Below, one piece after another: positions 1 to 38,379 of a DNA stretch of 38,379 nucleotides. Positions within the stretch are counted from its first letter, which is position 1; every line of letters starts with the position of its first letter. This DNA is from a virus. Made by a program: the position numbers and the translations under genes. The notes under the pieces were generated by a model. The model saw only the letters and a program-made list of their open reading frames with translations, did not search any database and had not been told where the DNA came from. Location of the stretch: positions 1-38,379 of the IMG/VR virus record IMGVR_UViG_3300042691_055998; one strand, 5' to 3'.

Positions 1-87
1 TTTTTAATGAATAAACAAAATCTGCAAGGATTGACGAATGTACTTGATGTGATAAATGGAGTAAAAGACAAATTAGAAAATAAATAA
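1..87 (+). CDS. C-terminal part of a small unknown protein (open at window edge)
   Basis: The frame is open from the first base to a TAA at 85-87, giving 28 residues that end in NGVKDKLENK. An ATG at position 7 could start a 26-residue peptide, but the open frame to the window edge suggests the 3' end of a gene that starts outside. It lies directly before the first attC-like repeat, where the last gene of an upstream cassette would be expected. AT-rich like the next two genes. No family recognised. Confidence 0.35.
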   Translation, partial: FLMNKQNLQGLTNVLDVINGVKDKLENK

Positions 88-101
88 TTTTTGTTTTATT
101 G

Positions 102-157
102 CTTATAACGGTTGCAAATAAAACATCGTTTTAATGTGTTTTATTTGTTGTTATGTT
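102..157 (+). repeat. attC-like folded repeat 1
   Basis: Seen: CTTATAAC (102-109), spacer GGTTG, stem arm CAAATAAAACA (115-125), loop TCGTTTTAATG (126-136), perfectly complementary arm TGTTTTATTTG (137-147), TT, then GTTATGTT (150-157). The outer boxes contain ATAAC and GTTAT, matching the R''/R' core positions of integron attC sites. The layout (8-5-11-11-11-2-8) is identical in the second copy, although the stem sequence differs. Confidence 0.6.
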
Positions 158-177
158 TTAGTTAAAAATATTATATT

Positions 178-390
178 ATGGATAAAAAAGAAATTAGTAA
201 AATATGTGAAGCTGAATTTGAAGTGTTTTCAACAGCTATTAGTAAAATGGGATTTGACCCACAAGGATTTTCTTTTATGATATTGTTTGATAAAAAAGCA
301 TTGAGTAGAAAAAAATTATTAGATAAGTTTAGTAATTTAACAGAAGAAGAAAAAATAGCTGTTGAAAATAGAATAAAGTTGTTTAGTTAA
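178..390 (+). CDS. Cassette-borne unknown protein, 70 aa
   Basis: An ATG-started 70-residue ORF, very AT-rich, with a charged C-terminal half (KKLLDKFSNLTEEEKIAVEN) that looks helical. No signal peptide or membrane segment. No family recognised. It is the only gene in the cassette bounded by GTTATGTT (150) and AACATAAC (410); the inverted repeats extend through its leader and trailer almost to its start and stop codons. Its composition and codon use are unlike the T4-like genes downstream, which supports recent acquisition. The ORF is short, so it rests mainly on cassette context. Confidence 0.5.
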   Translation: MDKKEISKICEAEFEVFSTAISKMGFDPQGFSFMILFDKKALSRKKLLDKFSNLTEEEKIAVENRIKLFS

Positions 391-402
391 TATTTTTAAT
401 TA

Positions 403-458
403 AACATAACGTCTGATGATAAACAATCGTTTTAATGTTGTTTATCATTTGTTATAAG
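403..458 (+). repeat. attC-like folded repeat 2
   Basis: Seen: AACATAAC (403-410), spacer GTCTG, arm ATGATAAACAA (416-426), loop TCGTTTTAATG (427-437, identical to repeat 1), complementary arm TTGTTTATCAT (438-448), TT, GTTATAAG (451-458). Total length 56 nt, as in repeat 1. Stem arms differ from repeat 1 at several positions but stay perfectly paired, so structure rather than sequence is conserved. Confidence 0.6.
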
Positions 459-479
459 TAGTATTTTAACATTTATTTT

Positions 480-875
480 ATGGAAATATATCATAATGTC
501 TTAAACTTAAAAAGATTAAAATCAATTTTGGATAATGGTTTTATTTTGAAGGATAATAGAATAATTGAACCCTGTGTTTATATGACTAGGGATTATTATT
601 ATTTAATGGATAGAGGTATAAGAATGGTTTTTGAATATGATAAATTGAAACACAATTATAAAGTAAAACCATTTTGTTTAAAAGGATGGAATTTATTAAA
701 TAATATTAAATTTATTCCTAAAAATGATGAAATGGAAGAACGTGTGTTAAATGATGTTGATGTTATGAAATGTTGTATTAGAATTGATATTGATAAGAAT
801 AAATTTAATGAAATTGATTTTAACCATCCATTGATAAACCACACACTTGATTTTAAGAAAAAGATAATAAAATAA
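480..875 (+). CDS. Cassette-borne protein, 131 aa, possible ADP-ribosyltransferase-like fold
   Basis: An AT-rich ORF starting with ATG at 480 right after the inverted repeat that begins the cassette. The protein opens with YHNVLNLKRLKSILDNGFI, followed by a 'TRD' motif (residues about 36-38), a strand with 'RMVFEYDKLKHNY', a KPF segment, and an 'EMEERVL' motif near residues 84-90. From memory, small phage and bacterial proteins with this order (H-x-T/N, L..IL..G, TRD, EERV) resemble ART/DarT-related folds in which the Glu could be catalytic. This is a weak pattern match. The cassette position would suit a toxin or an anti-phage or counter-defence factor, but nothing in the sequence proves that. 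Confidence 0.5.
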   Translation: MEIYHNVLNLKRLKSILDNGFILKDNRIIEPCVYMTRDYYYLMDRGIRMVFEYDKLKHNYKVKPFCLKGWNLLNNIKFIPKNDEMEERVLNDVDVMKCCIRIDIDKNKFNEIDFNHPLINHTLDFKKKIIK

Positions 876-893
876 ATGTGTTAAGAAATATTA

Positions 894-901
894 CTTATAA
901 C
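894..901 (+). other. Terminal half-site of the cassette array
   Basis: CTTATAAC here is the exact inverse of the GTTATAAG that begins the same cassette at 451. The following sequence lacks the expected spacer, stem and TCGTTTTAATG loop, so the third attC-like repeat is incomplete. This marks the right edge of the array, beyond which phage-type composition begins. The interval 902-1018 holds no gene or clear structure that I can see. Confidence 0.45.
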
Positions 902-1018
902 TATAATATATACGCAATGGCATCTAAATAGTTAACTATCAACTTCTGGTAAGCAGACACTATAAGGTTTCAAACTCCAAAATAAATAATAGTAAAACAT
1001 ATAGCCCATCACCTCCTT

Positions 1019-1348
1019 ATGAACTTAATCGACCCCCAAAAACCCACTTGTCGAGTGGTGCATTGTCAAAAAGATGATTATGATGTTTATATCGGTCGAC
1101 CCTCTAAATGGGGTAACCCCTTTTCGCACATCCAAGATAAAAAAACCCGAGCTGAATTTCTAGTAAACTCTCGAAAGGAGGCAGTGGATGCCTATGAACA
1201 ATGGATTTTACATGGGGGTGGGCAGCATTTACTCCAAGACTTAAAGGATTTACAAGGTAAAATTCTAGGCTGTTGGTGTGTCCCCAAAAGTTGCCATGGG
1301 GAAATTTTGGTTAAATTGGTTAATAACTTACCTAATCAAAACCTTTAA
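1019..1348 (+). CDS. DUF4326 family protein
   Basis: 109 residues. Seen: 'YIGRPSKWGNPF' (residues 24-35) and a C-terminal 'CWCVPKSCHGEIL' (about 85-97) with Cys85, Cys87, Cys92 and His93. This is the typical pattern of the DUF4326 family, common in phages and bacteria and of unknown function; the Cys/His cluster suggests a metal or nucleotide-linked role. Starts at ATG 1019. It is the first gene with phage-like composition after the cassette array and lies 50 nt upstream of the clamp loader gene. Confidence 0.75.
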   Translation: MNLIDPQKPTCRVVHCQKDDYDVYIGRPSKWGNPFSHIQDKKTRAEFLVNSRKEAVDAYEQWILHGGGQHLLQDLKDLQGKILGCWCVPKSCHGEILVKLVNNLPNQNL

Positions 1349-1398
1349 TGTGTATCTGTATATAAGATAGAAAAAATGTCATTTCTAAAAATAACTAT

Positions 1399-2352
1399 AT
1401 GATTCAAGAATTATTTACCGAAAAGTACCGTCCTAAGAATCTCGACCAACTCATTCTACCCACACGTATCCGCAAGGCATTTGGTGAGGGTGAATTGCAT
1501 CAAAACTTTTTACTCTACGGTTCGCCTGGGTTAGGTAAAACAAGTTCTGCTAAAGTGCTTGCTGCCAATTACCCGACTCTGTATATTAATGTGTCCGATG
1601 AGAGTTCGGTGGATGTTATCCGAGAAAAAATCACTAATTGGTGCTCAACCATTTCTTTGATGGATGGGGCGGAAAAATACAAAGTGGTTATTTTGGATGA
1701 GATTGATGGTGCTTCTGACCAGTTCAACAAGGCATTGAGGGCTACGATTGAAAAATTCGCCCACACCGCTCGGTTCGTTGCTACTTGTAACTATATTAAC
1801 AAAGTCCCCGAGCCCGTCCAATCTCGTTTTAACTGCATCTCTTTCGATTTTATTTCTATCGAAGAGGAAAAGGAAGTGATGGTAGAGTTTATTAAAAGAA
1901 CGTGGTCTATTCTAAAGGCGGCTGAAATTAAAATAGAAAAAGAGGCGGTGATTGAATTTGTTAAAAGGAACTTCCCCGATATGCGAACCATCCTTAATAA
2001 AGTTCAGAGTTTTGTAATTCAAGGCGTGACCGAAATTAAGGTGGAAGATATTAAAAAACTAAACTATTCATTTGCCGACATTTTTCAGAAGGTGTGTGGG
2101 GATAAAATCGACCCGACCGAAACCTATCAATTTCTAATGGTGAATTATGGCTCTAAGGTAGATGATGTATTGGCGGCTCTAGGCTCAGAGTTGCCCGAAT
2201 ATATTAGGGAAAACCATCCGAAATTTATCGCCAAAATTCCTCAAATTGTCATTAAGGCTGCTCATTATCAGTCACAGAGGACTCAAGTGATTGACCCAGC
2301 AATTTCTATGTTGGCTGCGGTGTATGAATGTCAAATGATTTTGTCTAATTAA
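1399..2352 (+). CDS. Sliding clamp loader large subunit (T4 gp44-like AAA+ ATPase)
   Basis: 317 residues, the size of T4 gp44 (319). Walker A GSPGLGKT (41-48), Walker B VVILDEID (96-103), sensor 1 TCNY (129-132) and the SRF motif (142-144), which corresponds to the arginine-finger SRC motif of RFC-type loaders. The N-terminal 'EKYRP' motif is also typical of RFC small subunits. The family uses ATP to open and load the gp45-type sliding clamp at primer ends. The likely small subunit lies downstream at 5065, separated by four genes, whereas T4 has 44 and 62 adjacent. Confidence 0.92.
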   Translation: MIQELFTEKYRPKNLDQLILPTRIRKAFGEGELHQNFLLYGSPGLGKTSSAKVLAANYPTLYINVSDESSVDVIREKITNWCSTISLMDGAEKYKVVILDEIDGASDQFNKALRATIEKFAHTARFVATCNYINKVPEPVQSRFNCISFDFISIEEEKEVMVEFIKRTWSILKAAEIKIEKEAVIEFVKRNFPDMRTILNKVQSFVIQGVTEIKVEDIKKLNYSFADIFQKVCGDKIDPTETYQFLMVNYGSKVDDVLAALGSELPEYIRENHPKFIAKIPQIVIKAAHYQSQRTQVIDPAISMLAAVYECQMILSN

Positions 2353-2360
2353 AAAAGCTC

Positions 2361-2768
2361 ATGAAGAAGTTTAATTTATTCGGGGAGGAAATCATAAGTA
2401 ATGAGAGGTCTCCAAACGACCAAAAATATACGATGAAGATAGATGCCCCTATCTACGAACCCAAAAACGAACAACCCGATATATTTGATTTGTATCAAGA
2501 TGATAAAACCAAAGCCTTAATTTATGATATAAATCAGTCCAATGTCACCCCCTCCGAAAAAAAATTCCTACTCAAAGCGGCACAAAGACACACTGTGTTT
2601 CATTACGAGAAAATAGCGGACTACTATGCTCACGCCACGCCCGAAATGCAAAGCTTGATGGAAAAAAGTGCCTTAGTCATTATTGATTTTAATGAGGCTA
2701 TAGAATTGGGTTATGTAAAATTGTGTGAAGATATCAAAAAACAATACTTGGAAGATTATGAAGATTGA
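2361..2768 (+). CDS. Conserved phage protein of unknown function
   Basis: 135 residues. The N-terminal half is acidic and proline-containing and probably disordered. The C-terminal half has a helical pattern with 'AAQRHTVFHYEKIADYYAHA' and 'MQSLMEKSALVIIDF'. I recall this HYEKIADYYAHA / LMEKSALVIIDF combination from other T4-like phage proteins without assigned function. It starts 8 nt after the clamp loader stop, and its end overlaps the start of the glycosyltransferase gene by 11 nt, so all three are probably co-transcribed and translationally coupled. Confidence 0.7.
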   Translation: MKKFNLFGEEIISNERSPNDQKYTMKIDAPIYEPKNEQPDIFDLYQDDKTKALIYDINQSNVTPSEKKFLLKAAQRHTVFHYEKIADYYAHATPEMQSLMEKSALVIIDFNEAIELGYVKLCEDIKKQYLEDYED

Positions 2769-3627
2769 CCATTCGGAAAATAAGGACTTTGCTGTTTTTA
2801 TCCTTACGCACGGCAGACCCGATAATGTTTGGACTAAAAAAACTCTTGATAAGTGTGGGTATAAGGGCTTGTTGTATTTCGTCTTAGATGATGAAGACAA
2901 AACACTACCTCAGTATCAAAAAAATTTCGGGAAAGAAAATATCATTGTTTTTAACAAAAAGGAAATGGCAGACTCCGTGGATGAGGGTAATAATTTTGAT
3001 GAGAGGAGAACCATAACCCACGCCCGAAATGCTTGTTTTAAAATCGCCGAAAAATTAGGCATAACTTATTTTCTACAACTAGATGATGATTACTATGAAT
3101 TTATTTATAAATTCCTAGGGATTAAGGGGGCGAAAATGCCTAAAGATATTGACAAACTGTTTGACACGGTTATTTCTTTCTATAAAAAAACAAATTGCCT
3201 AAGCATAGCTTTCGCCCAAACGGGCGACTTCATTGGCGGGATAGATAACGGTAAGGGTACTTATCGATTCAGTAAGCGGAAGTGTATGAATAGCTTTTTT
3301 TGTAGTACGGAAAGACCTTTCCAATTTATCGGGGCAATGAATGAAGATGTGAACACGTACACTACTTTAGCCCATAGGGGCGAGTTATTCTTGACGATAC
3401 CCGTATTTGCCATCAATCAAAAAGATAGCCAAACCCAAAAGGGTGGGATTACGGATATGTATTTAAAATATGGGACATATTGCAAAGCCTTCACAACAAC
3501 TATGATGCACCCAAGTGGGGTTAAAGTTTCCATGATGCGAGCTAATAACCCAAGGTTACATCACTCCATTTCTTGGAATAATACCACCCCCATGATAATC
3601 AGCAAAAAATATCAAAAAACAAACTAA
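2758..3627 (+). CDS. Glycosyltransferase of the TET-associated (TAGT) type, probable DNA base modification
   Basis: 289 residues from ATG 2758; an upstream in-frame ATG at 2725 would add 11 residues deep inside the previous gene, so 2758 is preferred. Seen: N-terminal 'FAVFILTHGRPDN', 'LDDEDKTL', 'RNACF' and a DxD-like 'LQLDDDYYEF' (Asp109-111) that would bind the metal-nucleotide sugar. This set matches the TET/JBP-associated glycosyltransferase family, which in phages transfers sugars to hydroxymethylated pyrimidines in DNA. Its place in the replication cluster fits a role in genome modification against host nucleases. The enzyme making the acceptor base is not in this window. Confidence 0.75.
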   Translation: MKIDHSENKDFAVFILTHGRPDNVWTKKTLDKCGYKGLLYFVLDDEDKTLPQYQKNFGKENIIVFNKKEMADSVDEGNNFDERRTITHARNACFKIAEKLGITYFLQLDDDYYEFIYKFLGIKGAKMPKDIDKLFDTVISFYKKTNCLSIAFAQTGDFIGGIDNGKGTYRFSKRKCMNSFFCSTERPFQFIGAMNEDVNTYTTLAHRGELFLTIPVFAINQKDSQTQKGGITDMYLKYGTYCKAFTTTMMHPSGVKVSMMRANNPRLHHSISWNNTTPMIISKKYQKTN

Positions 3628-3656
3628 TTTTTTATCAAACTTGCTAATAATTATTT

Positions 3657-3944
3657 ATGAAAGACAAAATTTTGAAATGGGCACAAGATAGGGATTTACT
3701 AAAGCCCGAAAATAAACAGAAACAATTCATCAAGCTAATTGAAGAAGTGGGTGAGTTGGCACAAGGAATCGCCAAGAATGACCTCGAGCAGATTGTGGAT
3801 AGTATTGGGGATGTCCAAGTGGTTTTGATTATATTATCTGCCCTATACGAGTTGGATAGTGAGGAGTGTTTACAAAAAGCCTACGAGGTGATTAAAAATA
3901 GAACTGGGCAGACTATAGACGGAATATTTATCAAAAACGAATAA
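3657..3944 (+). CDS. MazG-like nucleotide pyrophosphohydrolase
   Basis: 95 residues, a single all-helical MazG-like domain. Seen: EEVGE (29-33) and DSIGD (48-52), the ExxE...DxxxD acidic residues that bind Mg2+ and the triphosphate in the all-alpha NTP pyrophosphatase superfamily. It would hydrolyse a (d)NTP to the monophosphate, possibly removing unmodified or aberrant dNTPs, or acting on a signalling nucleotide as proposed for other phage MazG proteins. It lies between the glycosyltransferase and the RNase H gene (10 nt before the latter), consistent with nucleotide metabolism during replication. Confidence 0.85.
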   Translation: MKDKILKWAQDRDLLKPENKQKQFIKLIEEVGELAQGIAKNDLEQIVDSIGDVQVVLIILSALYELDSEECLQKAYEVIKNRTGQTIDGIFIKNE

Positions 3945-3954
3945 ATAATACAAT

Positions 3955-5055
3955 ATGAATCTGATATTTGACGGGCATCACTTTTTTTACAAAACCCTTT
4001 TTGCGTTTGGGGGGCAATCTAAATCCAAAAAGTTGCTCCAATCTAAAAAGGAACAAGAAATGTTTGTTCGCAAAGTGGCAACCGATGTTTCTCATGCCAT
4101 TAGACATTTCGAACACCCCGATAAAGTAGTATTTACCTTAGATTCTCGGAGTTGGCGCAAAGAAATTCCGATGGGTTCGGGTGAAGTGGAATACAAAGGT
4201 GACCGTGTTAGGGATGAGGGGGTGCATTGGGATAACTTTTATCATTCTATTGAGGAGTTTGCTCAAATCATTCAAGAAAAAGGCTTCATTGTTTCTAAAG
4301 AAAAGGGGGCGGAGTGTGATGACTTGCTGTATCTTTGGTCAGAGCAATTTCTTCAAGATGGGGAAGATAGTGTTATCATCACGGGAGATGGGGATATGAA
4401 ACAATGTGCCCAATACAACCATAAAAATTTTGTCGTGGTGTTTAACCCGAACTCCAAATCCAAAAAGTTAATCACACCTCAAGGATTTGGAGAATGGATT
4501 GCTTCCGCATCCTCTCACTTCGACCTTTTTGATGCCAATACTTTTATCAACACGAACAAAGATATCATCGTAAGTTTAATGTCCAAGATAGAGGTGGAGG
4601 AATTGAACACCCATAAATTTTTATTGGAAAAAATTATTTTGGGCGATGGTGGGGATTCGATACCCTCTATTTGGACTTGGAAAAAGGGCGAAAAAAAATA
4701 TAGAGTGACCCAATCTAAAGCGGAAATGATATACGCCGACCTACCCTTGGGGATGCCGATTGGGGATTTACCTCTTTGTACGGGAACTATTGCCTTAGGT
4801 ATTGAAAAATACTGCAAACAAACGGCGGACGTGCCCTTATTGGAGGAACACATCAAAAGAAATTTGCAATTGATATATTTGGATAAATCGGTCATTCCCG
4901 AAACCATACAACGGGATTTTCGAGCAACGTATCGAATTTTTGGAAGCCAACGTTTAAAAATAACTAAGTATGACCTCCAAACGTTATTGAGTGGTAGCAA
5001 ATATTTATCCGAGCCCAAATCTTTTAGTTCGGATTTTTTCTCTAACTTTGAATAA
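3955..5055 (+). CDS. T4 RNase H-like 5'-3' exonuclease / flap endonuclease
   Basis: 366 residues; T4 RNase H has 305. Acidic residues of the FEN/5'-nuclease superfamily are visible: Asp6 in 'LIFDGHH', Asp63 in 'FTLDSRSW', Glu120/Asp122/Asp123 in 'GAECDDLLY', Asp145 and Asp147 in 'ITGDGDMKQ', and later 'ILGDGGDSIPS', the helix-hairpin region of these nucleases. It would remove RNA primers and 5' flaps from the lagging strand, together with the clamp and clamp loader encoded on either side. Ten bases separate its stop from the next gene. Confidence 0.88.
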   Translation: MNLIFDGHHFFYKTLFAFGGQSKSKKLLQSKKEQEMFVRKVATDVSHAIRHFEHPDKVVFTLDSRSWRKEIPMGSGEVEYKGDRVRDEGVHWDNFYHSIEEFAQIIQEKGFIVSKEKGAECDDLLYLWSEQFLQDGEDSVIITGDGDMKQCAQYNHKNFVVVFNPNSKSKKLITPQGFGEWIASASSHFDLFDANTFINTNKDIIVSLMSKIEVEELNTHKFLLEKIILGDGGDSIPSIWTWKKGEKKYRVTQSKAEMIYADLPLGMPIGDLPLCTGTIALGIEKYCKQTADVPLLEEHIKRNLQLIYLDKSVIPETIQRDFRATYRIFGSQRLKITKYDLQTLLSGSKYLSEPKSFSSDFFSNFE

Positions 5056-5064
5056 AGACATCAT

Positions 5065-5475
5065 ATGGCAGATTTATTTGATTTTATCAATGACATGATT
5101 TCCAAACCCTCGGAATTCAAATCCGTAAGTCCTCACGAACGAGGGAAACATTTTTTTATGGTCAATCGCTTGTGTAGTATCCGCTACCCTATTCAAGCCG
5201 CATACATGAATCATTTAAAAATCAACCCATCGGAGGCGGTAACTTTTTGGCAATCCCTATTATCCTCTAAGTATAGCCAGACACCGAAATGGATGTATGT
5301 GAAAACCAAAAAGGAGAAAGACAAGAAAAAAGCCGTCCAACCCGTTGAGGATGCTATTATCCAAAAATGGTGTGAAGTGCATCAGTGGTCTCGTCGAGAT
5401 TTTGATGATGCGGTTACTTTGCTCGGCGATAAGGTGTGGGATGAACTTGAAAATTTCAAATCCTTGATTGGGTAA
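5065..5475 (+). CDS. Probable clamp loader small subunit (gp62-like)
   Basis: 136 residues. The segment 'FFMVNRLCSIRYPIQAAYMN' followed about 20 residues later by 'YSQTPKWMYVKTKK' resembles the core of gp62 (in T4, a 'FMVENALSQFPE..PAVYAMN' segment and a later 'RYGKWAK'). Shorter gp62 relatives of about this length occur in cyanophages. In the family, one gp62 joins four gp44 subunits to form the loader. The position 10 nt after the RNase H gene and in the same cluster as gp44 supports the call. Similarity is by eye and moderate. Confidence 0.6.
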   Translation: MADLFDFINDMISKPSEFKSVSPHERGKHFFMVNRLCSIRYPIQAAYMNHLKINPSEAVTFWQSLLSSKYSQTPKWMYVKTKKEKDKKKAVQPVEDAIIQKWCEVHQWSRRDFDDAVTLLGDKVWDELENFKSLIG

Positions 5476-5477
5476 AG

Positions 5478-5508
5478 ATAAAGTGCGCCGTTTTAAAAAA
5501 CACTTTAT
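5478..5508 (+). promoter_or_regulatory. Hairpin immediately upstream of a start codon
   Basis: ATAAAGTG (5478-5485) can pair perfectly with CACTTTAT (5501-5508), with a 15-nt loop, ending 3 nt before the ATG at 5512. It would hide the ribosome landing site of the membrane protein gene. The loop side contains GTGCGCCGT, which can instead pair with 5882-5890 beyond the gene, so two exclusive structures are possible. Function is inference. Confidence 0.4.
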
Positions 5509-5890
5509 ATTATGATAGAAACAATTATTATAACTGCTTGTTCAACTTTAGTTATGGTCGGATTGATAACTTCAATTGCGGTTGTATATTACAAATTGGG
5601 TAAACGGTTAACAAAGGAACATTTTAATAAGGAAGTTGAACACATTTATTCTCGTATAGATAATGTTTGTAGGGATATGTCTGAATCATCAAACGAACTT
5701 CGAAATGGTATATACCAAGAGTTGCATCACCGAGATGAAGACATCCACCATGTTAAAAAAATGATTGACTCTCGAGTTGATAAGACCAATGTTCGAATTG
5801 ACAAGTTAATCAAAGCACTTGAAGAGAATGGAAACACTCTTAAAGTAACGGATATGAATATCTAATTTTCAAAAAAAATTCACGGCGCAC
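5483..5890 (+). repeat. GC-rich inverted repeat flanking one small gene
   Basis: GTGCGCCGT (5483-5491) and its exact complement ACGGCGCAC (5882-5890) bracket the gene at 5512-5865. A 9-bp GC-rich match is unusual in this AT-rich background. The repeat could form a long-range mRNA stem or mark the ends of an inserted unit. Confidence 0.4.
5512..5865 (+). CDS. Small membrane-anchored coiled-coil protein
   Basis: 117 residues. Residues about 3-27 (IIITACSTLVMVGLITSIAV region) form one hydrophobic transmembrane helix, followed by a basic stop-transfer (KLGKRL) and about 80 residues of heptad-like, highly charged sequence that should be coiled coil. The topology would put the coiled coil on one side of the inner membrane. 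It could be part of a lysis, superinfection or membrane-replication function; no family recognised. It sits between the replication cluster and the late block, flanked by a 9-bp inverted repeat, with an upstream hairpin and a strong terminator after it. Confidence 0.65.
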   Translation: MIETIIITACSTLVMVGLITSIAVVYYKLGKRLTKEHFNKEVEHIYSRIDNVCRDMSESSNELRNGIYQELHHRDEDIHHVKKMIDSRVDKTNVRIDKLIKALEENGNTLKVTDMNI

Positions 5891-5892
5891 CT

Positions 5893-5927
5893 AAAGCACA
5901 CTCGTATGAGTGTGCTTTTTTCTTTTT
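5893..5927 (+). terminator. Rho-independent terminator
   Basis: AAAGCACACTC (5893-5903), loop GTAT, GAGTGTGCTTT (5908-5918), then a T-rich run with one C. An 11-bp perfect stem. It ends the replication-side transcripts directly before the first late promoter motif. Confidence 0.9.
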
Positions 5928-5944
5928 GATATATAGATAAAAAG
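5928..5944 (+). promoter_or_regulatory. Candidate late promoter (gp14-like gene)
   Basis: GATATATAGATAAAAAG follows the terminator directly and precedes the GTG start at 5953. It matches the motif repeated before other virion genes at 12186, 16100, 17621, 18945, 23162 and 25561. Confidence 0.6.
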
Positions 5945-5952
5945 TCTATTCA

Positions 5953-7968
5953 GTGAGTTGTACTACTGTTCTAACAAATATTGGGGATTTTGCTAAAATC
6001 GTTCAGCAAAAACCCTACAAGTGGGTGACCAAAATGACGGGTTGGGAAGAAGACATCTCGGGCATAGGGGTGTTACGTCGAGAATTCCGATGGGGTATCA
6101 CCAATCGAGTACGGGCTTCGTGGATGGACTTAACCGTGGAAAACCTAACGGCTATTTGTAATTTAGACCCGAATTTGGATTTGTATGTCGATTTTCGATA
6201 CACGCTCATCGGGGGCGGACCGATAACCATTCATGACATCACCCTTTTATATGAACAGTCAGTGGATGCGGACGACCCGTACTATGGTTTCCGACCTATA
6301 TTAACCGTTGCGGAAAAGGGTTCTATTACAAACCTATCCAAGCTTGAGAATTTTACGTTTCGACCATATCAAGTCAACCCAGCGGTTGTCCTATACAAAG
6401 ATTTGAGCACCACCATTAACCGAATGTTTGGTCACGATGTGATGTATGCCCGTGCTGTGCCTATGGCTGTGGGGAAGGATGTGATTTTACACGAGTGGAC
6501 ATTGTATGATGTGGATGAGCCTTGTACAGTTAAAGTTATTGTTCCGAATAACGAGTTTCCCGACTCCAAAATTAATTTCAACCCCTTTGGGTTGGATTTT
6601 GAAGTGCCTTTTGAGGTACATATCGATAAAAATTATTTTGAGTCCATATGGGGTATTGGTATCGCTCCTCAGAAAAGAGATATTATTTACTTTCCCTTAA
6701 CCAATCGTATCTATGAGATAGAAAGTTCGTACCTTTTTCGGGACTTTATGCAACAACCCGTATATTGGAAAGTTTCTCTGAAAAAATATGCACCCAAATC
6801 TAATCGTTACGAACCCCAAGAACTTCGGGGGCAGTTGGATACCATATCTTGGGATAGTATAGAGCGTTTCGGGGAAGAGGTTACCATGGAGGAAGAAAAA
6901 ATCACCAAGCCCGAACAATACGACCCTAAAATAGGTAGTCGGAAATACGACCCAACTCGTTTGCGTATCAACGATGACTTGGTAATTGTGGATTCTCGGC
7001 TGATGAATTGGAGTAATATACTCTCGGAAAGCCAATATGATTTACGGTCTATTTTCAACCCAACCGATAACCCGATTGCCGTTCAGTATCGAGCAACTGT
7101 GGAGTTCTCGGAAGCCGACCAAAATGAATTGGGGGTTTGTGGTTGGTTTAAAGAGCTGAGTCCTAAATTAACGACCCCTAAAGATACCGTTAAGGGACAG
7201 TTGGTTTTGGGGACAGCGGGCACAACCACCACCCCTTTAAGTTTCACTATCACCCCTAATAGAAACTATCAACCCAACGCCCTACTGAAAATTACTCGCT
7301 TTAATGGTCTCTCTCTTTGGGGGGAATTTATCACCAAAACACCTATAGTGGGTGGATTCGTGATTACGATAGCGGTTCGCAACGAGGTGGTGCAATTTTT
7401 AAACACCTATTACCAAAATTGGGCTTCGGGTTCGGTAACGAGTGGATATATTGTGGAGGTTACGTACGAAACGGTAATGATGGACGGATACAACACCGAG
7501 GATAATTCGGGTTGGAAACTCTCTTTGTATGCGAGTCGTTATTTTCGTTACTTGAGCCAAACAGAGGATGTTGTTTTTATCCTACCGAACAATATTGTAG
7601 AAAATAATTGGTATGCTTATTATTTTAATATTAATAACTGTTTCCAACAAATTTCTTTAGATGTTTGGGTTCGTAAGTGGAATGAAACCTCCGCCACCCC
7701 CGAACTAACAACAGATTTGGAGAATATATACTCTAAAGCGGTACTCACTACTAATGTGAATCGTAGTGCCACGGGTGGGTATCAGTATAGATTGCCTGCG
7801 AGTAATATGGTGTATACTAATATTCGAGTTTTTTCCAAATCCGAAAACGACTTAAATAAACAAATCATAATTTTAAACCAAACTATTGTCCAAGATGCGC
7901 AGTATTCTATCATTATAGATAATGCAATTCAACGCCTCGAATTACCTTGGATTGGACAAACAAAATAA
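5953..7968 (+). CDS. Neck protein, gp14-like, with C-terminal extension
   Basis: 671 residues from a GTG start at 5953, chosen because the terminator and late promoter lie immediately upstream. Residues about 213-275 ('FGLDFEVPFEVHIDKNYFE', then 'APQKRDIIYFPLTNRIYEI' at 238-256) match the T4 gp14 neck family ('P..gDLIYFPL...fEI'), which joins the head-completion ring to the tail. T4 gp14 has 256 residues; here about 350 further residues follow, rich in beta-strand patterns and resembling a carbohydrate-binding or jelly-roll type domain (inference). Position directly upstream of terS and terL agrees with the T4 order 14-15-16-17. Confidence 0.6.
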   Translation: MSCTTVLTNIGDFAKIVQQKPYKWVTKMTGWEEDISGIGVLRREFRWGITNRVRASWMDLTVENLTAICNLDPNLDLYVDFRYTLIGGGPITIHDITLLYEQSVDADDPYYGFRPILTVAEKGSITNLSKLENFTFRPYQVNPAVVLYKDLSTTINRMFGHDVMYARAVPMAVGKDVILHEWTLYDVDEPCTVKVIVPNNEFPDSKINFNPFGLDFEVPFEVHIDKNYFESIWGIGIAPQKRDIIYFPLTNRIYEIESSYLFRDFMQQPVYWKVSLKKYAPKSNRYEPQELRGQLDTISWDSIERFGEEVTMEEEKITKPEQYDPKIGSRKYDPTRLRINDDLVIVDSRLMNWSNILSESQYDLRSIFNPTDNPIAVQYRATVEFSEADQNELGVCGWFKELSPKLTTPKDTVKGQLVLGTAGTTTTPLSFTITPNRNYQPNALLKITRFNGLSLWGEFITKTPIVGGFVITIAVRNEVVQFLNTYYQNWASGSVTSGYIVEVTYETVMMDGYNTEDNSGWKLSLYASRYFRYLSQTEDVVFILPNNIVENNWYAYYFNINNCFQQISLDVWVRKWNETSATPELTTDLENIYSKAVLTTNVNRSATGGYQYRLPASNMVYTNIRVFSKSENDLNKQIIILNQTIVQDAQYSIIIDNAIQRLELPWIGQTK

Positions 7969-7974
7969 TATTTT

Positions 7975-8634
7975 ATGGCTAGAAAACCAAACCCCAAAAG
8001 GGTAGAAGTCCTAAACGAAAAGGACGATTTAGAAAAATTAATTAACGGTGATGATAATTTAGTCAGTTCTTTAAAATTAGCCGAGAGTATCCTACCCGAA
8101 AGACCCACGGTCGGGTTTCTGAACTATATGTCGGTGAAGGAGTTGGCGGACAACGAAGCCGAAAAAATTGTCGATTCCATTGCCGAGTTTTATTTAGATA
8201 GGGATATCATTGCCGAGGTCGCCTATATTCGAGAAAAAAATACGGTGGATAAGTTGACGGTATCGAGTTTGTTATTTCAAATGAAGACTGCCGAACACGC
8301 TATCATTAAATTATTAGAGGAGATAGATAATGGGGGTGTGCACCCAAGAGCCTTTGAGGTTTTATCTTCCCTCCAAAAAGCCAAAATGGATATTGTGAAG
8401 CACATGGCTCAATTTATGGTTATTATGGAAAATAACTATAAGTCCTTGAAAGAGGATTATCGTATCAAGAAAGCGGAAGGTCCTCAAGAATTAAAAAGCG
8501 GAGAGTATGAAGTGGAAGAAGCCGCTGGTAATCAAATTCGTGGAACTCGAAAATTGATTGAAACCCTTCGTCAAGCCATTCCCGAACATAAAGCAGAGGG
8601 GTCAATTAAAAAAGATATAGATAATGTCGAATAG
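7975..8634 (+). CDS. terS: Terminase small subunit (gp16-like)
   Basis: 219 residues, mostly helical, with 'LTVSSLLFQMKTAEHAIIKL' and 'KAKMDIVKHMAQFMVIMENN' forming the long central helical hairpin expected for gp16-type small terminases. The family recognises the genome and stimulates the packaging ATPase of the large subunit. It lies between the neck gene (6 nt gap) and the terL N-part, whose ATG at 8624 overlaps its end by 11 nt; gene order is the main support, since gp16 proteins diverge strongly. Confidence 0.75.
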   Translation: MARKPNPKRVEVLNEKDDLEKLINGDDNLVSSLKLAESILPERPTVGFLNYMSVKELADNEAEKIVDSIAEFYLDRDIIAEVAYIREKNTVDKLTVSSLLFQMKTAEHAIIKLLEEIDNGGVHPRAFEVLSSLQKAKMDIVKHMAQFMVIMENNYKSLKEDYRIKKAEGPQELKSGEYEVEEAAGNQIRGTRKLIETLRQAIPEHKAEGSIKKDIDNVE

Positions 8635-9118
8635 AGGTAAAGTTTGGTCTTCCAAAAAAATACAAGAAGAAATCAATAAAATAGAACAAGGTCTGACGGC
8701 TGATTATGCCCCCTTTTGGGATGGTAAAATAGAGTACCGTGCGCCTGATATTGTTTTTGATTATACAGAAAGTGAACTACAAGAATTGGCTAAGTGTGCC
8801 GATGATGTAGCTTATTTTGGGGAGAATTATTGCTATTCCATGACGGATGAGGGTATTTCTCGAATTAAGCTTCGAGGTTATCAGAAAAAAATGTTACGGG
8901 ATTTCCAAGACAACCGCTTCAACGTAATGGTCGCAAGTAGACAAATTGGAAAATGTTCTTCGTATTCTACTAAAATAAAAATAATGATTAAAAACCAAAA
9001 TATCATGGAAATATCATTAGGCAATCTTTACTTTATGTTACTCCAAAAGGAACGAAAATTATCCCCATTTGAAAAATTAAAGTGGGGGCTTTGGAAATTT
9101 TATGACTGGCTAGGGTGA
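8624..9118 (+). CDS. terL: Terminase large subunit N-part fused to split intein N-half
   Basis: 164 residues. Residues 1-110 are the start of a T4 gp17-like packaging ATPase: the adenine-binding region 'LRGYQKKML' and the beginning of Walker A, 'ASRQIGK', ending at Lys110. Cys111 starts a split intein N-half of 54 residues: block A 'CSSYSTKIKIM', then 'MEISLGNLYFMLLQ', a tail 'LSPFEKLKWGLWKFYDWLG' that looks helical and aromatic, and TGA at 9116-9118. Block B is absent from this half. Alone the protein cannot be an ATPase because Walker A lacks its Thr. Trans-splicing with the product of 10282-12159 would restore it. Confidence 0.93.
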   Translation: MSNRGKVWSSKKIQEEINKIEQGLTADYAPFWDGKIEYRAPDIVFDYTESELQELAKCADDVAYFGENYCYSMTDEGISRIKLRGYQKKMLRDFQDNRFNVMVASRQIGKCSSYSTKIKIMIKNQNIMEISLGNLYFMLLQKERKLSPFEKLKWGLWKFYDWLG

Positions 9119-9144
9119 TTTGTCAAAAAGCAAGGTGATGTTTT

Positions 9145-9161
9145 AAATATATACTATAAAA
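9145..9161 (+). promoter_or_regulatory. Late-promoter-like motif before the homing endonuclease
   Basis: AAATATATACTATAAAA lies 13 nt before the endonuclease ATG at 9174, in the short gap after the terL N-part. It resembles the GATATATA late motif. It might drive the endonuclease alone or with the terL C-part; the first base of the motif differs and the spacing to the start is short. Confidence 0.35.
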
Positions 9162-9173
9162 AATGGTATACAC

Positions 9174-10301
9174 ATGAATTGTTTAATTTGCGAAACAGAA
9201 GTCAGAGGCGCTGGTGTCAAATACTGCTCACCCATTTGCAAAGAGAAAGGTCAAGAGTTAAAAAAACAAAAGGCATTAATCGAAAAATCAAAAAACCTTA
9301 AAGGCACTGAGGGTATTGATTACATTACTTGTAAATGGTGTGAATGTCGAGTAAAGAGAATATATGGGACACATATTAAAAAGCACCACAAAGACAAAAA
9401 TATCAATGATTATCGTACTGAGTTCCCAAATGAAAATTTGACTTGTTTAACAGATAAAAAAAACACGTCTAAGAATTCGGGAATCCATATGAAAGATTAT
9501 AGGTATCGAACTATGATGAGTGAAAAAGTCAAAGGAATCAATAACCCAAATCACAAATCAAAAACAACCGAAGAATATCGAAAAACATTATCACCATTTT
9601 CAAAAAGTTTTAAGGGGTATATAAATATCAAAGACAAAGAAAGGGCTGTTTCTGATTTTGCAAAAAAAGCATTATCCAATCGCTTAACGGAAACCAATCT
9701 CGAATATTGGAAAAATAAGTATGGGGATAATGAGACGGCAATATGTAAATATAGAGAAAGACAAAGAACATTTACACTTGCTAAATGTATTGAAAAGTAC
9801 AAGAAGGATAAGGGTACAGAAGTTTGGAAAAAAAGAAATAAGGAATGGGGTTGTAAAATAAATGATATGTATAAAAACGGAGAATTTGTCAAGTTCTCGA
9901 AAAATAATCATTCAACTTTAGAATTAGAATTTATCGGAAAAATAGTAGATAATTTAAAATGCAACAATAAGTATTATAGTGCGTTAAACGGGGTACAATT
10001 TTTTAGATATTTCTCAAGCCAAAAAATAACACATTCCTATGACTTTGTTATTGGTAACAAAATAATAGAATTTAATGGTGATTACTGGCACTGTAACCCA
10101 AATATCTATCAACCAACATACACACATAAAGTAATAGGGCTATCAGCAAAAGATATATGGGAAGCTGATAACAATAAAAAAAAATTAATAGAACAAGAAG
10201 GTTTTTTGGTTATGGTGGTGTGGGAATCAGAGTACAAATCAAATCCAATAAAAACAATAGAAAAATGCATAAACTTCATATATGATAAAAAAGCTACTTA
10301 A
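9174..10301 (+). CDS. Freestanding homing endonuclease, zinc fingers plus Vsr-like EDxHD domain
   Basis: 375 residues. N-terminal Cys3-x2-Cys6...Cys18-x3-Cys22 and a C2H2-like Cys53-x2-Cys56-x10-His67-x3-His71 motif should bind zinc and DNA. The middle is basic and repetitive in style, with NUMOD-like DNA-contacting character. The C-terminal domain has Asp290 ('YDFVIG'), Glu299 ('IIEFNGDYW') and His306, followed by 'LVMVVWESEYK', the layout of the Vsr-like/EDxHD nucleases (PD-(D/E)XK-related). It would cut intein-free terL alleles and spread the element by repair. Its last 20 nt overlap the start of the intein C-half gene. Codon use is AT-rich compared with terL. Confidence 0.88.
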   Translation: MNCLICETEVRGAGVKYCSPICKEKGQELKKQKALIEKSKNLKGTEGIDYITCKWCECRVKRIYGTHIKKHHKDKNINDYRTEFPNENLTCLTDKKNTSKNSGIHMKDYRYRTMMSEKVKGINNPNHKSKTTEEYRKTLSPFSKSFKGYINIKDKERAVSDFAKKALSNRLTETNLEYWKNKYGDNETAICKYRERQRTFTLAKCIEKYKKDKGTEVWKKRNKEWGCKINDMYKNGEFVKFSKNNHSTLELEFIGKIVDNLKCNNKYYSALNGVQFFRYFSSQKITHSYDFVIGNKIIEFNGDYWHCNPNIYQPTYTHKVIGLSAKDIWEADNNKKKLIEQEGFLVMVVWESEYKSNPIKTIEKCINFIYDKKAT

Positions 10302-12159
10302 AATAGCAATCCTAAAAGCCGTTCAATTAGTTGAATGGTTTGAGTATCGCCATTTACAATTAAACCCATCCGACCCAACTAAAAAAATTATCAATACTGT
10401 TGCTGTAAATACAGACATACAAGTAATGTCTGACACTACATGGGTTGGTGTTGGTGATATCCATATAACCCAACCATTCACGGAATGGATTGTGGAGACA
10501 GAATCTGGTAAAAAAATATGTGCTGCTGACCAACACATTCTCTTTACCGATACATTACAACAAGTTTTTATCGATGAATTAGAAATCGGTGATTATATCT
10601 ACACAAAAGATGGTGCGGAGCGAGTAGTTAAAATAATAAAGAATAGTAATAAATACTCGATGTTTGATTTAACGGTCAACCACCCAAACCATCGATTTTA
10701 CACAAACGATATTTTATCACACAATACTGTCACGAGTAGTATTTTTATTGCTTGGTATGTTTGTTTTCATTTTGACCGAAATGCCATGGTAGTGGCTAAC
10801 AAATTAGCGACCACGACAGAAATCGTGGATAAAATTAAAACCGTTTTACAAAACTTGCCTTTCTTTATGAAACCAGGTATTGTAAATAGTGCGGTTACCT
10901 CAATGAAATTTGATAACGGTAATCGCTTATATTCCCAAGCCACCACTAAAACTGCCGCTATCGGTTTTACCATTCACTTGTTATATGCGGATGAGTTTGC
11001 CCATATCCACCCTAACTTTTTAGAGCCTTTTTATCGCTCTATTTATCCTACCCTATCTTCCTCCAAAATATCTCGAATGATTATTTCCTCCACCCCGAAT
11101 GGAATGAACCTTTTTTATCACATTTATCAAGGGGCTTTAACTAAATCCAATGCCTATAACCCTATTCGAGTGGATTGGTGGGAGGTGCCAGGGAGAGATG
11201 AGGAGTGGAAAAAACGAGAAATTGCGAACTTGGGGAATGAAGAACTATTTAATCAAGAATACGGCAACCAATTCTTAGCCTCTTCTCGCTTACTTTTATC
11301 GAGCCAAACTTTGCAATTTTTAAACAGAATTAGTAAAAACTACACATGGGTAGAAATGGATGATTTTTTAGACTACCCCGATTTTTCCACCCATTTAACG
11401 TGGCATCCCGAATATACCCCCACGAGCCGAGCCGTGAAAAACGACCAAATTGTTTTTGTTTTAGATATTGGGGATGGTGTGGGTCGAGATTATTCCGTTA
11501 TCAATATTTTTAAATTGGAGGTGCAATCTCAAGTGGGTATTCGGGCGGTGCGAGATTGGAATGATGAATCTAGTTTTTTCCGCTTGCGCCAAATAGGTAT
11601 TTTTCACTCCAACAATACTTCGGTGGAAGAGGTGGCTAAGGTTTTAGAAATATTGGTGTTTCAAGTATTCCATCACGAAAACTGTTCGGTGGTTTTGGAA
11701 ATCAATTTTAAAGGAAATATTATTGTTGAGAAGCTTTCCAAAAATAGAAACTATTTTCCCGAACTGTTTTTACACACCAAACATAGTATTTCAAACGACA
11801 CCATGAAAATAGGGGTCAAACTACAAAAAGACAACAAAGAATCCTATTCTCGAGAACTGAGAAGTTTAATTCATCAAAAAAGAATCATTATTACCGAGAA
11901 AAAAACCGTGGATGAATTAACCGCCTTTGGGTTGAATGCCCAAGGGAGGTATGAATCCCAAACAGGTCACGATGATATTGCCATGACTTGTGTGGATTTA
12001 GTTCCCTTTTTCTCTTCGACCGATTTTCATGAAATGGTGGAAAATATATACGATAACATCAGCTATCAAGATAAGGGTGTGATTGCTCAAAAAATTAATA
12101 GCGACATCAACAATTCCGATGATATGATGAGTTTTTATCGAATTATTAAAGATATGTAA
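10282..12159 (+). CDS. terL: Split intein C-half fused to terminase large subunit C-part
   Basis: 625 residues. Residues 1-148 are the intein C-half: a helical leader (about 1-30), 'KKICAADQHILF' as block B, 'LEIGDYIYTKDG', 'YSMFDLTVNHPNHRFYTNDILSHN' regions as blocks F and G (quoted in part), ending His147-Asn148. Thr149 is the +1 nucleophile. Residues 149-625 are the rest of the terminase: Walker B 'YADEFAH' (Asp237/Glu238), coupling motif SSTPNG (269-274), and RNase H-like nuclease acids Asp395 ('LDIGDG'), Glu473 ('VVLEIN') and Asp564/565 ('GHDDIAM'). The spliced enzyme would have 110 + 477 = 587 residues, close to T4 gp17 (610). Confidence 0.93.
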   Translation: MIKKLLKIAILKAVQLVEWFEYRHLQLNPSDPTKKIINTVAVNTDIQVMSDTTWVGVGDIHITQPFTEWIVETESGKKICAADQHILFTDTLQQVFIDELEIGDYIYTKDGAERVVKIIKNSNKYSMFDLTVNHPNHRFYTNDILSHNTVTSSIFIAWYVCFHFDRNAMVVANKLATTTEIVDKIKTVLQNLPFFMKPGIVNSAVTSMKFDNGNRLYSQATTKTAAIGFTIHLLYADEFAHIHPNFLEPFYRSIYPTLSSSKISRMIISSTPNGMNLFYHIYQGALTKSNAYNPIRVDWWEVPGRDEEWKKREIANLGNEELFNQEYGNQFLASSRLLLSSQTLQFLNRISKNYTWVEMDDFLDYPDFSTHLTWHPEYTPTSRAVKNDQIVFVLDIGDGVGRDYSVINIFKLEVQSQVGIRAVRDWNDESSFFRLRQIGIFHSNNTSVEEVAKVLEILVFQVFHHENCSVVLEINFKGNIIVEKLSKNRNYFPELFLHTKHSISNDTMKIGVKLQKDNKESYSRELRSLIHQKRIIITEKKTVDELTAFGLNAQGRYESQTGHDDIAMTCVDLVPFFSSTDFHEMVENIYDNISYQDKGVIAQKINSDINNSDDMMSFYRIIKDM

Positions 12160-12185
12160 ATTTCATTTTTTTGGGTTTTCAAAAT

Positions 12186-12200
12186 GAATATATATAAAAC
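12186..12200 (+). promoter_or_regulatory. Candidate late promoter (tail sheath)
   Basis: GAATATATATAAAAC lies 40 nt before the sheath ATG, in the 81-nt gap after terL. Same motif class as at 5928, 16100, 18945 and 23162. Confidence 0.6.
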
Positions 12201-12240
12201 AAAGAGTACTATCAAGAATTAAAATAAAATATTACAACGA

Positions 12241-15200
12241 ATGGCAAAAATTACATTGGACCTGAATCGGTTCAAAGCATCAGGTGTCTATACCATTGAA
12301 TTTGACGCTTCCGAGAGATTGGTGGTGTCTACCCAAACAATTCGTTTAGTGGTTGGGTTTTCTCGAATCGGACCGTTCAATGCCCCCGTTTTCCTAAGGG
12401 ACGTGGCAACCGCTCGCAGAATTTTCGGGCGAATTGATTCCATCTTGGAAGCTCGTGGTTCTTTTTTCCACCGCTCTATCGAAACTTGTTTATCGGCAGG
12501 ACCAATTTTTGCATTGAATCTACTCCCTTTAAATAACGTACCCGTTAATGAGGGTGGCGATGCCGTGGATTATCGTTCTATGGCATTAGCGGCAGACGAG
12601 GAAAACGGAAGCGTTACTCGAGCTTTATACTCTTCCTTTTACAACAAGGAACGTTTTTGGTTTCCCGATACGGATTACCTCCAAGCCACAGTGGATAGCA
12701 AACCTACAAATAGAGGGCGATTATTTAATGTGGTAAACTTGGGGCAACAAGTAGCTAGTTTTATTGTGCGCAAATCTAGCACAGTTACCCAATATAATGT
12801 TACCGCAGAGGAATATTATGGGGCGGATGAAATCCCACCTTATGTTAATCCCCAAGATTATCTTTCCGATTATTTTGTGGACTTATACATCGTTAAAGGT
12901 GATTGGACGAACCTTCCACTTTTATCTCAAGACCCAACGTATAGCAAATACTTTGATTTGCGAGGGATTAAGGCTGACCGTTTAGACCAATTCGTGTCTT
13001 TAGATGGTATCACTCTTTTAGGCTCGTTCACGGGTTGTATTATTCCTAATTTTATTGATAATAACGGTTCAAACCAATCTATCGATACCATTATCAATTC
13101 TAACGTTGCGGTGACGGGCTTTTTCATAAACATTAATGAGGATGCTTTAAGTGATTATGAAAATAGTGTTTATAAAGTAGATATGGTAGGTAATACCCTT
13201 ATCAATACAACAGATGATACTATTGATTTTCTTTCTTATAACACCCCGATTAAAAACGTTCTGTCACACACGGGTCGAAACTCTATCCTATCCAATGAGG
13301 TAACATTAAAATCATACGACCCACTTAGTGGTTCGGTGATGCCTTATATGAAATCGGTAGCTTATGGAAACACAAGTGGTAAATTCTGTAATGTATTAGC
13401 TATACCTAAACCTATCCCAAGCGATGTGACTTTCACTCCCGCACAATGGGAAGCGTTATTGAATGGGTTTAATAACAACTCCTTAATCGAAACTTATGGA
13501 GCGGCTATTGCCAATAGTGGTATTAATGGTTCACCAACCCCTTATGATTTCGTGAAAGTGGCAAATGTGATTGATACGGGCACTGAGATTTTATTACAAT
13601 TATCTACCCCGAACCACACGGATACCAATTACCAGAACAGCTTTTCTACTACCCCCGAGTCCAATTATATCGAGGAGACCTTAGCAGCCTTAGTGCCTAC
13701 GGCGGCTAATACTATTGAGGTGTCTAATTTTACTAATTTAACACCCACACCCAACGATGTTATTTTGGTAGAGGCAGCGGGGTATAGTAAATATTTTTAC
13801 ATCACCGCAGTTAATTCCTTAGGGGCAACCACGGAACTAATCGTGGGAACTCCCCTACCAAGCACCACCTTTTATTTTGAAAAATGGTGTTTGAGTGGTT
13901 TCGCAGCGGATGAATTTTTGGCTTATGTACAACCAAGTGGCATTAAAGTTACTTTATTTAAACCAACAGCGGCGGCGAGTTACTTAGTACCGAACCTTCA
14001 AAGTGCGGGCTTCTCCCTCACACCTACCTTTGGTTATATTCTCAATCCAAGTGCGCAAATCAATAGCGTAGAGGGTTTAGGACAAACCATAATTAATGGT
14101 TCAGAGAATGAGGTGCTTATTTATGATGAGTCGGTATTCCCTGCTTCACTTATCACAGCGGGCGCACCGTTCTATGTGGAGAACCCAGTGGGCGGTGAGG
14201 CGATTGTTTTAGATTCGAGTAATATTGCGGATTTCAGAAAAGTTCGCATTGTGGATTCTATTGGGGACAACCCATTGAATGGTTTAGTGTTGGGTGGTAT
14301 CATCAGAGTGGATTTACCTGGCGGTACATTCTTCCGAGGTGAGGTTTTAGACAACGCTGCTGGTCCTTTAGCGGGTTACAACATAGAAAATGCGGATGTA
14401 ACTGAACTTGCTTATGTCGAGGCATATCCAAATGCTAAATTGAGTACCAATATTAAAGGAAGTATTGTAGTGGATGGCGACCGTGTAAAAAATGGTATCG
14501 GTATCTCACAATTCAATTATTTAAATGTTGACTTACAATGGGGCAAAAGCGGATATACTTATTCTAAAGTGGCTTATGGTTTGAATGGAACTCGTGTCCG
14601 TCAATACACAGATACCCAGTTATTAACAAGGGCTGATGCAACCTACGCTTCTTTGAACAATACTTATATTGATTCTACTATACAAACACCAGCTGTGGTT
14701 GGGGAAACGGTATTTGCCGTTTATTCATCAACAGCCAAGAACATTAGTTCAAATATTGCAGTAGAAAGTCCTGGTTTGTTTGCGGGTGGAAAAAAATTCA
14801 AACTGAATTCCACTAATGCAGCGGCATTGGAGATTGGAGATTTTGTAGTTAACAATGATGCTAACAACCCTAAGCTAACTCGAATCACCTCTAAGGTCAA
14901 GAAATTCGACCCAGCTACGGGTGTGCCTTATTTTGAGTACACAGCTATTCAAATACCTGGCATTACATCAATCAGCGGTATTGACTATATTACTAAATTT
15001 ACACCAATACAGAAATTTGTTGACCGTTTCCAATTCACAGCCTTATCGGGTTTCAAAATGACTGAGTTCCATATGCCTGGCACGCCCGCTCAATTGGAAA
15101 AAATCCTAAGTGTGATTGAAACAACTAACATTGGTGTGACTTTACAATCTAAAGACATCATCCAATACCGTTATATTATCGACACGTTTAACGGAGGATT

Positions 15201-16095
15201 AGAACCTGGTATGGGGTCGAAACAATACTTGAGTCGTTTGGCGAAGAATAGAATGCAGTGTATGGCAATTTTAAATGCTCCATCTATGGCAGAGTTCCAA
15301 GCTAGCACCGACCCTCGTTTTACGGAGTTGCCTGATGCGGCTACGGGAAATCCTAAACCCGTTTTGAACACAGAGTATATCTCTACGGGTGGTAATTTAT
15401 CTTTAGGACCGTCCTTTACTTGGAGTTTGCCCGATGAGGAAAACGGAGCAAAATTTGTTGGGGTCTTTACGCCAAATATCATTCTTCGTGAGGATGGTAA
15501 AAATAAGAGTATCCCACCAGCGGCTCACGTTTCCAACAACTTTGTTCGCAAATTCATCAATGGTGAGCCTTATGCGATTGTAGCTGGACCGAGACGAGGT
15601 GTGATTTCCGATGCCAAGTTTAATGGCTTAGAGTATGACTTCTTGTTGCGTGACCGTGAGTTCTTAGAGCCCATTGGTTTGAATCCAATTACCGTAGTGA
15701 AGAATGTCGGACCGATGATTTACGCTAACCAAACGGGTTATCAAAGAACCATCTCTGCCTTTAATAATCTACACGTCCGTGATTTGTTGATTACCATTGA
15801 AGATGCGGTGATTGATATTCTACAAAATTACTTGTTTGAGTTTAACGATGCCACAACTCGTCTTCAAATTAGAACAATCGTAGAGACTTACTTGGATGGT
15901 GTACGAAACGGGGCGGGTATCTATACTTACTCGGTGATTATGGATGAAACCAACAATACTGCTGAAATCATTGACCAAAACTTTGGTATTATTGATATAG
16001 GAATTGAGCCAGCGAGAGGTTTACAAAAGTTTATCAATCGTATTACGGTGCTCAAAACGGGTGGGATTGCTTCGGGTGGTTTCGCCGCTATTTAA
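12241..16095 (+). CDS. Contractile tail sheath protein (gp18-like), very large
   Basis: 1284 residues, about twice T4 gp18 (659). The N-terminus 'LNRFKASGVYTIEFDASE' and the C-terminal third ('GEPYAIVAGPRRGVISD', 'GYQRTISAFNNLHVRDLLITIED', ending with the 'RITVLKTGG' strand) match the conserved core of myovirus sheaths, which intertwine through their terminal strands. The central part (roughly residues 150-950) is a large beta-rich insertion with many Gly/Ser/Thr/Asn turns, probably protruding domains on the sheath surface. Order terL-sheath-tube is the T4 order 17-18-19. It has its own late motif upstream. Confidence 0.9.
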   Translation: MAKITLDLNRFKASGVYTIEFDASERLVVSTQTIRLVVGFSRIGPFNAPVFLRDVATARRIFGRIDSILEARGSFFHRSIETCLSAGPIFALNLLPLNNVPVNEGGDAVDYRSMALAADEENGSVTRALYSSFYNKERFWFPDTDYLQATVDSKPTNRGRLFNVVNLGQQVASFIVRKSSTVTQYNVTAEEYYGADEIPPYVNPQDYLSDYFVDLYIVKGDWTNLPLLSQDPTYSKYFDLRGIKADRLDQFVSLDGITLLGSFTGCIIPNFIDNNGSNQSIDTIINSNVAVTGFFININEDALSDYENSVYKVDMVGNTLINTTDDTIDFLSYNTPIKNVLSHTGRNSILSNEVTLKSYDPLSGSVMPYMKSVAYGNTSGKFCNVLAIPKPIPSDVTFTPAQWEALLNGFNNNSLIETYGAAIANSGINGSPTPYDFVKVANVIDTGTEILLQLSTPNHTDTNYQNSFSTTPESNYIEETLAALVPTAANTIEVSNFTNLTPTPNDVILVEAAGYSKYFYITAVNSLGATTELIVGTPLPSTTFYFEKWCLSGFAADEFLAYVQPSGIKVTLFKPTAAASYLVPNLQSAGFSLTPTFGYILNPSAQINSVEGLGQTIINGSENEVLIYDESVFPASLITAGAPFYVENPVGGEAIVLDSSNIADFRKVRIVDSIGDNPLNGLVLGGIIRVDLPGGTFFRGEVLDNAAGPLAGYNIENADVTELAYVEAYPNAKLSTNIKGSIVVDGDRVKNGIGISQFNYLNVDLQWGKSGYTYSKVAYGLNGTRVRQYTDTQLLTRADATYASLNNTYIDSTIQTPAVVGETVFAVYSSTAKNISSNIAVESPGLFAGGKKFKLNSTNAAALEIGDFVVNNDANNPKLTRITSKVKKFDPATGVPYFEYTAIQIPGITSISGIDYITKFTPIQKFVDRFQFTALSGFKMTEFHMPGTPAQLEKILSVIETTNIGVTLQSKDIIQYRYIIDTFNGGLEPGMGSKQYLSRLAKNRMQCMAILNAPSMAEFQASTDPRFTELPDAATGNPKPVLNTEYISTGGNLSLGPSFTWSLPDEENGAKFVGVFTPNIILREDGKNKSIPPAAHVSNNFVRKFINGEPYAIVAGPRRGVISDAKFNGLEYDFLLRDREFLEPIGLNPITVVKNVGPMIYANQTGYQRTISAFNNLHVRDLLITIEDAVIDILQNYLFEFNDATTRLQIRTIVETYLDGVRNGAGIYTYSVIMDETNNTAEIIDQNFGIIDIGIEPARGLQKFINRITVLKTGGIASGGFAAI

Positions 16096-16099
16096 AATT

Positions 16100-16110
16100 G
16101 ATATATATTA
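16100..16110 (+). promoter_or_regulatory. Candidate late promoter (tail tube)
   Basis: GATATATATTA followed by an A-rich stretch, 18 nt before the tube gene ATG at 16129. Member of the repeated late motif set. Confidence 0.55.
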
Positions 16111-16128
16111 AAAAAATAAAAACAAATT

Positions 16129-16686
16129 ATGGCAGGTTTACCACATTATAGGAATTCCAAAGCGGCGATGAATCGCTATGAGCCGATATACAACGCTCAA
16201 TTCGAAATACAGTTAACGCCCCCACCAGCGGTATCTGCTTGGTCTTTAGTAATGGAACAAGTACTAAAGGTCGATGGTATCGAAACTAACAAACAACCTG
16301 GTGTTATTGAACAAAAATACAAATCCGCCAAACGTTCATTTGCGGGCGGTATGGTTGATGACACTACAAACGATGTGGCTATTGACTTCGAGGTGAACTT
16401 GGATGATGCCAACTCAATGTATGTGTATAAAGCACTTCGTCAGTGGACAGATTTGATTTACGACCCCTTAACTGGTCGCATGGGTTTGAAGCGTGATTAT
16501 GTAGGCGGACCGATGATTATCAACTTCTTTAACAAAAACGGTGATATTTTCCGTCAAGTAAAATACCCTATTTGTTTCCCCACCTCACCCCTACCCAAAA
16601 TCGAAACTGATTACAGTAATAATGACATTTATCGTATCACTGGCTTCACTTTCCGTTGCGACTACTTTGAAGAAACCATCCTCTAG
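16129..16686 (+). CDS. Tail tube protein (gp19-like)
   Basis: 185 residues, near T4 gp19 (163). The pattern 'YNAQFEIQLTPP', 'KSAKRSFAGGMVDDTTNDVAIDF', 'DDANSMYVYKALRQWTDL.YDP' and 'CFPTSPLPKIETDYSNNDIYRITGFTFRCDYFEE' (quoted in part) is the T4_gp19/phage tube fold, which stacks as hexameric rings inside the sheath. It directly follows the sheath gene and ends just before a strong terminator, so sheath and tube probably form one late unit. Confidence 0.88.
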   Translation: MAGLPHYRNSKAAMNRYEPIYNAQFEIQLTPPPAVSAWSLVMEQVLKVDGIETNKQPGVIEQKYKSAKRSFAGGMVDDTTNDVAIDFEVNLDDANSMYVYKALRQWTDLIYDPLTGRMGLKRDYVGGPMIINFFNKNGDIFRQVKYPICFPTSPLPKIETDYSNNDIYRITGFTFRCDYFEETIL

Positions 16687-16693
16687 AAATGAG

Positions 16694-16725
16694 AAGTGGA
16701 ATCCCTCGGGATTCCACTTTTTTTT
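16694..16725 (+). terminator. Rho-independent terminator after the tail tube gene
   Basis: AAGTGGAATCC (16694-16704), CTCG loop, GGATTCCACTT (16709-16719) and a T8 run (16718-16725). An 11-bp perfect stem. Confidence 0.92.
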
Positions 16726-16743
16726 AAAAAAGTTAAAAGTGAA

Positions 16744-16848
16744 ATGGCAAAAACCAAAAAAACCCGAAAAAGAGAGGGTAATCGAAAAAATAAATTGAAA
16801 AATTTAAAAAGAATCCAACACAATAACGAAGTTTTAAAGAGCTTATAA
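16744..16848 (+). CDS. Tiny, highly basic peptide, 34 aa
   Basis: An ATG at 16744 opens a 34-codon frame ending in TAA at 16846-16848. The product begins MAKTKKTRKREGNRKNKLKN and has about 15 Lys/Arg in 34 residues and no acidic tail, so it would be strongly positively charged and could bind DNA or RNA. It fills the gap between the tube-gene terminator and the next ORF. Too short for family recognition; the low-complexity A-rich DNA means it may be chance. Confidence 0.35.
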   Translation: MAKTKKTRKREGNRKNKLKNLKRIQHNNEVLKSL

Positions 16849-16863
16849 AAAACACAGCCATAC

Positions 16864-17454
16864 ATGAAACATATTGCATTATTTGAGGAATACCGCCAAA
16901 AAATATACGAGTCGTCACATGAGGATATATTTCAAAATATCCATAGGGATGTTCTTTTTCGCTATTTAGCGGAAATAGAAAAGGGGTATATAAATTCTTT
17001 CAAAACCATGAGTGTTGATGAGCGAGATGGAATACAAAATGCGCTTCAAGAAATCAAAAGAAATATAGGAAACAGTAGATACCTATCGAACGATATCAAG
17101 GATACCAATTTTAAAAAAATGTTCATGGGGGTATTGGACGATGCTGGGTACACGAGTGAGATGTTTTACAATGAGTTGTTATCCCAAGTAGAGGATGACC
17201 ATAAACTATTGCGCCAAATCCAAAATCAATTAGAAAGACGGGGCTATGATGCCGAGTATGATATGGAAGACGGGTGTGTGTCGATTGCGGATAGGGTATC
17301 ACCCTCGGTCACTGATGGCGCAGACTATAATCAATTAGTTAAAAAAATTCGAGATGTGTATGGGGTTCTCCAAAATCAATATGGGGGTAAGGTACAAATA
17401 ACAATGAGCTCCTTTGATGAGTGGGTTGGTATCGATATAACTCGCCTAACCTAA
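16864..17454 (+). CDS. Unknown protein with a T4 capsid-targeting-like N-terminus
   Basis: 196 residues, acidic and mostly helical, ending in a beta-rich segment (about 150-196). The N-terminus 'MKHIALFEEYRQKIYE' resembles the short capsid-targeting leaders of T4 internal proteins (for example 'MKTYQEFIAE'), which are removed in the prohead. If real, the protein would be packaged in the head and ejected with DNA. That is inference from about ten residues. No family recognised. It lies between tube and gp26-like genes and is followed by a structured 213-nt gap. Confidence 0.6.
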   Translation: MKHIALFEEYRQKIYESSHEDIFQNIHRDVLFRYLAEIEKGYINSFKTMSVDERDGIQNALQEIKRNIGNSRYLSNDIKDTNFKKMFMGVLDDAGYTSEMFYNELLSQVEDDHKLLRQIQNQLERRGYDAEYDMEDGCVSIADRVSPSVTDGADYNQLVKKIRDVYGVLQNQYGGKVQITMSSFDEWVGIDITRLT

Positions 17455-17532
17455 AGTATACACAGCTACAAAAAAAGACTACCTATAAGCTAAGCAATGG
17501 TAAGGTAGACACATCCCAAACTTAAAAATCAT

Positions 17533-17612
17533 AAATAAACCTAAAACATTTGGACTTTTATCATAAAAGCTATCGAAAGATGGTTTTTTATGGTTGGGGT
17601 GGGTTTATTTTT
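17533..17612 (+). other. Structured intergenic region, possible terminator
   Basis: AAATAAACC (17533-17541) pairs with GGTTTATTT (17602-17610), enclosing a hairpin at 17562-17592 with a GAAA tetraloop (CATAAAAGCTATC against GATGGTTTTTTATG, with one bulge and two wobbles). The outer stem runs into TTTATTTTTC, so it may act as a weak terminator before the late motif at 17621. A competing hairpin CTTTTAT/ATAAAAG overlaps the inner stem. The rest of the gap 17455-17667 shows no gene. Confidence 0.4.
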
Positions 17613-17620
17613 CAACCTAA

Positions 17621-17635
17621 GATATATATACTAAG
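17621..17635 (+). promoter_or_regulatory. Candidate late promoter (gp26-like gene)
   Basis: GATATATATACTAAG, 33 nt before the ATG at 17668. Same motif class as other virion promoters. Confidence 0.55.
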
Positions 17636-17667
17636 AAGAATATTTTTTTAACCTTTAAATTATAAAT

Positions 17668-18648
17668 ATGCAAAACGAACAAAATTTGGACTCCGAAAGC
17701 CTAAAAGAAAAAATCGAAAAGGAGGCACAATTACTTGTAGAGAGAGAAAACAATCAAAACAAGCAGCCAGAAGCAGCTAAAATTACTACATTAGGGACTG
17801 CGGAAAAATTTAAAGTTCATGAAGTGGATGACCCTCTAGCGGCTGAGCTTGGGTGGAAAAACATCCCGATTGATTATTTACCGTCACAAGGTATGTTTTA
17901 TGATTCGGGGACACAAGTGGCTATCCGTGCGGCAACTGTCGCTGAGATACGTCATTGGTCAACTATTGATGAAAATGACTTGATAGGCGTAGATGATATG
18001 CTTAATTTTATTATCGAAAAATGCTGTAAAATTAAAATCCCAGGTCGTGCGGCATCCTTCAAAGACATAAAAGAAATCGACCGCTTTTATTTAATTTTTG
18101 CTATCAGAGATTTTACTTTCAAAAATGGGGAGAATAAACTTTATGTCAATGCAACTGATACCGATGGTGTTACTGATAAAGTAGAGGTGACCAAAGATGT
18201 GATTGATTACTTTAATCCCGATGAAAGGATGATGAAGTATTTTAGTCACGAAGAACGCTGTTTCAAACTCGAAATGAAAAACGGGGAAAAATTTAATATG
18301 TACTTCCCAGGTTTAGGTGTAATGGCTTTTATTAAAAACTACATCAAAACCAAACAACAACAAGGTCAAAACTTTGATAAAGCCTTTATCAAATATGCAC
18401 CATTCTTGTTTAATGACTGGCGGTCGTTAACTCAAGCCACATACGATAAAGCAGTTCAAGATTCTTATGGTTGGTCGGTTACCCGTATTTCGGCATTAGA
18501 TAAATTAGTAGAAATCTTATCGGCTTCGGTAAACCCACAAGTAAAGTACGTAACACCAAGCGGTGCGGAGGTCACCGCCCCACTTAACTTTCAAGGAGGA
18601 GTCAAATCTATTTTCCTTATTTCAGATATCTTTGGAGAATTGGTTTGA
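17668..18648 (+). CDS. Baseplate/tail assembly protein, gp26-like, frame-1 part
   Basis: 326 residues. After a disordered charged N-terminus (about 1-60) comes 'IPIDYLPSQGMFYDSGTQVAIRAATVAEI', 'DMLNFIIEKCCKIKI' and 'RFYLIFAIRDFTF' (quoted in part), the pattern of the T4 gp26 baseplate family ('LPS.G.FY..gt.i.ir..t..Ei'). The C-terminal domain expected for this family ('LxxsElDxMExxRxE') is missing here and lies in the overlapping +1 frame (18563-18913). It sits directly upstream of the tape measure gene, where frameshifted tail assembly chaperones are encoded in many tailed phages. Confidence 0.72.
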   Translation: MQNEQNLDSESLKEKIEKEAQLLVERENNQNKQPEAAKITTLGTAEKFKVHEVDDPLAAELGWKNIPIDYLPSQGMFYDSGTQVAIRAATVAEIRHWSTIDENDLIGVDDMLNFIIEKCCKIKIPGRAASFKDIKEIDRFYLIFAIRDFTFKNGENKLYVNATDTDGVTDKVEVTKDVIDYFNPDERMMKYFSHEERCFKLEMKNGEKFNMYFPGLGVMAFIKNYIKTKQQQGQNFDKAFIKYAPFLFNDWRSLTQATYDKAVQDSYGWSVTRISALDKLVEILSASVNPQVKYVTPSGAEVTAPLNFQGGVKSIFLISDIFGELV

Positions 18649-18913
18649 GGTTGAGTTTCTTCTTTTAAAACTTTTACGCCTTCAGCCAAGCGAGCTTGAC
18701 CGAATGGAGTTCTATCGTGCCGAGATTCTGATGGAGCATTTGAAGGATTGGTCAGAAAAGGAACAAAAACAACGTAAAAAAGAAGAGGAAAACCAAACAT
18801 CATCCATGAATGGTTATGATATGGGCTCTATGCAACGGAACGCCAATCAGATGATGAAAAATTCAACTCCCACCATGCCGTCTATGCCCAAAATGGGTTC
18901 TTTCAAAATGTAA
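18563..18913 (+). CDS. C-terminal domain of the gp26-like protein in the +1 frame
   Basis: The +1 frame relative to the gene above is open across its stop codon (TGA at 18646-18648) and encodes 'NWFEVEFLLLKLLRLQPSEL', 'DRMEFYRAEILMEHLKDW' and a charged, Met-rich tail up to 18913. The 'LQPSELDRMEFYR' part corresponds to the conserved end of gp26-type proteins. It is therefore most likely reached by a +1 shift near 18640-18648; GTT-TGA-G before the stop resembles the CTT-TGA slip site of release factor 2. The ATG at 18563 could alternatively start a separate protein. A sequencing error is possible, but no long homopolymer is nearby. Confidence 0.65.
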   Translation: MRRSPPHLTFKEESNLFSLFQISLENWFEVEFLLLKLLRLQPSELDRMEFYRAEILMEHLKDWSEKEQKQRKKEEENQTSSMNGYDMGSMQRNANQMMKNSTPTMPSMPKMGSFKM

Positions 18914-18920
18914 TCAAAGG

Positions 18921-18944
18921 GGGCTTCTTAGGAAGCCCTTTTTT
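18921..18944 (+). terminator. Rho-independent terminator before the tape measure gene
   Basis: GGGCTTC (18921-18927), loop TTAG, GAAGCCC (18932-18938), then T6. The late motif at 18945 follows without a gap. Confidence 0.85.
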
Positions 18945-18960
18945 GATATATACATAAAAA
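18945..18960 (+). promoter_or_regulatory. Candidate late promoter (tape measure)
   Basis: GATATATACATAAAAA, 16 nt before the ATG at 18977 and abutting a terminator, as at 5928. Confidence 0.6.
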
Positions 18961-18976
18961 TACCATCTCATATAAA

Positions 18977-21900
18977 ATGTCAAATACTGATAGGGTAGTA
19001 CAAAAACTCGACCAACTCCTAAATGTCAATCTAAGAATGGAAAAAATCTTAGAGAAAAAGGACAAAGGTGGTGATGGAAAAGAGGGTAAAACGAAAGATG
19101 TCAAATCTAAAGGTGCGGAAGATATTGAAAAAATAGCATCCTTATCCACATCCATGGCAGAGTTGGTCAATGTCCTATCTACGGCTAAACTCCCCGACCC
19201 CAAAAAAGGAGCACAGTTAGCGAAGTTCGTAGTAAATTTTGCTGAGGGAATTGAGGAGGCAATTAAAAAAATTGATGCGGAGAAGACCAAAGAATTTACA
19301 AAGTTAGTGGAGGTCTTGATGAAGGGCACGGCTACGTTCGTTTTTCAGATGGCTATTGCCGCAGTAGTCACACCCATAGCAATGATTGGAGTTATGGGGT
19401 TCGGTGTTATGATAGTCACCTTAACAAAAATACTGGCCTTCGCTAGTAAAGTAGATAAAGAAACCATGAAGGGAATTGCCGCACTAATGGGGGTGGGTAG
19501 GGGCATTGCCATATTTATGTTGGTAATGGTGGGGTTGACCTTTGTTGCCCCGTTAGTTGCCGCAGGTTTCTTAGTGTTTGCTATGGTGGTCATGGGTATT
19601 GCCCTCACATTAAGGGTGGTAGATATGATTGCGGGTAAAAAAGGATTCGACCCTTTAGATGAAAGCCCCCTTGGGGCGTTAGCTAAATTAGCACGAGGGA
19701 TAGCGTTATTCACACTTACCTTGATTCTCTTAACCCTCACAGCACCTATAATCGCCACGGGGTTCTTGGTGTTTGCCTTAGTTATAATGGGGATTGCCGT
19801 TGTTTTAAGAATAGTTTCTGTTATTGCGGGTGGGGGTGTTAATCCTACGGATAAAGGACCTTTAGGTGATTTAGCCAAATTGGGTATGGGTGTGGCTTTG
19901 TTTGCCGTAACCTTTGTTTTAATTTCCTTTGTCAAAGAAAGGTTTGTCTTAGGGGCACTCGTAATGTTATTAGCAATTGCGGCTTTCGGTTTGGTCTTAG
20001 TCGGTTTATCAAAAATGCTTAGAACGGGAGATAAGCCACTCAGTACAAAGGGACAATTTGATGTGAAAGACTCCGTTACGGGGGGTGATTCATCTGGACC
20101 GCTCGCCGACGTACTCAAATTAAGCAAGGCGGTTTTCATTTTTTCATTAACCGCTATTGGTGTTGGATATTTTGCGAAAGAATTTATTATTGGGTCAGTG
20201 GCAATCGCCATAGGTTTAACCGCTGTGGGTATCGTGGTGGATAAAGTATATGGTTCAGATAAAGTTTTACAAGGCTCGTCTAATTTAAGACACGTATCCC
20301 TTTCGTTAGGTATTTTTGTCGCCGCTCTTTTGGCGTACACATTATTGGTGCAACCAAAACTGACTTGGGAGGGTCTCGGTATGTTAGGGGCAGCCATTGG
20401 GGTTATGGGTCTTGTGGGGACGATTTTGGGGATGCCCCCGATTGATGGTTGGGTTAAAGCTGGTGCTGGGTCTTTAATTGTTTTGGGTGGGGCACTGATA
20501 GTTTTTGCTACTGGATTAGCAATTTATGCTCAATTAGCCGCCCCTAAATTAACTTGGGCAAGTCTCGGAATGCTTGGAGCGGTTATTGGGGTTATGGCTC
20601 TGATTGGAACGGTCTTAGGTATTCCACCCATTGTGGGGTTTGCCTATGCTGGTGCGGGTGTTTTAGTTGTATTAGGTTCGGCATTTTTAATATTCAGTAC
20701 GGGGTTTGCTATTTTTGCTATGGCAGTTAGTAAATTCGACACAATGGAAAAGGTTTTGATGATGGGGGCGACACTTGTTACTTTGGGTGGGTCGCTTGCC
20801 ATCGTGGGTGCTATTGCGCCATTTGTCATATTAGGCTCTGCGGCTATGGCTGTGGCGGGTGTGGCACTAATACCAGTATCAACGGGATTGCTTATATTCT
20901 CTAGAGCAAAATGGAACAAGGAGAATGGTGAGGGGTTAAAGAATGCTTTCCACAGTATCATATTAGGTATGTTTGGCTATGAAAAATTGAGCGATATTGG
21001 TTTAACCGCAGCTGTTTGGATTCCATCACTTGCTGGTTTTCTTTTAATGACATCTGCTGCCTTTGTGGTCGCCGCCGCCGCTATGCTACCCCTTTCTATA
21101 GCCCTCTCCATATTCAAATCAACTAAGTGGAATATGGCAGATAGTCTAAACTTACAGTTTGCCTTGACGGGCATAGCCAATGCATTTGCATCCGTGGCTG
21201 AGGGTGATAAGTGGTTTAAGACCATGTTGGGTATTTTTGGTATGAGGGATGTGGGGGGAACACTCGCCTCGCTCGCTGCGGGTATCCAAGCCATGGCAAA
21301 TATGACCTTTACCGAATATGAGTGGGATGAGACTACTAAGCGATTAGAACCAAAGCGTAAAGTAAAACTCACACCTGCCGATGTCAAAATGGCAGCAGAT
21401 AACGCTGGATATGTAATCAGCGTATTAGCTCAACCCCTAGCTAAATTCGGAGATGTAATTGCAGGTGCATCAGCATCCTCAGACTTTTTTGGAATTGGGG
21501 GCAACAGCATAGAAAAGGGTATTAGGGCGTTGGGTTCTTTGGGTACGGGTTTAGTCTCCCTCGCTTCGGGGGTGCAAGATTGGGCATCTATGTCTTATTG
21601 GGAATACGACTTAGTATTTAACCCTAAATCGGGGATGAATGAACTTAGACCCGTTAAGAAAAGAAAAATCACCCCAGCGGAAATTGAAGAGGCGGTGAAA
21701 AACATCGCAACCACCATCACCGCCATGGTTGTTCCCGTGTCTGCGTTTGGAGTAATGATGGCGGGTGGAAACATCGCTGGAGGACCTTTAGCTATGTTGG
21801 GTCTAACCAAGAACCCCATCGAAAAGGGTTTAGACGGTCTATCCTCTTTAGGTAAAAGTATCGTGTCCTTGGCTACGGGGGTTCGAGATTGGGCAACTAT

Positions 21901-23155
21901 GTCTTATTGGGAATATGGGTTGGTGTTCAACCCGAAAACGGGAATGAATGAGTTACTACCCACAGCCAAAAAGAAATTAACCCCCGATGAAATCAATACC
22001 GCTATTGCTAATATAGCAAAGGTAATGTCGGCGATGATGATACCCGTAGCGGCATTCGGAGCAATGATGGCGGGTGGAAACATCGCTGGAGGACCTTTAG
22101 CTATGTTGGGTTTGAGTAAAAACCCCATCGAAAAGGGAATTGAGGCGATTGGGAATATGGGCAAATCCATAGCTTCCGTCGCTGATGGCGTGCTTAAATT
22201 TGCAAGTATGCAATTTATCGAATGGGATGTTCAAAAAGTTAATGGCAAGAATGAATTAGTCCCTAAAGGAATTATAAAAGTTGATGAGTCGATAATCAAG
22301 ACTGCGGTAGAAAATATTGGTTTAGTCCTATCTGCGGGTGCTCGTGCGGTTATGGACTTTGAGGTACAAACAGGCAGTGGTGGGTTATTTGGAGGGTTTA
22401 CCGATACTTTAATAAAAGTAACAAATATGACCAACTCTTTTGGTAGGGTGTATGACGGAATTCGGAAGATTTTTTCCGATGGTAAAAATCTTGCGGTTGT
22501 GATGGGTAATTTTAAATATTTCTTCGAAAAATTATTTGAACCCTTACAGATTGAAAAAACAATGCAAATGTTGATGTTTAATACGCAATTTGAACGTTAT
22601 ATTACCAATACTAAAGATTTGTCCTCACAATTTAAAAATCTCGATATGAATTTAAGTCCAATGCTTGTTCTAAAGTATGATAATTTTGTATCGATTACGG
22701 AAAGATTATCTAACATAGCTACTCCATTTGAGCGATTTGTCAAATCCTTTGGGGATATGGCAAAACACATGGGGGTCTTCGCCACCAACTTTAAGGTCAT
22801 GGACCCAATAAGTATTAAGGCATTCAAAGATTGGACAGATTCCATGGTTCAAATATCTAAAGTGGATATTGGAAAGAGTGGGGGTATTATTAGCTTTATC
22901 AATGACTCGGTTAGTGCCGCATTTGGAGGTGGTTCTAGTGAGAAGGTTGGGGATAAATCACCACAACAGTACTCAGAAACGGACAAGAAAAACCAAGCGG
23001 CATCCATGTCAAAACCAGGCGAAACCGCAGCTACAGCTCAAAACCAACAGCCCGCCCAAGTGGATACTGAAGCTATTATATCCGCTATCCAACAAGGGTT
23101 TTCGAGTATTACTGTAGAGCAAATGACGGTACTAAAAATGAAAAACAGCTTTTAA
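18977..23155 (+). CDS. Tape measure protein
   Basis: 1392 residues. Charged coiled-coil-like N-terminus (about 1-100), then about 500 residues of hydrophobic helices arranged in repeats ('LGMLGAVIGVMALIGTVLG'-like blocks spaced about 60 residues, and 'PLGxLAKLxxGIALF' blocks spaced about 75), then four repeats of about 100 residues (see 21302-22510), and an amphipathic C-terminal part. Long hydrophobic, repeat-rich proteins in this position set tail length and enter the host membrane. The gene lies after the gp26-like chaperone-type gene, as gp29 lies after gp26/51 in T4. It has its own late motif and a terminator in front. Confidence 0.88.
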   Translation: MSNTDRVVQKLDQLLNVNLRMEKILEKKDKGGDGKEGKTKDVKSKGAEDIEKIASLSTSMAELVNVLSTAKLPDPKKGAQLAKFVVNFAEGIEEAIKKIDAEKTKEFTKLVEVLMKGTATFVFQMAIAAVVTPIAMIGVMGFGVMIVTLTKILAFASKVDKETMKGIAALMGVGRGIAIFMLVMVGLTFVAPLVAAGFLVFAMVVMGIALTLRVVDMIAGKKGFDPLDESPLGALAKLARGIALFTLTLILLTLTAPIIATGFLVFALVIMGIAVVLRIVSVIAGGGVNPTDKGPLGDLAKLGMGVALFAVTFVLISFVKERFVLGALVMLLAIAAFGLVLVGLSKMLRTGDKPLSTKGQFDVKDSVTGGDSSGPLADVLKLSKAVFIFSLTAIGVGYFAKEFIIGSVAIAIGLTAVGIVVDKVYGSDKVLQGSSNLRHVSLSLGIFVAALLAYTLLVQPKLTWEGLGMLGAAIGVMGLVGTILGMPPIDGWVKAGAGSLIVLGGALIVFATGLAIYAQLAAPKLTWASLGMLGAVIGVMALIGTVLGIPPIVGFAYAGAGVLVVLGSAFLIFSTGFAIFAMAVSKFDTMEKVLMMGATLVTLGGSLAIVGAIAPFVILGSAAMAVAGVALIPVSTGLLIFSRAKWNKENGEGLKNAFHSIILGMFGYEKLSDIGLTAAVWIPSLAGFLLMTSAAFVVAAAAMLPLSIALSIFKSTKWNMADSLNLQFALTGIANAFASVAEGDKWFKTMLGIFGMRDVGGTLASLAAGIQAMANMTFTEYEWDETTKRLEPKRKVKLTPADVKMAADNAGYVISVLAQPLAKFGDVIAGASASSDFFGIGGNSIEKGIRALGSLGTGLVSLASGVQDWASMSYWEYDLVFNPKSGMNELRPVKKRKITPAEIEEAVKNIATTITAMVVPVSAFGVMMAGGNIAGGPLAMLGLTKNPIEKGLDGLSSLGKSIVSLATGVRDWATMSYWEYGLVFNPKTGMNELLPTAKKKLTPDEINTAIANIAKVMSAMMIPVAAFGAMMAGGNIAGGPLAMLGLSKNPIEKGIEAIGNMGKSIASVADGVLKFASMQFIEWDVQKVNGKNELVPKGIIKVDESIIKTAVENIGLVLSAGARAVMDFEVQTGSGGLFGGFTDTLIKVTNMTNSFGRVYDGIRKIFSDGKNLAVVMGNFKYFFEKLFEPLQIEKTMQMLMFNTQFERYITNTKDLSSQFKNLDMNLSPMLVLKYDNFVSITERLSNIATPFERFVKSFGDMAKHMGVFATNFKVMDPISIKAFKDWTDSMVQISKVDIGKSGGIISFINDSVSAAFGGGSSEKVGDKSPQQYSETDKKNQAASMSKPGETAATAQNQQPAQVDTEAIISAIQQGFSSITVEQMTVLKMKNSF
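21302..22510 (+). repeat. In-frame ~103-residue repeats inside the tape measure gene
   Basis: The equivalent ATG codons of the 'MSYWEY/MTFTEY/MQFIEW' motif fall at 21302, 21590, 21899 and 22208, that is spacings of 288, 309 and 309 bp. Copies 2 and 3 are most alike: 48 bases from 21755 (encoding 'MMAGGNIAGGPLAMLG') recur identically at 22064. The end of the fourth copy is approximate. Confidence 0.8.
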
Positions 23156-23161
23156 ATTAGA

Positions 23162-23180
23162 GAATATATATAGTAAAAAG
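23162..23180 (+). promoter_or_regulatory. Candidate late promoter
   Basis: GAATATATATAGTAAAAAG, 14 nt before the ATG at 23194 and just after the tape measure stop. Confidence 0.55.
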
Positions 23181-23193
23181 AAAAACACATAAT

Positions 23194-23604
23194 ATGCCAC
23201 AAATGATAAAATTTGAACAGTGGAAACAAAATCGACACCAAGATGCGATGATACCCGAAGAGGTTGATGCGCAAATAAATGCCGACACTTCAGAAGAATT
23301 GGCAAAATTGATTGCCAAATTAGACGATTTGCAAGCCCAAAGGAGAAAACTGATGAAAGATTCTCATAAATTAGAGGCTCAGTTATTGGACATTGATATC
23401 CAACTAACGAGAAATGATATGGAAAAAATAGAATTAGAAGAAAAAAGGGGGAAACTAAAACAAGCCATAGAAATAGCCAAGAAAACTCGGAAAGAGGGGA
23501 GAGTCCCTAACGAGGATGAGGGCGATAAGGAAATTGAAGTGGAATTACCCGTGGAAAAAAAACCAAAGAAAGATGAGCAAACAGAAAAAAACCCTAAAGT
23601 TTAA
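23194..23604 (+). CDS. Coiled-coil protein of unknown function
   Basis: 136 residues, no cysteine, strongly charged. Residues about 30-105 form a long heptad-type coiled coil ('EELAKLIAKLDDLQAQRRKL'), and the C-terminus is a Lys/Glu-rich disordered tail. It follows the tape measure gene under its own late motif and so is probably a virion or tail assembly component. No family recognised. Its last 32 nt overlap the next gene. Confidence 0.65.
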   Translation: MPQMIKFEQWKQNRHQDAMIPEEVDAQINADTSEELAKLIAKLDDLQAQRRKLMKDSHKLEAQLLDIDIQLTRNDMEKIELEEKRGKLKQAIEIAKKTRKEGRVPNEDEGDKEIEVELPVEKKPKKDEQTEKNPKV

Positions 23605-23758
23605 AGAATTCGAAGGTGGGTTAGCGGATACCGTTAATTATGTGCCTCCGAAATATTTAGTCCAACCTGCTACGGGGGATACGGGGTTTGCTTTAGTCAG
23701 CCAAGCCTTCCGAAAACAAAAATCCTATTTTGAGCCTAAAATAAAAACACAAAAATAA
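23573..23758 (+). CDS. Small unknown protein, 61 aa
   Basis: The frame is open from 23516, but the first part is the Lys-rich shadow of the overlapping gene; the ATG at 23573 gives 'MSKQKKTLKFKEFEGGLADT' and a sensible 61-residue protein ending in 'QKSYFEPKIKTQK'. It overlaps the coiled-coil gene by 32 nt, suggesting coupled translation. Contains 'YVPPKYLVQPATGDTGFALV'. No family recognised. Confidence 0.5.
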   Translation: MSKQKKTLKFKEFEGGLADTVNYVPPKYLVQPATGDTGFALVSQAFRKQKSYFEPKIKTQK

Positions 23759-23822
23759 AACTTTCCGCCCTTATTGGAATATAAAATCTAAATTAGTTTA
23801 TTCACCATTAAAAAATAAAAAA

Positions 23823-24059
23823 ATGAAAGAAGAGGTAAATAAATCCCTATCCCTATCCATCGGATTGGTTCAATTGCTTGGATTTTTTTCCGTCATTATC
23901 CTTATGGGTTCTTTTTGGGCATCACAACACGTTATCCTCACCAAGATGGATAAAGTCCCCTTTACGTTTATCGAGACCCTCATTATTTATATAACTCTTT
24001 TGTTACATTTAGCCGTGTTCTCTGCTATGGCGGCTAGAAATAAGGATACCAATAATTAA
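23823..24059 (+). CDS. Small membrane protein with two transmembrane helices
   Basis: 78 residues. Two hydrophobic segments, about residues 12-33 ('IGLVQLLGFFSVIILMGSFW') and 47-68 ('FIETLIIYITLLLHLAVFSA'), with charged ends and a short linker containing 'ILTKMDKVP'. The hairpin topology and size would suit a holin or antiholin, but no lysis gene is adjacent, so this is only a possibility. Start ATG follows an A-rich leader. Confidence 0.6.
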   Translation: MKEEVNKSLSLSIGLVQLLGFFSVIILMGSFWASQHVILTKMDKVPFTFIETLIIYITLLLHLAVFSAMAARNKDTNN

Positions 24060-24084
24060 TTTTCACTTTTCAAAAACAATTGTC

Positions 24085-24363
24085 ATGCAACCAAAATTGT
24101 ATCAAGTCAGTCCCGATTTTAAAAATATGGTGACCACTATTCTGCAAACTAAAAAATTCTCCTCTGTTTTCCCTTTCATGAACTTGATAAACCGAGATGG
24201 GTTTATTTATGCGGAGGATGAATTAAATCAAATCGTTCAGTTTTTAGGAGAGTTTTCCTATAATGAAGTATCTGATTTCTTCCGAGGGTTACCAAATATC
24301 GTAACGGAATTGGAAACCTCTAATCCAACAGATAACGCTATGGAAACTACCTTGGCAGAATAA
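24085..24363 (+). CDS. Unknown protein, 92 aa
   Basis: 92 residues, mostly helical, starting 'MQPKLYQVSPDFKNMVTTIL' and ending in an acidic Thr/Glu-rich tail. No membrane segment or known motif. It is the last gene of the tape-measure-linked group, followed 25 nt later by a terminator, so it belongs to the late transcript that begins at 23162 or earlier. Confidence 0.6.
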   Translation: MQPKLYQVSPDFKNMVTTILQTKKFSSVFPFMNLINRDGFIYAEDELNQIVQFLGEFSYNEVSDFFRGLPNIVTELETSNPTDNAMETTLAE

Positions 24364-24387
24364 ACACTTTTCTTATTTTATGGAACG

Positions 24388-24420
24388 GATAGATTGTCGA
24401 AATTCGGCAATCTATTTTTT
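24388..24420 (+). terminator. Rho-independent terminator
   Basis: ATAGATTG (24389-24396) pairs with CAATCTAT (24408-24415), with CGA/TCG pairing further in, followed by T6. It separates the tail cluster from the sigma factor gene, which has its own promoter. Confidence 0.85.
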
Positions 24421-24489
24421 CCGATGTAACCTTTGTGAAAATAATGCAATAAAAAAATAAAAAAATAGGGAATAATATTTTTATAACAT

Positions 24490-24497
24490 TACCTTTG
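24490..24497 (+). promoter_or_regulatory. Bacteroidota-type -7 element (sigma factor gene)
   Basis: TACCTTTG matches the Bacteroidota -7 consensus TAnnTTTG, 30 nt before the ATG at 24528. The -33 position holds only a weak match (TAGGG at 24466-24470). Position just after a terminator supports it. Confidence 0.6.
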
Positions 24498-24527
24498 CTC
24501 TTTCACATTAAAAAAAACGAAAAAAGT

Positions 24528-25136
24528 ATGTCTAAAAAAACCGCTCAAGTATCTCTCCAATCCTTAGCCTCTACCTTTTGCTCTACAAGAACTGAACGAG
24601 ACTTTACAAAACTTTACGACCGAATCCGACCTGGTGTTTTTGTCTACCTACACAAGTATCTCCCGAATGCAGATGATGTAGAAGATGCCATCTCCCTTAC
24701 TTTTGCTAAGGCTTGGTCAAAAATAGAACAATACGACCCCTACTATCAGTTTAGTACTTGGATATATGGGATTGCAAGAAACGAAGCCTTACAAATAATT
24801 CGGGGAAGAAGAGGTAATATAGAGGTTTCTTATGATGCATTATCCGAATCGAGTTCGGGAATGGAAAAATTTATCGAAACTTGTGAAATAGTCGACCCGA
24901 GTGATTACAACAAAATAGATATTTTATACGAGGCGGCAGTATCCACAATAGAAAAATTACCCAAGACCTACCATTTGGCTTTATGGAAGCGAGAAATGGA
25001 GGGGAAGAAAGAAAAAGAAGTGGCGGAGGAATTAGGGTGGAATTTAATGACGACTAAAACTAGGATACGAAAAGGTCGACAAATCATCAAAAATCACTTA
25101 ATAAAAAATTATGCCGATTTGTGCCACACCAAATAA
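24528..25136 (+). CDS. ECF-like RNA polymerase sigma factor
   Basis: 202 residues from ATG 24528. A TTG further upstream in frame at 24495 lies inside the promoter element and is rejected. Region 2 is about residues 27-95: 'FTKLYDRIRPGVFVYLHKYL', 'DDVEDAISLTFAKAWSKIEQ', 'FSTWIYGIARNEALQIIR'. Region 4 is about 145-190: 'LPKTYHLALWKREMEGKKEK', 'EVAEELGWNLMTTKTRIRKG'. These are the classic sigma2 and sigma4 helices of ECF/sigma-70 factors, with no region 1.1 or 3. It would direct host RNA polymerase to a phage-specific promoter; the GATATATA motif is the obvious candidate, but this is inference. Confidence 0.9.
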   Translation: MSKKTAQVSLQSLASTFCSTRTERDFTKLYDRIRPGVFVYLHKYLPNADDVEDAISLTFAKAWSKIEQYDPYYQFSTWIYGIARNEALQIIRGRRGNIEVSYDALSESSSGMEKFIETCEIVDPSDYNKIDILYEAAVSTIEKLPKTYHLALWKREMEGKKEKEVAEELGWNLMTTKTRIRKGRQIIKNHLIKNYADLCHTK

Positions 25137-25143
25137 CTAAATT

Positions 25144-25542
25144 ATGATAGGGAAAATTTATAGGGATATTCGACTTTGGAATTTTTTGCGCAATCTCAGA
25201 AAAAAGCACGAAAAAACAGTCGATTGGAGTCGGTACAACTTAAGGATGGATTGGGTTGGGCGAATTTATACGGTCTTGAACCCCGAACTACCCTCGGATT
25301 CTGGTGACTCGAAAGAGGTGTTAAAATTAAAGTACACGGAGAGGATACGACCGATAAATATCTACCTCAATTCCTTGGGTATCGGTCCGTATGTTAGCTT
25401 TGCTTGGGATGAGATTCCCGAAAGTGACAGTTATTTAATAGCATACATACCCATGTATGAAATATTAACCTTTGGGCGAATTTTTTGGTTTCTGTTTTTA
25501 TGCACATTTAGTGTAGTTTTCGCCCTTTTTTATTTTTTCTAA
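25144..25542 (+). CDS. Unknown protein with C-terminal membrane anchor
   Basis: 132 residues. The N-terminal two thirds are soluble ('LRMDWVGRIYTVLNPELP', 'IPESDSYLIAYIPMYE'), and residues about 110-132 form one hydrophobic tail helix ('FWFLFLCTFSVVFALFYFF'). A tail-anchored protein with the bulk in the cytoplasm is likely. I recall similar 'WVGRIYTVLN' proteins from other large phages, with no function. It starts 7 nt after the sigma factor stop and is probably co-transcribed from 24490. Confidence 0.6.
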   Translation: MIGKIYRDIRLWNFLRNLRKKHEKTVDWSRYNLRMDWVGRIYTVLNPELPSDSGDSKEVLKLKYTERIRPINIYLNSLGIGPYVSFAWDEIPESDSYLIAYIPMYEILTFGRIFWFLFLCTFSVVFALFYFF

Positions 25543-25560
25543 ACAACCCATTTCAAAAAA

Positions 25561-25575
25561 GATATATATTTTAAC
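25561..25575 (+). promoter_or_regulatory. Candidate late promoter
   Basis: GATATATATTTTAAC, 29 nt upstream of the ATG at 25590; same motif class as the other late sites. Confidence 0.5.
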
Positions 25576-25589
25576 TAAATCAATTTAAT

Positions 25590-26165
25590 ATGAAAACAAA
25601 AGAAAAATCAACCACCATGACTATTGAGAAGAGTACTACCCAATCACGTTTATTGGAAAAAAACAACCAAAGACAAAAAATGGTAGACAAACTCACAGAA
25701 AAAATTGACCGTTTAACCAAATCTTTGGAAACCAAAAAGTATATCGTGGAGGGGGGTTCTGTTACGGGAGCGGCTCTTTTAGACTTTTTGAAAACAGAAG
25801 CCTTGTGGAAATTTACGGAGGCTAAAGGTATTGTAGAGGCAGTTAAGCAAGTACAAACCGCAGTCGATAATTACACAGCTAACAAAGTAAAGCATTTACT
25901 TATCGACAGTACCGCTTTAGAGGCAATTTATTATTTCCTTTCTAAAGTGGAAAAAAAGGGTTTGGATGCCGCTGCTTTTTACATTGACAATATGGTACTT
26001 CCCGTATCTAATGCTTTAGGACGAGCCAAGGAAGACCGTATGGAATTAGACCAATTGCAACGTGACCGAGGCACATTAGAGGCGGCAATAGATAGCGGTG
26101 CTGAAATCGAAAACGAAGACAGCATTTTGGGTGAAATAGAAAAAGAATTAGCAAAAGAAATTTAA
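25590..26165 (+). CDS. Unknown helical protein, 191 aa
   Basis: 191 residues. Thr/Lys-rich N-terminus, a coiled-coil segment ('KMVDKLTEKIDRLTKSLETK'), a central 'GGSVTGAALLDFLKTEALWK' region and an acidic C-terminus. No membrane segment or known motif. A late motif precedes it, which suggests a virion or late-assembly role. It is followed after 6 nt by the start of a small membrane protein. Confidence 0.6.
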   Translation: MKTKEKSTTMTIEKSTTQSRLLEKNNQRQKMVDKLTEKIDRLTKSLETKKYIVEGGSVTGAALLDFLKTEALWKFTEAKGIVEAVKQVQTAVDNYTANKVKHLLIDSTALEAIYYFLSKVEKKGLDAAAFYIDNMVLPVSNALGRAKEDRMELDQLQRDRGTLEAAIDSGAEIENEDSILGEIEKELAKEI

Positions 26166-26171
26166 TTGCGT

Positions 26172-26465
26172 ATGAAAAGTTTAAATATTCGAGAAAAGGT
26201 GTTAAGCATAGCCTTGGTGTTATTTATCCTCTTGACCTTTTTGCGAGGTTGTGAAAATAGAAGCATTAGAGCTTCTGTGAGTAAACTATCCAAAAAGGTA
26301 GATAGCCTTCAAGCCACACAGATATCTAAAAAAGAAATCTTCAAGGCTTTGACTATTGAGGGGTTGAAAGCAGAAAGGCGAATGATACAATCTACCGATA
26401 GAAAAATTTATGATTTGACTCGTCAAATTGAAATCGACAAAGAACTTCAGAAATTAGAACAATGA
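26172..26465 (+). CDS. Small single-pass membrane protein with coiled coil
   Basis: 97 residues from ATG 26172; a TTG six bases upstream (26166) is also in frame but less likely. Residues about 8-25 ('KVLSIALVLFILLTFLRGC') form a transmembrane helix or signal anchor. The Cys is preceded by Arg-Gly, which is a poor lipobox, so lipidation is doubtful. The rest is charged and heptad-like. The shape (N-terminal anchor plus periplasmic helix) resembles inner-membrane spanins, but a partner is not clear. Its stop overlaps the next start (ATGA at 26462). Confidence 0.6.
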   Translation: MKSLNIREKVLSIALVLFILLTFLRGCENRSIRASVSKLSKKVDSLQATQISKKEIFKALTIEGLKAERRMIQSTDRKIYDLTRQIEIDKELQKLEQ

Positions 26466-27256
26466 AAAAAGAAAGAGTAATTCAATATTCTATCATTGGA
26501 ACTTTTGTGTCCTTGTATATTATTGTGAGTATTATATCCACAATACACGTGATTGATTTTTTTAGGTTGAGTAACCCAGATTGGTTGGCAATTTCTTTAG
26601 CGATTGCTTTCGAAATTGGGGCAGCCGCATCGCTCGCATCTTTAATCGCTTTAGATAAAATGAATAAGACTCTTATATGGGTCTTATTCATTATTTTAAC
26701 TTTAATGCAGATGATGGGTAATGCCTACTATGCGTATGTTCATTTAGATAAATATCAAGCTTGGGTTGAGTTGTTTGGGTTGGTGGAGGAAGAACCAATC
26801 ACCCAAAAAAGAATCTTGGCTATTATTAGTGGGGCTATATTACCAATTGTTGCTTTAGGGTTCATTAAATCTTTGGTGGATTATATCAAACCAAGTAAAA
26901 ATATCGAACCGACCCCAAAAGTGGACACACTCACCGAACCGAAATTAACACCAAACAAGGTAGTTGATGACCAACCACCCTTTAATGAAATATTTATAGA
27001 TGAGGAAGAGGAGTCGGAAATTTCTGAGGAGGATTATAAAGAATACATCCGTCAATATGTAAGTGAACTTGGTTTGGATAAAACTTACAGCGGCGTGGAT
27101 ACCCAAGATATGAAAATTACACAAAACGAGGTTACTGAAAGCGAACCTAAAGAGGTGATACAAGTTACTGAACACGAAACGGAACAAGATTCCATAGAAG
27201 AAACAGTACAATCATCACAAACCATGCACCCACAGATACGACCTGGTGTCAATTAA
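26462..27256 (+). CDS. Multi-pass membrane protein with acidic tail
   Basis: 264 residues. Four hydrophobic helices: about 9-30, 40-62 ('WLAISLAIAFEIGAAASLAS'), 69-90 ('LIWVLFIILTLMQMMGNAYY') and 118-138 ('ILAIISGAILPIVALGFIKS'). The remaining ~120 residues are acidic and probably disordered in the cytoplasm. ATGA overlap with the upstream gene indicates coupling, and the pair may act together. From memory similar membrane proteins occur in other Bacteroidota phages; function unknown. Confidence 0.65.
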   Translation: MKKERVIQYSIIGTFVSLYIIVSIISTIHVIDFFRLSNPDWLAISLAIAFEIGAAASLASLIALDKMNKTLIWVLFIILTLMQMMGNAYYAYVHLDKYQAWVELFGLVEEEPITQKRILAIISGAILPIVALGFIKSLVDYIKPSKNIEPTPKVDTLTEPKLTPNKVVDDQPPFNEIFIDEEEESEISEEDYKEYIRQYVSELGLDKTYSGVDTQDMKITQNEVTESEPKEVIQVTEHETEQDSIEETVQSSQTMHPQIRPGVN

Positions 27257-27272
27257 AAATAATTTTTCTTAA

Positions 27273-28406
27273 ATGTCAATCAAACCACCTATAAAATGTC
27301 CGCCCGATTATAGCATTTTGTCATTCCGAATGACTGAGTGTAGAAAGTTTGGTGTGGTTAAGGGAATTAATACTTTAGCCGATGTGGACATGACCAATAT
27401 GTTTGTGCCCATCGCTAACTACGAGGAGCGAATGATAACCTTAAAGGCGGGGCAAACAAAAAAGATTGATGTGTCCTCCATAGGTTTGGTTGGTGAGTTA
27501 GCCGAAACGTATACTTTTGGAATCGATACGGCAAATCTTATATTAGGCACAGAGCACAGCTATTCTTTGTCGGATAGTAATTTAAATTTAGTAGAAACGA
27601 TTAGTTTTACCATTGATAATACGAACCCTAATTTTGAGGATGCGTTTCAATCCGCCTATAATAACTCGACAACCATAAAGGATACGGTAACGATAGCTTT
27701 TGCTTCGTTTGATACCCCTAAAGGTGTGGTCACCATTACCGCAAAAACTAAGGGGGTAAAGTATCGGCACTTGATGAGTTTGGACATGACGGGCTTGGGT
27801 GGATATTTTCCCTTTCCTTTCCAAACCCCTGGCGACTTGAGTAGAGCCTATCAAAAATACAACGACCCGAGGGTTAAGATACTTTTTTTCTATCCCGATT
27901 TTTATAAATCTAACGTCCAAACGGGCTGTAACTGTTTAGACCCATCGGGGGAGCTCAAATCCAATCTTAAATGGATTGAGTATGCCTTTATCGATAATTA
28001 TGATAAAATCAATAACCCAAATAGCCCTATTCTAATTCAACCAAATGGTTCATTAACTAATTGGCAGTGGCTCAATACTAGTACCGACCATATAGGTTAT
28101 CATTTCAAAGTAGGTGATTTGGTACAAATAAAAAATAGCACCAATCCTAACAATAGGGGGATTATAACAGAAATCAGTGGCTTTGAGTTCACGGTGGATG
28201 TTCCTATTGGGGATTTACTTACCGCAAACCAAAAACTAACCCACGTCTATGCCCCGAATCAAATCCAATGGCATAAAATGGGGGATTTGTATATTCAAAC
28301 AACGGGTCAAGATATCTCGGATACGGATTTTAATTACATCCAAACATTAGTTCTCAAGAACCCGCACAATTACGACTTGCCAATTAATATTATAATTGGT
28401 TCATAA
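27273..28406 (+). CDS. Probable virion structural protein, 377 aa
   Basis: 377 residues, beta-rich, with few charged helices and Cys clusters near both the N-terminus ('MSIKPPIKCPPDYS') and the middle ('TGCNCLDPSGE', about residues 218-228). The middle holds 'TGLGGYFPFPFQTPGDLSRA'. The last third looks like a small beta domain. Composition, late position and the neighbouring fibre-type genes suggest a tail or baseplate surface protein. No family recognised. Confidence 0.55.
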   Translation: MSIKPPIKCPPDYSILSFRMTECRKFGVVKGINTLADVDMTNMFVPIANYEERMITLKAGQTKKIDVSSIGLVGELAETYTFGIDTANLILGTEHSYSLSDSNLNLVETISFTIDNTNPNFEDAFQSAYNNSTTIKDTVTIAFASFDTPKGVVTITAKTKGVKYRHLMSLDMTGLGGYFPFPFQTPGDLSRAYQKYNDPRVKILFFYPDFYKSNVQTGCNCLDPSGELKSNLKWIEYAFIDNYDKINNPNSPILIQPNGSLTNWQWLNTSTDHIGYHFKVGDLVQIKNSTNPNNRGIITEISGFEFTVDVPIGDLLTANQKLTHVYAPNQIQWHKMGDLYIQTTGQDISDTDFNYIQTLVLKNPHNYDLPINIIIGS

Positions 28407-28420
28407 AAAAAGAAAAAAAT

Positions 28421-28972
28421 ATGTCATACACAAGAACCTACCCTATAGCTAATAACCGCTCCTATCGACCCGCAGGTAACCCCCTATTAGGTCAAAAAGC
28501 GACCATTACGGCTGCATCTAATGTGATAACTAATATCAGAACGGACTATATTACCACTATGACCACCGCCCCTTGGGTTGCGACTGATTGGTTTGTGACC
28601 ATTCGTCAAACCCCAGATGGTTCGGATGTGGGTAGTTACCGAGTAACCGCTACGGGTGCTAGTTCTATCACCCTCCAAAAAATGGATGGTTCGGCTTTTA
28701 GTGCTAATTTAACGGGGGATTGTACCGTGGTTATTTTTAATAAAAATGTTCCAAGTGGTTGGGATAGAGTACCCGATGCTATTTTGGTGTCCACGGGCGG
28801 GACTGGTAATTTCACGGGCATTACGGTCGATGGGCAGTATTTTGAAATCGCCCCGAGTACTTTTGTCGCCTCGGCTATTTATAATATCAGTGTAATGGAA
28901 ATAATCAGCACGGGTGGTTTGACGGGGTATCTATTAGGTACGGCGAGTATGAATGGTACACCTTTGTATTAA
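28421..28972 (+). CDS. Probable virion protein, 183 aa
   Basis: 183 residues rich in Thr, Ser, Gly and Ala with alternating beta pattern, no Cys-rich or membrane segments. Contains 'GWDRVPDAILVSTGGTGNFT' and ends in 'GYLLGTASMNGTPLY'. Similar compositions are seen in head-decoration and fibre-tip proteins. Starts 14 nt after the preceding gene's stop, so they are probably one transcript. Confidence 0.5.
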   Translation: MSYTRTYPIANNRSYRPAGNPLLGQKATITAASNVITNIRTDYITTMTTAPWVATDWFVTIRQTPDGSDVGSYRVTATGASSITLQKMDGSAFSANLTGDCTVVIFNKNVPSGWDRVPDAILVSTGGTGNFTGITVDGQYFEIAPSTFVASAIYNISVMEIISTGGLTGYLLGTASMNGTPLY

Positions 28973-29003
28973 AGAGAAATAAAAAAATAGCAAAAAACTA
29001 TAA

Positions 29004-31409
29004 GTGGCAGCAACTACTAACCTTATCACTTCCTTTGTTCGAAGGATATCTAAATATTTCAATTCCACCAATTTCACTTGGGGTCGTCCCAAAAGGGTAA
29101 CACCTGGGGCAAATCACATTGATAACCCCACTGATTTTGATGCTCGAACTATCTATCGAGGAGAAGAGATTATAGACTTCACGAAAGGAAATCTATACAC
29201 CCAAGACGGTGGTGAGATTATCGAATTAAACAAACCTAATGGTATCGTTTCGGGATTGCGTGCAGTTGAACCCTCAGTAGTGGGGGCTTTCGGTGGCGGC
29301 TCTTTATGGGTAAGTGTGGAAAGTGGGGTGGGTCGTATTTATGGTAAGAATTATTACCACGAACCCGTGAGTGGGACAGCTAGTGGGGATATTCAAATCC
29401 AACCTAATCCTAACCTAACTAAAGCTCGAATTGATATTATTGCCTTGAAGAGCGGTTACCCTAACCCCGCCCCCGTAGGGGTTGTGGGGTCTTTTGGGGT
29501 GGATAGCACCGAATATGCCGCAGGCTTGACCGCCATTGGTGGCTCATTGTATAACCAAGGGCGTGCGTTAACTTTTGTGGGTGATTACTCGGGTTCGGGT
29601 ACGACCATAACTATCAACAGTTCCTTATCTGCCTCCGCTATTTCCGTGGGTGATAATATTATTGGGGTTAATATCACGGGGGCGGTGACCGTAACTAATG
29701 TCACCACATCGGGAGGTTTTATTGTAAGTATAGATATCAGTGTCGCCCCTATTGCGGCAAGTACAAATTCTACATACGCCCTTCCCATATATACAAGCAA
29801 TGTTTGTGCTATCAAGGGGGATATTTCGGCGGGTAATAATGTTATGACCAATGTATACCCCCAACCCTTATTGAATGATATAATTATTGGACAAGGGATA
29901 CCCGAGGGAACTATAGCGACTAACGTTGCGACTATAGGTTCGGTTACTCTCAGTAACTCTGCCACTCTGACCAAAACTGAAAGCATCTTTCAGATTGGGG
30001 ATGTGGTTGACCATATCTTGTATGATGCCACATCTCCCTGGCCAGTATTACCCGAAGACCACATACTCTTAGGTTTGGTTTATGTCCCGAGTAATTACAC
30101 GGCGTTATCCTCACCTAATATTTTAAGACCTTGGTCGGTGAACGACCTATGGACTGCAAGTGAATCCGAAAACCAAACCCCAAGGAGTTTGGTCTCTAAA
30201 TATATCTCACAAATACAAGAGTATGTATCAGATGCCACATATATGAGTGGCTCGACTATAATCGACCCCCAAGTTCAATCTATTAACCGAGTGGTGAAGA
30301 ACCATTATAGTAGTGATTTAGGCTCATCGCTGAGTACGGGTATGATAGTACAAGTATCCTCGAATGGAGCTGTGAGTGGCGGAGTTACGGGAGCAACGGG
30401 TGCTACGGGCGCAACGGGTGCTACGGGCACAACGGGTGTTGACGGGGCAAACTCATCAAAATGGTATTTCAACGAATTAGCAACAGCACCTACTAATCCA
30501 GGGACTAAACTTTTCTGTGTTGATAATAGCGACCCAACTCTAGTCACCAATATAAGTATTAATGATTTGAATTATCAGTCGATTGATTTGTCGAATTGGC
30601 TAAGTTTGTTGGATTATTACAGCAATACCCTAAACACCTCAGTTATTTTACAAATATCAGAAACCACAAACAGTATTAATACCGCCGTTTATACAATAGC
30701 ACCCTCTTCGGTGACTGTTAATGTAGGGTATGTTGATATATTGGTGTCCCATGTTGGTGGTGCTAGTTTTTCGTTCAGTATCGGTGGCGCAACCGAATAT
30801 ACCATTTCATTTGTGGCAAACGGATTGGATGGGGCTACGGGTGCGGCTGGCACATCGTATTATCAATATGCTTCGGGGTCGGCACAGTTATTTATGGGTG
30901 GGAGTAAAGTTTGGGCTGAATTGGCTATGTTTGCCAATATGTTTGAGGGTACACCACTTGAGGTTAAAGAAGATGTTACCATCACTGGGACTCGGCTTTG
31001 GGTTAAAGTACCCGACGCTGGAAAAAAATTAGTTATTGGGCTATACGATGTTATTTCGGGTAACCCAACGAACCTACTTTGGCAAACAAGTGAATTTGAC
31101 ACATCACTTGCGGGATTGTATACATATACACACCCATCCCCAGTTTTAATCCCCAAGGGCTTATACGTTATAGGCTATCACTTAAGCGGCACACCCACGG
31201 TAAAGGTGGCATCTACCGCACCAAGTTATGGTCAATCAGTAGAATTTATAGGAGTGGAATCAACATTAAGTTTCACAGATAACTTTTTTGTAACTTGGCG
31301 AGGTGCTTTAGCATATAATGCCACTATGCCCGCTACCTGGCCTGTCACATCTGTTCGATATGTGGGTAATGATGGTCGGATACCATTAATTATTCATATC
31401 ATACAATAA
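29004..31409 (+). CDS. Tail fibre-like protein with collagen-like stretch
   Basis: 801 residues from GTG 29004 (no ATG nearby gives as complete an N-terminus). The first ~450 residues are beta-rich. Residues about 465-485 are Gly-X-Y repeats ('GATGATGATGATGTTG'), a collagen-like triple-helix segment common in phage fibres, followed by a 'KWYFNELATAPTNPGTKLFC' domain, a second short Gly-X-Y ('GLDGATGAAGTS', about 611-622) and a C-terminal ~180-residue domain that could bind the cell surface. Trimeric fibre or baseplate-wedge-attached fibre is the likely role. The start is an inference from context. Confidence 0.65.
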   Translation: MAATTNLITSFVRRISKYFNSTNFTWGRPKRVTPGANHIDNPTDFDARTIYRGEEIIDFTKGNLYTQDGGEIIELNKPNGIVSGLRAVEPSVVGAFGGGSLWVSVESGVGRIYGKNYYHEPVSGTASGDIQIQPNPNLTKARIDIIALKSGYPNPAPVGVVGSFGVDSTEYAAGLTAIGGSLYNQGRALTFVGDYSGSGTTITINSSLSASAISVGDNIIGVNITGAVTVTNVTTSGGFIVSIDISVAPIAASTNSTYALPIYTSNVCAIKGDISAGNNVMTNVYPQPLLNDIIIGQGIPEGTIATNVATIGSVTLSNSATLTKTESIFQIGDVVDHILYDATSPWPVLPEDHILLGLVYVPSNYTALSSPNILRPWSVNDLWTASESENQTPRSLVSKYISQIQEYVSDATYMSGSTIIDPQVQSINRVVKNHYSSDLGSSLSTGMIVQVSSNGAVSGGVTGATGATGATGATGTTGVDGANSSKWYFNELATAPTNPGTKLFCVDNSDPTLVTNISINDLNYQSIDLSNWLSLLDYYSNTLNTSVILQISETTNSINTAVYTIAPSSVTVNVGYVDILVSHVGGASFSFSIGGATEYTISFVANGLDGATGAAGTSYYQYASGSAQLFMGGSKVWAELAMFANMFEGTPLEVKEDVTITGTRLWVKVPDAGKKLVIGLYDVISGNPTNLLWQTSEFDTSLAGLYTYTHPSPVLIPKGLYVIGYHLSGTPTVKVASTAPSYGQSVEFIGVESTLSFTDNFFVTWRGALAYNATMPATWPVTSVRYVGNDGRIPLIIHIIQ

Positions 31410-31424
31410 AAAAATAAAGAATAA

Positions 31425-31829
31425 ATGACTTTCAAAATCTCAAAAGATAATATTGTATACTATTCTAATTTTGATAGTTTGACCGACTGTGAAACTTGGG
31501 TTTTGGCTAATTTAGGCTCGGATTGTATAGTTCAAGTATCCGACGAACAAGTACCACTCGCCTCATTAGAGGAAAGGTTAAATTCAGATTTAAATTTTGG
31601 GGATTCATTGATTAGGGAGTTCCTAATAGATAATCGAATTGCAAATGTCTCGAGTACCGACAGTATTACAGTTGCTCAAAAATTCAAAGATATTGAATTG
31701 TTGGCAAGGAATGGGGATATCAGAACAGTTAAAATAGTATTAGAAAGCACAGCCATAGATGTGATTTTCACTCAAGACCGAAAAGATAAATATTTGACTA
31801 TGATAACCACTTATTTAGCAAGCCGATAA
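31425..31829 (+). CDS. Unknown protein following the fibre gene
   Basis: 134 residues, acidic, helical in the C-terminal half. Contains 'SLIREFLIDNRIANVSSTDS' and 'GDIRTVKIVLESTAIDVIFT'. It lies 16 nt after the fibre gene; fibre genes are often followed by chaperones or adaptors, so an assembly role is possible but unsupported by motifs. Confidence 0.55.
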   Translation: MTFKISKDNIVYYSNFDSLTDCETWVLANLGSDCIVQVSDEQVPLASLEERLNSDLNFGDSLIREFLIDNRIANVSSTDSITVAQKFKDIELLARNGDIRTVKIVLESTAIDVIFTQDRKDKYLTMITTYLASR

Positions 31830-31847
31830 TAAAAAACCAACTATAAA

Positions 31848-32291
31848 ATGCCTTTAGATTACGGAAGTAGAAATTTAACCTCGGGGAATAATTCCCCTTT
31901 CATCCCACTCGTTACGGACAACCCCGCCTTTAAGGTGGCGATTATTCCCGTGGACGGACGCTTTGAGGAAAAACCCAACCCGAAAGACGGTTCGAAAGAA
32001 ATACTCGCTATTAAAATAGGGGATACTATTAGAGGGGAGATTTTGAGTAATCTGAAAAAATCGGGAAAGCGTGTTATCGGAAAAGTTTTACAAATCCAAC
32101 AAACTAATGGGGAAATCTCTGCCTACAAAGTTTTAGACCAAAGGGGCGATGATGTCTTGGTCGACCCCACAACGGTCACTAAAATTGATTTACATTCGGA
32201 TAGCAATGCGGGAAACGTTAACACTAATCCCGTAATCGAATCCAATCACGTAATGTTATATGAAGAGTGGAAAGCGCAAAGTAAACGATAA
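31848..32291 (+). CDS. Unknown protein, 147 aa
   Basis: 147 residues. N-terminal 'SPFIPLVTDNPAFKVAIIPV' then a beta-rich core ('IKIGDTIRGEIL', 'KRVIGKVLQIQQTNGEISAY') that suggests a small beta-barrel, and a polar C-terminal tail ending 'HVMLYEEWKAQSKR'. No family recognised. Last gene of the block that starts at 27273; its end overlaps the next ORF by 32 nt. Confidence 0.55.
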   Translation: MPLDYGSRNLTSGNNSPFIPLVTDNPAFKVAIIPVDGRFEEKPNPKDGSKEILAIKIGDTIRGEILSNLKKSGKRVIGKVLQIQQTNGEISAYKVLDQRGDDVLVDPTTVTKIDLHSDSNAGNVNTNPVIESNHVMLYEEWKAQSKR

Positions 32292-32553
32292 GCCCTTTAT
32301 AGAAAATCACCAATCACTTCGGGTTTCTACTCGCCTATTTACTACTGAGGTATTAGAAACGGAACTCCAATGGCACTTCGACTTAGAGAATCGATGGGTC
32401 ACCCCCTTGTGTGCAAACGATTGGTGCATCCAATTAGATAATGAACTACCCACCCCCTTTACAACCACTATCTTTATCCCGAAAGGGGTGTATCATAGAA
32501 TAATAAAGGGTACTACCGATTTATTAGTTAAAGTAATCAAAGAAAACCCCTAA
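32260..32553 (+). CDS. Small cupin-like protein
   Basis: 97 residues. The pattern 'LQWHFDLENRWVTPLCANDW', 'CIQLDNELPTPF', 'TIFIPKGVYHRIIKGTTDLL' has the strand-turn layout of a single cupin fold, with His in 'WHFD' and 'YHR' placed as metal ligands would be. From memory, proteins with 'WH.D.E.R', 'DW..Q.DN.LP' and 'VYHR' recur in T4-like phages. Substrate unknown. It begins inside the previous gene (32-nt overlap); the ATG at 32260 is the only good start. Confidence 0.6.
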   Translation: MKSGKRKVNDKPFIENHQSLRVSTRLFTTEVLETELQWHFDLENRWVTPLCANDWCIQLDNELPTPFTTTIFIPKGVYHRIIKGTTDLLVKVIKENP

Positions 32554-32557
32554 AAAA

Positions 32558-32588
32558 TTTGGGGGATAGAAAAAAAAGGCTATCTTTG
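32558..32588 (+). promoter_or_regulatory. Bacteroidota-type promoter
   Basis: TTTG (32558-32561), 19 nt, TATCTTTG (32581-32588), matching the Bacteroidota -33/-7 consensus TTTG-N~19-TAnnTTTG. The gene at 32627 starts 38 nt downstream. The same 19-nt spacing is seen at 36359. Confidence 0.75.
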
Positions 32589-32626
32589 TGGGGATGAATA
32601 TTATCAAATAATAAATATCAACCACA

Positions 32627-32863
32627 ATGCTAAAAATTACAAAAGTTCAAGCTCGAAAAATGTTCGAAAACGGTGAAGACATTTATCTAAACCCAAGCAA
32701 AATGCGCCCTAATGGGGTATGGCATCAAGCCCTAAAAACGAACAAAGAAGTCCTGGCTAATAAATTATACACCACCCCGAGTTTTGAGGTATTAGTCAAT
32801 GAATATCGATATTATAACTGCACTAAGGAAACGGGCTTAACGGTTCATTTTTACAAAGATTGA
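32627..32863 (+). CDS. Unknown early protein, 78 aa
   Basis: 78 residues, basic, one small mixed alpha/beta domain ('ITKVQARKMFENGEDIYLNP', 'YRYYNCTKETGLTVHFY'). No motif recognised. It is the first gene after a strong host-type promoter, so it is probably expressed early. It is followed 36 nt later by another small gene in the same direction. Confidence 0.6.
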   Translation: MLKITKVQARKMFENGEDIYLNPSKMRPNGVWHQALKTNKEVLANKLYTTPSFEVLVNEYRYYNCTKETGLTVHFYKD

Positions 32864-32899
32864 TGTGCACAAATCACCAATATTAAAATATTACAAAAA

Positions 32900-33232
32900 A
32901 TGAAAACGAAAAAAGAAAACGATTCGTATAAGGAAAGTGTGTCTCGCCTAAAAGAGGCAATTCAAAATATAGAATTGATTCGTGAAGACCCGAAACCATC
33001 TGTGTCTATTGAAAAAATTCCTTTCGAGGAAAGCTCCTTTGCGCATCAAAAAAATAAAAATCATCTTGATTTTCAAGAGACCCTCAATCTTGGTCATATT
33101 CGCTCTGCCTTAGTTTGTTTGGATGAGGTGGTCACCACGGACACCGTTTTACACGCAAGAATTTTAAATGTGATGTCCATTCTGAAAACTATTGATGCCG
33201 ATTGGCATATAAAAATAAAATTAAATGACTAA
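32900..33232 (+). CDS. Unknown protein, 110 aa
   Basis: 110 residues, charged and helical, with a disordered N-terminal half and 'GHIRSALVCLDEVVTTDTVL' in the second half. No motif recognised. Its end overlaps the UV endonuclease gene by 8 nt, indicating one operon from the promoter at 32558. Confidence 0.55.
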   Translation: MKTKKENDSYKESVSRLKEAIQNIELIREDPKPSVSIEKIPFEESSFAHQKNKNHLDFQETLNLGHIRSALVCLDEVVTTDTVLHARILNVMSILKTIDADWHIKIKLND

Positions 33233-34145
33233 ATTATTCCAAAGAATCGGATATGCTTGCATTAACACCACTCTACAAGAGGCGGGGGTCATGACTAACC
33301 GAAATGCCATTAAAAGAACTTTTGAATCTAAAGGCATTGCCCACATCAGCAAGTTGGCTCTAGAGAACGTTTTAGATTTGGAAAAAATCATCCATTGGAA
33401 TGAGCAAGTAGGGTTGAAGTATTATCGCATCACCTCTAATTTGTTTCCTTGGATGTCAGAGTATCAGTTCGAGGAGTTGCTTGATTGGGCGGAAATCCAA
33501 AGGGTGTTATCTCGAATTGGGGATTTTGTCACCAAACATCAGCAGCGGTTAGAGTTTCACCCAAGTCATTTTACGGTCTTGGGTTCACCTAAAGAATCGG
33601 TGGTGGAAAAATCCATTCATGATTTAGAACAACATAGCCGCATTTTCGATGAGATGGGTTTAGAACCGAGTTATTGGAATCCTATCAATATCCATATCGG
33701 TGGGGTATATGAGGATAAAATAGCCACCGCTGAAAGGTGGTGTCAATCCGTGCATCGGTTATCCGAGAATTGTCGAAAGCGTTTAGTGGTGGAAAATGAC
33801 GATAAAGCGAATATGTATTCCGTCCAAGATTTATACGAACTAGTTTACAAAAAAATAGGCACACCTATTACCTTTGATATCTTCCACCATGGTTTTTGTA
33901 CGGGTGGGTTGACCGCCGAAGCGGCGGCAAAATTGGCAGAGTCCACCTGGCCAGTTGGGCACATGGTGATTCATTGGTCGTCCTCTATGAAAAATCACGA
34001 AGATGGTGGGGCGAAAGCTGTGGCTCACGCTCGCTATATTTACGAACCTATCGATGGTTTCGGGACTGATTCTTGGATTATGTGTGAATCTAAAGCCAAA
34101 GAAAAGGCGGTTTTGGACTATTTACAATTCGGGGCAAAAAAATAA
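33225..34145 (+). CDS. uvdE: UV damage endonuclease (UvdE/UvsE family)
   Basis: 306 residues, the usual length of bacterial UvsE. Seen: 'RIGYACIN' at the N-terminus, 'NVLDLEKIIHWNEQVGLKYY' then 'RITSNLFPW', 'RLEFHPSHFTVLGSP', 'NPINIHIGGVYEDK', 'RLVVENDD' and 'ITFDIFHHGF'. These are the metal-binding His/Glu/Asp motifs of this TIM-barrel family, which nicks DNA 5' to pyrimidine dimers and other lesions to start repair. It would repair phage DNA in sunlit surface habitats and differs from the T4 solution (DenV). Part of the early operon starting at 32558. Confidence 0.93.
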   Translation: MTKLFQRIGYACINTTLQEAGVMTNRNAIKRTFESKGIAHISKLALENVLDLEKIIHWNEQVGLKYYRITSNLFPWMSEYQFEELLDWAEIQRVLSRIGDFVTKHQQRLEFHPSHFTVLGSPKESVVEKSIHDLEQHSRIFDEMGLEPSYWNPINIHIGGVYEDKIATAERWCQSVHRLSENCRKRLVVENDDKANMYSVQDLYELVYKKIGTPITFDIFHHGFCTGGLTAEAAAKLAESTWPVGHMVIHWSSSMKNHEDGGAKAVAHARYIYEPIDGFGTDSWIMCESKAKEKAVLDYLQFGAKK

Positions 34146-34183
34146 TACCCCAATACTTATACTTACCTTCTAAATTACACGAA

Positions 34184-35449
34184 ATGCAAAACAAGGATGT
34201 GAATAATTTTGATTCCTATTTCCAAAATCCCATTGCGGCACAATTATCTACGGGGGGTCGTAGTCGAATATTATCCACCCCCGAGGAAAAAATTATTTGT
34301 TTAAGTGAAATTGGGACTTTAGATATCGAACCACATAGTGCTTCGGGGTGTCGAATTGATGCTAATAAATTCAAAGTCATCTTAACTCAAGATGGGTGGA
34401 CTTGTCGAAGGGTTGCTAATAATTTATACTTTGACTTGGAGAGTGTAGTCACGGACTCCACAGTGGAGATTTGGTCGCATCCAGAAAAGAAATTACTGAT
34501 GTTGCTATCAATTAATAATTTGTATGTTAAAAACAACATACCGATTGATATGGGGTTTGAAACCAATTACCTAGACTTGGGTTCACAGAATCAACAATTA
34601 AAACATCCCATCATCACCACTTGGGATATGTACCACCCCGTTCAGTTGCGTTTAGAATTGCATGATTACATCAATCACTTAATTGGTGTTATGAAAGAAC
34701 TGCATGATATCCCCTCCAAAGAATCTATGATTGGTATCATCTCCCATGATGGGAACAGTTTTTATGTCAAATCCTTTTCGTTGGCGGGAAAAATACCTCA
34801 ATTTATTCATGTAGATGAACACTACGGGGAGGGGTTTGCGGCATTTCACGATAAAATGTTGGGGCGAATCCGCACCGAAAACAAAGGTCTGATTTTATTC
34901 CACGGGGAGCCAGGTACGGGCAAAACCCAATATATTCGAATGCTGTTAGACCAATTAACCAAAACGAACAAGAGTATTTTATACGTTCCACCAGGGTTTT
35001 CCGACCAACTCACCGACCCCACTATGATTGAGTTTATTAGTGAGTGGGTTTGGGAAGAAGACCGAGATTGTATTTTATTAATTGAGGATGCTGAGCCTTT
35101 ATTAGAAACGAGGAACGGGTCAGATGGTCGCAGTACGGGTATTAGTAACCTATTGAATATGACCGATGGGATTCTAAATGATATGTTAGGCTTAATGGTT
35201 ATAGCTACATTTAATACTAGTTTGTCGAAAATAGATAGTGCCCTATTACGCCCCCAACGTTTAATTGCTCGCAAAGAATTTGGGCGAGCGAATAAAGAAC
35301 AAGCCCTAAAACTTGCAGAAGCCTTGGATATGCCGCTACCCGAAATAGACTACCCCGCCACTTTGGCTGAATTTTACTCCCACAAAAAAGGTCAAGATAT
35401 CCTATTTCATTCCGTACATGAAGAAAGAAAAATCGGATTTCTCAAGTAA
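34184..35449 (+). CDS. AAA+ ATPase of unknown role
   Basis: 421 residues. Residues 1-230 are a beta-rich N-terminal part without a clear match. The ATPase domain has Walker A GEPGTGKT (241-248), Walker B 'CILLIEDAEP' (Glu301/Asp302), a sensor-type 'ATFNTS' and 'LLRPQRL' with arginine-finger placement. The layout recalls BCS1/FtsH-like classic AAA proteins; similar ATPases occur in large T4-like phages. It could remodel protein complexes or membranes. Starts 38 nt after uvdE; the spacer includes a poor match to a host promoter (TACTTACCTTC). Confidence 0.75.
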   Translation: MQNKDVNNFDSYFQNPIAAQLSTGGRSRILSTPEEKIICLSEIGTLDIEPHSASGCRIDANKFKVILTQDGWTCRRVANNLYFDLESVVTDSTVEIWSHPEKKLLMLLSINNLYVKNNIPIDMGFETNYLDLGSQNQQLKHPIITTWDMYHPVQLRLELHDYINHLIGVMKELHDIPSKESMIGIISHDGNSFYVKSFSLAGKIPQFIHVDEHYGEGFAAFHDKMLGRIRTENKGLILFHGEPGTGKTQYIRMLLDQLTKTNKSILYVPPGFSDQLTDPTMIEFISEWVWEEDRDCILLIEDAEPLLETRNGSDGRSTGISNLLNMTDGILNDMLGLMVIATFNTSLSKIDSALLRPQRLIARKEFGRANKEQALKLAEALDMPLPEIDYPATLAEFYSHKKGQDILFHSVHEERKIGFLK

Positions 35450-35461
35450 ATATATATAGAG

Positions 35462-35734
35462 ATGAGTATAGAACAATTTAATGAAAAATGGGCTCAGTAT
35501 TTAGAGCCAAGATTTTACGGTATGATTATTGATAATTCTGCCGTTTGTGCATACTTAGACCAAGTTTTTGAAGAGCTGTCTAAAGTGCCCAATTTTCAAT
35601 ATAGCCAAATCAAAATGAAAAACGGCTCGGCTCGTTTTTATTGCAAACCTTGGTTTATTGATACCGAACAAATTGAAAGAAAAATTAATCAAATAGTAAA
35701 TGAAAGTAGCAGTAATCGGGAGTCGAACCTTTAA
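35462..35734 (+). CDS. Unknown protein, 90 aa
   Basis: 90 residues, mixed alpha/beta, containing 'SVCAYLDQVF'-like helix and 'MKNGSARFYCKPWFIDTEQI'. No family recognised. Starts 12 nt after the AAA+ gene and overlaps the next gene by 35 nt, so translational coupling is likely. An AT-rich TATATATA lies just before the start but is too close to serve as its promoter. Confidence 0.6.
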   Translation: MSIEQFNEKWAQYLEPRFYGMIIDNSAVCAYLDQVFEELSKVPNFQYSQIKMKNGSARFYCKPWFIDTEQIERKINQIVNESSSNRESNL

Positions 35735-36035
35735 AGATAAAGAACGTCTATTCGCCGTATTGTCTAGTAATAATATAACGCATATTATCTCGGGGGGTGC
35801 AATTGGTGCGGACACAATCGCAGAACAATGGGCAGCCGCAAATAATGTCTCAGTAACAATCTATAAGCCCGATTGGGAAAAATTTGGGAAAAGTGCTGGG
35901 TTTATTCGCAACTACGATATTATTAAAGATGCCGAAATGATAATTGCGTTTTGGGACGGTGAAAGTAAAGGCACAGCACATTCCCTCAAATACGCTAAAA
36001 AAATGAACAAGCCAATAATTATTGAAAAATTTTAA
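35700..36035 (+). CDS. SLOG-fold protein (DUF2493/YspA-like)
   Basis: 111 residues. Seen: 'MKVAVIGSRTFKDKERLFAV', 'ITHIISGGAIGADTIAEQWA', 'KPDWEKFGKSAGFIRN' and 'AEMIIAFWDGESKGTAHSLK'. The GSR, GGAxGAD and GESxGT loops are the nucleotide-binding elements of the SLOG superfamily (DprA/LOG-related). Members sense or process nucleotide-derived signals or ADP-ribose-like ligands and occur in phage and conflict systems. Substrate not deducible. Overlaps the upstream gene by 35 nt. Confidence 0.85.
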   Translation: MKVAVIGSRTFKDKERLFAVLSSNNITHIISGGAIGADTIAEQWAAANNVSVTIYKPDWEKFGKSAGFIRNYDIIKDAEMIIAFWDGESKGTAHSLKYAKKMNKPIIIEKF

Positions 36036-36044
36036 AAAGGTATT

Positions 36045-36311
36045 ATGTTGTATATTGAAAAAAATCCCGAAGTTGTTGAGGCATTTCTCTATTTAGAGGA
36101 GGACGAGCCCGAATGGTTTATTCAAATGAAACCTAAGATTGTTTTTATTCATTTGGGTCGAGAGTGTATCGAAACGGCTTGGGGGATATCTACCCTCAAC
36201 CGAGCCGAATATGTTTGTCGCAACCCAAATAGTACGACCGTTTGGGTAGAGTCCAAAAATCAGTTCGAACAAAAATACAAACCATGCGTTGACCATGATT
36301 CCGTCAAATAA
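36045..36311 (+). CDS. Unknown protein, 88 aa
   Basis: 88 residues, acidic N-terminal half. The layout 'VEAFLYLEEDEPEWFIQM', then 'IETAWGISTLNRAEYVCRNP' and 'VWVESKNQFEQKYKP' loosely follows small phage proteins of the PGDYG-type family ('W', then 'GDyiI', then 'F...Y'), which have no known function. Ends just before the AT-rich promoter region of the DUF932-like gene. Match is weak. Confidence 0.5.
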   Translation: MLYIEKNPEVVEAFLYLEEDEPEWFIQMKPKIVFIHLGRECIETAWGISTLNRAEYVCRNPNSTTVWVESKNQFEQKYKPCVDHDSVK

Positions 36312-36358
36312 GGTTAGTGAGGTATAAAAAATATTTTTTCGAAAAAACTTGTTTCTTT

Positions 36359-36389
36359 TTTGGATTTTTCGAAAAATATACTACCTTTG
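36359..36389 (+). promoter_or_regulatory. Bacteroidota-type promoter (DUF932-like gene)
   Basis: TTTG (36359-36362), 19 nt, TACCTTTG (36382-36389). Same spacing as the promoter at 32558. A ~70-nt untranslated leader follows, containing GGTAACC. The interval 36312-36461 has no gene. Confidence 0.78.
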
Positions 36390-36461
36390 TGTCGTGGTCA
36401 AGGGTAACCGAAACACAAATGTAAATTTAATCTTTTATGTAACCTTTTAAATTTTAAACGT

Positions 36462-37595
36462 ATGAACAATTTTGAGGTCATCGAAACCATCAACACCCAA
36501 GCCTCTCGTATTTTAGAACGTATGGGTAGTCGAGAAGACACCATGTTTCAAATTAACGAGTTGGAAATCGAAAATGGCATTTTTCTTCGGGGTCACGAAA
36601 TCAAAGGCTCGGCACTGAAAAACATTCTCAAAATGTTGGGAGTGCGCCCCGAATTCTTAGAGTACTCTAATAAAATGACATCGGACGATTGGCATTCAGT
36701 ATCGGAGAAAATTAAAGGGGCTATTGGTAGTGACGTGGTTTACGCCAAAACAGTTCGTGATGATGATGGTTGGGTGTCTGTTATCGATATCTTCAAACAT
36801 AATGGGGATAAGAAAAAAATCGATAATGCCTCCTTTGACCAATACATTCAATGGATAACTGAGGCTCTCGGAAATAGTAAAAATAATTACGAACTAAAAG
36901 ATTTCTTTTGGAACGCTCAAGCAGAATCCATGAATATTAACCTCTTGAATAAAGATACGGGTATCGATGTGTTTGGGACTGACTTGGATGTTTGGAAAAT
37001 GGGTCAAAATTTTTCGTTCAGTGCCTTTAATTTTGATTACGCCCCGTTCTTTGAACGTTTGGTGTGTAGCAACGGAAATGTGGCTAAGGAGTTTGGTTTT
37101 CGCTCTAATATCTCACAAGGACGCTTTAATAACAAAAAAATTCAAAGCACCATCGAGAAAAATATCTTACAAGTCAGCACCGATATGCCTTGGATGCTTC
37201 AGAAAGCTACCCAACACCTAAAGGAAAACAATATCAGTATCGCAGAGTTCCAACACTACAAAAACTTTTTTGGGGGTAGAAATCAAGAAGAGCGATATGA
37301 CAATATTATGGCTAAGTTCTTCAACGAAACCCCTTTCTATAAAGCATACGGAGTCAATCTTGAGGAGAAATCCAAAAAATGGAAATCCACCGCAAATACG
37401 GGTATCAACGCTTATGACTTTTTTAATATGCTCACTTGGATAGCATCTCACCCCGAAGAGGTTAAAATGGATAAGACGGATAGAATAAACCTCCAAATCC
37501 AATCCTCAAACCTACTGTTTAAAAATCAGTTAGATTTGGAAGATGTTGCTACCAATGTAGTGGTTGAGTACCCACGGCTCGTTAGTATGAACTAA
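36462..37595 (+). CDS. DUF932-like phage/plasmid protein
   Basis: 377 residues. A helical N-terminus followed by 'VVYAKTVRDDDGWVSVIDIF', 'DLDVWKMGQNFSFSAFNFDY', 'SNGNVAKEFGFRSNISQGRF' and 'KSTANTGINAYDFFNMLTWI' resembles the DUF932 (phage/plasmid-like, TIGR03299) proteins, in which a 'C.NG' segment and a C-terminal 'T..n.wda.n..T'-like segment recur. Role unknown; it is often encoded near defence or plasmid functions. Strong host-type promoter, long leader and its own terminator make it a separate, probably early and highly expressed, transcript. Confidence 0.6.
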   Translation: MNNFEVIETINTQASRILERMGSREDTMFQINELEIENGIFLRGHEIKGSALKNILKMLGVRPEFLEYSNKMTSDDWHSVSEKIKGAIGSDVVYAKTVRDDDGWVSVIDIFKHNGDKKKIDNASFDQYIQWITEALGNSKNNYELKDFFWNAQAESMNINLLNKDTGIDVFGTDLDVWKMGQNFSFSAFNFDYAPFFERLVCSNGNVAKEFGFRSNISQGRFNNKKIQSTIEKNILQVSTDMPWMLQKATQHLKENNISIAEFQHYKNFFGGRNQEERYDNIMAKFFNETPFYKAYGVNLEEKSKKWKSTANTGINAYDFFNMLTWIASHPEEVKMDKTDRINLQIQSSNLLFKNQLDLEDVATNVVVEYPRLVSMN

Positions 37596-37613
37596 CTACT
37601 GGTGCACCCTACT

Positions 37614-37643
37614 AAACAGCGGCAAAATTGCCGCTGTTTTTTT
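37614..37643 (+). terminator. Rho-independent terminator after the DUF932-like gene
   Basis: AAACAGCGGC (37614-37623), loop AAAATT, GCCGCTGTTT (37630-37639) and a T7 run. A 10-bp perfect stem. Confidence 0.93.
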
Positions 37644-37666
37644 ACTTTAAAATTACATCGTTATTC

Positions 37667-38158
37667 ATGAAAAAAATCGTTAAGAAATTAGACAAGGTTT
37701 ACCTCTCCCCAAATATGGTGGGAATTGACCGTTATGTAAGTACTTTTAAAAACTACCATAGTAGGTGTTACCACTCCTCTTGGTTATTGTTGGGAGACCT
37801 TAATAAAAGTCTAACTTACAAAGAGGTGGAGTACACCATCTTTGGTATGTGGGATAACGAGTCCCCCGAAAATATCATCATGCTGAAACCTAAAACTAAG
37901 GGGGCGTACCTATTAGTCAACTCCAAGAAAGTAGCTCATGCTTTAGGATATCATAAAATGAGAAATTTGGCGACCCACGAAACACGCCCTTACGGCATCG
38001 AGGATGTGGTACTAAAAGCCAACGCTGACTCATTAGAGCCTATGGAGGAAGAGGAAATCTTAGAAGAGGATTTTACCGAAAATGAAGTGGAGACCGATAA
38101 TATCTACCAAGATTTAATCGAAGATATTATTGATGAGGGTGATAGTGCTTCCTATTAG
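37667..38158 (+). CDS. Unknown protein with acidic tail, 163 aa
   Basis: 163 residues from ATG 37667; the frame extends upstream to a TTG at 37628, but that lies inside the terminator stem and is rejected. The N-terminal part is basic and compact ('KIVKKLDKVYLSPNMVGIDR', 'HSSWLLLGDLNKS'), and the last ~40 residues are Glu/Asp-rich and disordered ('EEEEILEEDFTENEVETDN'). No family recognised. The acidic tail could mimic nucleic acid or mediate protein contacts, which is speculation. Confidence 0.6.
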   Translation: MKKIVKKLDKVYLSPNMVGIDRYVSTFKNYHSRCYHSSWLLLGDLNKSLTYKEVEYTIFGMWDNESPENIIMLKPKTKGAYLLVNSKKVAHALGYHKMRNLATHETRPYGIEDVVLKANADSLEPMEEEEILEEDFTENEVETDNIYQDLIEDIIDEGDSASY

Positions 38159-38181
38159 TCACCTCGTTAAAATAGATACTT

Positions 38182-38379
38182 ATGGATAAACATATCAAAT
38201 TCGAGCTTACTTACGAGGAATTGTTGGTTTTATTGAAAGAGGCGTATCGACACGGGTTTGCCACTTCGGATATGGTGGAGGCGGGTCTCGAGCCTTACGA
38301 CTCTGACGGATATGCTCGTTGGGTATTATTAGGTTTGCTTCAAAATTTATCGAAAGAAAATAAAACACCATCGAAATAA
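38182..38379 (+). CDS. Unknown protein, 65 aa, ending at the window edge
   Basis: 65 residues, complete, with TAA at 38377-38379 as the last bases of the window. A helical small protein ('LTYEELLVLLKEAYRHGFAT', 'ARWVLLGLLQNLSKE'). No family recognised. Lies 23 nt after the preceding gene in the same direction. Confidence 0.55.
   Translation: MDKHIKFELTYEELLVLLKEAYRHGFATSDMVEAGLEPYDSDGYARWVLLGLLQNLSKENKTPSK

Follow-up and report, generated by a model that had tools for sequence, protein, structure and literature searches.

Which promoters does a sigma factor encoded by a huge phage serve, and where does it stand in the order in which the phage genes are transcribed? We addressed this question in a 38,379-base IMG/VR virus record, analysed over its whole length and called the window below; it is an incomplete genome, so the absence of a gene from it means little. 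The preliminary description of this DNA had reported sigma2 and sigma4 signatures in a 202-residue protein encoded behind a terminator and a host-type promoter, and had proposed that host RNA polymerase makes this factor, which then switches transcription to GATATATA promoters in place of the gp55-type late factor usual in T4-like phages.

The sigma factor gene and its surroundings

The gene lies at 24528-25136 (+ strand, ATG start), and both signatures were confirmed by Pfam matches above the cut-offs, Sigma70_r2 at residues 29-95 (E 1.3e-13, 51 bits against a cut-off of 24) and Sigma70_r4_2 at residues 138-185 (E 6.5e-9, 35.7 bits against 25.7). The protein is also matched by PHROG 1740, 'RNA polymerase sigma factor' (E 1e-19), its best PDB match is E. 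coli sigma-E (1or7, E 4e-12), and its AlphaFold model, in which two well-predicted helical domains flank a low-confidence linker (residues ~95-125), retrieves mostly ECF sigmas from the PDB. Having sigma2 and sigma4, neither sigma1.1 nor sigma3, and a length of about 200 residues, it is, as judged from its sequence, a genuine phage ECF (group IV) sigma factor; its sigma4 region and its match to PHROG 1740, not 234, set it outside the T4 gp55 late sigma family. Among the 25 NCBIfam models listed, the superfamily model TIGR02937 was the sole one passed (63 against 42.9), and neither Sig70_bacteroi1 (TIGR02985, 76 bits against 126) nor the SigW equivalog (77.5 against 209) reached its cut-off.

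Sequence similarity identifies the 38-kb window as a piece of a huge phage related to LR756500 and the Lak megaphages. The nearest match of its tail sheath and large terminase is LR756500 (462 kb), followed by genomes of 635-735 kb, and the sheath further matches Lak megaphages, Flavobacterium phage MaF61 and the Tenacibaculum phages pT24 and PTm1. The 'Mahaphage' clade gathers genomes >634 kb, with Bacteroidetes hosts predicted as for Lak (PMC7162821). All 40 window genes of at least 80 aa in the gene set analysed lie on the + strand, and collinearity with LR756500 spans the genes from 5953 to 23155. The ECF ortholog of LR756500 (146,207-145,446; 30% identity, E 7e-21) is positional, the gene order being preserved, and is followed, as in the window, by homologs of the genes at 25144 and 26462. 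This collinearity marks the ECF gene as an old syntenic phage gene and not a fresh import. A single-protein scan of viral contigs for ECF relatives gave no matches and an alignment-based scan gave 67 loci. Recent capture from a host was rejected, the phage ECFs being mostly separate from 80 sampled cellular ECFs in a tree whose deep nodes are weak, and poor around the window, and whose cellular sampling was pattern-biased; the node surrounding the cellular set (0.95) also includes four phage proteins.

Several further features of these genomes were recorded. The large terminase of the window (8624-12159) is encoded in two ORFs, 8624-9118 and 10282-12159, that enclose gene 9174, an order identical in LR756500. 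The gene at 2725-3627 matches beta-glucosyl-HMC-alpha-glucosyltransferase (PHROG 842, 2.4e-62), which suggests that this phage may carry glucosylated modified bases, and inverted repeats with a common CGTTTTAA loop lie at ~114-150, ~410-445 and ~5480-5512, upstream of genes 178, 480 and 5512. The ECF proteins of LR756500 (L010) and LR756501 (L025) carry an insertion of 50-100 aa within the sigma4 helix-turn-helix region, ahead of the recognition helix, and LR756500 encodes two sigma70-like, two ECF-like and one gp55-type factor (L008-L011, L038).

Seven nucleotides after the sigma gene lies a gene for a 132-aa protein with a C-terminal TM helix (25144-25542, + strand). The linkage of the sigma gene with this gene and with that at 26462 is kept in the window, in LR756500 and in marine relatives, as might suit an envelope-sensing pair in which these membrane proteins hold the ECF as anti-sigma partners. 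We regard such a pair as extremely improbable: in LR756500 the 25144 homolog belongs to another unit, one with a late box, and in the marine phages it is 2-5 kb distant, and the fold predicted for the 25144 protein is mixed alpha/beta (mean pLDDT 71, moderate confidence), not an anti-sigma helical bundle, and thus does not support its candidacy as an anti-sigma factor, a partner that ECF sigmas commonly but not always have. The gene at 26462-27256 encodes four hydrophobic stretches, and its linkage to the ECF gene recurs in several lineages; the N-terminal 145 aa of its product are 76% identical to LR756500, its only match in the phage collection, compared with ~42% for the terminase.

The terminator described before the sigma gene is there: the segment 24383-24425 folds with -17.9 kcal/mol (z -5.3) and has a T run, and the intrinsic terminator within it (24386-24421, + strand) isolates the sigma unit from the genes upstream. 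A simple consensus terminator scanner missed it. The host-type promoter held in part. Position 24490 is not the start codon but opens a TACCTTTG box (24490-24497, + strand) that resembles a host-type (Bacteroidota -7) promoter and lies 30 nt before the ATG, but no TTG/-33 box was found beside it, and TAnnTTTG is not enriched upstream of the window genes (3 seen against 1.7 expected; 3 against 0.29 for the narrower TAnCTTTG). The letters of TACCTTTG are not conserved in the orthologs; what the marine relatives have is a TAnnTTTR-like box about as far from the ATG.

In those marine relatives the ECF gene is likewise under a non-late promoter, an element that we term class 2, TTATATT(A/T)(A/G)TA(C/T)TATAA. 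Twelve copies lie upstream of genes of the marine phage G004, and the other genes so preceded look early-type by eye. We read class 2 as a host-type early class; alternatively, it could reflect autoregulation, with the ECF itself reading class 2 as an early/middle class. That the G004 elements precede the ECF gene together with about a dozen early-type genes would agree with autoregulation, yet the window has 0 matches to class 2, and the element fits the host TAnnTTTG family by the position of its TAnnTTTR-like box, at an ATG distance similar to that of TACCTTTG in the window, and by the spacing of this box to a T-rich box, similar to that in Lak TATCTTTG promoters; we consider autoregulation very unlikely. 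No promoter of the AAAC-N16/17-ATATAA class described below precedes the ECF gene itself. The sigma gene stands in its own non-late transcription unit, plausibly read by host polymerase as the preliminary description had it, and the marine relatives share a similar arrangement.

Two other promoter-region motifs were seen at related loci. In Lak (L015, L016) a strongly conserved host-type promoter, a T-run followed by TGTG-TATCTTTG, lies upstream of several genes, and at ECF loci of the LR756502/LR745206 clade (e.g. L066, L076, L080, L082) a repeated AACGGCAA motif adjoins the ECF start codon.

Late boxes and the gp55-type factor

The GATATATA promoters are a real, non-random promoter-like class in the window, with 8 occurrences of [GA]ATATATA in the 70-nt stretches ahead of gene starts against 0.29 expected. 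The box GATATATA is found at 5928-5935, at 16100-16107 before a tail tube-like gene, at 17621-17628, at 18945-18952 directly after a terminator and at 25561-25568, where it opens the unit after the sigma unit; the late-type box AATATATA is found at 9146-9153, at 12187-12194 before the tail sheath, at 23163-23170 and at 35449-35456, all on the + strand. Enrichment of the same late box upstream of genes recurs in LR756500, LR756502, LR756504, LR745206, LR756501 and the marine relatives. The -35 position carries no information across 146 non-redundant sites, which is what late promoters of the gp55 type should show.

Proteins of gp55 type, ~120-135 aa long and with sigma2 alone, are encoded in LR756500, LR756502, LR756504, LR745206, Lak, pT24 and others, and an improved gp55 model adds LR756501, the marine phages G001, G003 and G004 and several more. 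The search for a gp55 homologue that had been called for gave no PHROG 234 match in the 38-kb window, the rest of the genome lying outside the record, but did find the factor in ECF-bearing relatives whose genomes are complete or large. These relatives have both factors; replacement of gp55 by the ECF was rejected for that reason, and 'ECF instead of gp55' is the wrong contrast. In pT24 and PTm1, moreover, a gp55-type factor is present, no Sigma70_r2 protein was found, and TATA-type boxes are enriched (TATAAATA in pT24, 6 against 0.5; ATACATA in PTm1, 11 against 0.8), so that the late box goes with gp55 and not with the ECF; T4 is a further phage with TATA-type late boxes and no ECF.

The proposal that the ECF is itself the late factor recognising GATATATA could draw on the reality of this class in a window that holds no gp55 gene, and the missing -35 element alone is not decisive, since the ECF-like gp36 of phiEco32 is reported to read a single TATA-like motif, tAATGTATAtA (PMC4281155). 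Set against the gp55-type factor of the ECF-bearing relatives, the late boxes of phages that do without an ECF and the separate, bipartite promoter class that the ECF does track, the proposal was not upheld, and we judge it quite unlikely. We therefore assign the late boxes to the gp55-type factor.

The gp55-type gene of Lak (L039 in Lak-B2, L041 in Lak-C1) contains three in-frame TAG codons, which are recoded in Lak, and the ECF-like gene L024 contains zero, a contrast that fits expression of the ECF before, and of gp55 after, a switch of genetic code.

A bipartite promoter class that accompanies the ECF gene

A k-mer lead, GAAACAA, in G004 (205 kb, encoding an ECF ortholog and gp55) resolved into GAAAC-N16-ATATAAT, found 12 times at spacer 16 against 0.2 expected, once at 17 and never at spacers 10-15 or 18-21. 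When sites with up to one mismatch were pooled from G004, LR756500 and the marine loci, 46 lay within 45 nt of an ATG, with spacers of 16 (42 sites) or 17 (4 sites) and none of 15, the first base of the GAAAC-type element being G, T or A. We then counted AAAC-N16/17-ATATAA, termed class 3 below, within 45 nt upstream of ATG codons and used shuffled sequences as the control. There were 3 sites in the window against 0.01 expected (0/400 shuffles), 23 in G004 against 0.40, 29 in LR756500 against 1.07, 22 in LR756504 against 1.07 and 20 in Lak-B2 against 0.67. Among phages with no canonical ECF, pT24 had 1 site (0.20 expected), PTm1 0 (0.33 expected) and MaF61, whose divergent sigma-like protein is sub-threshold only, 0 (0.00 expected). 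G004 was the discovery set, and LR756504, Lak-B2 and these three negatives were examined afterwards. LR756502, LR745206 and LR756501, represented by 44-kb pieces that are too short to judge, had 3, 1 and 2 sites. The stricter GAAAC-N16-ATATAA shows no excess in LR756502, LR756504, LR745206, LR756501 or Lak, and class 3 emerged in LR756504 and Lak only once AAAC was combined with spacers 16/17; the preference for spacer 17 in Lak-B2 and in all three window sites is post hoc and had not been predicted. Class 3 is thus abundant where a canonical ECF is encoded and absent where it is not, across ~8 genomes and uncorrected for their shared ancestry.

A characterised ECF sigma uses a GGAACA -35 element, and ECF sigmas demand a rigid spacer (PMC6411747); with its GAAAC -35 and rigid spacer, class 3 looks like an ECF promoter. 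From this anatomy and the co-occurrence we infer that the ECF recognises AAAC-N16/17-ATATAA. Another factor, be it the host sigma, a phage activator or a second phage sigma, might instead read class 3, with the ECF mainly reprogramming host genes or acting elsewhere: Lak, LR756500 and LR756504 encode additional sigma factors that could do so, and co-occurrence and anatomy are what ties the ECF to these sites. The marine phages G001-G004, G019 and G021, on the other hand, encode exactly one Sigma70_r2 protein each, the ECF, so that a second phage sigma with a domain for reading the -35 is not in view in these phages; class 3 is missing from the Tenacibaculum phages, whose hosts are Bacteroidota and which have no ECF; and the class 3 -35 resembles known ECF -35 elements. 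We hold reading by another factor to be unlikely, and favour the ECF.

Genes behind class 3 promoters

Three predicted ECF-type promoters of the window, all AAAC-N17-ATATAA on the + strand, precede the clamp-loader gene (1339-1365), gene 23823 (23758-23784) and the UvdE UV-endonuclease gene at 33225 (33186-33212); a fourth match, at 2506, is intragenic. The clamp loader subunit (1399-2352, + strand) is T4 gp44-like (PHROG 168, E 1.3e-64). Its G004 counterpart (PHROG 168, 1.2e-71) also lies directly behind a class 3 promoter, and that of LR756500 is the second gene of a class 3 unit. Other G004 genes so placed encode a glycosyltransferase, a small protein matching a phosphofructokinase-labelled PHROG and another small protein whose LR756500 ortholog is histone H1-like Hc1. 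A 247-aa class 3 product of G004 was clamp-like by eye, an identity unsupported by Pfam, PHROGs, PDB or hhalign against T4 gp45. A conserved regulon was rejected as well: only 5 reciprocal-best-hit genes have the promoter in both genomes, against 2.2 expected, so the class 3 regulon is fluid.

The gp55-type gene itself stands directly behind a class 3 promoter in G004, G003 and G001 (in G001 with different flanking letters), and these placements support a step from the ECF to gp55 in marine lineages. In Lak-B2 a candidate site at the gp55 gene overlaps an AT-rich inverted repeat, and no close site was found at this gene in LR756500, LR756504, LR756501 or G017, so the link is not universal.

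We consider it likely that the ECF redirects host core RNA polymerase to middle promoters of the form AAAC-N16/17-ATATAA(T), acting between the host sigma and the gp55-type late factor. The sigma gene would be transcribed early by host holoenzyme from its host-type promoter; the ECF, with host core polymerase, would then turn to the class 3 promoters, which would serve replication and repair genes (in the window, clamp loader and UvdE) as well as the gene for the gp55-type late sigma in the marine relatives; and the gp55-type factor would read the -35-less [GA]ATA(T/A)ATA late boxes. The direction of this relay, from host sigma through ECF to gp55-type factor, and its timing are our reading of the promoter classes. 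For Lak/Mahaphage-related T4-like giants of Bacteroidota at large, the chances seem about even that they share such a three-tier relay, with the ECF in the place of MotA/AsiA of T4 and, in some lineages, directly activating the late sigma gene.

If this scheme holds, an ECF sigma would act as the switch for middle genes, one step ahead of a late factor of T4 type. For Lak and the 460-735 kb relatives, the largest phages known, no transcription programme had been worked out in the literature searched; the present analysis defines promoter classes, names a candidate factor for every one of them and supplies short DNA templates for testing the scheme.

In T4, which has no ECF, the middle class is read by host sigma70 with MotA/AsiA. 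The relatives of the window resemble T4 and its gp55/gp33/gp45 system in encoding a sigma2-only gp55-type factor and having -35-less TATA late boxes (PMC2988020). The ECF-like gp36 of phiEco32, SU10 and 7-11 is made from a host-type promoter and directs transcription from middle as well as late promoters of the phage (PMC4281155, PMC4331800). The likeness lies in a phage-encoded ECF-like sigma and in the probable host-type promoter of its gene; in phiEco32 one sigma with one motif covers middle and late genes, whereas the ECF discussed here would use a bipartite promoter and leave the late genes to a gp55-type factor. An earlier survey (Iyer et al. 2021, PMC7824862) described two sigma types, one minimal and one fuller, in 'group 2' jumbo phages, which include Lak and PTm1; in the part of that paper drawn on here the two types are not assigned promoter classes or a regulatory order. 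The 'RNA polymerase sigma-W factor' of crAss-like phages is likewise an ECF-like protein of gut Bacteroidota phages (~24-28% identity), but the 50 kb of cr4_1 tested showed no class 3 promoter. The crAss-like phages bring along their own RNA polymerase. In the SPO1-type cascade the host sigma serves early genes, a phage sigma (gp28) middle genes and another (gp33/34) late genes. The order proposed here, from host sigma to middle phage sigma to late phage sigma, is the same, with sigmas of other types and in a T4-like/Mahaphage background.
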